Shown here: positions 1-61,302 of the stretch, piece after piece
Numbering within the stretch: position 1 is the stretch's first letter
Layout: each line of letters begins with the position of its first letter
From: Verrucomicrobiaceae bacterium
Lineage (GTDB): Bacteria > Verrucomicrobiota > Verrucomicrobiia > Verrucomicrobiales > DEV007
Direction of reading: 5' to 3'
DNA length: 61,302 bases
NCBI GenBank assembly: GCA_009936795.1
Contig: JAACDM010000019.1
Location: 1 to 61,302 of the forward strand
Program-made: the position numbers and the translations under genes
Notes under the pieces: generated by a model
Database searches by the model: none
The model's input: the letters and a program-made list of their open reading frames with translations, nothing else
What the model was told of the DNA's origin: nothing

Positions 1-4
1 GAAA

Positions 5-81
<77 letters not shown>

Positions 82-212
82 TCGCAGGTATGGAGCAGGT
101 GAGAATGGTTTCAAGTGCTTTTCGCGAGAATCTTGCCCGCGACGACGTCGCATGGCGCGAGAGCCTTTGATTGTGCCTTGCTGCCCATCCGCTGCAGGCT
201 TAAATCTCTTTT

Positions 213-2333
213 ATGGCGACCTTTATGCGAACCTCCCTTAGCCTTCTTCTCCCTCTACTTTGGACGAGCCTTTGCTTTGCCCAAGAAGAAGGGAAGTCGA
301 AGCATTTGTCTTCAGAGCTCCGGAACAAGCTCAAGGCATCCACGGTGTATGTTCACACTAACAACGACGGCGCTTTTGGAACCGGCACGGGCTTCGTGGT
401 CAAAGTGGACGGGGACACGGTATACATGGCGACAAACCACCACGTGATTAATGCAGAGCGCGACGGTGAGGTGGTGAAGAAAGAGCGTACGCGTTTTCGC
501 GTGACCTTTGACGGCGATGACCGCAAGACCGAGTCGGTAAAGGCCGAGTTACTTGCTGCCGATGAGGACCACGACATTGCTATTCTAAAAGCTACTCGGA
601 AGAATCCACCAGCGCCGTTCGAGCTCTTCTCCAATCAGACCATGGAGGAGACCTTGCCATTGACGATCTTTGGATACCCGATGGCAAAGAAAGGGGACGG
701 AATCACGGTGGTGAACGGCACGGTATCAGCTTTCAATCATGACACCTTTGGCAGCATGCGCCGGATCAAGGTGTTTGGAAAAGTGGATCCAGGAAACTCG
801 GGAGGACCCATGGTCGACAACGAAGGCGCTATCATTGGGGTTATCGTGGAGAAGGACCGGAGGGCCGATAACGTTGGCTATGCCATTCCTGCTTTTGAGC
901 TACATGAGCTGATGCGAGGACGGCTAGGAAACTTTCGTATGAGCCAGGAAGGGGGACCAGACGAGTTTGAACTCAAGGTGCTGGCCGATGTAATGAATCC
1001 GTTAGGCACATTGTCGGAGGCAAGTCTCTATTACATGGTCGACGACGATCTCAATCCCAGGAAGATCAAAGAGTCTGTGTCTGACAATGGCGCGAAATGG
1101 CGCCTGCTCAGTCACAAGATGACGCGGGTAGCGGTGGCTCTCGACGGCGACACAACGGAGATTAAGTTCCAAGTGAAGGGTGAGGCGGGCAAGAAGTGTG
1201 TGTTTCAAATCGTGCACAAACGCGAGGGGGAACCAAGTTGGACAACCCAGCCCTTTATGACGATTCTTGGTGGTTACTTCGAGAATCCGTTTGATTCCGA
1301 ATCTGGCAAATCAGACAAGTTCGCGTTGCCGAGTAAGCCCGAGGGAAGCATCGCAGGAAAGCGCGTGCCGTTGCGAGGTTATCGCATGAATGAATGGGAG
1401 CTTGGTGAGACCAGCATTGTGCCGAACATGATGTGGGATAAGGACAGTCTCTATCTCTATGTCGTCAATGAGCTGGGGCTTGTTCGCAAGATTGATCCCT
1501 TTCGAAATAAGGTCGAGCTTCAACTCGACCTCCAAGCAACCGTAGACTGGTCAGTGCTCAGTGGCGAGGGACTACTCGTGCTAACAAAGGACAACAGACT
1601 GTGGATCGTCGATGACCGCACACTCATGGTGCGCCAAGTGATTGAGTCGATTCCGGGCGCACGTGGGATAGCCTCGGCCCGGAACAGCTTTTATGCCTTC
1701 GTTGCCACTGGCGGGGGGAAGACGTTGGAAGTCTACGACTTGGTCGATGCTGAGAAATCTCAGACCTACCAGGCGACTGAGTTTGCCCTGCCCGAGGGAT
1801 CTCCTTCAGGGGCCTCCCCTTTGAAACGCTTCGATCTGGTGACCATGTCCTACGATGGGCGCTTCCTGTTCTGCGAGAGCGACGGAGCTCTGCATCGCTT
1901 TCGGGTCGGGGACGATGAACTGACCTACGACCAGGCAGGTGTCAGTATCAGTCGATCGCCAGAGCGGATTCAGATTTCTGAAGACAGTCTGTATGTGTCT
2001 TTGGTAGACAAGAAAGGAAATCGAGAGCATCCGGGGTCGCCGATCAAGCCGTTTGGAATCTATGTCTACAATGTCGATGATTTGAGCACTCCCGAGATGG
2101 CGGCCGACGGAGGCCAACCTACAGGCTTCCTGTTGCGCGAGGATGCTAGCAAATCCATCTTTGGAACGGTGAAGAACGCGCCTTTGGTCCAGTTTGATCT
2201 GGAGGGAACGCTGGTGCGGGAGTTTCCTGAGTTGGAGGGAGAACTTGCCTCGCAGATTCTCATTTATCCGCTTAAGCCTGGCTTTCTCGTTGTCCTCACA
2301 GATATGAAGACTTACGTGATGAAGCAGCTTTAG
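213..2333 (+). CDS. Secreted trypsin-like serine protease with C-terminal propeller-like region
   Basis: This is a 706-residue protein with an N-terminal signal peptide. A second ATG at 225 (Met5) would give an equally good leader, and neither start has a clear Shine-Dalgarno site. Residues about 40-230 form an HtrA/S1-like protease domain. The visible triad is His77 in TNHHVI, Asp121 in DHDIAILK and Ser196 in GNSGGP. The remaining ~450 residues have no PDZ motif that I can see. They contain recurring strand-turn segments (for example around residues 405-690, with Trp-Ile-Val-Asp and similar blades) that suggest a beta-propeller. It is probably exported and acts in the periplasm or at the cell surface; its substrate is unknown. 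It ends with TAG. Confidence 0.85.
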   Translation: MATFMRTSLSLLLPLLWTSLCFAQEEGKSKHLSSELRNKLKASTVYVHTNNDGAFGTGTGFVVKVDGDTVYMATNHHVINAERDGEVVKKERTRFRVTFDGDDRKTESVKAELLAADEDHDIAILKATRKNPPAPFELFSNQTMEETLPLTIFGYPMAKKGDGITVVNGTVSAFNHDTFGSMRRIKVFGKVDPGNSGGPMVDNEGAIIGVIVEKDRRADNVGYAIPAFELHELMRGRLGNFRMSQEGGPDEFELKVLADVMNPLGTLSEASLYYMVDDDLNPRKIKESVSDNGAKWRLLSHKMTRVAVALDGDTTEIKFQVKGEAGKKCVFQIVHKREGEPSWTTQPFMTILGGYFENPFDSESGKSDKFALPSKPEGSIAGKRVPLRGYRMNEWELGETSIVPNMMWDKDSLYLYVVNELGLVRKIDPFRNKVELQLDLQATVDWSVLSGEGLLVLTKDNRLWIVDDRTLMVRQVIESIPGARGIASARNSFYAFVATGGGKTLEVYDLVDAEKSQTYQATEFALPEGSPSGASPLKRFDLVTMSYDGRFLFCESDGALHRFRVGDDELTYDQAGVSISRSPERIQISEDSLYVSLVDKKGNREHPGSPIKPFGIYVYNVDDLSTPEMAADGGQPTGFLLREDASKSIFGTVKNAPLVQFDLEGTLVREFPELEGELASQILIYPLKPGFLVVLTDMKTYVMKQL

Positions 2334-2357
2334 GACGTCGATACCAGATATGAATCG

Positions 2358-3710
2358 ATGGGAAACAACGTATCCACCGTGTTCCTTGCCGTTGTCGGTT
2401 TGGCCAGCGGAGCCCTGTCCCATCGCCTTGGCACCGAGGAACGAGCATCACCTGCAGCTGCACAGAGCGAGGAAGCCTCAGGGCGCGAACTCGTAAGTCG
2501 TGCACGAGATGATCGTTTCTCTCGCTTCCTGAAATGGTTGCCGACGGCTAGCCTGGCTGACCTTGAGGTTCGCTATGTTTCTCTGACAGACCCTGATCAA
2601 TTCCAGCACGAAGATTTGGCCATTCGGGAGATGGTTCTGCAACGATGGATCGCCTTGAATGGAAAACAAATCTATCATTACGCTAAATATGGTCATGGTG
2701 GAGATCTTTGGGAGCCCGTGGCTTCGCCTCAGGGCATTGTCCAGCGCTGGGCTCTTGCTTATCCGGTAGGATTGCTTGAGGCAACCGTGGAAGGTCCTTG
2801 GATTGCCTTTGGTATCCTACAAAACCTTTGGGCTCTTCCATCCCGATGGATCGTGGAGTTGAAGTGAGTGACTGGATCACTGAATTGAACGAGATCTTCG
2901 CGAGCTGGGAAACACCGGCTTCATCTGTAGCGTTTCGAGCACGATTCCTTGCCCTTTTTTCATCGGTTAGTGGAGGATGAGCCGAGTCTAAGACGATTGA
3001 CTGAGAAATGGCTGCTGGCCGCAGGAGGACAGGATCCAGCTCGAAGACGGGCCTTGATCGAGCACTACAATTTGGTTACGGATGACCAAGTCCTAAGGCT
3101 ATCGGATCCTCGAACCGCATTGGCAGATGCCTTGGCCTCAGGTGAATCGATTGAGGATATCCTCATTGCTTGGGGACATCAGAATCCACGTTCTGCGTGG
3201 AAGTAACACCTCGATCCCTACAATGGTGGTTACGTGTTTGAGAAGATATTCTTCTGGTGGTCAACCACTCGTCTCATGGAAGCGTTTGAGTTTCGCCATG
3301 ACATGGTAGAGGCCCTGGTGAATTCGAACGAGGGAGACACGCGAAATGCTGGCTATGTGCATCGTGTGATCGGCGGACAGATTGCCAAGAGGGACACACC
3401 GTAAGCGGTAGCGCTTGCGTTAGAGTTGGGGCTGAGTGGTCCCTTCGAAGCATTCATCCAAGGCATTGTCGGCAGGGGGCAGTTTCTCGGCTTGGCTAAC
3501 ATGACTTCCGTTGTTCGGAAGGTGCCTGCTGACCATTGGGTTCGCGGCAATGTCTTCTCTTGGATTAAGGAACATGAAGCTTCAGAAGATGTGCTTCCGT
3601 GGGCTAGCACAAATCTCTCACCTGCAGATCACAAAGCTCTTTCTATACTCTATGAGCCGCCGCCTGAACCAGCTAATAGTGATAGTGTAGAACGGGCATC
3701 CCTCCCGTGA
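2358..3710 (+). pseudogene. Decayed helical-repeat protein gene
   Basis: A reading frame starting at 2358 with a hydrophobic leader can be followed to about 3710 only by crossing disruptions. The first ~165 codons are open to a TGA at 2865. Coding similarity then continues in the +2 frame (an Asp-Trp-Ile-Thr-Glu segment at about 2867-2950). It returns to the original frame at the T-run near 2955, and crosses two in-frame TAA codons at 3204 and 3402. The recurring Trp, Asp-Pro and Ala-Leu-Ala pattern resembles the secreted alpha-helical repeat proteins common in Verrucomicrobiota, but I cannot name a family. The last codons run into the hairpin element at 3692-3729. At least two frameshifts plus two stops make this a genuine pseudogene. 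Confidence 0.7.
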
Positions 3711-3729
3711 CCCGGCCAAGATGGCCGGG
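3692..3729. repeat. REP-like double hairpin
   Basis: Two adjacent inverted repeats lie between the decayed gene and ndh. The first is ACGGG (3692-3696) with CCCGT (3704-3708). The second is CCCGGCC (3711-3717) with GGCCGGG (3723-3729) around a 5-nt loop. The compact GC-rich pair resembles a REP/BIME-type extragenic palindrome. No second copy was seen in this window, and no T-tract follows it, so a terminator is less likely but possible. Confidence 0.45.
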
Positions 3730-3796
3730 CTACCCTAAGTGGCTTGGTTGGGTCTAATGAATCCTGACAGAGCTGGCCGCCTCGATGTGGGGTCGT

Positions 3797-5101
3797 TCAC
3801 TGATCTGGCGACACGATGATACGGGCGGTCCGACGCCCTTTCAGATAGGCGAAGGCCCACTGCAAGAGGACGGCGAGCTTGTTGCGAAAGCCAACGAGCA
3901 ATAGTAGATGCACAAAGAGCCAGGCAACCCAGGCGAGAAACCCTCGCATTTTGAGCTTGTTTGCCTTCACCACGGCCGCGGATTTGCCTATGATCGCCAT
4001 GATACCTTTGTCAAAGTAGGCGAACTGACGCCGGAGCAGGGGAGCCTTGTCTCGCATGGGGCCAGCCTTGATCTTGATCTCACTCTTGATCAGCTTGGCT
4101 ACGTGGGTGCCCATTTGCATGGCTGCTGCTGCTAACGACGGGACGAGGATACCGTTCTTGTCCTCACAATGCGCGATATCGCCGATAGCAAAGACGTTGG
4201 GGTGCTTGGAAAGACTGCAGTCGGCGCCGACGATCAGCCTTCCACTGCGATCTTTCGTAACCTTGAGGTCTGCAATGACGGGGTTTGCCTCGGTCCCAGC
4301 AGCCCAGATGATCGTGGCGGCATTAAGAGTCTGGCCGTCGATGTCGACTTCGCCTTCTCGCACGTCTTCGACCATAGTTTCGGTGCGAACCTCGATCCCG
4401 AGATTGGTTAGACGTTTCTCTGCATAGGCCGATTGTTCCTCATCGAACATACCTAACAGACGCGGAGCTGCTTCGATCAGGATAACACGCAGATCTTTCG
4501 GACCGACGTTTCGAAAGCCATCGCGTAGTGTGCGTTGGATCAGCTCTGTGAAAGCCCCGGCAAGTTCCACGCCAGTGGGGCCGCCACCCACGATGACGAT
4601 GGTGAGCAGTCGGCGACGCTCATCTGCATCCTCACACAGTTCTGCCTGCTCGACGGCTTGCAGCACTCGGTGGCGCAAATGACGAGCGTCTTCCAACGAT
4701 TTCAATCCTGGTGCGTGAGCCGCCCATTCCGGATGACCGAAGTAGCCGGTGCGTGCACCAAGCCCGATGACGAGATAGTCATACACATGCTCGCGGTCAC
4801 GTGTGTGCACACGTTGCGAGCTGAGATCAATTTTTGTGACCTCTTCCATGAAAACCTGCGCGTTGTCCTGGTTTGAAAGGATCTCCCTTACAGGCGCGGC
4901 GATGTCAGGTGCGGCCAAGCTAGCCGTGGCAACCTGATACAGCAGCGGTTGAAAGAGATGGTGGTTTTGCCTATCCAACAGGGTAACCGCGACGCTGGAA
5001 TTGCTCAATTTCTTGCAACAATCGATACCAGCGAAGCCAGCCCCAAGGACTAGCACCTTAACTTTTCGCGGAGAAACCGGGGCCATCAGGCACCTCCTCA
5101 T
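3797..5101 (-). CDS. ndh: Type II NADH dehydrogenase (NADH:quinone oxidoreductase)
   Basis: This 434-residue FAD enzyme oxidises NADH and reduces quinone without pumping protons, at the cytoplasmic face of the membrane. The FAD-binding motif GAGFAG lies at residues 20-25. A second Rossmann motif, VGGGPTGVE, at about 170 binds NADH. The AIGDIA segment near 310 contacts the flavin. The C-terminal ~60 residues contain hydrophobic stretches (around AWVAWLFVHLLLLVGF) that are the usual membrane-anchoring helices of the family. The start may be Met1 at 5101 or Met6 at 5086. The gene is divergent from the PVC cytochrome operon, and a CRP-type palindrome lies about 70 nt upstream of its start. Confidence 0.9.
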   Translation of the reverse strand: MRRCLMAPVSPRKVKVLVLGAGFAGIDCCKKLSNSSVAVTLLDRQNHHLFQPLLYQVATASLAAPDIAAPVREILSNQDNAQVFMEEVTKIDLSSQRVHTRDREHVYDYLVIGLGARTGYFGHPEWAAHAPGLKSLEDARHLRHRVLQAVEQAELCEDADERRRLLTIVIVGGGPTGVELAGAFTELIQRTLRDGFRNVGPKDLRVILIEAAPRLLGMFDEEQSAYAEKRLTNLGIEVRTETMVEDVREGEVDIDGQTLNAATIIWAAGTEANPVIADLKVTKDRSGRLIVGADCSLSKHPNVFAIGDIAHCEDKNGILVPSLAAAAMQMGTHVAKLIKSEIKIKAGPMRDKAPLLRRQFAYFDKGIMAIIGKSAAVVKANKLKMRGFLAWVAWLFVHLLLLVGFRNKLAVLLQWAFAYLKGRRTARIIVSPDQ

Positions 5102-5160
5102 GATTTTCAGTATTCATCGTTCGAAACGTTGTGTCAGGTCGTAAAAGAAGGCAAGCGACT

Positions 5161-5178
5161 TTGTGAAAAATTTCACAA
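5161..5178. promoter_or_regulatory. CRP/FNR-type operator between ndh and the PVC operon
   Basis: TTGTGAAAAATTTCACAA is a perfect 8-bp inverted repeat around AA. It contains TGTGA-N6-TCACA at 5162-5177, the consensus recognised by CRP-type regulators. It lies in the 181-bp divergent intergenic region, about 105 nt before the start at 5283 and 60-75 nt before the ndh start, so it could serve either gene or both. No regulator gene of this family is in the window, so the cognate protein is inferred. Confidence 0.65.
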
Positions 5179-5282
5179 GCTCAATAACTCGTTGAAAAAC
5201 AGAATGTTAAGAATATCGGAACCTAACCAGTGTGCCGTTCTTCGTACTTGTCTCTGAGCGCTGAGATTGCTATCTCTTAAAG

Positions 5283-8200
5283 ATGAAGTTCTGTTTTGTT
5301 CTCGTCTGCCTCCTCACGGGAGTGCGTGCGGAAATCCCATTTCCTCACGATGCACCTCAGCCCATGAGTCCAGAGGAAACGGTAGCTTCGTACGACGTTC
5401 CAGAAGGCTTTCGGCTAGAGTTGGCAGCCAGTGAGCCTCTCATTCAATCTCCGTCGGGAGTCTGCTGGGATGCTGCCGGGCATCTTTATGTCAGTGAGCT
5501 CCATGGCTATAATCTCGAAGGCCAACTGGATATAGAATCGCTCAATCAGACTGGCAAGCTGGATGTCGAAGTTCGGCGAGTGCAGGCCGAAGACAAGTTC
5601 AAGAAAGCCGCCTTGTCTGGTACCTATGGTGTCATCAAACGATTGGATGATCTTGATGGCGATGGTCGAATGGATCGGGCAACGGTCTTTGCGTCTGGTT
5701 TGCCACCTGCTTATGGAATGGTCGCCGCACGTGGTGGCATCATCGTAGCCTGTGCACCTGACATTGTCTTCCTAGCAGATCGTGATGAGGATGGAAAGGC
5801 TGAGCACCGAGAAGTGCTCTTCACCGGTTTCGGGTTGGGACCATTAGAGCGAGGGATCAATGCGCCCCAATGGACAAGAGATGGCTGGATCGCCTTCGGT
5901 CGAGGAGCTGATGGTGGGCGCATTTCCGGTCCCTATCTGGTTAAAGATGTAGATCTACCGCGCACAGATTTCCGTATTCGTGCGGACGGCAGCGCGATTG
6001 AGCCAATTACTGGTGGAACGCATACTTTCGGCTTTACATACTCTTCGGCAGGGCATCGCTTTGTGGTTAGCACTACGGCGCCCGCCATCCAAGTAGCACC
6101 GATCGACTATCGCTATCTTATACGAAATCCCATGGCTGCGAGTTCAGGCCTGACCCATGATATCACACCCGATCGCCGTGCCTATCCTCGCTCAGAAGCC
6201 CATCCGTGGCGGAAGAAGCGTGCTGAACATGCCGATTACTTTGAATATTATCGCAGTCGCTATGGCGCGTCTGATAGTGATCCTTCAGGATGGTTCACTT
6301 CGGGTTGTTCACCTTTTGTTTATCGAGATACGGTCATTTCTGCGCTCCAAGGCCAGTTGCTTGCCTGCGATCCGGCACAGAATTTCATCTTTCGGGGTGA
6401 ACTGAATCGGTCAGACGATCCCAAGGAGATTGTCTACCAATTGGCTCGGCATACTAATGAACAGACGAAGGAATTCTGCGCCTCTTCAGACGCGTGGTCA
6501 CATCCGATGTCGCTGAGTCATGGTCCAGACGGAGCCGTGTGGATTGTGGACTACTATCGCGAGATCATCGAAGACTACTCGGCCATTCCTCGTCATTTGC
6601 AGCAACAGTATGGGTTGTATCGAGGGCACGATCGAGGTCGGATTTATCGACTGACGCACGAGGATGCGAATCCATTGCCGAATCCGGACATGACCGGCAA
6701 ATCTACGAGAGAGTTAGTCGATGAACTTACTAGTCCCTCGTCGTGGAGACGGGAAACGGCACTTCGTTTACTACGCGAATCGAAGTCTCTGGCGCCGAAG
6801 GATGCCGCGCCGTCTTTACTGCAGGCGGAGCTCCGTCATGAACAGGGAACACTAGAGAACACGAGTGTGCTTCGAATGCTCGATGATTCCGATCCTATCA
6901 CAAGAATGCATGCTGCCCGCTATGCGGAACCGGATCTCCGGAAAGGCGATACCGCCTTGTTAGACAAGGTCGTTGAGTTGGTCAGCACGGAAGAAGATCC
7001 TTGGGTTCTTCTTCAGCTAGCGCTTTCACTAGGTGAATCCAAAAGTCATCGGGCTGTTCAAAGCCTTCTTTCTTTAGCGAGAAAACACGGAGACATCCGA
7101 TGGATGACTACCGCCATACACTCGTCTCTCTATTTGCGAGAGCAGATTGTCATGGATGGCTTGAAAGAGGACGTGGGAAAGGGAGCAGACTTGCTAGGGG
7201 CAATTGAACAGAGTGGGGAGAAACTGGCCGTATCTGGAGCCAAAACCATCGTCGAGACGGCGTCACAACCTTTGGATGATGCTACGTTTGGGGAGTTTGT
7301 GAAGGGCTTGGAGCAGCCACGTGACCCTGCCCATGGCGCTGAGGTCTTTCAGCAGCATTGTGCAATTTGCCACCAAATAGGTGGCATCGGTGTGAATGTC
7401 GGGCCGGATATTCTTGGTGAAATTGGCGTTGGAGAGGAAGCTCTGCTACGACAAATCCTGGTGCCTGAGGAACGGATTCGTCCAGGCTATGAAACAACGG
7501 TGGTTACACTCAATGAGGATGCCGGAGAGATGGCGGGCATTCTCAAGGAAGATGGGGCGACTAGCCTAACGCTAATCCTTCCAGGGGGCGTCGAACAGGT
7601 CGTGCTGCGTCAACGCGTTGAGAATACTCGTCATCTCACGCGATCGTTGATGCCTCCGAACTATCAAAATCTACTCTCTCCGAAAGATGCTGCGGATCTG
7701 CTTGCTTGGGTTCAGACTGCGCACCGCGTGACGACACCTCCGACAATAGATTCTTCGCCGAAGATCGGGCAAAGGCTAAGTGATGCTCACGTCGCTCAGT
7801 TTGCTGGATTGGCTCTGAAAGGCATCTTCAAGGAATACCCTAACAAGCCTTCGAATGTGATTCGCGATCCCGATGGCGTACGTAGTCCGCGTGAAATGCA
7901 TCCTGTGTTCTATGGTTGCTTTGACTGGCACTCCTCGGTCCATGGGCACTGGATGTTGGTGCACCTATTGAGGAACTATCCAGGCGCCTCGGTCGCGAGC
8001 GAGATCGAAAGCGCGCTTGAGAAGCAGTTGCTGAGAGAACCGTTGCTGAAGGAAACGGCCTACTTTGAGGAGAAGGGGAACGCCTCCTTTGAGCGCATGT
8101 ATGGCTGGGCATGGGCGTTGCGTTTGGCGACGGAGCTGCGGACGTGGGATGACCCACGTGCCAAGCGGTGGGCTGAGGCCTATCGTCCCCTCGAGGATAA

Positions 8201-8291
8201 GATCGTGGCACTGATGAAAGCTTATCTCCCGCGACTTGGTTGGCCGATTCGAACCGGCGTGCATCCGGATACGGCCTTTGCATTAGGGTAG
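5283..8291 (+). CDS. PVC-type heme-binding dehydrogenase fused to DUF2891 (ends at an in-frame TAG)
   Basis: The open frame encodes 1002 residues with a short signal peptide. Residues about 35-450 resemble the PVC 'membrane-bound dehydrogenase' propeller domain. About 470-650 look like HEAT-type helical repeats. A cytochrome-c-like domain follows with CAICH (Cys693, Cys696, His697) and the downstream GPDI segment of the Pirellula/Verrucomicrobium heme-binding family. From about residue 832 the sequence changes to DUF2891, with HPVFYGCFDWHSSVHGHW and later WDDP and HPDTAFALG. The DUF2891 homology is cut by TAG at 8289 and continues in frame to 8780. It probably acts in the periplasm, with electron transfer to an unknown substrate system. 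Propeller and HEAT assignments are inferred from pattern. Confidence 0.75.
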   Translation: MKFCFVLVCLLTGVRAEIPFPHDAPQPMSPEETVASYDVPEGFRLELAASEPLIQSPSGVCWDAAGHLYVSELHGYNLEGQLDIESLNQTGKLDVEVRRVQAEDKFKKAALSGTYGVIKRLDDLDGDGRMDRATVFASGLPPAYGMVAARGGIIVACAPDIVFLADRDEDGKAEHREVLFTGFGLGPLERGINAPQWTRDGWIAFGRGADGGRISGPYLVKDVDLPRTDFRIRADGSAIEPITGGTHTFGFTYSSAGHRFVVSTTAPAIQVAPIDYRYLIRNPMAASSGLTHDITPDRRAYPRSEAHPWRKKRAEHADYFEYYRSRYGASDSDPSGWFTSGCSPFVYRDTVISALQGQLLACDPAQNFIFRGELNRSDDPKEIVYQLARHTNEQTKEFCASSDAWSHPMSLSHGPDGAVWIVDYYREIIEDYSAIPRHLQQQYGLYRGHDRGRIYRLTHEDANPLPNPDMTGKSTRELVDELTSPSSWRRETALRLLRESKSLAPKDAAPSLLQAELRHEQGTLENTSVLRMLDDSDPITRMHAARYAEPDLRKGDTALLDKVVELVSTEEDPWVLLQLALSLGESKSHRAVQSLLSLARKHGDIRWMTTAIHSSLYLREQIVMDGLKEDVGKGADLLGAIEQSGEKLAVSGAKTIVETASQPLDDATFGEFVKGLEQPRDPAHGAEVFQQHCAICHQIGGIGVNVGPDILGEIGVGEEALLRQILVPEERIRPGYETTVVTLNEDAGEMAGILKEDGATSLTLILPGGVEQVVLRQRVENTRHLTRSLMPPNYQNLLSPKDAADLLAWVQTAHRVTTPPTIDSSPKIGQRLSDAHVAQFAGLALKGIFKEYPNKPSNVIRDPDGVRSPREMHPVFYGCFDWHSSVHGHWMLVHLLRNYPGASVASEIESALEKQLLREPLLKETAYFEEKGNASFERMYGWAWALRLATELRTWDDPRAKRWAEAYRPLEDKIVALMKAYLPRLGWPIRTGVHPDTAFALG

Positions 8292-8780
8292 AGCCTCGAT
8301 TATGCGCGTGCAGTAGAGAATAATGCGTTAGAGCGACTGATTCTGGATCGTTCAAAGTCCTTCTACGCAAGCGATGAGCGTTACCCCGCAGCTTATGAAC
8401 CGTCGGGAGAGGATTTCTTCTCCGCAGGACTTAATGAAGCCGATCTCATGCGCCGCGTACTCCCACAAGAAGAGTATGTCGCTTGGTTAGATAGATTTCT
8501 GCCGGAGTTTGGAAATCTTTTTGAGCCTGTTGAGGTGACCGATGTCACCGACGGAAAGCTTGTCCATCTTGCTGGTCTGAATCTCTCACGCGGTTGGACG
8601 TTGAATGGCATTGCTTCTGCACTCAACGCGTCTGATCCTAGGCAGCGAGAGATTAGAGAAGCCGCCGTAGATCATACTCAAGCGGGCCTCGGGTATGTCT
8701 TCAGTGGGCACTATGAGGGCGATCATTGGTTGGCAACGTTTGCGATCTACACTCTTTCCCTGGTTGGTATCTCGAGATGA
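8292..8780 (+). pseudogene. C-terminal part of DUF2891 after the in-frame TAG
   Basis: This stretch continues the frame of the preceding gene directly beyond the TAG at 8289-8291. It supplies the missing C-terminus of DUF2891, including SLDYAR, EPSGEDFFS, LMRRVLP, GLNLSRGW and HWLATFAIY, all recognisable family segments. No frameshift is needed. Its natural TGA at 8778-8780 overlaps the ATG of the symporter at 8777 (ATGA), the arrangement of translationally coupled genes. That supports the full 1165-residue frame having been translated recently or still being translated. An internal start (for example 8448) could express only a fragment. Confidence 0.75.
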
Positions 8781-10636
8781 ATTTCGGTCCGCTAGCGACG
8801 TTTGTCGTCTACCTTGTTGTCGTGGCCTTTCTCGCGTGGGCTTCTGGCCGACAACGCCGCACAGAGGGATTTGTTAGTGAATACTTCCTTGGAAATCGCT
8901 CGCTCGGGGTGTGGGCCCTTGCTTTGACATTTGCCGCGACCGCCGCTTCAGGGGGAACCTTTGTAGGCTTTCCTGCCTTGGTCTACTCTCATGGATGGGT
9001 CCTCGCTCTGTGGATTTCAGCCTATATGTTGGTGCCCATCGTTGGCATGGGGTTGCTCGGTAAAAGGCTCAATCAGGTCTCCCAGATCTCACGAGCCTTG
9101 ACGTTGCCAGAGGTCTTTACGAAACGGTTGAATAGCCCTGCTGCCGGCGGTGTGGCCACGTCACTCATCGTCTTCTTCATGTTCTGTTATCTTATCGCGC
9201 AATTCAAGGCCGGTAGTAAAATTCTCTCTACGTTGCTCTGGGATGTGCCAGCCTTTCAAAGTGCGGTGAGCTGGGTGCATGCGATGAAGGCACCGATTCC
9301 CTGGGTAGCTGGAGCTGAAGCGGACTACTTGTTGTGCCTTACGCTCTTCGCCGTGGTGGTTATTGCCTATGTCGTCTACGGCGGCTTTCGTGCTGTGGTC
9401 TGGACAGACGTCATGCAGGGTATAATCATGGTGTTAGGCGTGGCAATCATGCTCATCCTCGTGTTGCAGCAAACGGGAGGACTGACAAAGGCGAATGAGC
9501 GGCTTGCTACGATGACGCCGCCGAATCATGGGACAGCTGTTCTAGAACGAGACGGTGGTGATTCCATGTCTTTACCGAAAGGGACTTGGGTTTCAACGGA
9601 TACGGGGGGCCTTATTCTATTGGCCGAGCCCTGCCTGTTTGATGCTGATACCTCTGCAAGTCAGCCCGTGGGCATTTTAGAAATCACCACTCCGTGGGAG
9701 GGCGAACGCGAGCGCGTGCGAACGATTTCTGGTTACATGGCGACTCTGACTGACGTGCGACCTTACGCCCATGGAGCGAATCAGGCTGGAGTTTACCTTA
9801 CGGCACCTGGACCCGATGATGAATCTGATCTCGGGTATCTTACGCTAACGTTAGCTTTTAGCTTTTTTGTCTTCTGGGCCTTTGGCACGGCCGGTCAGCC
9901 GGGCAACATGGTGCGTCTCATGGCTTTTCGCGAAACCAAGACGCTACGCGCAGCCATCATCACGGTATCGCTCTATTTTTCCTTCATCTACTTTACGCTC
10001 GTGGTGATCTTCTGTTGTGGGCGCACCTTGCTCTCAGGGATGGAGGTCGATTTGGATCGCACCATGCCTGAGCTTGCCACCGTGCTGACTTCGGGTGCCG
10101 GCATGCCGTGGCTTGCCGGACTACTCCTGGCCGCACCGTTTGCCGCAGTGATGTCGAGTGTTGATAGCTTTCTGCTAGTAGCATCTTCATCGCTTGTGCG
10201 AGATATTTACCAGCGGTTTGTTCGGCCTGACGCCTCAGAGTTGCGATTGAAACGCCTAAGCTACATGGCCACTGCGTTGATTGGTGTGGCTGCCTTTCTC
10301 GCCTCTATGCGGCCACCGGACACCCTGCAGGATGTCATCGTCTTCGCCAGTGGCGGCGTGGGTGCGGCATTCTTGGTACCCATGTCCCTGGCGCTTTTCT
10401 GGAAGCGTGCCAATGGCGCTGGCATCATCGCCGGAATGCTGGGGGGGACGATTACCCATCTGGTCCTTCATGCATTGAGCCTTAAGCCTCTTGGTCTCAA
10501 CCCGTTTGTTTGGGATCAGTTAGGATCGATCTTGGCGCTCATAACAGTGACCTTGCTGACGAGAGCACCAGAGAGAGCAATCGTGGAGAGGTATTTCGGG
10601 AAACAAGCCGTTGCTGGATTCGACGAGAAGGGGTAG
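8777..10636 (+). CDS. Sodium:solute symporter family transporter
   Basis: This 619-residue polytopic membrane protein has about 13 hydrophobic segments in SSF order. Recognisable parts are an N-terminal ASGRQRRTEGFVSEYFLGNR segment, then GGFRAVVWTDVMQG and the conserved FWAFGTAGQPGNMVRLMAF region. These are typical of pantothenate- and solute-type SSF carriers that import a substrate with Na+. A long hydrophilic insertion (residues about 235-350) lies between two helices. I chose ATG 8777 because it overlaps the upstream TGA as ATGA and begins just before the first helix; an upstream in-frame ATG at 8726 would add out-of-family residues. The substrate is unknown. The gene is followed 10 nt later by the SLC13 carrier. 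Confidence 0.88.
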   Translation: MNFGPLATFVVYLVVVAFLAWASGRQRRTEGFVSEYFLGNRSLGVWALALTFAATAASGGTFVGFPALVYSHGWVLALWISAYMLVPIVGMGLLGKRLNQVSQISRALTLPEVFTKRLNSPAAGGVATSLIVFFMFCYLIAQFKAGSKILSTLLWDVPAFQSAVSWVHAMKAPIPWVAGAEADYLLCLTLFAVVVIAYVVYGGFRAVVWTDVMQGIIMVLGVAIMLILVLQQTGGLTKANERLATMTPPNHGTAVLERDGGDSMSLPKGTWVSTDTGGLILLAEPCLFDADTSASQPVGILEITTPWEGERERVRTISGYMATLTDVRPYAHGANQAGVYLTAPGPDDESDLGYLTLTLAFSFFVFWAFGTAGQPGNMVRLMAFRETKTLRAAIITVSLYFSFIYFTLVVIFCCGRTLLSGMEVDLDRTMPELATVLTSGAGMPWLAGLLLAAPFAAVMSSVDSFLLVASSSLVRDIYQRFVRPDASELRLKRLSYMATALIGVAAFLASMRPPDTLQDVIVFASGGVGAAFLVPMSLALFWKRANGAGIIAGMLGGTITHLVLHALSLKPLGLNPFVWDQLGSILALITVTLLTRAPERAIVERYFGKQAVAGFDEKG

Positions 10637-10646
10637 GCGCATAGAA

Positions 10647-12476
10647 ATGATTGATCAGACCCTCATCGTATACGCCCTGCTTTGCGTGGTCATCTTGGCA
10701 TTCTTTCGAGAATGGGCGCCACCTGATGTCGTTGCCTTAAGTGCGATGATGGTGTTGTGGTCGACTGGCGTTCTTTCGATGAGCGATGTTCTCGCTGTGT
10801 TTAGCAACCCGGCGCCCATCACGGTGGCTGCGATGTTTATTCTGAGCGCGGGGCTGGAACGCACGGGCTGTATCGATGTGATGGGAGACATGTTCTCAAA
10901 AGTCGCAGGCAATACAGAAGTACGGGTATTGATCGTGATGATGATCCTGGCGGCAGTGCTATCGGCCTTTGTCAACAACACGCCGATTGTCGTCGTCTTC
11001 CTTCCCATCGTCGTGTCCCTCTCGCGTCAGAGTGATTTGAAGGCATCGCGTTTACTTATCCCTCTGTCATTTGCCTCAATTCTTGGTGGAACGTGTACTC
11101 TCACCGGAACGTCGACCAACCTAATCATCGATGGTGCAGCCCAGGACGTCTTCGCTACCAATGGCGTCGCCTACAAGCCTTTCACCATGTTCGAGGTGTC
11201 CAAGCTTGGCCTGATCTACGCCGTGATCGGCTTCGTCTACATGCTCACGATCGGGCGGAAACTTTTGCCCACACGGGAATCGCTGCAAGGAGAGGTTTCT
11301 CAACAGAAGAAGCGACATTTCCTGACGCAAGTCATGGTCGAGGAGGAGTCTCCTCTTGTGGGCAAAACACTGGTTCAAACCTTGATGAAGGAGTTTCCTG
11401 AGGCCCGGATACTTGAGGTTCGGCGACGAGGTACGGTGATGATAACGCCTCTGGACGAGCTTGTGGTAGAATCACGTGACCGCATTCGGTTGACGGTGCA
11501 CGGAGCAAGCTTTGAAGATTTCAAGAAGACGGGCGGCCTGCAGTTTCCAGCGCAACGTCATTTGAAAGTGTCCACCCTGGATACTCAACAGCTCAGCCTG
11601 ATGGAGGGTGTCATCGGTCCACAGTCCTCGCTTGTTGGGAAGACCTTGCGTGAATTGAGGTTCAGGCAGCGATATGGCGTGCTTATCCTAGCAGTACACC
11701 GTAAGGGGGTCGATTTAAGGAAAGGCTTAGAAAGCGTGAGATTGAGAGTAGGGGACACTCTTCTCCTGGAGGGCACTGTTGATGGGATGAACCAACTTAA
11801 CGAGGCGCACGACTTTCTGATCATGGACCGCCCACCTCGGCGTGACGTGAAGCCCATCTCCAAACGCTGGATTGCGACTGGTATTGTCCTTGCGTTTATC
11901 ATTGGTGCTTCGATTGGCGGCGTACCTATATCAGGTCTTGCGTTGTTGGCGGCCGTGGCCATGTTAGCAACGAGGTGTCTCGAGCCAAAGGAAGCTTATG
12001 GTTCAGTCCAATGGACGATCATCTTCATGATCTTTGGCATGCTTGCCCTGGGCAAAGCCATGGAAACATCCGGAGGCGCGAAACAGATAGCGGATTTAGT
12101 CGAGAGTGGATTTGGGAATGCAAGTCCTATCATCATCTTGGCCGTGGTATATCTACTCAGTTCGACCATGACTGAGCTGATCAGTAACAACGCGGTGGCT
12201 GCGCTGATCACGCCCATTGTCATCGGTATCGCCGCAAATTTAGGAATGGATGCCCGGCCGTTTATCGTCGCTGTCATGTTTGGTTGTAGTGCGAGTTTTG
12301 CGACACCGATTGGGTATCAGACAAACACCTATGTTTATGGTGCAGGCGGCTACCGCTTTTCGGATTTCCCTAAGATAGGTGTACCGCTGAACCTTATCCT
12401 GTGGATTGCGGCCACGTTGTTTATCCCGCTGCTTTGGGATGCTGGGCTGAGCTATGCAGAATGGTGGGGGAAATAG
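10647..12476 (+). CDS. SLC13/DASS-family carrier with two TrkA-C (RCK_C) domains
   Basis: This 609-residue protein resembles bacterial divalent anion:Na+ symporters. Two membrane halves surround a cytoplasmic insert of about 200 residues with two TrkA-C-like modules, marked by ESPLVGKTL at about 225 and SSLVGKTLREL at about 330. The family motifs FVNNTPIVVVFLP and GGTCTLTGTSTNL are in the first half. ELISNNAVAALITP and ASFATPIGYQTN are in the second. Family members move dicarboxylates, sulfate or similar anions; the ligand cannot be read here. ATG 10647 is preferred to an upstream in-frame start at 10611, which lies inside the symporter gene. It ends with TAG, directly before the YcxB-like gene. 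Confidence 0.88.
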   Translation: MIDQTLIVYALLCVVILAFFREWAPPDVVALSAMMVLWSTGVLSMSDVLAVFSNPAPITVAAMFILSAGLERTGCIDVMGDMFSKVAGNTEVRVLIVMMILAAVLSAFVNNTPIVVVFLPIVVSLSRQSDLKASRLLIPLSFASILGGTCTLTGTSTNLIIDGAAQDVFATNGVAYKPFTMFEVSKLGLIYAVIGFVYMLTIGRKLLPTRESLQGEVSQQKKRHFLTQVMVEEESPLVGKTLVQTLMKEFPEARILEVRRRGTVMITPLDELVVESRDRIRLTVHGASFEDFKKTGGLQFPAQRHLKVSTLDTQQLSLMEGVIGPQSSLVGKTLRELRFRQRYGVLILAVHRKGVDLRKGLESVRLRVGDTLLLEGTVDGMNQLNEAHDFLIMDRPPRRDVKPISKRWIATGIVLAFIIGASIGGVPISGLALLAAVAMLATRCLEPKEAYGSVQWTIIFMIFGMLALGKAMETSGGAKQIADLVESGFGNASPIIILAVVYLLSSTMTELISNNAVAALITPIVIGIAANLGMDARPFIVAVMFGCSASFATPIGYQTNTYVYGAGGYRFSDFPKIGVPLNLILWIAATLFIPLLWDAGLSYAEWWGK

Positions 12477-12479
12477 GAT

Positions 12480-12977
12480 ATGACATTGAACTACACGCTC
12501 ACTCCCGAGGCCCTTCGGCGGGGAGCTGCCTTGTACTATAAACATCGGTTGGGGAAGTGGCATTATGTGCGCCTTGCTCTCAGCATTATGATGCTAGTGG
12601 CGGGTGGCTATGTGCTCACAGCCGAGTTTTCACGCTATCCCTTTTTGGGAGCAGCAATGATAGTGTTTGGACTCATGACTTGTCTCAGAAAACTGATCTT
12701 CTGCCGAAGAGTCGTACGTAGCTTCTACAAGACTCTTGATGAGCCGCCCGAGATTTCGGTAACCATGGACAAAGCGGGCATCGACATTCAGAGCAAACAA
12801 TCAAATGGGCGAACCGACTGGGCAGGGTTGGTCGATTATCGAGCGAATGAGTTTGGAATCCTGTTCTATCCTCAAGAGGGCATCTTCTACTGGATCCCTG
12901 CACATGCTGAGGTAGAGGGAGGGGATTGGGATAAGGTCTTGGAGTGTGCGCAGGCAAACGTCGACCGAAGAGTTTGA
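12480..12977 (+). CDS. YcxB-like membrane protein
   Basis: This is a 165-residue protein with two adjacent transmembrane segments (about residues 26-48 and 52-68) followed by a soluble domain of about 90 residues. The layout and the segment ISVTMDKAGIDIQSKQSNGRTDW resemble YcxB-family proteins, whose biochemical role is unknown. It starts 3 nt after the SLC13 stop and is probably the last gene of the operon that begins at 5283. Confidence 0.7.
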   Translation: MTLNYTLTPEALRRGAALYYKHRLGKWHYVRLALSIMMLVAGGYVLTAEFSRYPFLGAAMIVFGLMTCLRKLIFCRRVVRSFYKTLDEPPEISVTMDKAGIDIQSKQSNGRTDWAGLVDYRANEFGILFYPQEGIFYWIPAHAEVEGGDWDKVLECAQANVDRRV

Positions 12978-13096
12978 CCAATCGTGCGGATATGAAGACT
13001 CTGCCCCGCTTTACAAAGAGGAGTAGCTACCCGATGTTATATCTTTGTCACATTTAGTCTAGTCGGCAGAACAGCCCCACCCCCATCAGATTCCTC

Positions 13097-16000
13097 ATGA
13101 AATTTCCCTCTGCGGCTCTCGTGTCGTTGTGTCTCTCCCTCGCTCTTTTGACCATCCCGACTGCTCGATCAGAGCAAGTTGTCTTTAGTGAGATCATGTA
13201 TAATCCTCCCGGAGAAATGCCGGAGCTTGTTGAGGTACAAAACCTTACGTCAACGCCTTTTGACATCGCCCTATGGGAACTGGATGGCGGTGTGGACTAT
13301 CGATTTCCAGACTTTAGTGAGGCTCAGCCTACCGATAGCTTCCTAAGGGCTTTTGAACGGATCGTGCTTACCAATGTAGAACCCAAGGCGTTTCGAGAGG
13401 CTTATGGCATCCCTGAAGCCATTCGCGTATTTGGCCCATGGGAGGGAAGATTGAGCGACGACGGCGAACGGGTGACCCTGAAAGACAAGAATGGAGTAAA
13501 ACGGTGTTCCGTGCGGTATAACGATAGAGATACTTGGCCGGTGGCGGCCGACGGGGCAGGGCATACGCTAGTGTTGACCGATGATAGTTTGGCTATCGAT
13601 GACTATCGAGCATGGGGTGTCAGCCCAACTCCTGGCGGTACGCCTGGCAACCCTGAGCCAGCCCAACCGGAAGAGCCTTATCCCAATCCATCTGTTGATC
13701 TGACTGTGGGCATTCCGTTCATCGAGTACGGTGACAAATGGGATTTCCATGATGGAGATCGAGATCTCGGAACGTCTTGGAGAGATGCAGACTACATCTT
13801 TACGCACCCCGGTTGGACTCGCGAGAACGCAGCTGGCAACAATGGAGGGCTCTACGGGTTTGAGAATAGTGGGGTGCCAGAACCTGGCATGCGCACCGGT
13901 CTAAACGATGTCGACCAGTTAACCTATTATTTCCGTAAGGAGTTTGAATACACAGGAGACACCTCAGGTGCTTCGGTCACGATCGATCTTATCAATGACG
14001 ACGGAGCGGGTTTCTGGTTGAATGGTCAGTGGCTCGGAGGTGTGGCGACGACGCCGGGATCGGGTCACAATGATACAGCATCGCGTACTGTTAGCAATGC
14101 GGGAGAGGAACTCGCTGTCATCCGCTCGAATAGCCCACCTCTCGTGCAGGGCAAGAATGTGTTAGCTGCTACTCTCAAACAGACGAATACGACTAGTTCC
14201 GATGCTGTCTTTGGCGCAAGAATGAGCATCTCAACGCCTCTTGCGACAAGCGTTATCATCAATGAGGTTCTTCCAGCCGGTGCGGGTGAAGGCTTCGTCG
14301 AATTCTACAATCCGGGAAACAGTGATGTTGATCTTAGCGGGTGGTTTCTGACTGATGACCCTGGCAATCTCACTAGAGGGACTATTCCCGCCGGCGTGGT
14401 CGTTCCGGCGAAAGGCCTAGTAACTGTTGGTTTCTTGGAGTCCTTACTGCGTATCTCCGGAAATACGAGCGTGTTTCTAACGCAGTCTGACGGCACCACG
14501 GTAGTAAATGCCATCAGCACGCCGATGCCATTGGATGGACGCTCTTTAGGGCGCAAACCAGAGGGCAGCGGTTCTTGGTTTCTTTTCACCGGACCTACAC
14601 CTGGTAGCGGAAATGTTAGCTCGGGAGGCGGGGGCTCTGCCTTGGTTATCAATGAACTTCATATAAGCGACGAAGGGCTCATTGATTGGGTGGAGTTTCA
14701 CAATAGTTCACAAGCGAGCGCGTCGCTCGATGGACTCTTTTTGGCTAGCGCACGGGACTTTTCGGACAAGATTGCCTTGGGAGATGCGATCGTAGGTGGA
14801 GGTTTTGCGAGCGTGGAAACAAGCGTGGATGTTGGGGATGCAGACGGCAATGTGAGCCTCTTTGTGTTCGATGAATCGAATACAGTGATTCATGCAATCA
14901 CGGTTTCACTAGATTCAGATCGTCGCCATGTGGCTGCGTTTCCTGACGGTTCCAATAGATTTTTCGTGTCTGAAGTCGGCTCACGTAACGAGGCGAATGA
15001 GCCCGACCGCGAGACCGACATCGTCATCACAGAACTCATGGTCGAGCCACCTACTGGGCATCGCGATGGCGAATATGTCGAGCTGTATAACAAAGGCATA
15101 GAAACGGTCAATCTTTCATCGTGGAAGTTTGATCGTGGGATCAACTACACCTTTCCTTCGGGTACTACGCTAGAGGCGGGCGCTTATTTAGTCGTCGCAG
15201 CCAATAAGGCATTCACTTCGGAAGCCCATCCAGCGGCTCGTGTGCTTGGACCCTATTCAGGAAACTTCGCCAATGGAGGAGAGCGGGTGCGTTTGGTCGA
15301 TGCCTGGGGGAACTCGGCAGAAGAATTGCATTATCACGTCGGAGGAGACTGGCCAGCCCTCGCTGGAGGTCTGGGTAGCAGTTTGGAACTTCGTCACCCA
15401 GAAATGGACAACACCATGGGAAACGCCTGGATCGCTTCGGATGAGTCTAACAAGTCAACGTTCCAGCCTTTCAGAATCGAGGACCGTTACTTGCAGCTTC
15501 GTAGGGCTGGTACACCGCGCGACTACGAGGAATTGCACATGCATGCCGTTGGTGATGCTCACCTCGCGATCAGAAGTATGCGGCTCACCTCCAGCAACAA
15601 TAATACAAATTTCTTGCCAAACGAAGGACGGGAAGTGAGCACGAACGGTGATGCCGCGAATGGATGGCTTTGTCAGGGCACGCATTATGCAAGCAAGCGA
15701 GTCGGAAACGAGTTCCATCTCATTTCGGATGGTCACGGAGATGTGAAAGCCAATCGATGCGAGATCGATGTGGTACCTATTGCCCGAAACAATGACCTGA
15801 GTTTTCGGTTTCAAGCGCGTTGGATTTCGGGCAAGCCAACGCTCGTCGTGAATACTTGGGATCGCTCGTTTGGGGGCGTTATTCACTTGCCTATTCCGAA
15901 GAATCTCGGCACTCCAGGAGCCGCTAATTCGGGAGCGACTGAAATTCCTGCGCCCACGGTGACAGGACTTCGTCACAGCCCTGCTGTGCCAACTTCATCA

Positions 16001-19000
16001 GACGCTGTGATTATTACTGCGTGGGTAGACTCGGCGATGCCGTTGACTTCAGTAAGGGTTCGTCATCGCCTGGACAACACCGCAGGAGACAATGCCTGGG
16101 GAATGACGGTCATGGCAGACGGCGGGAGCAACGGTGATGAGATTGCCGGAGATGGCATCTACACGGCCACGCTCGCTCAGTATCAGGGAAACAACAGCGT
16201 CGTACAGTTTTATGTGGAGGCAACTTCTGGTGGTGGTGTTAGTCGACAGCCGACACGAGCTCCCAACCGACCAGCATTGTGGGTCGTGGACAACAGCTCC
16301 ATTCCGTCGGATCTCCGAAGCCAGCGATTCGTTATTTCTGAACGGTCTCTTAATGCCTTGGGCGGAGCGGGAGAAAGCGGCACGTTTGACTTCGCCTTCC
16401 CACGGCTCTCGAATCATTACTTCAATGCAACGTTCATTAGCAATGAACAGGACATCATCTACAACTGCGAGCTTCGTAAAAGCGGTAGTCCTTGGACTCG
16501 TTCTGGAGGGAGTAATCTCTCACGAGCAAAGTGGAAGACGCCAGGGGATCGTCGCTTCCGTGGCTATTCCAAGCGCGCGATCGATAATGATGCCGGAGGC
16601 GGACGGGCCTACCACAACCGCATCATTCGGTATTGGCTTTATCTTTTTGGGCATCCAGCCAATGAAAACGAGTTTGTTCGAGTCATTGTAAACGGTGGCA
16701 ATGCCGATCTTCGCGAGGATGTGGAGCCAAACGCAAATGACTTTCTCAAGCGAAATTGGGAAGACGGCCAGCTAGGCGAACTCTACAGAATCGATGACGA
16801 ATGGTGGTTTGAAGACGATTGGAGTCGCGACAACCGAAATGCGGATTGGTCTTACAAAGACACCGATGAGCCTGAGCGCTACCATGCAGAGTGGATCAAA
16901 CGATCACGAGAGACGGAATACGACTACTCCTCCTTCGTCAATTGGGTGAAGGCCGTCGGTGAGAACGATTTTACACGAGACGAGATTGAACGGATGGCGG
17001 ATATTGACATGATGGCCGCAAACGCGGTGGTGCGTGGCTGGTGTGATGATTGGGATACTCTCACACGCAATCGTGGAAAGAACGGCTATTTTCTCCGAAG
17101 ACAATCCGATGGGCGTTGGATGCTCATCCAATGGGACTCTGATCTCACCTTTGGGAATGCCAATGCGGAATTCATTGGGAACTTGTCAGGTGTACGGAAT
17201 TTCTTTAGAAAACCCTATGTAGAGCAGCGGGTGAATTACTACCTCGGTCAGATGATCGATAAGTACACGCACAATTCACCTCGGCTGGATGCGTGGTTCC
17301 AGATGGAAGAGGAAGCGTCAGGATCCTACTCTAGTAACCAGGGTACTTACACGAGTTGGAACTCACAGCGCCTTAGCAAGGCCAGATCGACGATCGGCAA
17401 CAGTGCGCTAAATGAAGATTTCAATGTCACTTCAGGCAATGGAAGCAGTGCAACGACATCCAACGATACTTTTGAACTCCGGGGTACGAGTCCTTACAAT
17501 GCCTTCAGCGTCCGAGTCGCGGAACATCCAGAAGCAGAATGGGAATTCACCGCAGAATCTGCGTGGAACCTAACAGGGATTGAACTTGCCGAAGGCGTGA
17601 ACAACCTTCGGGTCGAGGCTGTGGACGCCGACGGTAATGTGGTTGGAAAGGAAACTTTCCGCGTGACCAAAACAGGCAATGCTGCCCCTGTGATCGACAT
17701 CAATCCCAGGCCTAATTCCTACCATGTTGCCTTGCATGATTCTATTGAGATGGATTTGAGAGACTCCTACGATCCGGAGGGCAGCACTTTAACGTATGGC
17801 TGGGCGGTGATTCCTGAGTCTAACGTAGAGCTAACTCTTGCAGAGAATGATGCGGTCGCTAGCGCGACATTTGCCCGTCCGGGGCTGTATGAGTTCACGG
17901 TGACAGCCTCTGACGATTCTGCTGGAGCTGACAGTGAAATTAGAGAGGCCGCGGTCTATGCCTTGAACGGTTGGAGCCCGTTTAAAGAGCCTCTACTAGA
18001 AGGCCATTGGGCTCTACAGAATGTATTTGTTCGTGATGGTTCGGGTGCTGACACCTGGTATTCTTTAGAAGATCGGCCTGGCAAACTTACCATGATGGTG
18101 CAAGACGCGTTGAAGTCGTTTTCCCCAAACACGAGAGCGTATCCTGCTATTCTACGCCCTCTCCCAAAGTCCACGGATTGGGCTTTAGAGACCGATGTCA
18201 ATCTCGTTTCCGTCCAGACTGGAGATTTTATGGCTGGAGTCACCGTCGAGATGGTGGAGAACGGATCACTTGTGCGCTACGCCATGGTCATGGAGGACGG
18301 CAAGCGATTGGCCGCTCGCCGTAACAACGCGTCCCTCCAATCCCTGTCTTGGGGCGGGGGATCTGCCGCAGTACGCATTCGTCGCGCAGGCGATGAGCTT
18401 CGCTTTGACTATCAAGAGGGCGCTGGTCAGTGGAGCTTGTTGCACTCTCGGCCCGTTGCTAACGAGGTGTCTGCCAATCAAGGTGGACTCTTTGTATCGA
18501 CCGATAAGGTTGAGAGTGTCCGTGTGGAATTTGACTATGCGCTGCTCGTCGATCCTCTAGCAACCTCGCCAGCTCTGACCGATTTGCGTATTTCTGAAAT
18601 CATGTATCACCCCGCAGATAGAGTGGGTTCAGAATACATCGAACTACATAATCGTGGACCAGCTGTGATAAGCCTTGCTGGCGTCACCTTTGAAGCCACG
18701 AGGCCATTTGAGACCATGGTGCTCGGCGAAGAGGAATTGGCCCCAGGTGAGTATGCCGTCGTCGTTGCTGATATCGCTGCTTTTCAAGCTACCTATGGCA
18801 GCGAGATCCGAATCCTTGGCCAATGGACCGGAGGCGCCATTTCAAATGGAGGGGAACGCATTGTGTTGCGCGATCGGTTGGGAAATATCATTCACGACTT
18901 CACGTTCTCCGATAATGAACCCTGGCCGACTGCTGCAGATGGTGAAGGTCCCTCGCTCGAGATCATTGATGTCGGTGGAGACTACGAGGATGCTGCCAAC

Positions 19001-19432
19001 TGGTTCGTGAGAATGGGAGCCATAGGAACGCCCGGCGCTGCCCCGAATTCCGATCTGATTCCTGACATCGATACCGATGGTGATGGCCTCACCGATGTGG
19101 AAGAAGCAGTCTTGGGAACCTCGCCCACATTGGCCGACACCGATGGCGATGGCATGAGTGATGGAACAGAAGTCGCTGCGGGAACAGATCCCACCGACCG
19201 CACGTCCGTTCTTAAGATTCTCGGGATTATCCGTTCTCAAGATGGAGGCTTGATTACCACCAGCTGGTCTTCAGTTCCGGGAAAACGTTACACGCTTCAA
19301 GGCAACACTAGCCTCGAGGAGGGCAGCTGGATTGATGTTATCACCATCACCGCATCAGGCATGACCACTGAAAGAACGGAAACTGAGAGCAGTAATCGCC
19401 ATTTCTACCGTGTGCGGGTTCTAGCTGACTAG
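13097..19432 (+). CDS. Giant secreted lamin-tail/CotH-kinase surface protein
   Basis: This 2111-residue protein starts with a signal peptide. Lamin-tail-like domains occur at about residues 27-158, 382-498, 515-631, 642-778 and 1827-1968, recognised by repeated SEIMYNPP / INEVLP / YVELYNKG beginnings and GGERV endings. A beta-sandwich module at about 270-378 (DDGAGFWLNG) resembles the next gene's product. A CotH-like kinase domain spans about 1072-1412, with RGWCDDWDTLTRN and LIQWDSDLTFG, where the acidic residues are candidate catalytic or metal ligands. A PKD-like region is at about 1528-1622. Thrombospondin-3-like calcium repeats (DTDGDGLTD, DTDGDGMSD) are near 1989-2035. This architecture is typical of PVC extracellular proteins; adhesion or secreted-protein phosphorylation is inferred. 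Confidence 0.85.
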   Translation: MKFPSAALVSLCLSLALLTIPTARSEQVVFSEIMYNPPGEMPELVEVQNLTSTPFDIALWELDGGVDYRFPDFSEAQPTDSFLRAFERIVLTNVEPKAFREAYGIPEAIRVFGPWEGRLSDDGERVTLKDKNGVKRCSVRYNDRDTWPVAADGAGHTLVLTDDSLAIDDYRAWGVSPTPGGTPGNPEPAQPEEPYPNPSVDLTVGIPFIEYGDKWDFHDGDRDLGTSWRDADYIFTHPGWTRENAAGNNGGLYGFENSGVPEPGMRTGLNDVDQLTYYFRKEFEYTGDTSGASVTIDLINDDGAGFWLNGQWLGGVATTPGSGHNDTASRTVSNAGEELAVIRSNSPPLVQGKNVLAATLKQTNTTSSDAVFGARMSISTPLATSVIINEVLPAGAGEGFVEFYNPGNSDVDLSGWFLTDDPGNLTRGTIPAGVVVPAKGLVTVGFLESLLRISGNTSVFLTQSDGTTVVNAISTPMPLDGRSLGRKPEGSGSWFLFTGPTPGSGNVSSGGGGSALVINELHISDEGLIDWVEFHNSSQASASLDGLFLASARDFSDKIALGDAIVGGGFASVETSVDVGDADGNVSLFVFDESNTVIHAITVSLDSDRRHVAAFPDGSNRFFVSEVGSRNEANEPDRETDIVITELMVEPPTGHRDGEYVELYNKGIETVNLSSWKFDRGINYTFPSGTTLEAGAYLVVAANKAFTSEAHPAARVLGPYSGNFANGGERVRLVDAWGNSAEELHYHVGGDWPALAGGLGSSLELRHPEMDNTMGNAWIASDESNKSTFQPFRIEDRYLQLRRAGTPRDYEELHMHAVGDAHLAIRSMRLTSSNNNTNFLPNEGREVSTNGDAANGWLCQGTHYASKRVGNEFHLISDGHGDVKANRCEIDVVPIARNNDLSFRFQARWISGKPTLVVNTWDRSFGGVIHLPIPKNLGTPGAANSGATEIPAPTVTGLRHSPAVPTSSDAVIITAWVDSAMPLTSVRVRHRLDNTAGDNAWGMTVMADGGSNGDEIAGDGIYTATLAQYQGNNSVVQFYVEATSGGGVSRQPTRAPNRPALWVVDNSSIPSDLRSQRFVISERSLNALGGAGESGTFDFAFPRLSNHYFNATFISNEQDIIYNCELRKSGSPWTRSGGSNLSRAKWKTPGDRRFRGYSKRAIDNDAGGGRAYHNRIIRYWLYLFGHPANENEFVRVIVNGGNADLREDVEPNANDFLKRNWEDGQLGELYRIDDEWWFEDDWSRDNRNADWSYKDTDEPERYHAEWIKRSRETEYDYSSFVNWVKAVGENDFTRDEIERMADIDMMAANAVVRGWCDDWDTLTRNRGKNGYFLRRQSDGRWMLIQWDSDLTFGNANAEFIGNLSGVRNFFRKPYVEQRVNYYLGQMIDKYTHNSPRLDAWFQMEEEASGSYSSNQGTYTSWNSQRLSKARSTIGNSALNEDFNVTSGNGSSATTSNDTFELRGTSPYNAFSVRVAEHPEAEWEFTAESAWNLTGIELAEGVNNLRVEAVDADGNVVGKETFRVTKTGNAAPVIDINPRPNSYHVALHDSIEMDLRDSYDPEGSTLTYGWAVIPESNVELTLAENDAVASATFARPGLYEFTVTASDDSAGADSEIREAAVYALNGWSPFKEPLLEGHWALQNVFVRDGSGADTWYSLEDRPGKLTMMVQDALKSFSPNTRAYPAILRPLPKSTDWALETDVNLVSVQTGDFMAGVTVEMVENGSLVRYAMVMEDGKRLAARRNNASLQSLSWGGGSAAVRIRRAGDELRFDYQEGAGQWSLLHSRPVANEVSANQGGLFVSTDKVESVRVEFDYALLVDPLATSPALTDLRISEIMYHPADRVGSEYIELHNRGPAVISLAGVTFEATRPFETMVLGEEELAPGEYAVVVADIAAFQATYGSEIRILGQWTGGAISNGGERIVLRDRLGNIIHDFTFSDNEPWPTAADGEGPSLEIIDVGGDYEDAANWFVRMGAIGTPGAAPNSDLIPDIDTDGDGLTDVEEAVLGTSPTLADTDGDGMSDGTEVAAGTDPTDRTSVLKILGIIRSQDGGLITTSWSSVPGKRYTLQGNTSLEEGSWIDVITITASGMTTERTETESSNRHFYRVRVLAD

Positions 19433-19487
19433 GTTCTACTACCTAGCGGAAATTGACAACGCATCCGTGAGTCGATAGCTTATAAAT

Positions 19488-20168
19488 ATGTTTAGAAATC
19501 TCGTCGTCATAGGATGCTTGATGGTCACGTCATTTGCTGCTGATCCTGTCATCAAGAAAGGTGCCGATGGATGGAAAGCATGGGATAAGAAGGAGGCGCC
19601 AGCCGAAGGCTGGACCAGTTCCACATACGACACAAAGGAATGGAAGGACGCCACGACACCATTGGGATATGGCAAAGAACCTGTGTCGACCCCGCTAAGC
19701 TTTGGTGAGGACGCAAAGAAGAAGCATGCGACGGCTTATTTGCGGCATGGATTCAAGGTAGAGGAAGTTGCCGCTGGCTATGTCATTAAAGTTAGGATGG
19801 ATGATGGCGCTGTCTTCCATGTCAATGGAAAGGAAGTTCATCGGCTCAATGTAGCCGATGCTACCAAGCCAGGGGAGTATTCTAAATGGGCGTTAGGCCC
19901 GGGTGTTTTGAAACAGGAGCACACGTTAATTCTCAAACCCGATGTTGTGAACGTTGGAGGGAACGTCTTAGCGATCGCGCTTTTCCAAAGCGGACCTACA
20001 AGCAGTGATCTCTATCTTGATCTCGACGTCACCCCCATTGACAAGGAGACTTTTGAGAAGATGAAAAAGGAAGCCGTCCAGCGAAAAAAGAAGCTTGAAG
20101 AGGCTGCAAAGAAACGTGAAGAGGCTGAGAAACGAGCGGCTGAGAAAGAGAGTGCACCGACAGCATAA
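19488..20168 (+). CDS. Secreted beta-sandwich protein with charged C-terminal coiled coil
   Basis: This 226-residue protein has a signal peptide ending near Ala17-Ala18. Residues about 55-190 form one module with YLRHGFKV, MDDGAVFHVNGKEV and GGNVLAIALFQSGPTSSDLY. The same pattern (DDGAGFWLNG, GKNVLAATLKQ) occurs in residues 270-378 of the preceding giant protein, so the two share a domain. The last 45 residues are almost entirely Lys/Glu/Ala and predict a coiled-coil helix. The gene lies 55 bp downstream on the same strand and may be co-transcribed. Function is unknown; a cell-surface partner role is inferred only from the shared module. Confidence 0.75.
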   Translation: MFRNLVVIGCLMVTSFAADPVIKKGADGWKAWDKKEAPAEGWTSSTYDTKEWKDATTPLGYGKEPVSTPLSFGEDAKKKHATAYLRHGFKVEEVAAGYVIKVRMDDGAVFHVNGKEVHRLNVADATKPGEYSKWALGPGVLKQEHTLILKPDVVNVGGNVLAIALFQSGPTSSDLYLDLDVTPIDKETFEKMKKEAVQRKKKLEEAAKKREEAEKRAAEKESAPTA

Positions 20169-20172
20169 GCTG

Positions 20173-20589
20173 TCACCTGTCGTTCTTCACGACGACGAAC
20201 ATGGCGGCGAAGACACCGGAAGGATCTACAGAGGTATTACCGGGATCCACTACCATTTTACAAATGTCTCCATCCAGGAAAAGCGCATCTGGACACTCTA
20301 ACTGATCGCGAAATAGCCTGCCAAAGGTGTGAAAGTTCACCACCTGGCCAGATGCGCAGATCGCTCCGTGATGTCACCGGCAGCAGGGACCTCTGCCGCA
20401 TTCACAGAGACGTCTGGCGACTGTTTGACCGTGGAAATCATTTTGTTTGAAAACGGCAAGTTCGAGGGGCCGCGGTCCAAGGAGGGAGTCCGATCCGAAC
20501 GAAGTGCAGCGTCTCAGAATCGTCATCGGGCATAGACAAACGAACGCTAGGGCTAGAATTCTGGGCAGGCTATTCAAGCGCTCTAGCAT
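20173..20589 (-). pseudogene. DUF2233 (phosphodiester glycosidase-like) remnant
   Basis: On the minus strand one frame runs from an ATG at 20589 with a hydrophobic leader, through a TGA at 20374-20376, to a TGA at 20173. The part after the internal stop contains VVNFHTFGRLFRDQ and CPDALFLDGDI. These match the C-terminal end of DUF2233/YigE-like proteins, where the Phe-Leu-Asp-Gly segment is conserved. The family is normally about 250 residues and most of its N-terminal half is missing here. The segment just upstream also reads plausibly in another frame (SPDVSVNAAEVPAAGDI), so the gene has probably suffered deletions and a frameshift. Confidence 0.6.
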
Positions 20590-20621
20590 AGTGAGCGGGA
20601 CTTCCCTGTTTAGGAACGAGA

Positions 20622-20647
20622 AAAGCCGGTCCCAGGGGACCGGCTTT
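20622..20647 (-). terminator. Rho-independent-like terminator of the ferredoxin gene
   Basis: A perfect 12-bp inverted repeat, AAAGCCGGTCCC / GGGACCGGCTTT, surrounds AG, which in practice forms a tetraloop. It starts about 29 nt beyond the ferredoxin stop codon on the minus strand, where the stem ends in TTTTC. It is the clearest intrinsic terminator in the window. Confidence 0.75.
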
Positions 20648-20675
20648 CGTGAAATGAAAACTCTAGGTATGAGGA

Positions 20676-20915
20676 CTACTCGTCTGCGCCGTCCTCGCCG
20701 ATGGCCTCAACGGGGCACCCTTCCATAGCCTCTTCACAGAGTGCCTCTTCTTCTTCATTATCAGGCTGTTTGAAGACATAGCTGTAGCCTCCATCCTCCT
20801 GGCGCGTGAAGTTTGCGGGAGCAGTCTCGCGGCAAAGATCACAGTCGATGCACTGGTCGTCGACGTAATACTTTCCGACCACACTCTCTGGTTGCTTGTT
20901 TTCGGTGTCTGCCAT
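20676..20915 (-). CDS. Single-cluster [4Fe-4S] ferredoxin
   Basis: This is a 79-residue acidic ferredoxin. Cluster ligands are Cys22, Cys25 and Cys28 in CIDCDLC and the distant Cys67 in GCPVEAIG. A further Cys at about 59 lies in EALCEEA. With only one full motif it should hold one [4Fe-4S] cluster, like the Thermotoga/Bacillus-type ferredoxins, and serve as a soluble one-electron carrier. It is monocistronic, with its own terminator hairpin at 20622-20647. Confidence 0.9.
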   Translation of the reverse strand: MADTENKQPESVVGKYYVDDQCIDCDLCRETAPANFTRQEDGGYSYVFKQPDNEEEEALCEEAMEGCPVEAIGEDGADE

Positions 20916-21043
20916 GGGTCTGAATTGTATAAATACTTAGGGAATGTTTTGGGCGGAAGATTTCATAGGAAAGGACCTTGTAAAGCCCTTTCTTGGGCGT
21001 TTCCTCTGGCCAAATGAACAGCTCTGGCTAGCCTCCCATCCAC

Positions 21044-21661
21044 GTGAAGCGAGCCGATTTCCCCGAACCTATCCAGCAGCTGGTGCTCTGTCTCAAGCAG
21101 CTTCCAGGGGTGGGGCCTCGAAGTGCCGAGCGGATGGCTCTTTGGTTACACAAATCGGGAATGGACTTTTCGGAAACTCTGGCCAAGTCGCTCACCAAGG
21201 TACAGGCCGACGTGGGAAACTGTCGCACTTGCGGTTTCTTTGCCACGGCCACTGGCTGCGAGATCTGCAATGAGGAGGAGCGAGAGACGCATGTGCTTTG
21301 CTTGGTGGAACACGCGGTCGATGTGCTTGCATTGGAACGAACTGGTGCCTTCCGAGGGCAGTATCAAGTGCTCGGCGGCAAGCTGTCGCCCCTTCAGCAC
21401 GTTGGTCCAGCGGATCTGCCCTTGGACCATCTTCTCGCTCGCCTGCGGGAAGGGCCTTTTGAGGAAGTGATCTTAGCACTTTCGAATGACGTCGAAGGCG
21501 AAGCCACAGCCAACTACGTCGCTGAAATGCTGGAATCCGAGAGTGTCTCCGTGACGAGACTTGCACAGGGTTTACCCGCCGGAGGAGGACTTGATCATGC
21601 CGATGAACTGACACTTTTCCGGGCACTAAGCGGAAGGACGCAGATGAACTCTGAACTCTGA
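21044..21661 (+). CDS. recR: Recombination mediator RecR
   Basis: This 205-residue protein acts with RecF/RecO to load RecA at gaps. Helix-hairpin-helix residues LPGVGPRSAERMA lie at about 19-31. A zinc finger CRTCGFFATATGCEIC lies at about 60-75. A Toprim domain follows, with LCLVEHAVDVLALE and then GKLSPLQHVGP, the usual RecR signature. The start is GTG at 21044. The common dnaX-ybaB neighbours are absent. It is convergent with the Gfo/Idh gene, 4 bp away. Confidence 0.95.
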   Translation: MKRADFPEPIQQLVLCLKQLPGVGPRSAERMALWLHKSGMDFSETLAKSLTKVQADVGNCRTCGFFATATGCEICNEEERETHVLCLVEHAVDVLALERTGAFRGQYQVLGGKLSPLQHVGPADLPLDHLLARLREGPFEEVILALSNDVEGEATANYVAEMLESESVSVTRLAQGLPAGGGLDHADELTLFRALSGRTQMNSEL

Positions 21662-21665
21662 GACC

Positions 21666-22991
21666 TCAAACTTGAAAATCGGTGCGGTAAGTCGGGTGCA
21701 CGAGGGCATTTGCTTCTGGAGAATTTGTGATGGCTAACTGGTCTGCATCCCAATGAAGAAGCGTGTTGGGGACTCGGCACGCGACCAGGCCGAGGCAGGT
21801 GGTCTCGGCAAGAGGGCCTGCATAAGTAAAATTGGAGCCCGTCGTACCCTTGCCATGGCACGCGTCTATATACGCATGATAGTGGTTAAACCCTTTTACG
21901 TCCGGACGCTTCAGGCCTCTATTCTTCGAATAGGGAAGTAGTTGAGGGCCGGAAATGTGAGGAATCATCAGTTTGCCGCCCTCTCCAATGAAGAGAGAAC
22001 CACCTCCAGGCACGTTCCGACCTTCACGCTCGAAATCGAAGAGTTCACGAGCCGGACGACGATTCCCATCACTCCAAGTCAATTTGATCGATCCGCCAGC
22101 AGTCCATTTGTTTCCGGGAAAGACATACTCAACGTCCTGGCCATCCGGCCAATTATCGCGACGAGAGGCAGCATCCTCTAGCCACTCTTTGGGAACCGAA
22201 GCTCTGATCGAGGTTGGCGCATTCAACTCGAGCGCGGTAAACGGAACATCCATGATGTGGCAACCAAAGTCGCCCAAACCTCCACCGCCAAAGTCCTGCC
22301 AACCTCGCCAGTTGAAATCATGATAGAGGCTTTTCTTGAATGGGCGGTCTGGTGCCACTCCAAGCCATTTGTTCCAATCCAGCGTTTCCGGAATAGGATC
22401 AGAATCGGCAGGGCGACCACGATAAGGAAATCCAGCACCGCTCCATGAGTAAATCTCTTTCACTTTCCCGATGGCTCCATCTTGCAACAAGCGCACTGCC
22501 ATGCGATACTCAATATTCGATTGGATTTGATTCCCCATCTGGGTCACGACGCCAGCTTTCTCCGCCTCCAACCGAACGGCCCGTGCTTCGGACACTTCAT
22601 GCGTCAGTGGCTTCTGACAATAGACGTGTTTACCAGCTCGCAGCGCCGCCAGCGTGATCGGCGCGTGCATGTGGTCTGGGACGGTCACATTGACAGAATC
22701 GATCTTGTCGCCCTCTTTTTCTAAGAGCTCTCGCCAGTCCTGGTAGCAGCGTGCTTGGGGAAACTTCTCGGCCGCTTTGGCCATTCGCGCCGTATCGACA
22801 TCGCAGATAGCTACGATATGAATGTTAGAGTGAGAGCTGAGGCTTTGAAGATCGCTCCATCCCATTCCGTCTGTTCCGATACAGGCATGGTTCAGCTTGC
22901 CATTGGGAGATTTCGCGAGTCCCAAGTTTGGAGCGAAGGTGGGAAAGAGAGCTAACGAGGACGTCTTTAGCAAACGGCGGCGTGTAATCAT
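21666..22991 (-). CDS. Secreted Gfo/Idh/MocA-family oxidoreductase
   Basis: This 441-residue protein begins with TRRRLLKTSSLALF, a twin-arginine-like leader, so it is probably exported folded with its nicotinamide cofactor. The Rossmann region (ACIGTDGMGWSDLQ, then VAICDVD) is at about 36-65. The conserved CQKPLTHEVSEA (the EKP-like lysine) is at about 125-136. The C-terminal half contains HYHAYIDACHGKG, usual in the PVC branch of the family. Such enzymes oxidise or epimerise sugars and derivatives; the substrate is unknown. Upstream genes on the same strand (spacing 49 and 22 bp) may be co-transcribed. Confidence 0.85.
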   Translation of the reverse strand: MITRRRLLKTSSLALFPTFAPNLGLAKSPNGKLNHACIGTDGMGWSDLQSLSSHSNIHIVAICDVDTARMAKAAEKFPQARCYQDWRELLEKEGDKIDSVNVTVPDHMHAPITLAALRAGKHVYCQKPLTHEVSEARAVRLEAEKAGVVTQMGNQIQSNIEYRMAVRLLQDGAIGKVKEIYSWSGAGFPYRGRPADSDPIPETLDWNKWLGVAPDRPFKKSLYHDFNWRGWQDFGGGGLGDFGCHIMDVPFTALELNAPTSIRASVPKEWLEDAASRRDNWPDGQDVEYVFPGNKWTAGGSIKLTWSDGNRRPARELFDFEREGRNVPGGGSLFIGEGGKLMIPHISGPQLLPYSKNRGLKRPDVKGFNHYHAYIDACHGKGTTGSNFTYAGPLAETTCLGLVACRVPNTLLHWDADQLAITNSPEANALVHPTYRTDFQV

Positions 22992-23040
22992 AATCTCATT
23001 CTGCCATCCGATTCAGGGTCTAGGCAAGTGGGCATTCAGG

Positions 23041-23778
23041 CTACGCGTTGCCGGGCATTGGTAAAGATCCGATCGTCAGATGATGGCGAGCCTTGCTTCG
23101 TTTGTGCGGTGCCTCCAACCGATGCTCGACCTCAAAACCCGATATTTCTAGCGCTTTACTTAAAGGGGGGGCCTCTTTCGTCGAGTGGATAGCAACCTTG
23201 CCTCGCGGCCGTAGGCTCATGAGAAGCTGAGCGATTGCTGGCAGGTAGTCGTCCACGCGCCTGGAGGATATGAGAAACGGATCGATGGCATAATCCAGCT
23301 CAAGGACGATGGCATCGTAGGTTTCCGGATTGGCTGCTAGAGTCGTTGCGAGGGATTCCCGAGAAACTCGGAAATGATCCGGCTGCGTAGAGCTTGGGAG
23401 GAGAGGCAGGAACGTTCCGTGCCAGCTGACAATCTCGGAAACCGCCTCAGCCACCGTGATCTTGGCTCTAGGGGCCATGACCTGCTCCGCTTTGGCCACG
23501 GCAATTCCTAGACCCAATCCCTCCAGGAGCAGTCGGGGCTGCCGCTTCACAGCAAGGGGTTCACAGGTGCGAATCACAGCAACTTCTTCTATTCGAGCCA
23601 TCTCCGTCGATCGAATGGGGAATCGATCCACGACGATATGGAATGAATCTCCTCGCTGGGAAAGCTCGATATTCCGTCCCGCGTACACAGCGTGTGCAAG
23701 TTGTCTGAGAGGAATCACTGAATAAAGATTCGGCAGAATGATCGGTCCATTGTGGTCATGCTCTTCGCTAAAAAACAC
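23041..23778 (-). CDS. Spermidine-synthase-like protein
   Basis: This 245-residue protein has the fold order of polyamine aminopropyltransferases. A strand-rich N-terminus carries the product-side segment around IELSQRGD. A glycine-rich LLLEGLGLGIAVAKA at about 102-116 corresponds to the SAM-binding loop. ITVAEAVSEIVSWH follows, with Glu at the place of the acidic ribose ligand. The usual gatekeeper sequence is not obvious, so it may not be a true spermidine synthase but one of the related methyltransferase-fold proteins. It lies 22 bp downstream of the membrane protein gene and could be its operon partner. Confidence 0.6.
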   Translation of the reverse strand: MFFSEEHDHNGPIILPNLYSVIPLRQLAHAVYAGRNIELSQRGDSFHIVVDRFPIRSTEMARIEEVAVIRTCEPLAVKRQPRLLLEGLGLGIAVAKAEQVMAPRAKITVAEAVSEIVSWHGTFLPLLPSSTQPDHFRVSRESLATTLAANPETYDAIVLELDYAIDPFLISSRRVDDYLPAIAQLLMSLRPRGKVAIHSTKEAPPLSKALEISGFEVEHRLEAPHKRSKARHHLTIGSLPMPGNA

Positions 23779-23800
23779 GTCATGAAGTCTTACAAATATT

Positions 23801-24268
23801 CTATTTCAGCTTCGCTATGACCGTCTGATGGAGCTTCTCGATCTCGCGCTGAGCCTCTTCTTGTCCCTGATTACCAGCTTCAGTCATCTTCTCTTTGAGT
23901 GACTCAGCCATCTTGGCTAAGGCGCCCTTTGTCGCTTCATGTCCCTTAGCTCGAGAAGCTTCCGTAGCCTCTTTGAGAAACCTGCTAGTGTCCTCGACCA
24001 AGGTCTGGACGCTGGAGGTTGAAAAATCTGTCTCTTGGATGGACTGAAACCAATCAGACCCGATGTCGGAGAGCTGCCACTCTTCCTGTTCGTTCCACCA
24101 GTTCCATCCGAGAATCCCGATGATAGCGAGAACCGCTGCGATGATAAGTTTTCCAATGGTCTGCGCGACGATCTTGACCAGAGTAAATGCCAGGAAGATA
24201 AGAAGGGCAGCGCCAATCCACGGGTTCAGAGGTGAGGTCTGAATGGTTTCAAGAAGTTCAGGGGACAT
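23801..24268 (-). CDS. Membrane protein with amphipathic C-terminus
   Basis: This 155-residue protein of unknown family has two closely spaced hydrophobic segments (about residues 18-32 and 36-52). A charged, probably helical C-terminal region rich in Glu, Lys and Ala follows (about 90-155). It is divergent from the TIM-barrel gene (82 bp between starts) and 22 bp upstream of the spermidine-synthase-like gene on the same strand. Confidence 0.65.
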   Translation of the reverse strand: MSPELLETIQTSPLNPWIGAALLIFLAFTLVKIVAQTIGKLIIAAVLAIIGILGWNWWNEQEEWQLSDIGSDWFQSIQETDFSTSSVQTLVEDTSRFLKEATEASRAKGHEATKGALAKMAESLKEKMTEAGNQGQEEAQREIEKLHQTVIAKLK

Positions 24269-24350
24269 CTCTCTATCAAGCCCTCAAATACGAGGAGAGC
24301 AAGCCAGAAGAGTCCTTGCGTTCTTGAGTGAAATGCCCTGTCATTGGATA

Positions 24351-25310
24351 ATGACAAAAGCGGATCGACGACAATTCCTCACAATAGGGGCTGCAGCTGC
24401 AGCGACGACGATGCTCCCCGGCAGCCTACAGGCCGAACACCATAAAGAGGCGGCTTCTTCCGCAGACGGGACTGTTCGCCCTCCGGCTTCGGGTAAACGC
24501 ATCTTGCTATCCGTGAAGTTGGGGATGATTCCGAAGAAGATCGATGGGAAAGAACTGACGTTGAACCAGCGCCTACTGATGGCAAAGGAAGCAGGCCTCG
24601 ATGGCGTGGATTTCGATCAAGCGGGCGAACACACGGTTGAGGCTGCCAAGACGGCTGTGCAGGAAACGGGCGTCTTTGCTCACAATGCGATCAACCATGC
24701 CCATTGGAAAGACACGCTGACCCATTCTGATCCGGCCATTCGCGCCAAGGGACGTGCGAACATTGAACACTGCCTCCGACTGGGGCATGCGGTGGGTGGT
24801 TCCGGGGTGCTCATCGTGGTTGGGAAGGGCGGCGACGGGACACGTCAAGAAGTCGAAGAGCGTTGTCGGGAGGAGATCAAGGCACTGTTGCCTCTGGCGG
24901 CCTCGTTAGGACAGCCGATTCTCATTGAGAATGTGTGGAACCAGATGTTCTACGACCACGGTGGGTCGCCTGATCAAGGGGCTGAGCGCTTTGTCGATTT
25001 TGTCGATAGTTTCCAGAGCCCTTGGGTCGGAATGTACTACGATATCGGCAACCACTGGAAGTATGGCCAGCCAGGAGAGTGGATCCGCGCCTTTGGACAC
25101 CGCTGTTTTAAGCTCGATGTGAAAGGCTTTAGCCGCGCCAGGAACAAGTTTACTGAAATTGGAGAAGGGGACCTGCCCTGGGATCAGGTGCGCCAAGGGC
25201 TTGCAGACATCAATTTCACAGGTTGGGCCACCGCAGAGGTTGGCGGTGGTGACGTGAAGCGCCTGACGAAAGTGCGTGAGCAGATGCAGAACGTCTTTGG
25301 TTTGGCCTAG
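24351..25310 (+). CDS. Secreted sugar isomerase/epimerase-like TIM barrel protein
   Basis: This 319-residue protein carries the leader KADRRQFLTIGAAAAATT, a twin-arginine-like signal. The body resembles hydroxypyruvate isomerase and other xylose-isomerase-like TIM barrels. Candidate metal ligands are Glu in ILIENVWNQ, Asp and His in YDIGNHWKYG and Glu near the end in ATAEVGGGD. The start at 24351 places the leader at the N-terminus; an upstream in-frame ATG at 24243 would overlap the divergent gene and precede an out-of-family stretch. Exported proteins of this type are frequent in PVC bacteria beside Gfo/Idh oxidoreductases. The reaction cannot be assigned. Confidence 0.8.
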   Translation: MTKADRRQFLTIGAAAAATTMLPGSLQAEHHKEAASSADGTVRPPASGKRILLSVKLGMIPKKIDGKELTLNQRLLMAKEAGLDGVDFDQAGEHTVEAAKTAVQETGVFAHNAINHAHWKDTLTHSDPAIRAKGRANIEHCLRLGHAVGGSGVLIVVGKGGDGTRQEVEERCREEIKALLPLAASLGQPILIENVWNQMFYDHGGSPDQGAERFVDFVDSFQSPWVGMYYDIGNHWKYGQPGEWIRAFGHRCFKLDVKGFSRARNKFTEIGEGDLPWDQVRQGLADINFTGWATAEVGGGDVKRLTKVREQMQNVFGLA

Positions 25311-25319
25311 CCTAGGCGC

Positions 25320-26396
25320 CTAATTGATCGTTACGGCGACAGTGTCAGGATAGCTGCCCAAGATCTTCATGAAGCTGCAGTGCTCTTCCAGTTCGGAAAG
25401 CGCTTTGAGAAGATCGGGATCCTCACAATGCCCTTTGATATCGACAAAGAAGAAGTATTCCCAGTCTTTACGCTTCGAGGGGCGACTCTCGATCTTTGAC
25501 AGGTTAATGTTGAAACTGTTGAACGGGGTGAGGGCGTAATACAATGAGCCTGGCTTGTCTCTAACAGAAAACATTATCGACGTGCGATCTTTGCCCGTTG
25601 GGGGACAAGTCTTGTGACCGAGGACGAGAAAGCGGGTGGTATTCGTCGCGCTATCTTGGACGCTCGCCTCCAAGACGGTCAGCCCGTACAGGTCCGCAGC
25701 TAGCTTGCCGCCAAGAGCTGCTGCGTTGCATTCTTGGGAGGCTATCTGGGCAGCACGTGTGGTACTAGAGACCTCTATTTGGTCGGCGTCAGGAAAGTTC
25801 TCTCGGAGCCAAGTGCGGCATTGCCCAAATACTTGGGGATGTGAGTAGAGACGGTTGATTTCTTCGCGCGGACCATTGGCCATGAGAGCATTCTCGATTC
25901 TCAATAGAACCTGAGCACAGATCTTCAGAGGAGAATCCGCGAAGAGGTCGAGCGTGTGGTTTACGGCGCCTTCAGTCGAGTTCTCTATTGGCACTACACC
26001 GTAATCTGCAATGCGCCGGGCGACCTGATTGAAGACGTCTGAGAAGCTAGTTTGGGAAACGTAACGAACACTGTGCCCAAACTTGCTGATGGCTGCCTGA
26101 TGAGTCCAGGTGCCTTCTGGCCCCAGGTAGGCGATGCCCAGGTCTTGCTCGAGGGCAAGCGCTGCCGACATCACTTCCCGATAGATGGCACGAATGGACT
26201 TCTCAGGAAGTCGACCACGGCTCTTGGCGACGAGGCCCTGGAGAAGAGATTCCTCCCGCTCCGGAGCATAAATCTCTAGGCCATCTTTCTTCTTAATCTC
26301 GCCAACCTGGTGCACGAGCTCCGCGCGGTCGTTAAGGAGCGCGATGAGTTGATCGTCGAGGGCATCGATCTTCTGGCGGATGGCAGTAAGGGGCAC
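25320..26396 (-). CDS. pheA: Bifunctional chorismate mutase / prephenate dehydratase
   Basis: This 358-residue enzyme makes phenylpyruvate from chorismate for phenylalanine synthesis. Residues about 4-85 are an AroQ-type chorismate mutase (IRQKIDALDDQLIALLNDRAE). Residues about 87-265 are prephenate dehydratase (YLGPEGTWTHQAA, then VPIENSTEGAVNHTLD and TTRFLVLG, with the catalytic Thr). Residues about 275-355 are an ACT domain with SLYYALTPF and KIESRPSK, the phenylalanine-binding ESRP loop that gives feedback inhibition. The gene is convergent with the TIM-barrel gene 9 bp away. Confidence 0.95.
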   Translation of the reverse strand: MPLTAIRQKIDALDDQLIALLNDRAELVHQVGEIKKKDGLEIYAPEREESLLQGLVAKSRGRLPEKSIRAIYREVMSAALALEQDLGIAYLGPEGTWTHQAAISKFGHSVRYVSQTSFSDVFNQVARRIADYGVVPIENSTEGAVNHTLDLFADSPLKICAQVLLRIENALMANGPREEINRLYSHPQVFGQCRTWLRENFPDADQIEVSSTTRAAQIASQECNAAALGGKLAADLYGLTVLEASVQDSATNTTRFLVLGHKTCPPTGKDRTSIMFSVRDKPGSLYYALTPFNSFNINLSKIESRPSKRKDWEYFFFVDIKGHCEDPDLLKALSELEEHCSFMKILGSYPDTVAVTIN

Positions 26397-26567
26397 GGGA
26401 TAGGATATAGGCGGGTTGTCTAGAGGACGTATAGGAGGTGACCGCCCGTCTTGCTAGAAGAATTGCCAACACTCCGCACGAGCCATCTTCGTGGGCAGTG
26501 GATCTCGCCACAAACACTACGTCTGAGGGGATTGCATATCCCTCGGGCCCCAACTAGAGTCCTCGTC

Positions 26568-27578
26568 ATGCGAAATCTCAGATTACTGACTGGCGTTCTC
26601 ATCGGTTTGGCCTGCGTTAATCCTGTTCAGGCTGATAAGCTTGAGAAGAAGGAAGTGGAAAAGATCATGAAGTCGCTCCAGTCGATTAAAAAGGCGGTGA
26701 TGGCACGAAATTCTAAGCAGAATGGGAGTGCCTTGAAAGGTTTTACCCAACATGCGGCCAGCCCTGTTGCAGCGAATGCCTTCTACCTATCGTGTTTAAA
26801 GAAACTGCGGTTCACAGATGAAGGCAAGCGGGCCGAGGCTTGGCGAAAGTATCGGGAAGGCAAGGATGACACCTTCAACCAGGTCTACCATCGCGAGGCC
26901 AAGCAGATGGAGTTACGTTACTTGATTCTAACGATCAAGGCAGCTCAGGTCGAAGACCGTCGCGACATGATGAAGCCGCTCGTCAGTTTTATCGATAGTA
27001 TGCTAGAGTTAGACGGTCGTGGATTTGAACACCTGGAGGACTGTGATTCCTCCATATTTACCGAGTTTGCCAAGATAGAGAACACGATTGATCCAGGGGA
27101 CTGGGAGATGAGCCCCACCAATATAAAAGGTATCTACGATCAGGGTATCCTTCCCCACATGCGAAAGCATCGGGACCCTCGTCTGGTAGATGGTTGGACG
27201 TCCAAGATCCGGCACATTAAACAGTATCATGGGCTAGCGAAAGCAGGACGATTGAAGGAAGAGCGCGAAAAGGAGCGCGAAGATCGCCGGAAAGGGGACA
27301 AGAAGAATACAGACGACTACAAGGCCGAAGCCAAAGAAGAGAAAGATCCATACGAGGAGTTTCAAAACGAGGACCTACCAGAATTAAAATGGGAGATGTG
27401 TGAGGATTTGGTAGAGTACGGGTTTCAGGCCGAGGCGCTTCCGCTTATGCTCGACGTGATCCGTGATCATCCGAACTACAAAGAAATTACCTCGTGGCTG
27501 GCAAGCCTGGAGAACGAACTCGCCAAGGCACTAACGGAACTCAATGGCGGGGTATTGCCTCAGCAAACTGAATCCTAG
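26568..27578 (+). CDS. Secreted protein of unknown function
   Basis: This 336-residue protein has a signal peptide (cleavage likely after VQA, about residue 21). I chose ATG 26568 because it starts the hydrophobic leader; an upstream in-frame start at 26451 would add 39 residues without leader character. The mature protein is rich in Lys, Glu and Arg and mostly helical by composition. It has a very charged segment (KEEREKEREDRRKGDKK) at about 230-246, probably a linker or coiled coil. I do not recognise a family. It is convergent with the Ser/Thr kinase gene, 5 bp away. Confidence 0.7.
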   Translation: MRNLRLLTGVLIGLACVNPVQADKLEKKEVEKIMKSLQSIKKAVMARNSKQNGSALKGFTQHAASPVAANAFYLSCLKKLRFTDEGKRAEAWRKYREGKDDTFNQVYHREAKQMELRYLILTIKAAQVEDRRDMMKPLVSFIDSMLELDGRGFEHLEDCDSSIFTEFAKIENTIDPGDWEMSPTNIKGIYDQGILPHMRKHRDPRLVDGWTSKIRHIKQYHGLAKAGRLKEEREKEREDRRKGDKKNTDDYKAEAKEEKDPYEEFQNEDLPELKWEMCEDLVEYGFQAEALPLMLDVIRDHPNYKEITSWLASLENELAKALTELNGGVLPQQTES

Positions 27579-27583
27579 GCGGC

Positions 27584-29254
27584 CTACTGGTTCGCTATTT
27601 CGCAGTAAACAAGCTGAAGAGCAGAGCCTGCTGCGCGTCCTGTAAACACTGGCTTCATGATGGGGCGGTAGCGCTGGTTCTCGCGCAGCCAGCCCTTCGA
27701 CTCGGGTTCCATACTTAGCCAGTCGCAGAAGCGTTCCGCCAAGTCATTGGTAGTAAGGACGAGGTGTTCCTCGAGTCCTTCAGAGCCAGGAAAGAGTTTT
27801 TTTGAAACGGCTTGTGCTAAATTCTTCGAAGTGATCTTACCCTCAGGTGTTTGCTCTCGAAATTGTTCAAAGGCTTTCATTCCCAGCGGCCAGACGGAGA
27901 GGTGTCGTCTTCTGGAGACATCATATCGAAACACGATTCCAAGTGGGCTTGTCCATCCTCGCTGAGGCTCAGGAGATCGGCTCAGAGTAATGGAAATAGG
28001 CTGATCTAATGGCTTGGTATTAATCAGTTGGGCGATGCCGACGTCCTTCTCACCGTAACCTGGCGCTGAAACGATTCCCTTATCATCTGTTAGTCTGCCC
28101 AACTGATTTAGCGAAAGTGGAAGCCTGCCAATCTCACGTCCTTGTTTAGTGTAAAAATAGGCATCGTCAGCCATCGTCGTGACCATTCGAGTGCCTAACA
28201 ACTCTCGAGGAGTGGACTCGGAGGGGAGTTTTTGCGCAATGGGAGGGGACGGCTCGAATGGCTTCTCAGACCGTGCTTCGGCTCGCATTGCTGAAGTGGG
28301 GACTGGGCCTTTAGTGAGAGAAGCAATCCCCAACCCAATGGCCAGCAGGAGAAGGGCGGTGGAAGCATTACGAAAAACCGGTTGTTTCAGCCGTGTTTGC
28401 CAGTCGCTAGTCCGAGTCTGAACATGGGCAAGATGCACCGCCAAGTCAGAAGCCGTCTGGTATCTTTGCGCCTGATCTGCCGTACAGCACCGACAAATGA
28501 TTCCGTTCAGAGCATGCCAGTCCTGGCGATCGGCTGCGGAAACCTCTAAGTCGTATGGAAGCTCTGGGAAGTCCAAGCGGTCCTTTCCCGTGGTTAGTTC
28601 GTACAGCACCATTCCTAGGCTATAAATGTCTGCCTTGGCCGTCCCCGGGCCTTCAGGCGGCACAAAGCCCTCCGTACCCACGAATGTTTGCTGTCCACTC
28701 TCTGCCACCAATCCAATGTCTGCCAGCTTGGGTTCGCCATCGACAAAGATGACGTTGGATGGTTTCACATCTCGATGCGAAAGGCCGCGGGCATGGAGAT
28801 AATGCAATGACTCTGCCAGGGCAGTTCCAATATGAATACTCTCCGTGACATTGATAGGTCCCGAGGCAAGCATGTCTGAGCGCAAGGTTCTGGGCTCGTA
28901 AGTGTACGGATCAAAGACCCCTGGGACGGCACCGCGATCGTCCGCCAGCTCCATGACATAGTAGTAAAAGTTCTCCTCGAAGGACCGACCGACGTGAAGG
29001 ACGTCCACCAGTCCGGAATGGGCTCTAGAGATCGGCTCGAAATGTTTGATTCCTTCAAACTCTCGCTCGAAGGTTTTTTCGAATCGGAAGTCCTCCCTGG
29101 CGACGATCTTGACTGCCCTGTAAGCTCCAGTGACACTGAGTGCCATCCAAACCTGTCCGTAGGCACCACCTCCGATTTTCCGGACTAACTGATAGTCTGG
29201 AATAGTCGGCGCAAAAAGAGCCTCTTCAAATAAGCTGTTGTTGGAGTCCCTCAA
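27584..29254 (-). CDS. Membrane-anchored Ser/Thr protein kinase
   Basis: This 556-residue PknB-like kinase has its catalytic domain at about residues 21-285. Visible are the glycine loop GGGAYGQV (28-35), ATP lysine Lys49 in AVKIV, catalytic Asp162 in HRDVKPSN, and the magnesium-binding Asp179 in ADIGLV, where the usual DFG is DIG. The activation segment GTEGFVPPEGPG is also present. A transmembrane segment at about 298-314 separates it from a ~240-residue extracytoplasmic domain without recognisable repeats, presumably the sensor. Its start overlaps the end of the upstream sigma-factor gene by 29 bp, so the two are translationally coupled and probably functionally linked. Confidence 0.88.
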   Translation of the reverse strand: MRDSNNSLFEEALFAPTIPDYQLVRKIGGGAYGQVWMALSVTGAYRAVKIVAREDFRFEKTFEREFEGIKHFEPISRAHSGLVDVLHVGRSFEENFYYYVMELADDRGAVPGVFDPYTYEPRTLRSDMLASGPINVTESIHIGTALAESLHYLHARGLSHRDVKPSNVIFVDGEPKLADIGLVAESGQQTFVGTEGFVPPEGPGTAKADIYSLGMVLYELTTGKDRLDFPELPYDLEVSAADRQDWHALNGIICRCCTADQAQRYQTASDLAVHLAHVQTRTSDWQTRLKQPVFRNASTALLLLAIGLGIASLTKGPVPTSAMRAEARSEKPFEPSPPIAQKLPSESTPRELLGTRMVTTMADDAYFYTKQGREIGRLPLSLNQLGRLTDDKGIVSAPGYGEKDVGIAQLINTKPLDQPISITLSRSPEPQRGWTSPLGIVFRYDVSRRRHLSVWPLGMKAFEQFREQTPEGKITSKNLAQAVSKKLFPGSEGLEEHLVLTTNDLAERFCDWLSMEPESKGWLRENQRYRPIMKPVFTGRAAGSALQLVYCEIANQ

Positions 29255-29891
29255 CTTCTTTCTTGATGAGGCCGCCGACCCGGTGTTTGGCCAGATAGAC
29301 TTGCGCCATGCTTACTCCGAGATCGGTCTGCACCTTCTTGACATCCCATCCCTTGATCACATAACAATCGAAGATTTGGAATTGCTTGGGGGAAACACGA
29401 CTCTTGACTTTTGCTAGAGCAGTCTCTGCCAGGTTTTTTTGCCACTCTTCTTCCCACATACGATCTAGCGGAGCAGGCGCAGGATCTTCTACACGGTCGA
29501 GGACAGCTGTTCGTCGGTCATCGTCCGCCTGAGCATACAGGGAGGCCGTATCTTTGGCTCGCTTCCGAAATTGATCTGCGATTCGCCAGCGCGTCATGTT
29601 CATGAGCCACGACTTAAAGGAGCCAGCATCGGGATCATACTTCTTGTGCTTCGACTGCTTGGCGATACTCAAGATGGTCTCTTGAACAGCATCAAAAGCC
29701 TCCTCCGAACGCAGCCCTGCCCGAGTAGCCACGCTATAAATTAGTCTCCAATAGGTTTTGTAGAATTCATCCCAAGTCTTCTGGTCCTCCCAATTATCCA
29801 AGCGCTCGATCAGGCTGCGGCGAGTTGTCTGGTAGGCGGCTTTCCAGTTTGGATCGTTGGCAAGTGGCCTTTCTTCGGTGTTGGCAGGCAT
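29226..29891 (-). CDS. ECF-type RNA polymerase sigma factor
   Basis: This 221-residue sigma-70 family factor has region 2 at about residues 38-115, with FDAVQETILSIAK and the DNA-melting segment FKSWLMNMTRWRIADQFRKR. Region 4, a helix-turn-helix, is at about 160-210 (VSPKQFQIFDCYVIKGWDVKKVQTDLG, split here only for description, then YLAKHRV). No anti-sigma gene is adjacent. The overlapping membrane kinase is the likely controller, an arrangement known for several PVC ECF groups. It is probably the first gene of a short operon with the kinase. Confidence 0.88.
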   Translation of the reverse strand: MPANTEERPLANDPNWKAAYQTTRRSLIERLDNWEDQKTWDEFYKTYWRLIYSVATRAGLRSEEAFDAVQETILSIAKQSKHKKYDPDAGSFKSWLMNMTRWRIADQFRKRAKDTASLYAQADDDRRTAVLDRVEDPAPAPLDRMWEEEWQKNLAETALAKVKSRVSPKQFQIFDCYVIKGWDVKKVQTDLGVSMAQVYLAKHRVGGLIKKEVEGLQQQLI

Positions 29892-29987
29892 AACAGGGCA
29901 AATCTAGCATCCCTGCGGAAGATTGTCTTCCTCAAATACAAGAAAAGGTCAAATTGCCAACCTTTGTAAAGAACCGTTTTATTAAGC

Positions 29988-31550
29988 TCACTGACCTGGC
30001 TGTTCGATCCAAGAATCGTTGACTAGTCGACTGATAATCACCTGCCCCCGACGCTTGTCTGCGTCTGGAGCGAACTGAAGTGCGAGCATGAGGCGAGCTC
30101 GCTGCTTCTCTCCCTGTTTTTTTAGCTCACGGAACAGCCTTATCATCATCTCCCCATCGGGAGTGCCAACCTCAGCATACCCATAGAGAGGAACTTTCCC
30201 GCTCTTGTCCTTAATCAGGTAGCTCCGATACGTTGCTGCATCAGCATAGTCATAGCGATAGTAGTCTTGGACTTCGACCCAAACTCGAAATACTTTGGCG
30301 TCCGTTAGACCTTGCTCTGCAAAGGACTCAAGAGTCATGTTACTATGACCGACCCAGCTTTCCCAGTCTAACAGATAGTTACTATTGGGTCTTTCTTCGA
30401 AATCTGCGTAAAACGGACGCAATGTTTCAGAATACTCTCCGCTCACGGTGTGAAAGTAAGTTTTGCCTATAAGTCGTTTATCGAACCGTAGAGACGTTTT
30501 GTCGATAAGTCGAGATTCAACGTTGGTGAGAGCGTAATACTCCTGCATTAGTGGCAGGACTGATTCGCGGTTACGAACGGAAACGGACTTTGCTTCAGGC
30601 GAAATGGCCTCATGAAATTTTTGAAGCGCAGCCAAAACTGGTTGAGCTTCGGGGGCGGCGCTTGGCGGCACTTCTTTCTGATTGATCGGGGTGACCTTCG
30701 GCTCTTCTACAGGTCCGTCTTGATTGGTCGACCACTGTTGGTAACCATGGTAGCCAAAGTAGCCCCCTAGTCCAAGAGCAGCGAGAATGAACACGAGTGC
30801 CACCCAGTTAAGGTTTCCCGTTTTGACCACCGCCTGATCGCCCCAGTGTTTCGCGACCTCTGAGTCTAGCTCCATGGAGTCCAGTGTCACGAGCGGCGGG
30901 AGAGAGGCTCCCACGGACTCAGGCCGCTGACGCTTGATTCGTTCCGGCTGCGTATCCGAACTGGTACTGACTGAAGCCCCCCCTGCGTGCTCAGACGGAA
31001 CGACTTCGGCATGCTGAGCAAGAGGGGGCAGCGGCTTGCGTCGGGCTTCTTTGAGTGGCGTTTGAGGTTCTGCAACCTCTGCGGAGGCCGTTCCAGTTTC
31101 ACCGGCTTGCAACCTAACAATCTCCTTACGAATCAACTCTTGGAATTGGGAATCAAGATCAGAAGACGAATCACCTTCCGAGGAAGCTTTACGAAGATCA
31201 TCAGCGGTACGAAGCGCCTGATTCCTTCCCGATGGCAGGCCACTTCTGGTCCCTCGCTCAGAGGGGGCAGTGTCGTCGTCAGGAGACATCATTGATGCAA
31301 GTCGACGACGTTCATGGTGTTCTGTTGCACCACGATTGGACGATCCAGCTGATGTGGGAGAGGAAGCCATGGCTTTGGACTCTCCTTGAACGCGATTTCG
31401 AGACCCTTTTTCCGGAGAACTTGTCTGACTCTCGGTAGGAATCTGGACAGTAGCGGAACAGAATGGGCAGGGGAGCTCAAGCCCAGCTCCTCGATCATCG
31501 ACTACGAGGTGGCCATCGCATCGGGGGCATCTGAAGAATAGATCTGCCAT
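29988..31550 (-). CDS. Zinc-ribbon membrane protein
   Basis: This 520-residue protein starts with a zinc ribbon made by CPRC (Cys8, Cys11) and CPFC (Cys28, Cys31). A low-complexity, Ser/Glu/Pro-rich linker of ~200 residues follows, then one transmembrane segment (about 245-268, VALVFILAALGLGGYFGYHGY). The extracytoplasmic domain of ~250 residues contains many Tyr/Arg residues and no family I recognise. It lies 96 bp upstream of the sigma-factor gene on the same strand and may belong to the same signalling unit. The Ser/Thr-rich linker would be a plausible kinase target, but that is inference. Confidence 0.75.
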   Translation of the reverse strand: MADLFFRCPRCDGHLVVDDRGAGLELPCPFCSATVQIPTESQTSSPEKGSRNRVQGESKAMASSPTSAGSSNRGATEHHERRRLASMMSPDDDTAPSERGTRSGLPSGRNQALRTADDLRKASSEGDSSSDLDSQFQELIRKEIVRLQAGETGTASAEVAEPQTPLKEARRKPLPPLAQHAEVVPSEHAGGASVSTSSDTQPERIKRQRPESVGASLPPLVTLDSMELDSEVAKHWGDQAVVKTGNLNWVALVFILAALGLGGYFGYHGYQQWSTNQDGPVEEPKVTPINQKEVPPSAAPEAQPVLAALQKFHEAISPEAKSVSVRNRESVLPLMQEYYALTNVESRLIDKTSLRFDKRLIGKTYFHTVSGEYSETLRPFYADFEERPNSNYLLDWESWVGHSNMTLESFAEQGLTDAKVFRVWVEVQDYYRYDYADAATYRSYLIKDKSGKVPLYGYAEVGTPDGEMMIRLFRELKKQGEKQRARLMLALQFAPDADKRRGQVIISRLVNDSWIEQPGQ

Positions 31551-31661
31551 TTATGGGAAAACTGCGAGTCTGAGATTACTTAGTAATTCAGGCGACCTTA
31601 CAATCCATCGCGGTCACGCAAAGGAATTTATTGATGGTTTGGCTGGTGGCAAGTCCACGAT

Positions 31662-32930
31662 TCATACTCGCTTCCGCTCCATCCGAGCCCCAACTCCAAT
31701 GAGTTTCTCATCAATGTGCTCATACCCCCGGTCGATGTGATAAAGGCGGTTGATTTCGGTCTCGCCCTTAGCCCGCATCCCGGCGAGAACAAGCGCTGCG
31801 GAGGCCCGCAGGTCACTGGCCATCACCGGGGCCCCAGTGAGTGATGCCGGCCCCTCAACGATGGCCGTGTTTCCCTGGCGTTCGACCACAGCGCCCATGC
31901 GCTGGAGCTCAGGCAGATGCATGAACCGCTCAGGGAAGATCGTGTCTACAACCGTGCTAATACCGTCGGAGATCACCAGAAGAGCTGTCATCTGTGCCTG
32001 CATGTCCGTTGGGAACTCAGGGTAAGGGCCGGTCTGGATCTTAGCGCCGCGCGAGTTGTTCGTGCGGGTGACTTCGATGCTCTCTCCCGATACGGTGACT
32101 ACATGGCCTGAAGCTTCGATGACCTCGATGACCGCTTTTAAGTGATCCGCGCGCACGCGATTGATGTTCAAACTCTTCTCGGCAGCCATAGCGGCAGCAA
32201 CCAGGAAGGTGCCAGCTTCAATCCGGTCAGGAATGACTGTGTGCTCAGCACCATGCAGTTCAGAAACGCCCTCGATCTCAATACGACGCGTGCCAGCGCC
32301 AGTGATTTTCGCGCCCATTTTGTTGAGGAAATCAGCCAGATCAATCACCTCTGGTTCTGCTGCGGCACCCTCGATGATGGTAGTCCCCTTGGCCAGCGTC
32401 GCCGCCATCATGAGATTGTCTGTGCCCAGGACGGTAGAACCGAACTTACCACGAAGGTTAATTTCCTTGCCTTCGAGATCCTTGGGGACATCGATGATCA
32501 CGTAGCCGCCCGTGACGTCGACCTTGGCACCGAGCTCTTTCAGCGCGTGAAGATGCAGGTCAATCGGGCGATCGCCAATGACGCATCCTCCAGGAAGGGA
32601 AACTTCCGCCTTCCCTAACCGAGCAACGAGCGGACCCATCATACAGACAGATGCGCGCATCTTTCGAACAATGTCATACGGTGTCTGGTGGCTTATTTTT
32701 TCCGCGGAAACGATAACGTTACCGCTGGCGCGTTCAACGTCGGCACCTAATTGACTTAGGATCTGCAGCATGTAGTTGGCATCGCTTACATCTGGCACCC
32801 TGCGAATGACGCATTGATCCTTAGTAAGTAGGGTGGCCGCGAGTATTGGAAGCGAAGAGTTCTTCGACCCACTGACATTGATAGTGCCCTTTAAACTAGG
32901 AGGGCCACCGGTGACAATTAGCTTTTCCAT
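31662..32930 (-). CDS. murA: UDP-N-acetylglucosamine 1-carboxyvinyltransferase
   Basis: This 422-residue enzyme adds enolpyruvate from PEP to UDP-GlcNAc, the first committed step of peptidoglycan synthesis, in the cytoplasm. The active-site Cys is Cys116 in [14 protein letters not shown], the fosfomycin target. The UDP-sugar-binding Lys23-Asn24 pair lies in SGSKNSSLP, and RMRASV-like residues near 90 complete the site. Length is normal. It is the last gene of the prfA-prmC-murA cluster, 9 bp after prmC. Confidence 0.96.
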
Positions 32931-32939
32931 TGAGGCGAT

Positions 32940-33794
32940 TCAGTTCGTTCTTGAGGCTTTGACAAAGCGATCCCTTCCAGAAAGGTCAGTGAGGCAGGTG
33001 ATTTCGTTGAAAGGACCGTCTTTGAGAAGCATCTGTGTGGCATCGGCCTGAGCAGCTCCAATCTCAAGTAAGATGTTTCCTCCTGGTGATAAATGGGTGG
33101 CCGCATCGACAATCAGCCGACGAATCAGATCGAGTCCGTCAGCGCCACCATCCAAGGCGGTAGGGGGATCGTGGAGCACTTCTGCACTAACATCCGCCAT
33201 TTCAGAGCTGGTCACGTAGGGCAAGTTCGCGACGATAAGCTTGAAGGGGCCCGGGGCTTTCTCTAACAGGTCACTTTGAACAAAGTTCACACTGGAACTC
33301 AGCTCAAGGGCTTCCGCATTCTCCTTGGCCAGTGTCAACGGCGCCTCGTGTTGATCCACGAGAACAATGTCCAAACCGCGATCCTTCCATGAGTGTGCCA
33401 AGGACAAGCCAATGACCCCTGAGCCAGTCCCCACATCGACGATTCGGTCTCTCTCTGCCAGCAAGGGTGGCGACTTGATGAGATCTAACACAAGTTCTTC
33501 TGTCTCTGGACGGGGGATTAGCGCGCGAGCGTCGCATTTGAACACCTGTCCAGCGAACTCCACTTCGCCAAGAAGGTGCTGAAGAGGTTCCCGAGCGCCC
33601 CTGCGTTTCACGAGTTCACGTAAAGGCGCGAGCTCATCTTCGCCCAAGGGGCGGTCAAATTGCATGTAGAGATCCAGTTTGGAACACCCCAATTCGGCCG
33701 CGAGCAGCAACTGCATATTCAGCCTGGCGTCAGCCACTCCACGTTTCTCTAAGTAGGCTGTGCCGCCTTGCAGCGTTTCCAGGACGGTCTTCAC
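32940..33794 (-). CDS. prmC: Peptide chain release factor N5-glutamine methyltransferase
   Basis: This 284-residue SAM-dependent enzyme methylates the Gln of the GGQ motif of release factors. An N-terminal helical substrate-recognition domain (about 1-80) is followed by the Rossmann methyltransferase. SAM motif VDVGTGSGVIGL is at 120-130 and the active-site tetrad is at 190-193. The tetrad reads NLPY rather than the NPPY of E. coli, a common variant. It lies 13 bp downstream of prfA, its substrate's gene. Confidence 0.93.
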   Translation of the reverse strand: MKTVLETLQGGTAYLEKRGVADARLNMQLLLAAELGCSKLDLYMQFDRPLGEDELAPLRELVKRRGAREPLQHLLGEVEFAGQVFKCDARALIPRPETEELVLDLIKSPPLLAERDRIVDVGTGSGVIGLSLAHSWKDRGLDIVLVDQHEAPLTLAKENAEALELSSSVNFVQSDLLEKAPGPFKLIVANLPYVTSSEMADVSAEVLHDPPTALDGGADGLDLIRRLIVDAATHLSPGGNILLEIGAAQADATQMLLKDGPFNEITCLTDLSGRDRFVKASRTN

Positions 33795-33807
33795 AGGGGG
33801 AGTGTGC

Positions 33808-34890
33808 TCAGGAAACCTCGAGGCCTTCTGTTTTTAAGCGTTCTTCGATATCTGAGGCTTGGAGTTGCTCCACGAGTTCCTCAATCTGGCCCTGCATAAC
33901 TTGCTCAAGCGAATACAGCGTTAGTCCAATGCGGTGATCTGTTAGTCGATTCTGTGGAAAATTGTAGGTGCGAATCTTCTCCTCTCGACCGGCACTTCCA
34001 ATAAGGCTTCGACGCTGTGACGAGTATTCGTCGGCCTGCTCTTGAGTGGCCGCTTCTAGTAACCTAGATCTCAGAATGGTGAGGGCCTTCTCTTTGTTCT
34101 TCCGTTGGCTGCGCCCGTCCTGACACCGGACGATCATACCAGTGGGTATGTGAAGGACCTGAACCGCAGAGTCAGTCGTGTTCACGCCCTGGCCTCCTGG
34201 ACCGCCTGCCCGACAGACATCGATCCGGATTTCGTCCTGTTTTAGCTCCACATCGACGTCTTCTGCCTCGGGAAGCACAGCTACGGTGGCGGTGGACGTG
34301 TGGACTCGGCCTTGAGTCTCCGTTTCGGGCACTCGCTGTACTCGATGGACCCCGCTCTCATATTTCAAATAGCGAAAGACTTCCTCACCCGACACCTTGA
34401 AGGTGATCTCCTTGAAGCCACCAACATCGGAAGGACTCGTTTCCAAAGGCTCGATTTTCCAGCCACGCGCTTCGCCATAGCGTTGGTACATTCGCATCAG
34501 GTCTGCTGCGAATAGAGAGGCTTCGTCGCCTCCAGTACCGGCGCGGACTTCCACAATGGCATCGCGATCCTCCGTCTTGTCCCGCGGTAAGAGGGCATAT
34601 TGGATTTCAGCGCCCATGCGCTCAATCTTGTCTTCGAGTTCAGGAATTTCCTCAGCTGCCATGGCAGCCATTTCCTCGTCTTCGTCGTTCGCCAGTTCGC
34701 GATTGTCTGCCAGAGCCTTGATAGACTCATGGTGAGCAGCGCCCATCTCGATCAACCTCTTGAGACGTTTGTGCTCTTGCATGACCTCTCCTGCACGCTT
34801 GGGATCGGAATAGAAGTCTGGGTTGGCGATCTGCTCCTCAAGCTCGCCTAGGCGGCTCCGTTTCTTCTCGATGATTGGGGAATAATCCAT
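33808..34890 (-). CDS. prfA: Peptide chain release factor 1
   Basis: This 360-residue RF1 terminates translation at UAA and UAG. The stop-reading PxT motif is PET at 188-190, in the context RVPETETQGRVHTS. The peptidyl-tRNA hydrolysing GGQ is at 232-234 in AGGPGGQGVNTTDSAV. Length and all domains are normal. An intact RF1 argues against a general reassignment of UAG or UAA in this organism. It is first in the prfA-prmC-murA cluster. Confidence 0.96.
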   Translation of the reverse strand: MDYSPIIEKKRSRLGELEEQIANPDFYSDPKRAGEVMQEHKRLKRLIEMGAAHHESIKALADNRELANDEDEEMAAMAAEEIPELEDKIERMGAEIQYALLPRDKTEDRDAIVEVRAGTGGDEASLFAADLMRMYQRYGEARGWKIEPLETSPSDVGGFKEITFKVSGEEVFRYLKYESGVHRVQRVPETETQGRVHTSTATVAVLPEAEDVDVELKQDEIRIDVCRAGGPGGQGVNTTDSAVQVLHIPTGMIVRCQDGRSQRKNKEKALTILRSRLLEAATQEQADEYSSQRRSLIGSAGREEKIRTYNFPQNRLTDHRIGLTLYSLEQVMQGQIEELVEQLQASDIEERLKTEGLEVS

Positions 34891-35097
34891 GGATCGTGCT
34901 CAGAAGACGCATGGTTAGCCTAGCCTTGGCTGATATGCCAACCCAAGACCGCGCTTTCCTCGAACCACCCAACTAAATTTATTCTTAGCTCCAAAGAAGA
35001 TCCTTCTTGGTCATCTCTTTTGCCATGGCTGCTGGATGTTTGAGGTAGCTGACGAGTGACTTGAGAAGGGTTCTAATTAAAATAAAATTTGTCAAAA

Positions 35098-35113
35098 TGT
35101 TCCACGGGGAACA
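35098..35113. promoter_or_regulatory. parS-like palindrome
   Basis: TGTTCCACGGGGAACA has 6-bp inverted arms and differs at one central base from TGTTCCACGTGGAACA, a known form of the chromosomal partition site bound by ParB. It sits in the 365-bp gene-free stretch upstream of prfA, just after an A/T-rich segment (35072-35097). No parA, parB, dnaA or gidA gene is in the window, so the assignment rests on the motif alone. Confidence 0.45.
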
Positions 35114-35142
35114 TTCTGTTAGAAGCCATTGATTATTAGTGT

Positions 35143-35178
35143 TTGTTAACCAATTGGCACTTGGCCACGGGTTAACAA
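35143..35178. repeat. 9-bp inverted repeat with inner palindrome
   Basis: TTGTTAACC (35143-35151) and GGTTAACAA (35170-35178) are perfect inverted repeats 18 bp apart. CCAATTGG (35150-35157) is a further palindrome that overlaps the left arm by 2 bp. They lie 30 bp from the parS-like site in the same gene-free region (34891-35255), where I see no other feature. Possible roles are a regulator binding site or a structured element; nothing identifies which. Confidence 0.5.
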
Positions 35179-35255
35179 CTCACTGGAATACGGCTTTCCG
35201 CCCGAAATCGCCACTACCTGGACATTGGTGGAGGAATATTGGCCTCGGTCGAACC

Positions 35256-35936
35256 TTAACACTCGTCCTCTTCCGACGGCATGGGCATTGGTATAACGGT
35301 TGCCGAATCGACTTCCTCAGTCGCCGCTTCAGCAGCTCCGCTATTCTCGGGAACTTGCTTTGGAGCGGCATTGGTCATCAGCTTATCTAAAATTGGCTTC
35401 ACCTTGCCATCGATCTCCACGAGACTGCGTTTGGCTTCATTCTTGAAGTCCCGCATGATGTTGATCTGCTTCTTTCGCAGCTTCGCCTGCGCGTGGTAGT
35501 TGTCTTTGAGGCGCTTTCCGAAGGCCTTGGTCATCTCCTTCTCACGCAGTTGGCCCATGGCGCGGTTCCAAACTTTGCGTTCGCCGTCCTCTAGACGTTG
35601 CACCGGTAGGTGTAAGTTGTTGAGGACATCGTTGTTACGCTTTTCCCAGATAGCTTCTGCCAACAATCCTGGATTACGCTTAATCTTCTTGAGCGCAGAC
35701 TCAACCTTGGGGTCCCGCTTGATCATGGCCTCCCGCAACACATCGTGATAACGTTTGGCAGAAGCTTCGTAGTCCGCCCGAGCGTTTTGAACCTCTTTGT
35801 TTCGAATGACCTTCGAGTAAAGGTGACCTACACGAGAACGCTCATCTCGGTCGAGGCGATCATTCTCCATACAAAGCCCGGTTAGAGAGGGGCCAAACGC
35901 GAGTAAGGCGACAAAGACAAAAGTTCGGGAATTCAT
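35256..35936 (-). CDS. Secreted helical protein of unknown function
   Basis: This 226-residue protein has a signal peptide (about residues 1-22). The mature part is rich in Lys, Arg, Glu and Ala with few prolines until residue ~195, and looks like a long helical or coiled-coil periplasmic protein. A Pro/Glu-rich tail follows. No family is recognised. The gene is isolated, with the parS-like region on its 3' side. Confidence 0.65.
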   Translation of the reverse strand: MNSRTFVFVALLAFGPSLTGLCMENDRLDRDERSRVGHLYSKVIRNKEVQNARADYEASAKRYHDVLREAMIKRDPKVESALKKIKRNPGLLAEAIWEKRNNDVLNNLHLPVQRLEDGERKVWNRAMGQLREKEMTKAFGKRLKDNYHAQAKLRKKQINIMRDFKNEAKRSLVEIDGKVKPILDKLMTNAAPKQVPENSGAAEAATEEVDSATVIPMPMPSEEDEC

Positions 35937-36008
35937 AAATGATTATAAACCGGGTAGCAGGATGAAAACCAAATCAATGCTAAAGTTGTGCCTTATCGTA
36001 CTCGAAAC

Positions 36009-36974
36009 CTACTTACGAACCAATTCCGACAGCGCCGCATAGATAGAATCAGCCGTAGGCCGATGTGCCTTCCAAAGGTTTGGATGATAGGGAATCGGCG
36101 TATCTTTGGCATTCAAACGAATGGGGGGGCAGTCTAGCAGATCGAAGCCCTCAGAGACGACCCGGGAGAGAACTTCAGCAGTGACGCCACCCCATGGAAA
36201 CGCTTCCCCAACCGCAAGAAGGCGTCCTGTGCGGGCGACTGAACCGAGGATCGTATCGGTATCGATCGGCTTGACTGACCGGAGATCGACAACTTCGACA
36301 TGAAAGCCGTCTTCAGCTAACATTGCGGCAGCCTTCAGTGACTCGTGCAGCATTGCTGAGTAGGTCACGACAGTTGCGTGTCTGCCAGAACGTGCGATTC
36401 GAGCCTTCCCCACTGGCAAATTCACCGTCGGAAGCCTGTCTGCTTTCAAATGATAGTAGAGCAATTTGTGCTCACAGAAGATGACAGGATCGTCCAGTTG
36501 AATGGATTCCAGAAGCATGGAGTACGCGTCTTCCACCGTTGCTGGCGTCACAACGACGAGTCCAGGATAGTGGGCGTAAAGTGCCTCCATTGACTGGCTG
36601 TGAAAGGGGCCGCTTCCGGCCGTGCCTCCTGATGGCAAGCGCAGCGTGATCGGGCAAGGCACCCCTGTGCGCCAGTAGTGGGTCGCAGCCTGATTGATGA
36701 TTTGATTGAATCCAATCGAAGAGAAGTCAGCGAACTGCATCTCGACGATCGGCCTCATGCCCTCGATGGCTGCGCCAATTGCTAACCCCACCATAGCATC
36801 TTCACTAATAGGAGCATCCATGACACGATTGGGGAATTCATCGATCAGCCCCTTAGTCGCCTTGAATGCTCCTCCAAACTTACCAATATCTTGCCCATAT
36901 ATGAATACGTTAGGATCCTCGCGCAGGGCGACCGCTTGAGCTTCGCGAATCGCGGCTAGGTAGGTCGTGCTCAT
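36009..36974 (-). CDS. 2-oxo acid dehydrogenase E1 component, beta subunit
   Basis: This 321-residue subunit forms, with E1 alpha, the thiamine-diphosphate enzyme that decarboxylates pyruvate or a branched-chain 2-oxo acid. Visible family segments are GQDIGKFGGAF, DAPISEDAMVGLAIGAA, the TPP-cofactor-contacting RLPSGGTAGSGPFHSQS and VVDLRSVKPID near the C-terminus. ATG 36974 overlaps the alpha-subunit stop as ATGA, which decides the start and shows coupling. No E2 or E3 gene follows, so the substrate (pyruvate or branched-chain) is open. Confidence 0.9.
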   Translation of the reverse strand: MSTTYLAAIREAQAVALREDPNVFIYGQDIGKFGGAFKATKGLIDEFPNRVMDAPISEDAMVGLAIGAAIEGMRPIVEMQFADFSSIGFNQIINQAATHYWRTGVPCPITLRLPSGGTAGSGPFHSQSMEALYAHYPGLVVVTPATVEDAYSMLLESIQLDDPVIFCEHKLLYYHLKADRLPTVNLPVGKARIARSGRHATVVTYSAMLHESLKAAAMLAEDGFHVEVVDLRSVKPIDTDTILGSVARTGRLLAVGEAFPWGGVTAEVLSRVVSEGFDLLDCPPIRLNAKDTPIPYHPNLWKAHRPTADSIYAALSELVRK

Positions 36975-37966
36975 AGCCTCCGCCCCTCCACAAGGTGCTC
37001 TGAAGCAAGGGCCAACCATGGTTCATGACCTGCGTCCGGCCCCGCTTCGTTCTGAGCCTTGGCGATTGCCTCGGCAACCTGCTTCAGCGCCTCTTCCTGC
37101 CATTTGCGGACCTCCATCCCATCGAAATAGGCGGTGGCAACATCGATCGGATCGCGTCCGGAGGGTTCCTCTCTCAGAGCTGGATCGACATAGGAAGCAT
37201 CGTCGTGTTCTCCATGCCCAGCGAGACGTAGAAGTTTCCCTACGACCATCTGTGGTTTGCCCGTTGCCCGCGCAGCAGCCACGGCTTCGGTGAACGTTTC
37301 CAAGCACGCTCGTAGATCGGTCCCATCGACCACGTACCCTTGAATACCATAGCCGCGGGCGCGATCGACCAGATTCTCGCAGGCGTATTGCCGATCTGTC
37401 GGCGTTGAGTACGCATACTGGTTATTCGCGACCGCAACGACTAGTGGAAGCCCTTCGACGGCGGCCATGTTAACAGCTTCATGAAAGGACCCCGTCGAGG
37501 TGGCACCATCGCCGATGCTCGTGGCCCCCACACACGTCGCCTTTCCTTGCAGGCGGCGGGCCAGCAGCATTCCTGTCACGACCGAGACTAAGGCCCCCAG
37601 ATGGCTGATCATGGCAGGCAAACCTTCCTGGGGACGGCCTCGGTGAATGTTTCCATCTCGACCGCGCATGGGGCCAGCAGCGGAGCCAAGGTAGGCACGC
37701 ACAGGATCGAGCAAGGGCTCGCCAAAGGCGAGACGACCGGACATGTCCCGAATCAAACCGCCGAAGATGTCGCCGTCTTTCTTCGAAAGGCAGGCTCCCA
37801 AGGCACCGCTAAAGGCTTCTTGGCCTCGCCCCAAATACACACCTCCGACAATCGATCCGCCTGCACGATAGAGACTAGCAATCCGGTCTTCTAACGTACG
37901 TGCCAAGAGCATCCAGCGAAAGGTGGAGCGAAGTTTCTCGGAAGACACGGTGGATGGAGTGGACAT
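36971..37966 (-). CDS. 2-oxo acid dehydrogenase E1 component, alpha subunit
   Basis: This 331-residue subunit binds thiamine diphosphate and carries out decarboxylation in the E1 alpha2-beta2 enzyme. The TPP motif begins with GDGATSTGSFHEA and ends with NNQYAYSTP. The phosphorylation-loop region near GHGEHDDASY is also typical. I prefer ATG 37966 because family members begin shortly before the first helix (LRSTFRWMLLARTLEDR); an in-frame ATG at 38029 would add 21 residues. It overlaps the beta gene by 4 bp. Confidence 0.88.
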   Translation of the reverse strand: MSTPSTVSSEKLRSTFRWMLLARTLEDRIASLYRAGGSIVGGVYLGRGQEAFSGALGACLSKKDGDIFGGLIRDMSGRLAFGEPLLDPVRAYLGSAAGPMRGRDGNIHRGRPQEGLPAMISHLGALVSVVTGMLLARRLQGKATCVGATSIGDGATSTGSFHEAVNMAAVEGLPLVVAVANNQYAYSTPTDRQYACENLVDRARGYGIQGYVVDGTDLRACLETFTEAVAAARATGKPQMVVGKLLRLAGHGEHDDASYVDPALREEPSGRDPIDVATAYFDGMEVRKWQEEALKQVAEAIAKAQNEAGPDAGHEPWLALASEHLVEGRRL

Positions 37967-38106
37967 TGGAGGCGTCTGGCAGCGCGAATCCTCTAGCATG
38001 TGGGAAAGGAGACGCAAACCCTGCGCCATGAATTCTCACTAGCTGGACGCAGGAACGCCATCCTCAGGAAAACCAAAGGACGGCGCTCGCTGTTTGTTAA
38101 AAGGAA

Positions 38107-38520
38107 TTAGCCTTTCAGTGCGGTGAGACCGGCAGTGATCTTGTCGAGTGCGGGCTGGATAGCGCCACCGACGCCTGGAATAGCAGTCACTTTTGCAATC
38201 AATGCTTCGAGTTGAGGGGCGAAATTCTCGATCGCTTCAGTCACCAAAGCCTTCGCTGGAGCTGGAAGATTGGCTAGGAGCCCCTGCACGTTGGAGAGCT
38301 GGAAACCGACACCATCGAGGTCAGGTAAAGCTTCTTTGGCTTTGTCGATTGCCGCGCCAGCATCGGCATCAGCAATGCCTTGGAGCGATGATGTCGCACC
38401 TTTCAGAGCATCGGCGAGGCCAGCAACGTCATCGGGAATCTTGAGTTTATTGCAGGAGCTGAGGCTGAAGACTGCGATCGCCGCAAGTAACAAAGAGGAG
38501 ATGAGAGTAGATCTCTGCAT
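38107..38520 (-). CDS. Small helical lipoprotein
   Basis: This 137-residue protein has a lipoprotein signal with lipobox LSSC, the acylated Cys at residue 23, so it is anchored in a membrane. The mature part is Ala/Leu-rich and organised as short amphipathic helices (ADALKGATSSLQGIADADAG, and similar). The family is not recognised. It stands alone downstream of the E1 alpha gene, on the same strand 587 bp upstream of the DUF1501 gene. The gap 38521-38640 shows nothing further. Confidence 0.7.
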   Translation of the reverse strand: MQRSTLISSLLLAAIAVFSLSSCNKLKIPDDVAGLADALKGATSSLQGIADADAGAAIDKAKEALPDLDGVGFQLSNVQGLLANLPAPAKALVTEAIENFAPQLEALIAKVTAIPGVGGAIQPALDKITAGLTALKG

Positions 38521-38640
38521 AGCCCGTGAGATTGAATCGAATATCGCATTTTCACAAACAATTTTACAAAAAGTCGACGGAATTCTTAGACGGTAAGGCC
38601 TTCTCCATTGATCACGATCACAAATTCAGAGAGAAGCCTG

Positions 38641-40119
38641 TTACCCAATGATGTCATTTACCACGTGGCCATGCACATCGGTTAGCCTGAAATAACGACC
38701 TTGAAATCGGTAGGTAAGCTGTTCGTGATTAATTCCTAACAAATGCAATAATGTGGCCTGGAAATCATGGACGTGCACGGGATTCTCCATCGCGTTAAAG
38801 CCCAGGTCATCGGACGCTCCATAGGTCATTCCAGGCTTCACGCCACCACCGGCCATCCACACGGTAAACGCATAGGGATGATGATCACGGCCCCAACGGA
38901 CGCGATTGTTGATATCTCCCTGGATGAACGGTGTCCGCCCGAATTCGCCGCCCCAAATTACCAGCGTATCGTCTAACAATCCACGCATCTTGAGGTCTTG
39001 GACCAAGGCAGCGCTCGCTTGGTCCGTATCTTTGCATTGCGTGTAAAGCTCTGTCGTTAGGCTGTTGTGCTGATCCCAGCCAGCATGCATGCATTGAACA
39101 TAGCGAACCCCGCGTTCAGCGAGTCTCCGTGCCATTAGGCAATTGTAGGCAAAGGTGCCGGGCTCACGAACCTGGGGGCCGTACATGTCCAGCACATGGT
39201 CCGGCTCATCCGAGAAATCCGTAAGTTCTGGGACAGACGTTTGCATCTTGTAGGCCATTTCATACTGAGCGATGCGAGTCTGGATCTCCGGATCGCCGAC
39301 CTCGGCGTATTTCTGATGGTTAAGTTCGGCAAGGTCATCTAGAAGACCCCGGCGGAGCTTGGCGCTCATGCCATCAGGATTCGAGAGATAGAGCACTGGG
39401 TCCTTGCTTCCTCGGAACTTGGCACCTTGGAATCGCGTGGGGAGAAAGCCTGAGCCCCAGTAGAAATCGTAGAAGATCTGGCCACAACTGGTATCTTTGC
39501 TCACCGAGGTCATGACGACAAAGCCCGGAAGATCCTCCGAAGGCGAACCCAAGCCGTAATTTAACCAAGCCCCGAGCGTCGGGCGACCGGGTATCTGGGC
39601 GCCACTGAGGAGAAAGGAGATCGCTGGGGCGTGATTCACCGCATCGCTGTGCATGCTCTTGATGAAGCAGAGATCATCAACAACTTTCGCAGTGTGCGGC
39701 ATGAACTCGCTGACCCAGGCACCACTCTTGCCGTGTTGCGCGAAAGGTTCTACGGGTTCTAACATCAGCTTGCCGGACGGGTCGCCGGTCATGGTGCTGA
39801 AGCGCTTGTCGCCAAGATACTCCTCTGGGACAGGCTTGCCGTGCATCTCATGGAGCCGCGGCTTGTAGTCGAAGAGATCCACATGGGTAGGCGCGCCGTT
39901 TTGAAACAGGTAGATGACACGCTTGGCTTTGGGCGCAAAGGTCGAGGCGACGGGCGAGTCAGCCGCCATAAGGCCGTCTTTGCCTAAAAGAGTGGCGAGC
40001 GCCGCACCTCCGATGCCCTTGGCCGAACGCCCAAAGAAGTGTCTGCGATTCATCGCCAACTGGCGCTCTTGCACCGGGCTCGGCGAATTCGGATTGAGGA
40101 TATTCCAGGCGTCGCTCAT
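38641..40119 (-). CDS. DUF1501 (sulfatase-like) secreted protein
   Basis: This 492-residue protein has a twin-arginine-like leader (NRRHFFGRSAKGIGG, about residues 24-38). The DUF1501 body belongs to the alkaline-phosphatase/sulfatase-like superfamily. It has FLFQNGAPTHVDLFDYKP-type residues near the start, [10 protein letters not shown] near 400 and HHPYAFTVWMAGGG, all conserved in this PVC-abundant family. ATG 40119 overlaps the upstream gene's stop as TAATG, so I reject a longer in-frame start at 40362. It is the last gene of the sialidase-DUF1549-DUF1501 operon. The enzymatic activity of DUF1501 is not established. Confidence 0.88.
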   Translation of the reverse strand: MSDAWNILNPNSPSPVQERQLAMNRRHFFGRSAKGIGGAALATLLGKDGLMAADSPVASTFAPKAKRVIYLFQNGAPTHVDLFDYKPRLHEMHGKPVPEEYLGDKRFSTMTGDPSGKLMLEPVEPFAQHGKSGAWVSEFMPHTAKVVDDLCFIKSMHSDAVNHAPAISFLLSGAQIPGRPTLGAWLNYGLGSPSEDLPGFVVMTSVSKDTSCGQIFYDFYWGSGFLPTRFQGAKFRGSKDPVLYLSNPDGMSAKLRRGLLDDLAELNHQKYAEVGDPEIQTRIAQYEMAYKMQTSVPELTDFSDEPDHVLDMYGPQVREPGTFAYNCLMARRLAERGVRYVQCMHAGWDQHNSLTTELYTQCKDTDQASAALVQDLKMRGLLDDTLVIWGGEFGRTPFIQGDINNRVRWGRDHHPYAFTVWMAGGGVKPGMTYGASDDLGFNAMENPVHVHDFQATLLHLLGINHEQLTYRFQGRYFRLTDVHGHVVNDIIG

Positions 40120-42410
40120 TATTCTTTGGTCAAGGTCTCGTCGAGGTTGAGAACGTTTAGGCAAAGGGCCGTCCAAGCGGCGTGTTCGACCTCCGACAGC
40201 TCCCCGTGCCGTTCTGCGACGCCATGATTGAGAAAGCGCTTGGCCTCTTCCGGAGCCGCTTCGAAGGCCGTCATCGCGCGATTTAAACTGCGTTTCCAGA
40301 CTGCGATCTCGCTGATCTTGGGTACTCGTCCAAGGACCTGAATTCCAATGAATTCCATGCACTCCGCGGCGTCGTTAGTTTGTGTTAGTAATTGACTAGA
40401 AAGAGCACGAGCTGCTTCCACAAAGGTGACGTCATTCAAGGTCGTCAGGGCGTGCATGGGCGTGTTCGTTCGCAGTGGCTTGACCTCGCAAACCTGTCTC
40501 TTGGCCGTATCGAAGAACAGCGAAGGGCCCACAATGCGACGCCAGAACGTGTAGAGGCTGCGGCGATGCAACTCTTGACCCTTGCCTTGCGAATAGCGCT
40601 TCTTTCCAAACGTGGCCTCAGCCCAGATACCTTGCGGCTGGTAAGGGTAAACAGGACGTCCGCCGATCTCCGGTTGCAGGAGCCCGGAAACTGCCGAAGC
40701 CTGATCGCGAAGCATCCACGACGGCATGCGGAATCGTGGCCCACGCGCCAGGAGACGATTGTCAGGATCGCGTTCGTGGACTTCAGGTGAGGCGATCTTT
40801 GAGCTCCGTTGGTAGGTTTCACTCGTGACGATCGTGCGGATGAGCCGCTTGAGATTCCAACCGGATTCTACGAATTCCACAGCCAGCCAATCGAGAAGTT
40901 CCTTCTGTCTGGGATACTCTGACTGAACCCCGAAATCCTCTGCCGTCTTCACCAATCCGATTCCAAAGAGCATCTGCCAGAAGCGATTGACCGTTACCCG
41001 TGCCGTGAGCGGGTGATTCGGGGAAACAAGCCAGCGGGCGAGATCCAGGCGGTCCGCGTCCTCAGGATCGGGTAGGGGAGGCAGGGCTTCCGGAACACCT
41101 GCTTCAACCTCTTCGCCTCGCTGATCGTAAAGTCCTGTCTTCAGGATGTAGGTTGGGCGATGTTTTTCTCGGTCCTTCATGACCATGACCTTAGGAATAC
41201 GGCCGCGCGTTTGATTGAGAGCCTTCTTCGCTTCTTCGATTCTCTTCGGATCCTTCATGGCCTTCAGGGCCGTTTCTTGCTCAGCAATGGCATTCTTCTG
41301 AGCCTCGTTGGGTATGGCGAGCACGGGCGCCGTTTGAGCATTGCCACCACCGCCATCGACAGGCGTCTGATTGAAGAAGGCGTTGAACTGGTAATACTCA
41401 CGTTGTTTCAGAGGATCGAATTTGTGATCATGACAGCGACAACAGTTTAATGTTAGTCCCAACCAAACCGTTCCCATGGTCTCTGCCATGTCCATGACAT
41501 AATCCACCCGATTCTCTTCCGGAATCCGACCGCCTTCACCGTTGATCATGTGGTTGCGATTGAATCCCGTGGCCAAGATCTGCTCATGCGTCGCCTCGGG
41601 CAAGAGATCTCCAGCCAGTTGCCAAATCGTGAAGTTATCAAACGAGAGGTTCTCATTGAAGGCCTTCACGACCCAATCTCGCCATGGCCACATGGTTCGC
41701 TCATTGTCGCCCTGATAACCATTGGTATCGGCATAGCGTGCGGCTTCTAGCCAATCCCAAGCCATCCGCTCGCCATATGCGGGCGATTCCAGAGTCTCGT
41801 CCACGAGCCTTTCCCAGGCATCTGGTTGGGAGTCATTTAAGAAAGCGGCCGTTTCTTCAGGTGTAGGCGGCAAACCCGTGAGATCCAGTTTGAGACGTCT
41901 AATTAAGGTGGCTCGTGGGGCGCGCTCATTCGGAGTGAGGCGCTCTTCAGCAAGGGTTCGCTCGACAAGATGGTCAATCGTATGGCCCTCAGTAGGAGGA
42001 CGTTTGGGGATTTCGAAGGCCCAGTGCCGCCCCCAGGGTGCGCCCTGAGAAATCCACTGCCGCATGGTTTCTCGCTGAACTCTCGTCAGAGAACGACCCA
42101 CCTCAGGTGGCGGCATTTGTTCATCCGGATCCTGATGGGTGATGCGTGAGAGAAGGACGCTCTCACTTGGTGTCGCCACATCAATCACGCGATAGCCATC
42201 GCGCTGTCGCTTCACATCGTCTTCATCGTCTAGGCGTAAATCACCTTTGCGGCCATCTTTCGCATCTGGTCCATGACAGGCGAAGCAGTTGTCCGAAAGG
42301 ATGGGTAAGATGTCGCGTGCAAAGTCCACATCCTTGCCGTGAACCTGAGGTGCTGCGAGAAGGCTGACGATGATGAGTAAAAGGCGATTCAAGATCACCT
42401 TTAACCGCAT
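40119..42410 (-). CDS. DUF1549/DUF1553 protein with N-terminal cytochrome-c-like domain
   Basis: This 763-residue protein has a signal peptide. A planctomycete-type cytochrome domain follows with CFACHGPD (Cys42, Cys45, His46 approximately). Next come DUF1549 (about 150-355, with LVDETLESPAYGERMAWDWLEAARYADTNG in several pieces and CCRCHDHKFDP) and DUF1553 (about 460-740, NRFWQMLFGIGLVKTAEDFG). This domain order is a PVC hallmark and nearly always accompanies a DUF1501 gene. Location is the periplasm or outer surface. It lies 18 bp downstream of the sialidase gene and is probably in one operon with it. Confidence 0.88.
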   Translation of the reverse strand: MRLKVILNRLLLIIVSLLAAPQVHGKDVDFARDILPILSDNCFACHGPDAKDGRKGDLRLDDEDDVKRQRDGYRVIDVATPSESVLLSRITHQDPDEQMPPPEVGRSLTRVQRETMRQWISQGAPWGRHWAFEIPKRPPTEGHTIDHLVERTLAEERLTPNERAPRATLIRRLKLDLTGLPPTPEETAAFLNDSQPDAWERLVDETLESPAYGERMAWDWLEAARYADTNGYQGDNERTMWPWRDWVVKAFNENLSFDNFTIWQLAGDLLPEATHEQILATGFNRNHMINGEGGRIPEENRVDYVMDMAETMGTVWLGLTLNCCRCHDHKFDPLKQREYYQFNAFFNQTPVDGGGGNAQTAPVLAIPNEAQKNAIAEQETALKAMKDPKRIEEAKKALNQTRGRIPKVMVMKDREKHRPTYILKTGLYDQRGEEVEAGVPEALPPLPDPEDADRLDLARWLVSPNHPLTARVTVNRFWQMLFGIGLVKTAEDFGVQSEYPRQKELLDWLAVEFVESGWNLKRLIRTIVTSETYQRSSKIASPEVHERDPDNRLLARGPRFRMPSWMLRDQASAVSGLLQPEIGGRPVYPYQPQGIWAEATFGKKRYSQGKGQELHRRSLYTFWRRIVGPSLFFDTAKRQVCEVKPLRTNTPMHALTTLNDVTFVEAARALSSQLLTQTNDAAECMEFIGIQVLGRVPKISEIAVWKRSLNRAMTAFEAAPEEAKRFLNHGVAERHGELSEVEHAAWTALCLNVLNLDETLTKE

Positions 42411-42428
42411 GAACGGGAATCGTTTCAG

Positions 42429-43607
42429 TTACAAGCCGAGTTCTGCCAGTTGGACCGTTTGAAAAACTAGGTTGGCGACACTGGACTCGTAGATGATTCC
42501 AATCGTGCGCTCATCGACCATCGCGAGGCTCGAATAACCTCGACCACTGCCTTCATCGAGCAAGACCCGGTGCTTCTCCGGCCAGGTCTTTCCGTCATCG
42601 AGACTCGCCTGGATGGTCATGTGACGTCTCTTATATTTGTCGCGTGGATTTGAGAAAAGAAGCACGTGGCGACCATCTGCTAGTGTGTGGCTGATCATCG
42701 ATGCCATGCATACCGGCTCAGGCAGGGCTCCGTGATCGGCAGAGTGGACGGTCCAACTTTTGCCGAAATCACTCGTCACCGAGAGTGCGCGCCCGTTCGT
42801 CTCCGACTTGTCCTTGCGATTCCGATTATCGCGCATGTTTAGCAGCAGGCTGCCATCAGAAAGGGCGGCCACCGCACATTCGGTCGTGTCCTTTCGAGCT
42901 GCGGCCCCCAGCGTCCAGTTCTTCCCGTGATCCCGGCTCCACATGAAGTTAGAGAAGGGAAGCCCCTCATCATCTCGCCCCTGAGTCGGCATGACGAGCG
43001 TCCCATCTTTCAACGCGATGCCATTCCCAGGAGCCGGTGCAAAGAGCCACCAAGACTCCTGTTTCAGCTCACGTGTCCAGTTCTTCGGCTTACTCCAGGT
43101 CTTGCCATCGTCGTCCGAGGTCACCATGAGAAACTGAGCGGTCTCATGGATGCCATAGCCTGGCTCGGATCCGCGGCCCTGCCATTGATGCGTGCCGGGT
43201 TTCCCATGGGTCCACACGGCAGAGACAAAGATACGGCCGTTTGATGGATCAATTAAGATGTTAGGATCAGAACAGCCGTTCTCTTTCTGCGGCTTGCCTC
43301 CAAACTCGCCCATATCCATGATCGGGCGCGGGGATTCCCAAGTCTTGCCGCCATCAGCTGAACGGGACAGTCCGATATCGATGTGTTCTTGTAAGTCCTT
43401 CGAGGAGTTGTATCGCAAGTCGTAGACAGCCAGCAGGGTTCCCACGTTTGTCCGAGCCATGGCCGGAATCCGCGTCGTGTGGCAGTCTTGCTCGCCTTGG
43501 CGATGAATGATGACCGCAGGACGCTGGATTCCTGGAATAACTGGTTCTCCAGGCGCTGTTGTTGCCAGCATGAGGAAGGCGAAAAAGGCGGATGCGAGAG
43601 GTCTCAT
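42429..43607 (-). CDS. Secreted exo-alpha-sialidase
   Basis: This 392-residue glycoside hydrolase (GH33-like) should release terminal sialic acids outside the cell. It has a signal peptide, then the RIP motif in TRIPAM at about residue 46, whose Arg belongs to the substrate-binding triad. Asp-box repeats SADGGKTW, SDDDGKTW, SRDHGKNW, SDFGKSW and SLDDGKTW mark the six-bladed propeller. ATG 43607 is chosen because CAGGAG lies about 6 nt upstream, while in-frame ATGs at 43613 and 43652 leave no such site. It is divergent from padR and heads the operon with the DUF1549 and DUF1501 genes. Confidence 0.9.
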   Translation of the reverse strand: MRPLASAFFAFLMLATTAPGEPVIPGIQRPAVIIHRQGEQDCHTTRIPAMARTNVGTLLAVYDLRYNSSKDLQEHIDIGLSRSADGGKTWESPRPIMDMGEFGGKPQKENGCSDPNILIDPSNGRIFVSAVWTHGKPGTHQWQGRGSEPGYGIHETAQFLMVTSDDDGKTWSKPKNWTRELKQESWWLFAPAPGNGIALKDGTLVMPTQGRDDEGLPFSNFMWSRDHGKNWTLGAAARKDTTECAVAALSDGSLLLNMRDNRNRKDKSETNGRALSVTSDFGKSWTVHSADHGALPEPVCMASMISHTLADGRHVLLFSNPRDKYKRRHMTIQASLDDGKTWPEKHRVLLDEGSGRGYSSLAMVDERTIGIIYESSVANLVFQTVQLAELGL

Positions 43608-43696
43608 AGCCATCTCCTGAAACCACCCACAGCGAAATGGTCTCGATATCAACGTTTTTGCTTTAGTAACCTAGATCTGCTATGTATAGAGGTGCT

Positions 43697-44032
43697 ATGA
43701 TTAACAAGGACCTCGTGGCAGCCTCCTCGCGACCGCTGGTGTTGACGATCCTCGCCGATGGCGAGAGCTACGGCTATGCCATCATCCAACGAGTGCGCGA
43801 GTTGTCCGGCGAGGAAATGCAGTGGACCGACGGAATGCTTTATCCCATTCTGCATCGGTTAGAGCGCCAGGAACTCATTCAATCGGAGTGGAAGAAAGCG
43901 GACTCCGGGCGTCGCCGGAAGTATTACAGACTCGTTTCTGCTGGGAAGACGGCCTTGAAGGAGGAGCAACGACAGTGGAAAGTGTTACAAGACACGCTGG
44001 ACAATCTATGGAGGAAGCCATGTCTGACTTAA
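43697..44032 (+). CDS. PadR-family transcriptional regulator
   Basis: This 111-residue protein has a winged helix typical of PadR (LVAASSRPLVLTILADGE, then SYGYAIIQRVRELSG, MLYPILHRLERQELI and GRRRKYYRLVSAGK). ATG 43697 begins the standard family N-terminus; an in-frame ATG at 43682 is less likely. Its 3' end overlaps the HAAS/Wzz gene by 13 bp, and PadR-HAAS gene pairs are common, so it presumably autoregulates and controls that gene. It is divergent from the sialidase operon, with about 90 bp between the coding regions. Confidence 0.9.
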   Translation: MINKDLVAASSRPLVLTILADGESYGYAIIQRVRELSGEEMQWTDGMLYPILHRLERQELIQSEWKKADSGRRRKYYRLVSAGKTALKEEQRQWKVLQDTLDNLWRKPCLT

Positions 44033-45342
44033 AAGAAGCGATCGCGATTTGGAGGGAACGGGCCGCAACGCATTTGCCGAGTGAAGCGCTGGAGGAGTAG
44101 GAGATTCATCTGCAAGACGCCGTTGAGGCGCGCATCGACGAAGGCACGAAAGCGGAAGAGGCCTTCGTCCTCGCCACACACTAGCTAGGTAACCTGCAGC
44201 ATGTTGGCAAGGAGATCAGCCATGAGCTGGGCGAGCCACCGGTCAGCTCCCCTAGTCGGCGGCCCTGGTTAGCTATTGCTGCTCCAGCCCTGATTTGTGT
44301 GGCCATCCTGTTTGGAGTCGAGTGCTTTCGTGTCTTTTGGATAGATCGTTACGAGAGCCAAGTAACCTTTGAAGTGCTTCCCAAGGGCGCTGGGAGTCGC
44401 GTGTCGATCTTCGACAACAAGTCCATCCCTTCTGAGGAAACAGTGGACGTGAATACTCAACTTGAGGTGATTCAGAGCCGAAACACGCTCTACCACGTCG
44501 TCGATAGTCTGAAACTCAACGAGAATTGGGAAGTGACTCGCGTTGATGCGGTAGAACGTTTGATTGATGCGCTAACAGTCACACAGTTTGGCGACGCAAT
44601 GATCGCAAAGGTCGGCTACATTGGTTCTCACGACGCCCAGATGGTGGCTAATATCGCGAACAATGCCGCAGCGGCCTATCAGAACCGGACCATTTCGCTC
44701 TGGAGTGAGAAGATGAACAACGCACTTGATACTCTACAGAAGCAACTGAAAGACCAGAGTGACAGGGTCGAGGAGGCCCGTTTGCGCATGTTAGATCTTG
44801 GGGAACGTTATCGTATTGTGCCTGAAACTGTTGCGCTGGCGAACGAAGCGGTCCAAGAAACCGTGGCAGCGACTCGGGCGGATGAGCTTGCTCTGGCGAA
44901 AGGCCTCGATAAGTCGGAGGAAGATTCACTGAGGCAAGAGCTTCGCGCTCTTGCCGATGTATCGGAAGGGGCCAAAGACAGGGCCATGGATGTGCGAAGA
45001 AAGATCGCAGAGTAAGAGGAGGCCACGAATGAATACGAGCTACAGACTCAGATGCTGCATAGCATGCAGGAATCCTACGCCAAAGGGCAGGTGAACCTCA
45101 CCATACCGCTGGTCCTGATCACGATTCACGAGCAAGCTGAAGTGGCGATAAGCCCTCTAAGAGAATCCTGGTTAAACCTCTTATAGAGTGTCTTCGCCAA
45201 GGGCTGGCCTTGGATTATTAGCTCCGGACTGGCAGGATGGTGGATTTCCCAGCAGCGACGTCTTCGTCAGCGCCACGCATTCCAAGAGGCCATTCTGCCG
45301 AAATCAGTCACGCAGACAAAGGAAGAGATTTCTTGGGCGTAA
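44020..45342 (+). pseudogene. HAAS/permease-prefix domain fused to Wzz-like protein, four in-frame stops
   Basis: One uninterrupted-phase frame runs from ATG 44020 to TAA 45340 but contains TAG 44098, TAG 44182, TAA 45013 and TAG 45184. Codons before and after the first two stops read IWRERAATHLPSEALEE, EIHLQDAVEARIDEG and FVLATH, the HAAS/permease-prefix domain usually paired with PadR. A transmembrane segment at about 44262-44340 follows, then a Wzz-like periplasmic domain (YESQVTFEVLP, ALTVTQFGDAMI), a long coiled coil, LTIPLVLITIHEQAEVAISP, and a final hydrophobic segment near 45205-45245. No frameshift occurs. The stretch 44299-45015 alone could be translated from an internal start. Confidence 0.7.
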
Positions 45343-45729
45343 GATCTTCTCATTTGAGAACAAGCCGAATGAACATCTCGATCTTCATGCGGTCTCAACC
45401 TGTGGCTCCTCTTGGAAGGCCGGGTGGTCTTCCAGAATAAGAGAACGGCGAGACTTCACAGGCATCCCTGGAGGTGGGGGCTCGCCAATCACCCCGTCCC
45501 TTGCCATTCTCTGCACATTTATTACAATCATTACAATAGATGTGAGTTTCGGCGGGTAGATATATATTTACAATAATTAACATATTATGCCAGAAGATGG
45601 CTCTCGCTTGAAACCTCTAGAAAAAGTGGTTGATGGTAGAATTTGCGCCTCTTAGTTTCGCGTCCCTCCGCGGTCGGTTCTTCATTCCGGCCCCTAGCCC
45701 CTTAAACCTACTACAAATCCACCCTCGAG
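45343..45729. other. 387-bp gene-free region
   Basis: No convincing gene lies here. The stretch 45515-45590 is A/T-rich and contains three TTACAAT copies (two 9 bp apart near 45521-45540, one near 45570), which may be promoter-proximal sequence for the SurA/PpiD-like gene. Open frames in the region have no leader, motif or family resemblance. Confidence 0.5.
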
Positions 45730-47847
45730 ATGCTCGAACTCCTACGGAAACACCAGTACGGCATCATGATTGTCGTCGCCTTCTTGGTCATCATTGCCTT
45801 CGCATGGCTGATGAATCCTTACGATAACCGCAGTGGAAAACTGAATCAGGCGGTTGGCTACACTATCGGAAACCGGGCAGTGACCGTAAAGGAGATTGAT
45901 CGCCAATACAACATGCTCCGGGCAGCTGACGAGCTTGGACTGAATTTCACGATGCAGCTTCTGCAGCCTACCTTTGATGCCGTCGACTTCAGCCAGAATC
46001 GCATCATCCTAGCGAAAGAAGCTCGCGAACTCGGCATTGATCCTTCCGAAGAAGAGGTCAACGCAGCCATTGCGGCTCACCCTGGTTTTCAGCGCGAGGG
46101 CACCTTTTCCGAGGATACCTATCTCGATGCGATTGAGAACACGTTGAAAGAGAACGGGATGGTAGCCGGAGACCTTCGTGGTCTCATGGCTGATAAGATT
46201 CGTTGGGAGCGACTCTCGGCGTTGCTCGAGTCCAACAGTGGCGTTCCTAGCAGCGTGGTTGACATCGAGTTCCAGCGCGAGCGCGAACTCGTGACGGCTT
46301 CCGTCGTCGATTTCAAGCTAGAGGATTTCAAGCAGGATATCGAAGTGACGGACGAAGAACTTCAGACGTCTTACGAAGAGCAGAAGGCGCTTGTGCCTTC
46401 GATTGAGACGCGCGCCAAAGGTCGCCTCGATGCAGAGCAAACCGCAGCTCTCGACCTCATCATGGCTGATGAACAACGCAAAGTGGAATTCGTCTTTATC
46501 GCCGAACCGGCAGCCCCGCTGCCTCCGCCTCCTGTCGCGCCAGGCCTCACGCCGCCACCGTTACTTCAGCCAGGCGTTGGCACGGCTCCTGGTGGCCTTC
46601 AGGCACCTCCTATTCAAACGATCGAGATCCCTGGTGGAGACCCTCAGCCCGAAAGCACGCCTGCTCCTGGTGGCCTTCAGGCACCTCCGATCGAGACGAT
46701 CGAAATACCTGCGGGCGACGAGTCTGAGCCTCCTGGGCAAGCACCAACAGAAGAGGAAGCGGCGCCTTTAGAAGAAGCAGCGGCTCTCGAAATTGAAGAA
46801 TTGCCAGCAGCTCCAAACCTTGGTGAGCTAGATCTCAAGCCTGCGGAAGATCTTAATGTGGACGTGAATGTAGGCGACTTGACGGGTGGGACTGCTCCCG
46901 CTCTCGGGATAGGAGGTGACCTCAATCTCGATACCGTGGCGCCTGAAATCTCGGCGCTTCCGGGTGGAACGACGACTACAGCGACAGACTCAGGTGAGTC
47001 CGAGGCCAAGGTTCAAGCCTATAAAAAGCAGGTCGACAGCTTTTATAACAAAGTTCTTGAGGCTCCCGATCAATTGGCAACGCTCGCGGAAGCGGAAGGT
47101 TTTGAGGTGAAGAGTACCGAACTCTTTGCAGAGGACGAACCGCCTGCGAGCCCGATCGTTCCAGCAGAACTCGTTGCGGAAATCTTCAAAGGCAGCATGG
47201 AAACCGACGAAGGCCTTCTAGTACCAGTCCAGGGAGTCACACCGAAGGGGTTCTATGTGGCGCGTCTGTTAGAAGTTGTTGAGTCGAGTGAACGTTCCTT
47301 CGAAGATGCGAAAGAGGATCTCAGAGAGAAACTGATCGAGAAGAAGGCTAAAGAAGCGATGGAAGAAGCTGTGAAAGCTGCCAGTGAAAAGTTCGCCACA
47401 GCGTTAGAAGAAGGAAAGTCCTTTGCCGATGCTGCCGCGGAGCAGGAATTGACAGTGCGAGACATCGATGAGTTCTCCACGATGAAGCGTCCTACTGGGG
47501 ATAATGCTAGCGAGATCGTTACTGCAGCTGCAAAGGTGACGACGGGTTCGGTGAGTGAACTGGTCGAAGCCGGTGAGAATGCCCTTCTAGTCCATGTTGC
47601 CAAGCGTGTCGCTGCTTCGGAGAAGAAAGCGGAGGCGGTGGGACAGCCTGATCAGCCTATTGCAAGTGACCCTGAAGCAGACAAGAAGAACCTAGCCGAT
47701 CGCTTAGAGCGCCAGGCTAGTGGCGGCGTTGCTGGCCTTTGGCTGGATGATCGTCGTAAGCAGGCCGGAATCGTTCGTGCCGACGGACTTCCCGTGCGCC
47801 CATTCTTTCCACAGAGCCTATTCGGTGGTGGTGGGTTTGGGCGCTAG
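45730..47847 (+). CDS. SurA/PpiD-like membrane-anchored chaperone
   Basis: This 705-residue protein has one N-terminal transmembrane anchor (about residues 11-28). A SurA-N-like helical domain follows at about 40-200 (KEARELGIDPSEEEVNAAIA, then FSEDTYLDAIENTLKENGM). A 180-residue Pro/Glu/Gly-rich insert lies at about 255-420. The C-terminal helical region ends with repeated AEQEL, TTGSVSELVEAGENALLVHV, similar to the end of PpiD. I cannot see a parvulin active site, so it is probably a chaperone-type relative rather than an active isomerase. It should assist folding of exported proteins. The insert contains the 78-bp tandem repeat listed separately. Confidence 0.75.
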   Translation: MLELLRKHQYGIMIVVAFLVIIAFAWLMNPYDNRSGKLNQAVGYTIGNRAVTVKEIDRQYNMLRAADELGLNFTMQLLQPTFDAVDFSQNRIILAKEARELGIDPSEEEVNAAIAAHPGFQREGTFSEDTYLDAIENTLKENGMVAGDLRGLMADKIRWERLSALLESNSGVPSSVVDIEFQRERELVTASVVDFKLEDFKQDIEVTDEELQTSYEEQKALVPSIETRAKGRLDAEQTAALDLIMADEQRKVEFVFIAEPAAPLPPPPVAPGLTPPPLLQPGVGTAPGGLQAPPIQTIEIPGGDPQPESTPAPGGLQAPPIETIEIPAGDESEPPGQAPTEEEAAPLEEAAALEIEELPAAPNLGELDLKPAEDLNVDVNVGDLTGGTAPALGIGGDLNLDTVAPEISALPGGTTTTATDSGESEAKVQAYKKQVDSFYNKVLEAPDQLATLAEAEGFEVKSTELFAEDEPPASPIVPAELVAEIFKGSMETDEGLLVPVQGVTPKGFYVARLLEVVESSERSFEDAKEDLREKLIEKKAKEAMEEAVKAASEKFATALEEGKSFADAAAEQELTVRDIDEFSTMKRPTGDNASEIVTAAAKVTTGSVSELVEAGENALLVHVAKRVAASEKKAEAVGQPDQPIASDPEADKKNLADRLERQASGGVAGLWLDDRRKQAGIVRADGLPVRPFFPQSLFGGGGFGR
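46585..46722 (+). repeat. 78-bp tandem duplication inside the SurA/PpiD-like gene
   Basis: Copy one starts at 46585 and copy two at 46663. Both begin with a shared stretch of about 27 bases encoding APGGLQAPPI, then TIEIP, and diverge afterwards. The repeat keeps frame (26 codons) in the proline-rich insert and looks like an intragenic duplication. Confidence 0.75.
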
Positions 47848-47875
47848 AGGCTAAGAGGGCTCCTCAACCTCAGTC

Positions 47876-48223
47876 ATGGCAGATTCCACAGAAGCACGAG
47901 ACTCGCTCTTCGATGATGCCAACGGTGAGCTAGCAATTGGCGAACTCGAGGCTGCGGTGGCAGGCTATCGGAAATGTGTGGCCTTGGATCCCGAATTCTT
48001 TGATGGATGGCATGCCTTAGGCATGGCGTTGATGAAGACGGGCGAGCATAAGGCGGCCATCGGTGCAGGGCTCCAAGCCGTGACTCTGAAACCAAACGAT
48101 CTGCTTGCGTGGACCGGACTTTCACAGATGTATGTGAAGGACGGTCAGATCATGGAGGCCGAGCATGCCAAGGGGAACGCTCGAATCCTCTCTCTCGGCG
48201 GTAAGATCGTCAAAGATTCCTAA
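47876..48223 (+). CDS. Small TPR-like protein
   Basis: This 115-residue soluble protein contains about two to three tetratricopeptide repeats. Examples are LAIGELEAAVAGYRKCVALDP and FFDGWHALGMALMKTGEHKAA, then GLQAVTLKPNDLLAWTGLSQMY, which show the TPR spacing of small and large residues. Such proteins mediate protein contacts; the partner is unknown. It lies 7 bp upstream of metG and 28 bp after the SurA/PpiD-like gene, so the three may be co-transcribed. Confidence 0.8.
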   Translation: MADSTEARDSLFDDANGELAIGELEAAVAGYRKCVALDPEFFDGWHALGMALMKTGEHKAAIGAGLQAVTLKPNDLLAWTGLSQMYVKDGQIMEAEHAKGNARILSLGGKIVKDS

Positions 48224-48230
48224 CACTCTC

Positions 48231-49826
48231 ATGGGCCAAGATACCTTCTTCATCACCACTGCGATCGATTACACGAACAGTGCACCACACATTGGGCATG
48301 CGTATGAGAAATTGTTAGCTGACGTTATCACGCGTTACCAAAGAAGTGCTGGAAAGAAGACCTACTTTCTTACCGGAGGGGACCAGCACGGTCAGAAAGT
48401 CCAACAATCGGCCGAACGCGAGGGCATTCCTGCACAGGAGTTCGCCGATAGAAATACGGAGAAATTTGTCGAGATGTGGACGTTGCTCGGCCTGGAATTC
48501 GATGGCTGGGCAGCAACGACGCACCCTCAGCACAAGGCGGTTGTTCAGGCCATCCTTCAAAAGCTCTTTGATCAAGATCAGATCTACAAGGCGACACACA
48601 CAGGCTATTACAGTGTGCGCCAAGAGCAGTTCCTCACCGATAAGGAACGCAACGAGGACGGTGAGTTTGGCTCTGAATGGGGGGAAGTCGAGGAGCGCAC
48701 AGAGGAGAACTACTACTTCAAACTGAGTGAGCATGTGCCTTGGCTGAAGGCGTTTGTAGCTAGCCATCCGGACTTTGTTTATCCAGCTTTCCGGGGCAAG
48801 GAATTGGTCAATGCGCTAGAGAAGGCGGATGCGATCGATCTCTGTATCACTCGGCCGAAATCGAGACTGGAGTGGGGGATCGAAATCCCGTTCGACACCG
48901 AGTTCGTCACCTTTGTCTGGTTCGATGCCCTGATCAATTACATCAGCTTTGCTGGCTACCTCAAAGACCAAGTCCAGGTGGCTGCAGACGGCCTACCGAG
49001 TTTTGATGATCTGTGGCCTGCCAATGCCCACATCATCGGTAAGGACATCATGATCCCGGCCCACGCGGTCTATTGGCCGATCATGCTGCATGCCATGGGC
49101 TTCGCAGACGAGGAAATGCCTAAGCTGCTGGTCCATGGGTTCTGGAATGACAAAGGCGGGGCCAAGCTCTCGAAATCTCTGGGCAACGTGATCGATCCGG
49201 CCGACCGCATTGAACGGTTTGGGGCCGACGGCCTGCGCTACTACCTCATGTCAGCCATCGCGACAGGCAAGGACGCCGATTTCAATGACGCGCGGATTGA
49301 GGAAGCCTACTCTCAGGATCTTGCTGGCAATCTTGGAAATCTGCTGAACAGATCGCTGAACATGTCGAAGCGTTATCGAGCGTCCGTGCTAAAGAAAGAC
49401 GCCGATTACGACGACGACCTCAATCGTGAGTTGCGAGATTCTTTCTCCAAACTCCCTGCAGCTGTGGCCGCCCACATGGAGCACTATCAAGTCCACCTCG
49501 CCCTGGAAGAGATCTGGAAATCCCTCACGCTTTGCAACCAATTCGTCGAGCACTCCGCTCCTTGGAAACTGGCCAAAGCCGAAGCCGAAGCCACACGTTT
49601 AGACACTGTGCTCTATCACTTAGCCGAAGCCATGGCCCACGCCGCCTTTCACATCGCGTCCGTTATGCCAAAAACAAGTCAACGGATGCTCGAGCAGCTG
49701 AATTTCGAGTTTCCCACCGATCTCAAGGCTGCAGATCTCACTTGGGGTATTCTTCCCGATGGGCACACCCTTGGTGAAGGAACGCCACTCTTCCCAAGGC
49801 TTGACCCCTTACCTGAAGCCTCGTAG
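48231..49826 (+). CDS. metG: Methionyl-tRNA synthetase
   Basis: This 531-residue class I synthetase charges tRNA-Met, including the initiator tRNA. HIGH is at residues 20-23 and KLSKS at about 312-316, followed by the anticodon-binding helical domain. The segment usually written TGTDEHGQK reads TGGDQHGQK here. There is no C-terminal tRNA-binding (Trbp111-like) extension. ATG 48231 begins the family N-terminus 7 bp after the TPR gene; the open frame extending to 48165 overlaps that gene and is not needed. Confidence 0.95.
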   Translation: MGQDTFFITTAIDYTNSAPHIGHAYEKLLADVITRYQRSAGKKTYFLTGGDQHGQKVQQSAEREGIPAQEFADRNTEKFVEMWTLLGLEFDGWAATTHPQHKAVVQAILQKLFDQDQIYKATHTGYYSVRQEQFLTDKERNEDGEFGSEWGEVEERTEENYYFKLSEHVPWLKAFVASHPDFVYPAFRGKELVNALEKADAIDLCITRPKSRLEWGIEIPFDTEFVTFVWFDALINYISFAGYLKDQVQVAADGLPSFDDLWPANAHIIGKDIMIPAHAVYWPIMLHAMGFADEEMPKLLVHGFWNDKGGAKLSKSLGNVIDPADRIERFGADGLRYYLMSAIATGKDADFNDARIEEAYSQDLAGNLGNLLNRSLNMSKRYRASVLKKDADYDDDLNRELRDSFSKLPAAVAAHMEHYQVHLALEEIWKSLTLCNQFVEHSAPWKLAKAEAEATRLDTVLYHLAEAMAHAAFHIASVMPKTSQRMLEQLNFEFPTDLKAADLTWGILPDGHTLGEGTPLFPRLDPLPEAS

Positions 49827-49840
49827 CACCATCCGCTCAC

Positions 49841-50155
49841 ATGGAATTCTCAAACGTCACTGCTCAAGCCAAGGCTAATATCTACTTCGACGGTAAAGTC
49901 GTGTCCCACGGCGTCACCCTAGCTGATGGTAGTACGAAGACCTTCGGCCTAATCTATACCGGCGAGTATCACTTCGGGACCAAGCAAGCCGAGCGCATGG
50001 AGATCACCGACGGCACCTGTTCCGTCGTCCTGGATGGTGCAACCGCATTAGCCATCTACTCAGCGGGTCAACATTTCGATGTTCCTGCAGACAGCGGCTT
50101 CACCATCACAGTTGCTGACAACATTTGTCAGTACGTGTGCTCCTACCTCGACTAG
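49841..50155 (+). CDS. ppnP: Pyrimidine/purine nucleoside phosphorylase
   Basis: This 104-residue single-domain cupin matches the PpnP/YaiE family (formerly DUF1255). It includes ANIYFDGKVVSHGVTLADGS, then TGEYHFGTKQAERMEI and the final FDVPADSGFTITVADNICQYVCSYL. Family members phosphorolyse nucleosides to base and ribose-1-phosphate. It starts 15 bp after metG and is convergent with the DUF1501 gene. Confidence 0.9.
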   Translation: MEFSNVTAQAKANIYFDGKVVSHGVTLADGSTKTFGLIYTGEYHFGTKQAERMEITDGTCSVVLDGATALAIYSAGQHFDVPADSGFTITVADNICQYVCSYLD

Positions 50156-50224
50156 CTCCACCCGGCCCGCCCACCATGCGCCTTGGGGGCACCCAAGAAT
50201 GGCCAGTCCGCAATATGACAAATC

Positions 50225-51631
50225 TCACCTCAAAATGTCGTGCAGCACATTCCCGTGGACGTCCGTGAGACGCACATTGCGGCCAGCATAGAGATACGTG
50301 AGGTCTTCGTGATCGAGGCCTAGCTGGTGGAGCACCGTGGCCCAGAGATCGTAGTAGGTGGTTGCTTTGTCAGCCACATGGTAGCCGAAGTCATCGGTAG
50401 ATCCGTAGACGGTCCCGCCACGCACGCCACCGCCTGCGAGCCAGACGGAGAAGCCATAGGGATTGTGGTCGCGGCCATTGCTGCCTTGTGAGAACGGGGT
50501 GCGACCGAATTCCCCCGCCCAAATGATCAACGTTTCGTCAAGCAATCCGCGCTGTTTGAGATCGAGAATGAGCGCGGCAATGGGCTGGTCCACCTGGTGA
50601 GCCATGGCGCCATGGCCACGTTCAAGATTGCCGTGCTGGTCCCAAGGATTGGCGGCGCCTCCTGCGCCGATACTCTCCGTGAGGCAGCTCAGCTCGATGA
50701 ACCGCACGCCTTTCTCCACAAGCCGTCGAGCCAGCAAGCACTGACGTGCGTACGCGGCCTTCTGCGTGTCCGCGTCATCTAGACCGTAGAGCTTCTTAGT
50801 GGCCTCAGATTCGCCCTTGAGATCACACAGGTCGGGCACGGCCGCCTGCATGCGATACGCCGTTTCATAGTTCCGGACGGCGGCCTCAACCTGGGCGTGA
50901 TTACGCGTCCGACTGGAGACACTCTGGTCCAGCTTGCTGATAAAGCTGAGGCGTCGCCTCTGTGACATATCGCGCTCCTTGGGAGAGATGTTTGCCACCG
51001 CTTCGCTTGTATCCCCCTTGATGACGGAGGCTTGATGCTGTGCGGGAAGGAAGCCGCTGCTGAATAGCCCAACCCCACCGTGGGGGACGACGGCGTTTCC
51101 GCTCTGCAGGACAACGAAACCGGGCACATCTCGATTGGAAGTTCCCAGTCCATAATTGACCCAGGCACCAGCGCTAGGATGGCCGATGAACGGAAATCCG
51201 GTGTGCACGACATAGTTGCCCTGCGCGTGTTCGTTGACTGGCGTGGTCATTGAGCGGATCACGGCCCTCTCATCGGCACACCAGCTGCCGAGCTTTGGAA
51301 ACACCGAACTAACCTCTAAGCCGCTTTGCCCGAACTTGTTGAAGGTGAATGGACTGGGGAATATATTTCCATTATTATTAAATTGAGTTCTCTCGACCTT
51401 TACAGGCATGGGTTGGCCTGCGTAGCGATCCAGCATGGGCTTTGGATCGAACGAGTCGAGGTGCGACACGCCACCCGACATGTAACAGAAGATGACATTC
51501 TTCGCCCGAGGACGGGCATGCGCCAAAGGACGAGCGGAAGCTCCTTGGAGGAGCCCTGAAAGCGCCATGAGCCCGAAGCCAGTCGAGCATTGCGAGAGCA
51601 TTTCGCGGCGAGAGAGAGTGGGGGAGATCAT
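50225..51631 (-). CDS. DUF1501 (sulfatase-like) secreted protein, second copy
   Basis: This 468-residue paralogue of the product at 38641-40119 has a leader beginning SRREMLSQ that fits a twin-arginine-type signal. Shared segments include [30 protein letters not shown] and [18 protein letters not shown]. The C-terminal end [15 protein letters not shown] is nearly the same as that of the other copy. It lies 4 bp downstream of the large DUF1549/DUF1553 gene. Confidence 0.88.
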
Positions 51632-51635
51632 CGGT

Positions 51636-54600
51636 TTATCGAAGGTAGATGAATTCTTTAAGATTGAAAATAGCGTGGGCCAAGTCAGCCCATCCGGAAG
51701 GGGGGCTTGGCATGGATTCCGTGGCCTCGAGTTCGGCTCGCAGTTCAGATTGTGAGGCCTGAGCTTCGCGATGTCGCTCTCGTTCCGGTTCAGTCATGGC
51801 AGCAAGGTAGTCTTTCATTGAAACATAGTTCCCAGATCCCGATGCAAGGGCAGCCACCTCATGGGCGGAGAGTGCTCGATCAAACACCGCAGCATCATCG
51901 ATTTTTCCTCGCAGACGGCGGTCACTCGCAGGTTCCCCATGACGAAGGCCAAGAAGGAACTGCGACTTGCCGGATCGGAAATGGGCAGGCCCGCTGCTCT
52001 TGTAAGATTTCCCGTAGGGTTTGCCTTCAAGATAACCCAGGATCTGTCCATCTTCTTGGTAAACGATCGCGACATGGACGAAGGCATCCTTCGCGCGGCT
52101 TTCTGGCTCTCCTTCGAACGGCTGCGTTCTTGCGAAACCATTGCTACCAGCCAGCCAATGGCGAGGTGCTTGTTCTGAATAGACAATCGAGTCAAAGGTG
52201 GCGCCTGCTTCGACCGAAACGACTCCGCCTCCTCTTTGGTCCAGGGTGCTGAGCATCACTCGGGCAACGAGTGTCTTGGCTCGCAAATCCTCCGAGAGGG
52301 CTGTGGTGGAAAGATGGCCCTTCCCATCCAGCACCAATGCACCATTAGCCAGACGAGCAGACCCGTGAAATCTCCCGTGATGGCTGCCAACCTGATCCCG
52401 TAAATCACTCTCGAAATTCCAGGCTGCCATGGGTAAAGGGCCTTCACTGCTTTCGCTTGGTTCCCGCGTTGCCAACACCCGTTGTTTGGCTTTCTCCTCA
52501 AGGGATTGAATTTCTGCTCCGACTTGCTCCAATTTCTTCTTCAACTTGGAAAGAAGGTCGTCCGTCTGAGCTTTTTCCCTGTTTGAGGTTTCCACGTAAA
52601 TTAGTGCCTCAGATCGTTCATTATTAGTCGGTTGCCTTCCAAGGCCTTGAAGAAACATCGCATTTACCTTTGCCGCATCTGTTCCTTCAAGCCGAGTTGT
52701 CCATTCGCGAGCTGTCTTGAGAATGAAGGGATCATTGAGGAGGGTCAACGATTGCCCTGGAACATTGGTCACGTCGCGTCTGCCGGTCGTACTCGCCGGC
52801 ACCGGTGCGTCGAATGTGCCGAGGAAGGCATCCAAGCTATTGCGCTTCACGCGGACATAAACGCTTCGCCTCGGCCGATCACCTGTTACTGGCGGACCGT
52901 CACCACCGTCTTCGAGCTGCCCTGAGACTGCGAGTAAGGAATCTCGGATGGCCTCCGCGTCAAGGCGCCTCAGGTGCGCATGGGACAGCAATAGGTTTTC
53001 TGGGTCCTGGGCTCGAGCTTCGTCGCTGGCCTCGGTCGAAGCCTTCCAGGTGTCGGAAGTTACCAAGTGGCGAAGCAGGCCTTTGATGGAGAAGCCATTC
53101 TCCTCGAACCACACGGAAAGATAATCGAGCAGCTCAGGATGAGACGGCTTCTGACCGAGCCGACCAAGATTGTCCGGTGTGCGGACGAGGCCTTCACCAA
53201 AGGCGTGGTGCCAGAAACGGTTGACGCTCACTCGCCGAGAAAGGGGATTGTCCGGCCGGAACAAGTCCCGAGCGAGATGCAACCGACCGCTTCCCTGCGC
53301 ACTATATGGCGTGGAATCGATCGCCTCTAGAAAGGTGCGGGCCACCGGTTCTGCTGGCTGTTTATGGTCGCCGCGAACCATGAGCTCCTGGTCGAAAGGT
53401 ACACGCTCAAGCACACCTGGCACGCGGACGGGCACCGGAATCTTTTCCTCCTCAATCTCGCGATAGCGTTTCGCAAGCGCCGCAACATCAGGAAGCGCTT
53501 CTGGCGAGTTTGAGAGTAGCCCAGCTCGAAGTGCCTGGTCAAGAAACAGGGCCTGATCGTCCGATGCTCTGTTCTCGGCCCAGGCTGAAATGGAGTTTGC
53601 AAGGGCGGACTTATAGGCCACCACGAGGTTCTCGAGTTTAGGGCCAAGAGCATGAAGAAGTGGGCGTCCAAACGCGAATTCGTCTCGAAACGGTCCGCTT
53701 CCTTTGGGGAACAGGGCCACTCGCCGAACGCCGATCCACGAGCGGTCCGCGTTCGTCTTCGTTAGAACGGGTTGGTCGGCGGCGGTCGTGAATTCCACGT
53801 GGACATAATCGCCTGTCCAATAGTCGAGCGGAAAACGCTCCCAACGCCACTGACCTCCACTCAGGTTCCTCGTCGGATAGACAGTTCCGTTCCGCGGATA
53901 ATTCTGAACGGCGTAGCGCAAGACAGCACCACCGTCGCCCGCCACGAGCATCCAGACATCACGGTCGTCATCGAGCATGACTCGCGGAGATAGGAGCACA
54001 CCCCTGTCCTTCGACGAGAGAAGATGGGAATACCGTCCTGCCGGATAGATGCCAGTGACAAGTTGACCATCATCGGGCGAAATACTGAAGTTTCCAGATT
54101 TAGATTTCTTCGCAAGTGACTTGCCTTGAATGGTCCATGACTGAAACTCAGGCTCTTGCGTGATATTCCAATCGGGTTCGGCCTCGTGTTCTTGAGGGCG
54201 TTCGCGCCATGATTGGAGCCCTTCCAGGAGCGGTTTACCCGCTCGCGCCAGCCACAGAGGATGGAGGAGGTTACTGGTACTTTCGGCTTTGCCTATGGCT
54301 TCATCTAGGGCCTTCAGTCGATCTGGCAAAGCAGGCACGGAAGCCATCCATGCATTAGCTAAGGCAGTGCGAATCTCAGTCTTGAGTTTAGGAAGCGTCT
54401 TGCGAGCGTCTGCTTCGGCTTCCGTGCTCGCAGTCGCGCTGATCGAGGCCGGGGGACAGGAGGCAAAGATGCCGTACCAAGCGTAGAAATCTCTTTGGCT
54501 GATGGCGTCGAATTTGTGGTTGTGACAACGTGCACAGGAGACGGTTAGTCCCATAAATGCTTTGGAGACCACATTGATCTGGTCATCAGTGAACCTAACC

Positions 54601-55601
54601 TGTTCTCCTAAGGCATCTGTGGGGGCAAATCCATGAAACACCATGCGCAGATGCGCGGGACCAATAGCCGACTCATTCAACCCAAGGCTAGAATTGATCC
54701 GTGGGTTCTCTAGCAGGTCGCCAGCCAGATGCTCTTTAACCAACTGATCGTAGGGAACATCATCGTTCAACGCACGAATCAGATAGTCTCGGTAGCGCCA
54801 AGCATACGGGATCATCGGATCTCCCTCGCTTCCATGGGAATCCGCGTAGCGCACCCAGTCCATCCAATGCCGCGCCCAACGCTCGCCGAACTGCGGGGAA
54901 TCGAGGAATTGGGCGACCAGCCGATCATACGCCTTCTCAGACTGATCAGCGGTGAACGCGTCGATCTCTTTGGGAGTTGGCGGCAGCCCCCGTAAGACAA
55001 AGCTTAGACGGCGAATTAAAGTTGGCCGATCCGCCTGGGGCGCTTTCGAGAGACCGTCCGCCTGGAGTCGTTTTTCAACAAAGCGGTCGATCGGATGGGC
55101 AGATTCATCATCACCGGGAAGGGAAGGCATCTCTAAGGGGAGGAAGCTCCACCAGCGCTTTCGTCGCTTCAACACCGCATCCCACTGGGAATCGGCCGCC
55201 ACCGCCTCGTCGCTGGGAGGGGCATCACGTGGATCAGGCGCGCCTTTTTCGATCCACGCAGTGAAGTCGGCGATCACCTCGGGATCCAATTTGGCCCCCG
55301 CCTTGGGCATCTTCAGCTCCGCATGCTCATGTTGAATGGCCTGAATGAGCAAACTCTTCGCTGGATTTCCGGGAACTAAAACTTGTCCACGCTCACCTCC
55401 CGCAAGGACGGCCGCCCGATGATCGAGCGCCAGCCCGCCCTTCTGTTTGCCACCCGTTCGGTGACACTCGTAGCATTCCTGCGCTAGGATGGGCCTTATG
55501 CGGCTCTCAAAGAACTCGCGATCTTGTGGGGAAATGTCCTTTTGAGCCGCACACGGCAGCACACAGAGGAAAGAGAAGAGGATTGTTCGCCAACGAGCCA
55601 T
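51636..55601 (-). CDS. Large DUF1549/DUF1553 protein with cytochrome and LamG-like domains
   Basis: This 1321-residue exported protein begins with a signal peptide ([16 protein letters not shown], cleavage near Ala18). The N-terminal cytochrome-like motif is [12 protein letters not shown]1549 spans about 190-400, with [20 protein letters not shown]. After a beta-rich central stretch comes DUF1553 at about 790-1050, with [21 protein letters not shown] concanavalin/LamG-like domain lies near 1110-1270, and an additional helical stretch completes the C-terminus. It is about 550 residues longer than the copy at 40119-42410. I prefer ATG 55601 over an in-frame ATG at 55631, which precedes the leader. 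It forms a unit with the DUF1501 gene. Confidence 0.85.
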
Positions 55602-55737
55602 GGGCGGGTGAGGGTTTATGTATTGAAGCACGTGGAAGATTGAGGGGGGGGCTTTTTTGAACCACGCGGGCAGCCTGGAGTTTTGTTGCAGATCATGCTA
55701 GTCTAATCTGATCAACCTTATCACCAGTAGCCGATGC

Positions 55738-55785
55738 CGTGAGCCTTCGGAATAGTGGCATTGTAGAGAGGTCCGAAAGCTCACG
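55738..55785. other. Long imperfect hairpin
   Basis: GTGAGCCTTCGGA (55739-55751) and TCCGAAAGCTCAC (55772-55784) pair at 12 of 13 positions around a 20-nt loop, extendable by one C-G pair outside. It lies between the DUF1549 gene start and the end of the VOC gene. No T-tract follows on either strand, so a structured leader or a regulator site is as likely as a terminator. Confidence 0.5.
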
Positions 55786-55865
55786 CCATTAGCTACCTAA
55801 ACAGTATAGTTTCGTGCTTTTGTTTGGTGCGAAGCACAGATCCTGTTGCGCGGCTGTATATCACT

Positions 55866-56240
55866 TCACTCGACGTGCTGATCGATGAGGATCATGTTGC
55901 CGTCTGGATCGCTGAGAGCCAGACTGGCGAGATCGGCACTCGACTCTGCGGCTTCCGAACCCAGTGTCGGCCCGCTCGCTTTGAGGCATTTCTGAATCTC
56001 ACGAACGTCCTCGAACTCCTTCAGTGGCTAGGCCTCGCTGTCCCCACCAGGATTGAATGTCAGGACGTTTTCCTCAAACATGCCCTGGAAGAGGCCGATG
56101 GTCGTGGTTCCGTTGCGCAGAATAAGCCAATTATGAGCGGTCTCACCCATGACGGACTTGAATCCGAGTTTTTGGTAGAAGGCGTGGGAGGTCTTGATGT
56201 CTTTGACGGCTAGACTGACTGAGAATGCTCCGAGTTGCAT
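55866..56240 (-). pseudogene. VOC (glyoxalase/bleomycin-resistance-like) protein, one in-frame TAG
   Basis: The frame starts at ATG 56240 ([15 protein letters not shown]). It reads the VOC-family features [27 protein letters not shown] and [11 protein letters not shown], meets TAG at codon 71 (56030-56028), and continues in the same phase. The continuation reads PLKEFEDVREIQKCL and ALSDPDGNMILIDQHVE to a natural TGA at 55868-55866. Family proteins run straight through the TAG position, often with Gln. Total length is 124 residues, normal for a single VOC module. All other segments look intact, which suggests a very recent lesion or readthrough. The ligand is unknown. Confidence 0.8.
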
Positions 56241-56252
56241 AGGTTTGTTGTT

Positions 56253-56342
56253 CTATTTCTTGGTAGCCGATTTTTCATTGTCCGCCGCAAGACAGGCAAA
56301 GATGCCAAACAGCAGAGTTACGATGATTGGTTTATAGTTCAT
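56253..56342 (-). CDS. 29-residue secreted peptide or lipoprotein
   Basis: The frame from ATG 56342 to TAG 56253 encodes 29 residues: MNYKP, a hydrophobic stretch IIVTLLFGIFACLAA, then DNEKSATKK. This is a compact signal sequence followed by a charged tail, with Cys in FAC as a possible lipidation site or a cleavage after Ala19. It is 12 bp upstream of the VOC gene on the same strand. No family is recognised, and its small size makes the call tentative. Confidence 0.45.
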   Translation of the reverse strand: MNYKPIIVTLLFGIFACLAADNEKSATKK

Positions 56343-56389
56343 AGCGCCCGCACTCTACCCAACCGTTGCGAAGCGTTGCTCGGCAAATC

Positions 56390-57226
56390 TTGCTAAAAGG
56401 AACTGACAACTCAGTAGGGAAGTCACTCGACTTTGTCGAGCGAGTCAACCGCGCCATCGACTTGAGCGTTCAGAATCTCGTTTAGGACCTCAGCTTAGTC
56501 GTCGTTTCGAGGACTGCTTACCTTCCACCATTTCACTTCCATCGGATCTTCCGTGCTTTAGTTGGTGAATCCCTGAACCAGTTCGTCAAGCGCGTCCGGC
56601 TGGAGCTAGCCGTGGCAATGATATCAGCGACGACCTTTTCCGGCACAAAGGCGTCTTCACTAACGGACATTGCCCTTGTGTGTGGATTCTCTTCCTCATC
56701 CGATTTTTCCCGGAGCTTCAAGCAACGCTACGGCGTGACTCCAAGCGCGTTCGGCGTATAAACGTTTCGAAGGAATCGTCGCAAGGATTGGCAGAAGGCA
56801 TTGGCTGATGCGAGGAATCGGCACCAGCTCGATGGATTGGAGCCTGGGGAGAATCCGGATATCTTTGAGGTGAAAATGCGACGCCTCCCTCCTCTATTGG
56901 TCACTTAAATCCGAGTTCCGAACCCTTATCATGACCAGGCAGCTGCTCTTGCTGCAGCGGAGCGACTTCTCAACTGGTCAGAAGCGCGAGGGCTCGCCGA
57001 CGGCAAGTGGCTTGGTTACAGGTGGGCCAATCCCGAGATCGCAAAGCCTGAGGACTGTCGCTACGATGTTGGTCTGGTGGTGCCCGATGTCACTCCCGAA
57101 GGTGAGGTTTGCCGAATCGAGTTTCCCGAGACTCAAGTGGTGTAGTTGGAACTACGTGGGCTGATCGAACTCGAAATGCGGGCGCGGGATTGGATCTATC
57201 CAACTGTTCGCACAGATCCCCGTTGA
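56390..57226 (+). pseudogene. AraC-type regulator with GyrI-like domain, four in-frame stops
   Basis: One phase (codon starts 56390 + 3n) encodes an AraC helix-turn-helix: FVERVNRAIDLSVQNLV, stop, DLSLVVVS, PPFHFHRIFRALVGESLNQF and GFSSSSDFSRSFKQRYGVTPS. A GyrI-like effector domain follows: GLADGKWLGYRWANPEI, CRYDVGLVVPDVTPEGEV and LELRGLIELEMRA. It contains TAG 56483, TAA 56759, TAA 56906 and TAG 57143 without any frameshift, then ends with TGA at 57224. The last ~60 residues expected for GyrI domains are missing. No ATG is in phase near the start; TTG at 56390 is the best remaining candidate. Confidence 0.8.
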
Positions 57227-57379
57227 GGGGTGCTGAGTCTTGGCTGATTAGGCTCCAATGGCACAGAGAAACTCTACCAGTCAGTGTGCCCCCTAATGTG
57301 TTGACTCAAAACTAGCTTTGGTTAGCCCGCCACATCAGAATGAACCCGATGTTGCGGGGCCTCCACGTCGTAACTGGCG

Positions 57380-58210
57380 CTACACCATTACAGAAACTAA
57401 CATACGCTCGATCAGATCTTCGAAGACGGCTCGATCTTGCTCCTGCTTCAACTGATGAAACGCGCGCTCTAGATTGCGAAGAACGCGAAGGAGGATCACT
57501 TCGGTGCTGGCGGCCTGGAAGAGAGAATCGCCAATGTTTGTTGCCTCGGCGACTTGCGCATCGATGAGGTCTTCCGGGACGACAACCTGTCCAGCGTTAA
57601 AGCAATCGACCAAGATAGCACCGTCGTCCCGAGGGATCAGGGACAGGAAATGCCCGGGATAGTTGCAGCCGCCAATCTCGAGATCGAGGCGTTTGCCTAC
57701 GAGGATGAGGAGACAGGCCAGGCTGATGGGATTGCCGGAGCCATCCTCAATGATGGCTAGAAGGCTGCTATTCTTGGGATCGTAGTAGTCTGCGCGGTTT
57801 CCCGTAAAGCGCCCGCTTCGAAACAGCTTTTCGACGAGCCCCAAAGCCGTTCTTGTTCCCTCAAATTCCGTTGCGAGTTCGTCCAAAGCCTTCGTCAGTC
57901 TCATGGAACGCAGGTGTAGGCCATCGACATAATCAGCAATGACTCCCAAGGCGAGTTCCAGTCGCTGAACAGGATCCGATTCCGTCAGAATATCATCCCA
58001 GTGGTCGGTCAATGTCTCGCATTTCGCCTCGCGAATCAGACGGTTGAGGAGCGCGAAGGTCTCAGTCGAGGGCAGGGGATCGAGCTGCGAAATGAACTCT
58101 GGAAGCTCGTCTTCGTAGTCTAAAAGCCTGCGACCGACTGCCGTGCGCACAGATTCAGATTCGTCATCGAGCAAACGAATTAGCGAAGCAAATTCAGTAA
58201 ATTTCGTCAT
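57380..58210 (-). CDS. SirB1/transglutaminase-like core family protein
   Basis: This 276-residue protein has an N-terminal HEAT-like helical part (about 1-120). A Transglut_core2/SirB1-type region follows, with [23 protein letters not shown] and [11 protein letters not shown], then [12 protein letters not shown]. Family members are of unknown biochemical role and often lack a complete cysteine protease triad. It begins 31 bp downstream of tRNA-Val on the same strand. Confidence 0.8.
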
Positions 58211-58241
58211 GATCGCCCTCCCCGAGTATGTGTTAGGGAAG

Positions 58242-58316
58242 TGGTGCGCGGTAGAGGATTTGAACCTCTGACCCCTACCGTGTCAAGGTAATGCTCTACC
58301 CCTGAGCTAACCGCGC
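58242..58316 (-). tRNA. tRNA-Val (GAC)
   Basis: The reverse strand gives a 75-nt cloverleaf with CCA. Acceptor stem GCGCGGT pairs with ACCGCGC, the D-arm is AGCTCAGGGGTAGAGC, the anticodon loop is TTGACAC with GAC, and the T arm is CAGAGGTTCAAATCCTCT with its GG/CC pairs. All stems are paired and the sequence is standard for bacterial tRNA-Val. Confidence 0.96.
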
Positions 58317-58404
58317 ATCTGACTGACCGGACGGGATCATAGGGTTGGCGAAGGGGAGCGCAACCGATTTTTTGGGTATGGAGAGCGGCTTCGAACATGC
58401 TAAA

Positions 58405-58956
58405 TTAGCGGGTGCGTTTCGTGTCGGGAGCCTGCCCAGAGAAGGGTGTCCAGTTTAAGGCTCCTTCTCGCAAATGCCGACTTTCATGTTCGAAAGCTGT
58501 TTCTTCCAAATAGGGAGCGATGTAAGCCGCAGCGGCGAGGAGAAACGGCGCTAGGATAGCATCAGGACCACCGTTCTTGGCCAGGCCTCTAGACCGGTGA
58601 TAGAGCAGTCGAGCAAAGACTTCGGCATCAAGTTCTGATTCTAGTACTGGAAGTGATGTGCCTCTGGCGATGGCTTGGTTCGTCTGAATGGCGCGAGGGT
58701 TCTCTGGATGGAGGATCAGCGCTAATCCAAGAAGTCGTGTCGCCCAAGTCGTTCGATCCGTGCGCTTACTTTTAATGAGATGGTTAGCCACGTAAGCGCT
58801 TAGGTGATTAGCGGTGGTTTCCCGCTCTAGAGGAAGCATGGAGAGCTTCTCATTTTTTAACCAGCCGTGTTTCGGCTCGGCCAGAACATCAGAATCGCCC
58901 CACGCACACGGTGAAACCAAAAGCGTAAAATTAAGAGCTAATATTTTAATGATCAT
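58405..58956 (-). CDS. Exported protein of unknown function
   Basis: This 183-residue protein has a signal peptide (cleavage near Ala18-Trp19-Gly20). The mature protein is helical, with RTDRTTWATRLLGLALILHPENPRA resembling one or two TPR-like turns, then a hydrophobic stretch AILAPFLLAAAAYIAPYLE at about 135-153. No family is recognised. It starts 4 bp after the metallo-beta-lactamase-fold gene and is very likely co-transcribed with it. Confidence 0.7.
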   Translation of the reverse strand: MIIKILALNFTLLVSPCAWGDSDVLAEPKHGWLKNEKLSMLPLERETTANHLSAYVANHLIKSKRTDRTTWATRLLGLALILHPENPRAIQTNQAIARGTSLPVLESELDAEVFARLLYHRSRGLAKNGGPDAILAPFLLAAAAYIAPYLEETAFEHESRHLREGALNWTPFSGQAPDTKRTR

Positions 58957-58960
58957 CTAC

Positions 58961-59935
58961 TTATAAGAACAAGGGTGGCCCTTCTTTTATCACATCAACA
59001 CGATGCAATAGCCCCAGTCTACCTGCATGCACAATCAACCGTTCGAGAGGCTCGTGCATGGGCTCGCCACCAAGTGGGAAACTTCCATAATGCATGGGCG
59101 CCATTCGCTCGGCTCCCAACGTGACGAACGCTTCCAAGGCTTGTTCCGGGTTCATATGTACCTCTCGACCACTCGGCGCGTCGTAGGCTCCGATTGGCAT
59201 CAGAGCAAGGTCGATATCGAAGCGACTTCCGATCTCCACAAAGCCGTCAAAGGCCGCACTGTCACCGCAGTGGAAGATTGTCCGCTCTGCGCCTTTGATG
59301 ATAAAACCGCCAAACCCACGGTGCACATCGTGGACAAAGCGAGCGCCCCAGTGCTTCGCCGGAGTAAAGGTAAGGTCAAGGCCCTCGAAATGGAAACCGT
59401 CCCACCATTTCATTTCTATGGGCTCCAGATTTAAGCGACGAACAATCCGGGAGCACCCATGGGGCATCAAGATCGGCTGCCCGTTCGCAAACTGTTCCAA
59501 GGACTTTAGATGAAGGTGGTCTTGGTGGGCGTGTGAGACGAGAACAAGATCGATCTTCGGGAGATCCTCAAGACGAAGCCCCGGCTGGCGCACTCGCTTA
59601 AAGATGCCATGCCACATGGCCCAGTTTGGATCGATGAGAATATTTTTCCCATCAATCTGAAGTAGGTAGGTTGCGTGGCCAATCCACGTGAGTCGGCTCT
59701 GCATCGAGGATGCGGGAGCGGAGATGATGGATTCGCCGCTGCGGGGCGCGAAAATTGAAGGGATAACCACGTTTCTAAGGAAACGGTAGTTCCTTGTCTG
59801 CCAGCCTTTTGAGGGTAATAGGCCGATCTGGTTGGCATTGCTGCGGTCCAAGCCGCCATCGCGAAGAGCCTGCCCCTTGTCTTTCAGGTGACGAACGATG
59901 GAAGTGAGGCGACTGGGGGCGGAATTACTTACCAT
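58961..59935 (-). CDS. Metallo-beta-lactamase-fold hydrolase (UlaG/NAPE-PLD-like)
   Basis: This 324-residue enzyme carries the zinc motif HAHQDHLH (His-x-His-x-Asp-His) at about 159-166. Further ligands are in HWGARF, FHCGDSAAFDG and HYGSFPLGGEP. The arrangement matches the MBL branch that includes NAPE-hydrolysing phospholipase D and UlaG-like lactonases; the substrate is not predictable. An in-frame ATG at 60004 would overlap the divergent cyclo-ligase gene, so 59935 is preferred. It is followed by the exported-protein gene. Confidence 0.85.
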   Translation of the reverse strand: MVSNSAPSRLTSIVRHLKDKGQALRDGGLDRSNANQIGLLPSKGWQTRNYRFLRNVVIPSIFAPRSGESIISAPASSMQSRLTWIGHATYLLQIDGKNILIDPNWAMWHGIFKRVRQPGLRLEDLPKIDLVLVSHAHQDHLHLKSLEQFANGQPILMPHGCSRIVRRLNLEPIEMKWWDGFHFEGLDLTFTPAKHWGARFVHDVHRGFGGFIIKGAERTIFHCGDSAAFDGFVEIGSRFDIDLALMPIGAYDAPSGREVHMNPEQALEAFVTLGAERMAPMHYGSFPLGGEPMHEPLERLIVHAGRLGLLHRVDVIKEGPPLFL

Positions 59936-59982
59936 CGAGATCGGTAGGTTGCAGACTATTAGCTTTCTAGTTTCGGGATTAT

Positions 59983-60570
59983 ATGGAATTTTGTGACTAC
60001 TCAAGTAAGAAGCGCCTGCTTCGCCACAGGGCGAAAAAAACGCTCAAGACCCTTACCACTTCCGAAAAGGAAAACGAGTCTCGAGCGATCGTGGACCACT
60101 TGGAATGTGAGCTAAAAGAAATTGGGTGTTCTGGCATTGTGTTGATCTATGCGGCGCTGCCATTGGAAGCCAATGTCTCGGAAATTATTCATCGGCGCCC
60201 CGAGCTAACTTTCGCGCTGCCTAGGGTTCTTGAAGGTAGCGGCCTGTTAGAGTGTCGTCGGTTTGCCGATCCTGACTCCGATCTATCCGTCGGCTCCTTC
60301 CAAGTGATGGAGCCCATTCCTGAAAGGTGCCCCTTGGTCGAGGCCTCGGAGCTGAGGGCTATCGTGACGCCAGGACTATCATTCTCTAAATCGGGTGCCC
60401 GACTAGGCAAAGGTGGTGGCTACTACGATCGTCTTTTGGAAAACACTCATGGAAGTGCGCGATCCGTTGGAGTCGGATTCGACTGTCAACTCTGCCAAGA
60501 AATTCCCATGGAGAAACACGATCGGTATTTGGATAGTGTCATCACGCCTTCAGGAATTTGGCATGGTTGA
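59983..60570 (+). CDS. 5-formyltetrahydrofolate cyclo-ligase
   Basis: This 195-residue enzyme converts 5-formyl-THF to 5,10-methenyl-THF with ATP. Family features are the Lys/Arg-rich N-terminal helix (KKRLLRHRAKKTLKTL), YAALPLEANVSEII for the folate side, and RLGKGGGYYDRLL at about 145-157, the phosphate/Mg-binding loop. It is divergent from the MBL gene (47 bp apart). This is a single-gene transcript as far as the window shows. Confidence 0.9.
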   Translation: MEFCDYSSKKRLLRHRAKKTLKTLTTSEKENESRAIVDHLECELKEIGCSGIVLIYAALPLEANVSEIIHRRPELTFALPRVLEGSGLLECRRFADPDSDLSVGSFQVMEPIPERCPLVEASELRAIVTPGLSFSKSGARLGKGGGYYDRLLENTHGSARSVGVGFDCQLCQEIPMEKHDRYLDSVITPSGIWHG

Positions 60571-60682
60571 TTTCCGGCAGTGTGCCTGTCATTTGATCTG
60601 CTTATATTTGCGTTAGCGCCCAAACAGACTGCAGAGACGATAGTTTGATCTCTTGGCTATTATTCTGTAGTGCTTCATGGTA

Positions 60683-60698
60683 TGTGATTCATATCACA
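60683..60698. promoter_or_regulatory. CRP/FNR-type operator
   Basis: TGTGATTCATATCACA is a perfect TGTGA-N6-TCACA match with 6-bp inverted arms, the second in this window. It lies 113 bp after the cyclo-ligase gene and 440 bp before the partial gene at 61138, so its target is unclear. Confidence 0.55.
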
Positions 60699-61000
60699 AG
60701 TGTTGCGTAGCAGCATAGGATCCCCAGTGCGACAAGGAGTGTGCGGATCGGCGCGATATGATGAAGCAAGGTTCCTGTCGTTATTCTGAATTGGAAAGGT
60801 GACGACGCCACCCTTTGTGTTCATTGTTAGGCTCAGCATGAGCTTACGTAAGGCAACTCTAGCAATGGCATTTGGCGCCCAGACCAATCGCAAAACACCG
60901 ATAAACTTCGCCAATGGGCCATCCATCGACCAAATATATTTTAGAGGAATTTTTGCGATCTCGAAGTATGGTTACAATAATTTTATTACTGAATAGGCGC

Positions 61001-61023
61001 TTCCAGCAAATATGTTGCTGGAA
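61001..61023. other. Perfect hairpin
   Basis: TTCCAGCAA and TTGCTGGAA form a 9-bp stem around ATATG. No T-tract follows. It lies 115 bp before the partial gene and may be part of its leader or an operator. Confidence 0.5.
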
Positions 61024-61137
61024 CGTGGCAGTCTGTCGGCATTCTGCCATTATTGAGTTGCTCGATTTGTTGGATTCGCCATTTAGATAAGCGGGAGTAG
61101 CCGCATTGCTCCTTCAACAATCTGTCCGCTATTTGGG

Positions 61138-61302
61138 ATGAAATTTGCACGCTGCTTATCTTTCCTTTTGATTGGGATAATTACGTCGATGGTCTTTTTA
61201 AGCGTCACCGTTAGGCTAGACTTTAGAACGTTCGCCAAGGATCTCTTCGCTCCGATACAAGAGCAAGACACGTTCACTGCAGCGTTCAAGGCGCCTGAGA
61301 AC
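61138..61302 (+). CDS. N-terminal fragment of an exported or membrane protein
   Basis: An open frame from ATG 61138 runs to the window end without a stop (55 codons). It begins MKFARCLSFLLIGIITSMVF, a positively charged start and long hydrophobic segment, followed by polar residues (RLDFRTFAKDL). This is a clear signal peptide or signal anchor. The gene continues beyond the window, so no family can be given. Confidence 0.6.
   Translation, partial: MKFARCLSFLLIGIITSMVFLSVTVRLDFRTFAKDLFAPIQEQDTFTAAFKAPEN

Follow-up and report, generated by a model that had tools for sequence, protein, structure and literature searches.

The stretch of DNA analysed here (the window) comprises 61,302 nucleotides of a Verrucomicrobiaceae metagenome-like assembly and carries, on the forward strand, a frame of 1165 codons (5283..8780) that is interrupted by one internal TAG (8289..8291) and ends in TGA (8778-8780). 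The sequence-only reading described it as a single frame joining a cytochrome-bearing dehydrogenase of the PVC type to a complete DUF2891 domain, with the TAG at codon 1003 as its lone lesion, and the translation together with Pfam and NCBIfam searches agrees on both points, since no other internal stop occurs in the frame. The label "dehydrogenase" is presumably a matter of the family's reputation and title. The frame opens with what appears, by eye, to be a signal peptide (5283..5330), followed by a DUF7133 domain (PF23500; 5367..6665, 298.3 bits) that overlaps a match to the PVC-type CxxCH model TIGR02604 (181.4 bits against a cut-off of 122.2), by HEAT_2 repeats (6876..7094, 35.7 bits), and by a TIGR02603 heme-binding domain (7323..7718, 99.5 bits against a cut-off of 68.15) containing the CxxCH motif CAICH (7359..7373). 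In residues of the fused protein, Pfam places DUF7133 at 29-461, HEAT_2 at 532-604, and a cytochrome c match at 683-713, ahead of DUF2891. The heme protein's end, a short linker, and the mature start of DUF2891, without a signal peptide, meet at 7719..7796. DUF2891 itself (PF11199; 7797..8750) covers profile positions 2-324 of 325 at 430.6 bits, far above the cut-off of 25, with the TAG lying inside it; read with X at the TAG, it covers positions 3-324 of 325 at 429 bits. Owing to the TAG, the window genome holds no uninterrupted DUF2891 frame, and a profile search of its whole assembly found no second copy.

A divergent NDH2-like flavoprotein gene (3797..5101, reverse strand; Pfam) lies upstream. 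Downstream on the forward strand are an SSF-family symporter gene (8777..10636), whose ATG (8777-8779) overlaps the TGA of the fusion as ATGA (8777..8780), and a CitMHS/TrkA_C transporter gene (10647..12476; Pfam). The symporter is PanF-like and falls below the panF equivalog cut-off (268.9 against 328.05 bits), while the SSF superfamily model TIGR00813 recognizes it (194.1 against a cut-off of 184).

The same fusion is found intact in a congener, G052, where the ortholog (L090:4030-7509) is open over 1159 amino acids, with a sense codon in place of the TAG, and is about 83% identical to the window protein. Both genomes share the gene order NDH2-like, fusion, SSF, CitMHS. Because G052 holds the fusion intact in this order, we regard it as a real evolved protein; a local accident or an assembly chimera is out, as the congener's own contig shows the identical junction and flanking genes. 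The divergence between the two copies is biased toward synonymous changes, with a dN/dS of 0.069 across the fusion, 0.035 in DUF7133, 0.085 in the heme segment, and, within DUF2891, 0.053 before and 0.112 after the TAG; differences are mainly synonymous in every segment, the linker included. This bias, along with a frame that stays open over 1159 amino acids, excludes chance. Judged from these substitution ratios, both modules are shown to be under purifying selection, and the fusion is probably functional in G052.

Elsewhere the architecture appears to be rare. DUF2891 was detected in 7 of 74 genomes in a search of the family and in 67 of 386 in a search of the order, and in both only the window genome and G052 had it in a frame longer than 1000 amino acids; in a draw from the phylum (23 of 387 genomes with DUF2891), such a frame came from the window genome alone. 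No heme fusion was recognized among the unusually long frames inspected from two planctomycete orders, in which 26 of 170 and 54 of 102 genomes carry DUF2891, and none of the papers listed from open-licence PubMed Central describes a heme-DUF2891 fusion. The known carriers are two genomes, both metagenome-like multi-contig assemblies. These searches, which the sequence-only reading had proposed for Verrucomicrobiota, recovered the fusion once more, in G052, and support it as a genuine protein. That reading had also held that relatives with two separate genes, and with an independent start and signal peptide for DUF2891, would make the fusion a local accident. Such relatives exist, including the other two congeners searched, G050 and G051, whose stand-alone DUF2891 genes have a signal-peptide-like start and other gene surroundings, and almost all other DUF2891 observed; the fusion is nonetheless no local accident, being intact in G052. 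Because DUF2891 stands alone in G050, in G051, and in nearly all other cases, the fusion is a derived state, limited to the window genome and to G052. Known parts are combined here in a new domain architecture.

A phylogeny of DUF2891 pairs the window copy with that of G052 (SH-aLRT 99), joined next by G050 (86) and then by G051 (93), and on this tree the two fused copies are thus sister to each other and nested among the stand-alone copies of their congeners. With PVC-type CxxCH proteins (TIGR02604 plus TIGR02603), the fusion shares its N-terminal domain, its heme domain, and the CxxCH motif. Unfused relatives of 829-853 amino acids in three other genomes (G059, G004, and G013) end after the heme domain, the place that DUF2891 occupies in the window genome and in G052. 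In the junction alignment, the unfused heme proteins stop level with the end of the fusion's heme domain, and the residues that follow the linker match the start of the G051 and G065 DUF2891 proteins after their signal peptides. By a crude criterion, a hydrophobic, signal-peptide-like start is present in 90 of 124 other DUF2891 proteins; it is not universal, as only 2 of 14 DUF2891 proteins labeled "same class" have one. Since DUF2891 enters the junction with its mature start but without its signal peptide, the simplest account would be that two exported proteins were fused once within the genus, with loss of the second signal peptide at the junction. A heme-protein relative in another genus (L154, G054:C271, 2132-4783) was also seen to contain one in-frame TAG, which divides it into pieces of 497 and 385 amino acids.

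The sequence that follows the internal TAG shows no trace of decay. Among columns conserved at 90% or more across 121 other DUF2891 proteins, the window copy breaks none of the 41 before the TAG and none of the 34 after it, and with all 75 intact it is, by conserved residues as by profile, a regular member of the family. At 80% conservation, it breaks 1 of 56 columns before and 3 of 50 after the TAG, the same as in G052. The terminal branches of the two fused copies in the DUF2891 tree are equal (0.14 each). With conserved columns intact and branches equal, an old pseudogene can be rejected, and a fusion gene with a single TAG should not be annotated as one. Past the TAG, dN/dS is about double its value ahead of the TAG, which could be read as a slight relaxation; both values are low, and conserved columns are broken at a similar rate in G052. 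Nor does DUF2891 restart independently after the TAG, as the first available start yields a piece of only 110 amino acids. Because the downstream sequence has not decayed, the TAG would be either a nonsense change too young for decay or a base error in the assembly.

That the stop is a true and very recent nonsense change in this strain, by which the genome has lost its only DUF2891 and the translational coupling to the symporter has been broken, is in our judgment an evenly balanced proposition. The base was called within a 61-kb contig, and TAG is a normal stop here, ending 14 of the 32 frames longer than 200 amino acids in the window (the interrupted fusion frame counted among the 14). A young change would leave the same pattern as a base error. 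Against it stands the lack of a second lesion and of relaxed conserved columns. A real TAG would cost the one DUF2891 detected in the genome its second half, with the heme module untouched. We consider it quite possible, if somewhat short of an even chance, that the assembly is wrong at this base and the window gene intact, as the single stop, the absence of decay after it, and the equal branch lengths would then be expected. Isolated stops are not rare in this 6.6-Mb assembly, where 8 of 137 sulfatase matches contain internal stops, although these 8 include partial and multiply broken matches, and many may be true pseudogenes. The column that holds the TAG is variable among the 121 relatives, with Q in 59 of them and F, L, M, or H in others.

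Constraint on the half downstream of the TAG would also fit readthrough, with a full-length protein made alongside the truncated one. We hold this to be extremely improbable: G052 has a sense codon at the position, no relative aligned conserves a stop there, and a CTA anticodon is absent from the 26 tRNA genes found in the window genome, an incomplete set. An alternative code or a suppressor tRNA was rejected, given that TAG ends 14 of the 32 window frames and that none of these 26 tRNA genes reads it.

The natural stop of the fusion does overlap the start of the symporter gene as ATGA, as the sequence-only reading had it. Its description of this overlap as a preserved coupling does not hold, and the DUF2891-SSF adjacency that it proposed to check holds only in part. 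The gene order is kept in G052, yet with a gap of about 690 bp between the fusion and the SSF gene and no ATGA overlap, and the window contains no counterpart of this stretch beyond short chance matches. In G050 and G051, the SSF gene likewise adjoins a CitMHS gene, and the pair lies away from DUF2891, downstream of an RraA-like gene and one unassigned gene in the former and of a CotH/LTD gene in the latter. Since the genes are spaced in G052 and the symporter follows other genes in G050 and G051, we take the ATGA overlap to be a feature of the window only. In other genera, relatives of the SSF gene sit behind DUF997 in all five loci scanned (L146 and L148-L151), and an M19 dipeptidase gene also lies ahead of the SSF relative in both loci scanned for it (L146 and L150).

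Fusions between domains are clues to function, and to our knowledge neither DUF7133 nor DUF2891 has an assigned one. The fusion by itself does not tell what DUF2891 does. Cj0554 of Campylobacter jejuni is a member of solved structure (PDB 8IEU/8IEV) and is a full-length DUF2891 like that of the window, which matches 8IEU by sequence with an E value of 4.5e-67. Cj0554, like nearly every relative, consists of this domain alone, whereas in the window the domain forms the C-terminal part of a heme protein. For comparison of folds, we modeled a 69%-identical congener DUF2891 (L039, from the same contig as the G051 copy; mean pLDDT 94), and this model matches 8IEU with a Z score of 45.7. It also resembles the GH88 protein 2zzr (Z 15.6) and a cellobiose 2-epimerase (Z 14.2), although Z scores of 14-16 between mostly helical toroids may mean only a common arrangement. 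DUF2891 is predicted by the model to form, over most of the domain, an (alpha/alpha) toroid possibly akin to that of GH88 unsaturated glucuronyl hydrolases and of AGE-type sugar 2-epimerases; their identity to DUF2891 is only 8-12%, and the fold alone shows no function. Several His, Asp, Glu, and Arg residues are among those invariant over 55 DUF2891 sequences, which suggests that DUF2891 is an enzyme.

DUF2891 has other fusion partners. Frames with more than 120 amino acids ahead of DUF2891 occur in 20 loci, and in the 6 of these that were scanned with Pfam, a partner was recognized in the window, G052, and two planctomycete proteins, and none in L175 and L049. One planctomycete protein (L024:4282-7041) joins SASA to DUF2891; the other (L048:1284-4568) has a beta-lactamase domain and a DUF4185-like stretch below the cut-off ahead of DUF2891. 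Both are exported multidomain proteins that, like the one in the window, end in DUF2891; their partners are of esterase or hydrolase type and lack heme, unlike that of the window. Three further long frames came from the search of the Gemmataceae order. Inspected by eye, L288 and L289 prove to be open reading in GC-rich sequence with a signal-peptide-like DUF2891 start inside, and in L287 it is only a run of unknown bases that links a sulfatase gene to DUF2891. The sequence-only reading had tied DUF2891 to electron transfer, and as a general tie this is not borne out by its company elsewhere, where its fusion partners include an esterase (SASA) and a hydrolase of beta-lactamase type and its neighbors Nramp transporters and 5-oxoprolinase subunits.

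In analyzing the gene neighborhoods of DUF2891, we placed 79 loci from the best 80 of 542; because these are the best matches, the 80 lean toward PVC bacteria. No family forms a majority (Pfam) among the close same-strand neighbors, 34 proteins upstream and 18 downstream, for which 9 of the best 80 loci were unplaced. In 3 of the 79 placed loci (L035, L060, and L076, from Bacteroidota and an alphaproteobacterium), genes of the Nramp, LamB_YcsF, CT_C_D, and CT_A_B families stand clustered beside DUF2891, with one representative of each cluster confirmed by Pfam. LamB_YcsF, CT_C_D, and CT_A_B (PxpA, PxpB, and PxpC types) together make up 5-oxoprolinase, and the cluster is one pointing to 5-oxoproline metabolism. 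In three planctomycete loci (L014, L019, and L067), an Nramp-family gene directly follows DUF2891, and that of L014 is 46% identical to the Nramp in the L076 cluster.

According to PMC12795558, the DUF2891 gene of C. jejuni (cj0554) follows DUF969 and DUF979 genes, and a cj0552-4 mutant lacking all three has lost growth on 5-oxoproline, a loss which the authors credit to DUF969/979. DUF2891 might then act on a 5-oxoproline-related compound everywhere, with the fused module and the symporter serving such a pathway here. The gene clusters and the C. jejuni phenotype favor this proposal, which we nevertheless judge unlikely: the mutant lost three genes together, no such neighbor is seen at most of the 79 placed loci, and LamB_YcsF occurs in none of the family's 7 genomes with DUF2891, while the two among the 74 family genomes that have it lack DUF2891. 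The window genome, one of those 7, gave no LamB_YcsF match and hence no pxpA-type gene. With a solved structure and the C. jejuni triple mutant at hand, the role of DUF2891 beside 5-oxoprolinase and Nramp can be tested by deletion of the single gene.

Taken together, it is fairly probable, on the comparative evidence, that the locus encodes a two-module exported protein, formed once within the genus when a heme protein of the PVC CxxCH type and an enzyme of the DUF2891 family were fused end to end. A single signal peptide would export both modules. The propeller-like DUF7133 part may oxidize a small molecule, with electrons passing through the heme, and DUF2891, as an (alpha/alpha) toroid of the GH88/sugar-epimerase fold class, would be a separate enzyme of hydrolase or isomerase type acting on a related small substrate. 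Products could then be taken up, perhaps via the neighboring symporter. A more specific version, in which DUF2891 is an exported enzyme for small molecules of amide or lactam type (such as 5-oxoproline or its peptides) and is joined to a heme oxidase, such that one protein releases and oxidizes the substrate and the adjacent Na+ symporter imports the product, strikes us as very doubtful. Under the two-module reading, the fusion shows DUF2891 working outside the cytoplasm and tolerated as a C-terminal module in exported proteins of unrelated kinds.

Among other sequences encountered, the DUF2891 of L034 is 52-55% identical to that of the window; its record is titled as a Klebsiella pneumoniae metagenome-assembled genome, a title that looks doubtful. 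Elsewhere in the window, frames of 336 (26568-27578) and 520 amino acids (29988-31550) gave no Pfam match. A 2111-amino-acid protein (13097-19432) has four LTD domains, CotH, and TSP3 repeats, and a CotH/LTD gene is also the one upstream of SSF in G051. Two pairs of DUF1501 and PSCyt1/PSCyt2/PSD1 genes (38641-42410 and 50225-55631) are typical of PVC bacteria.
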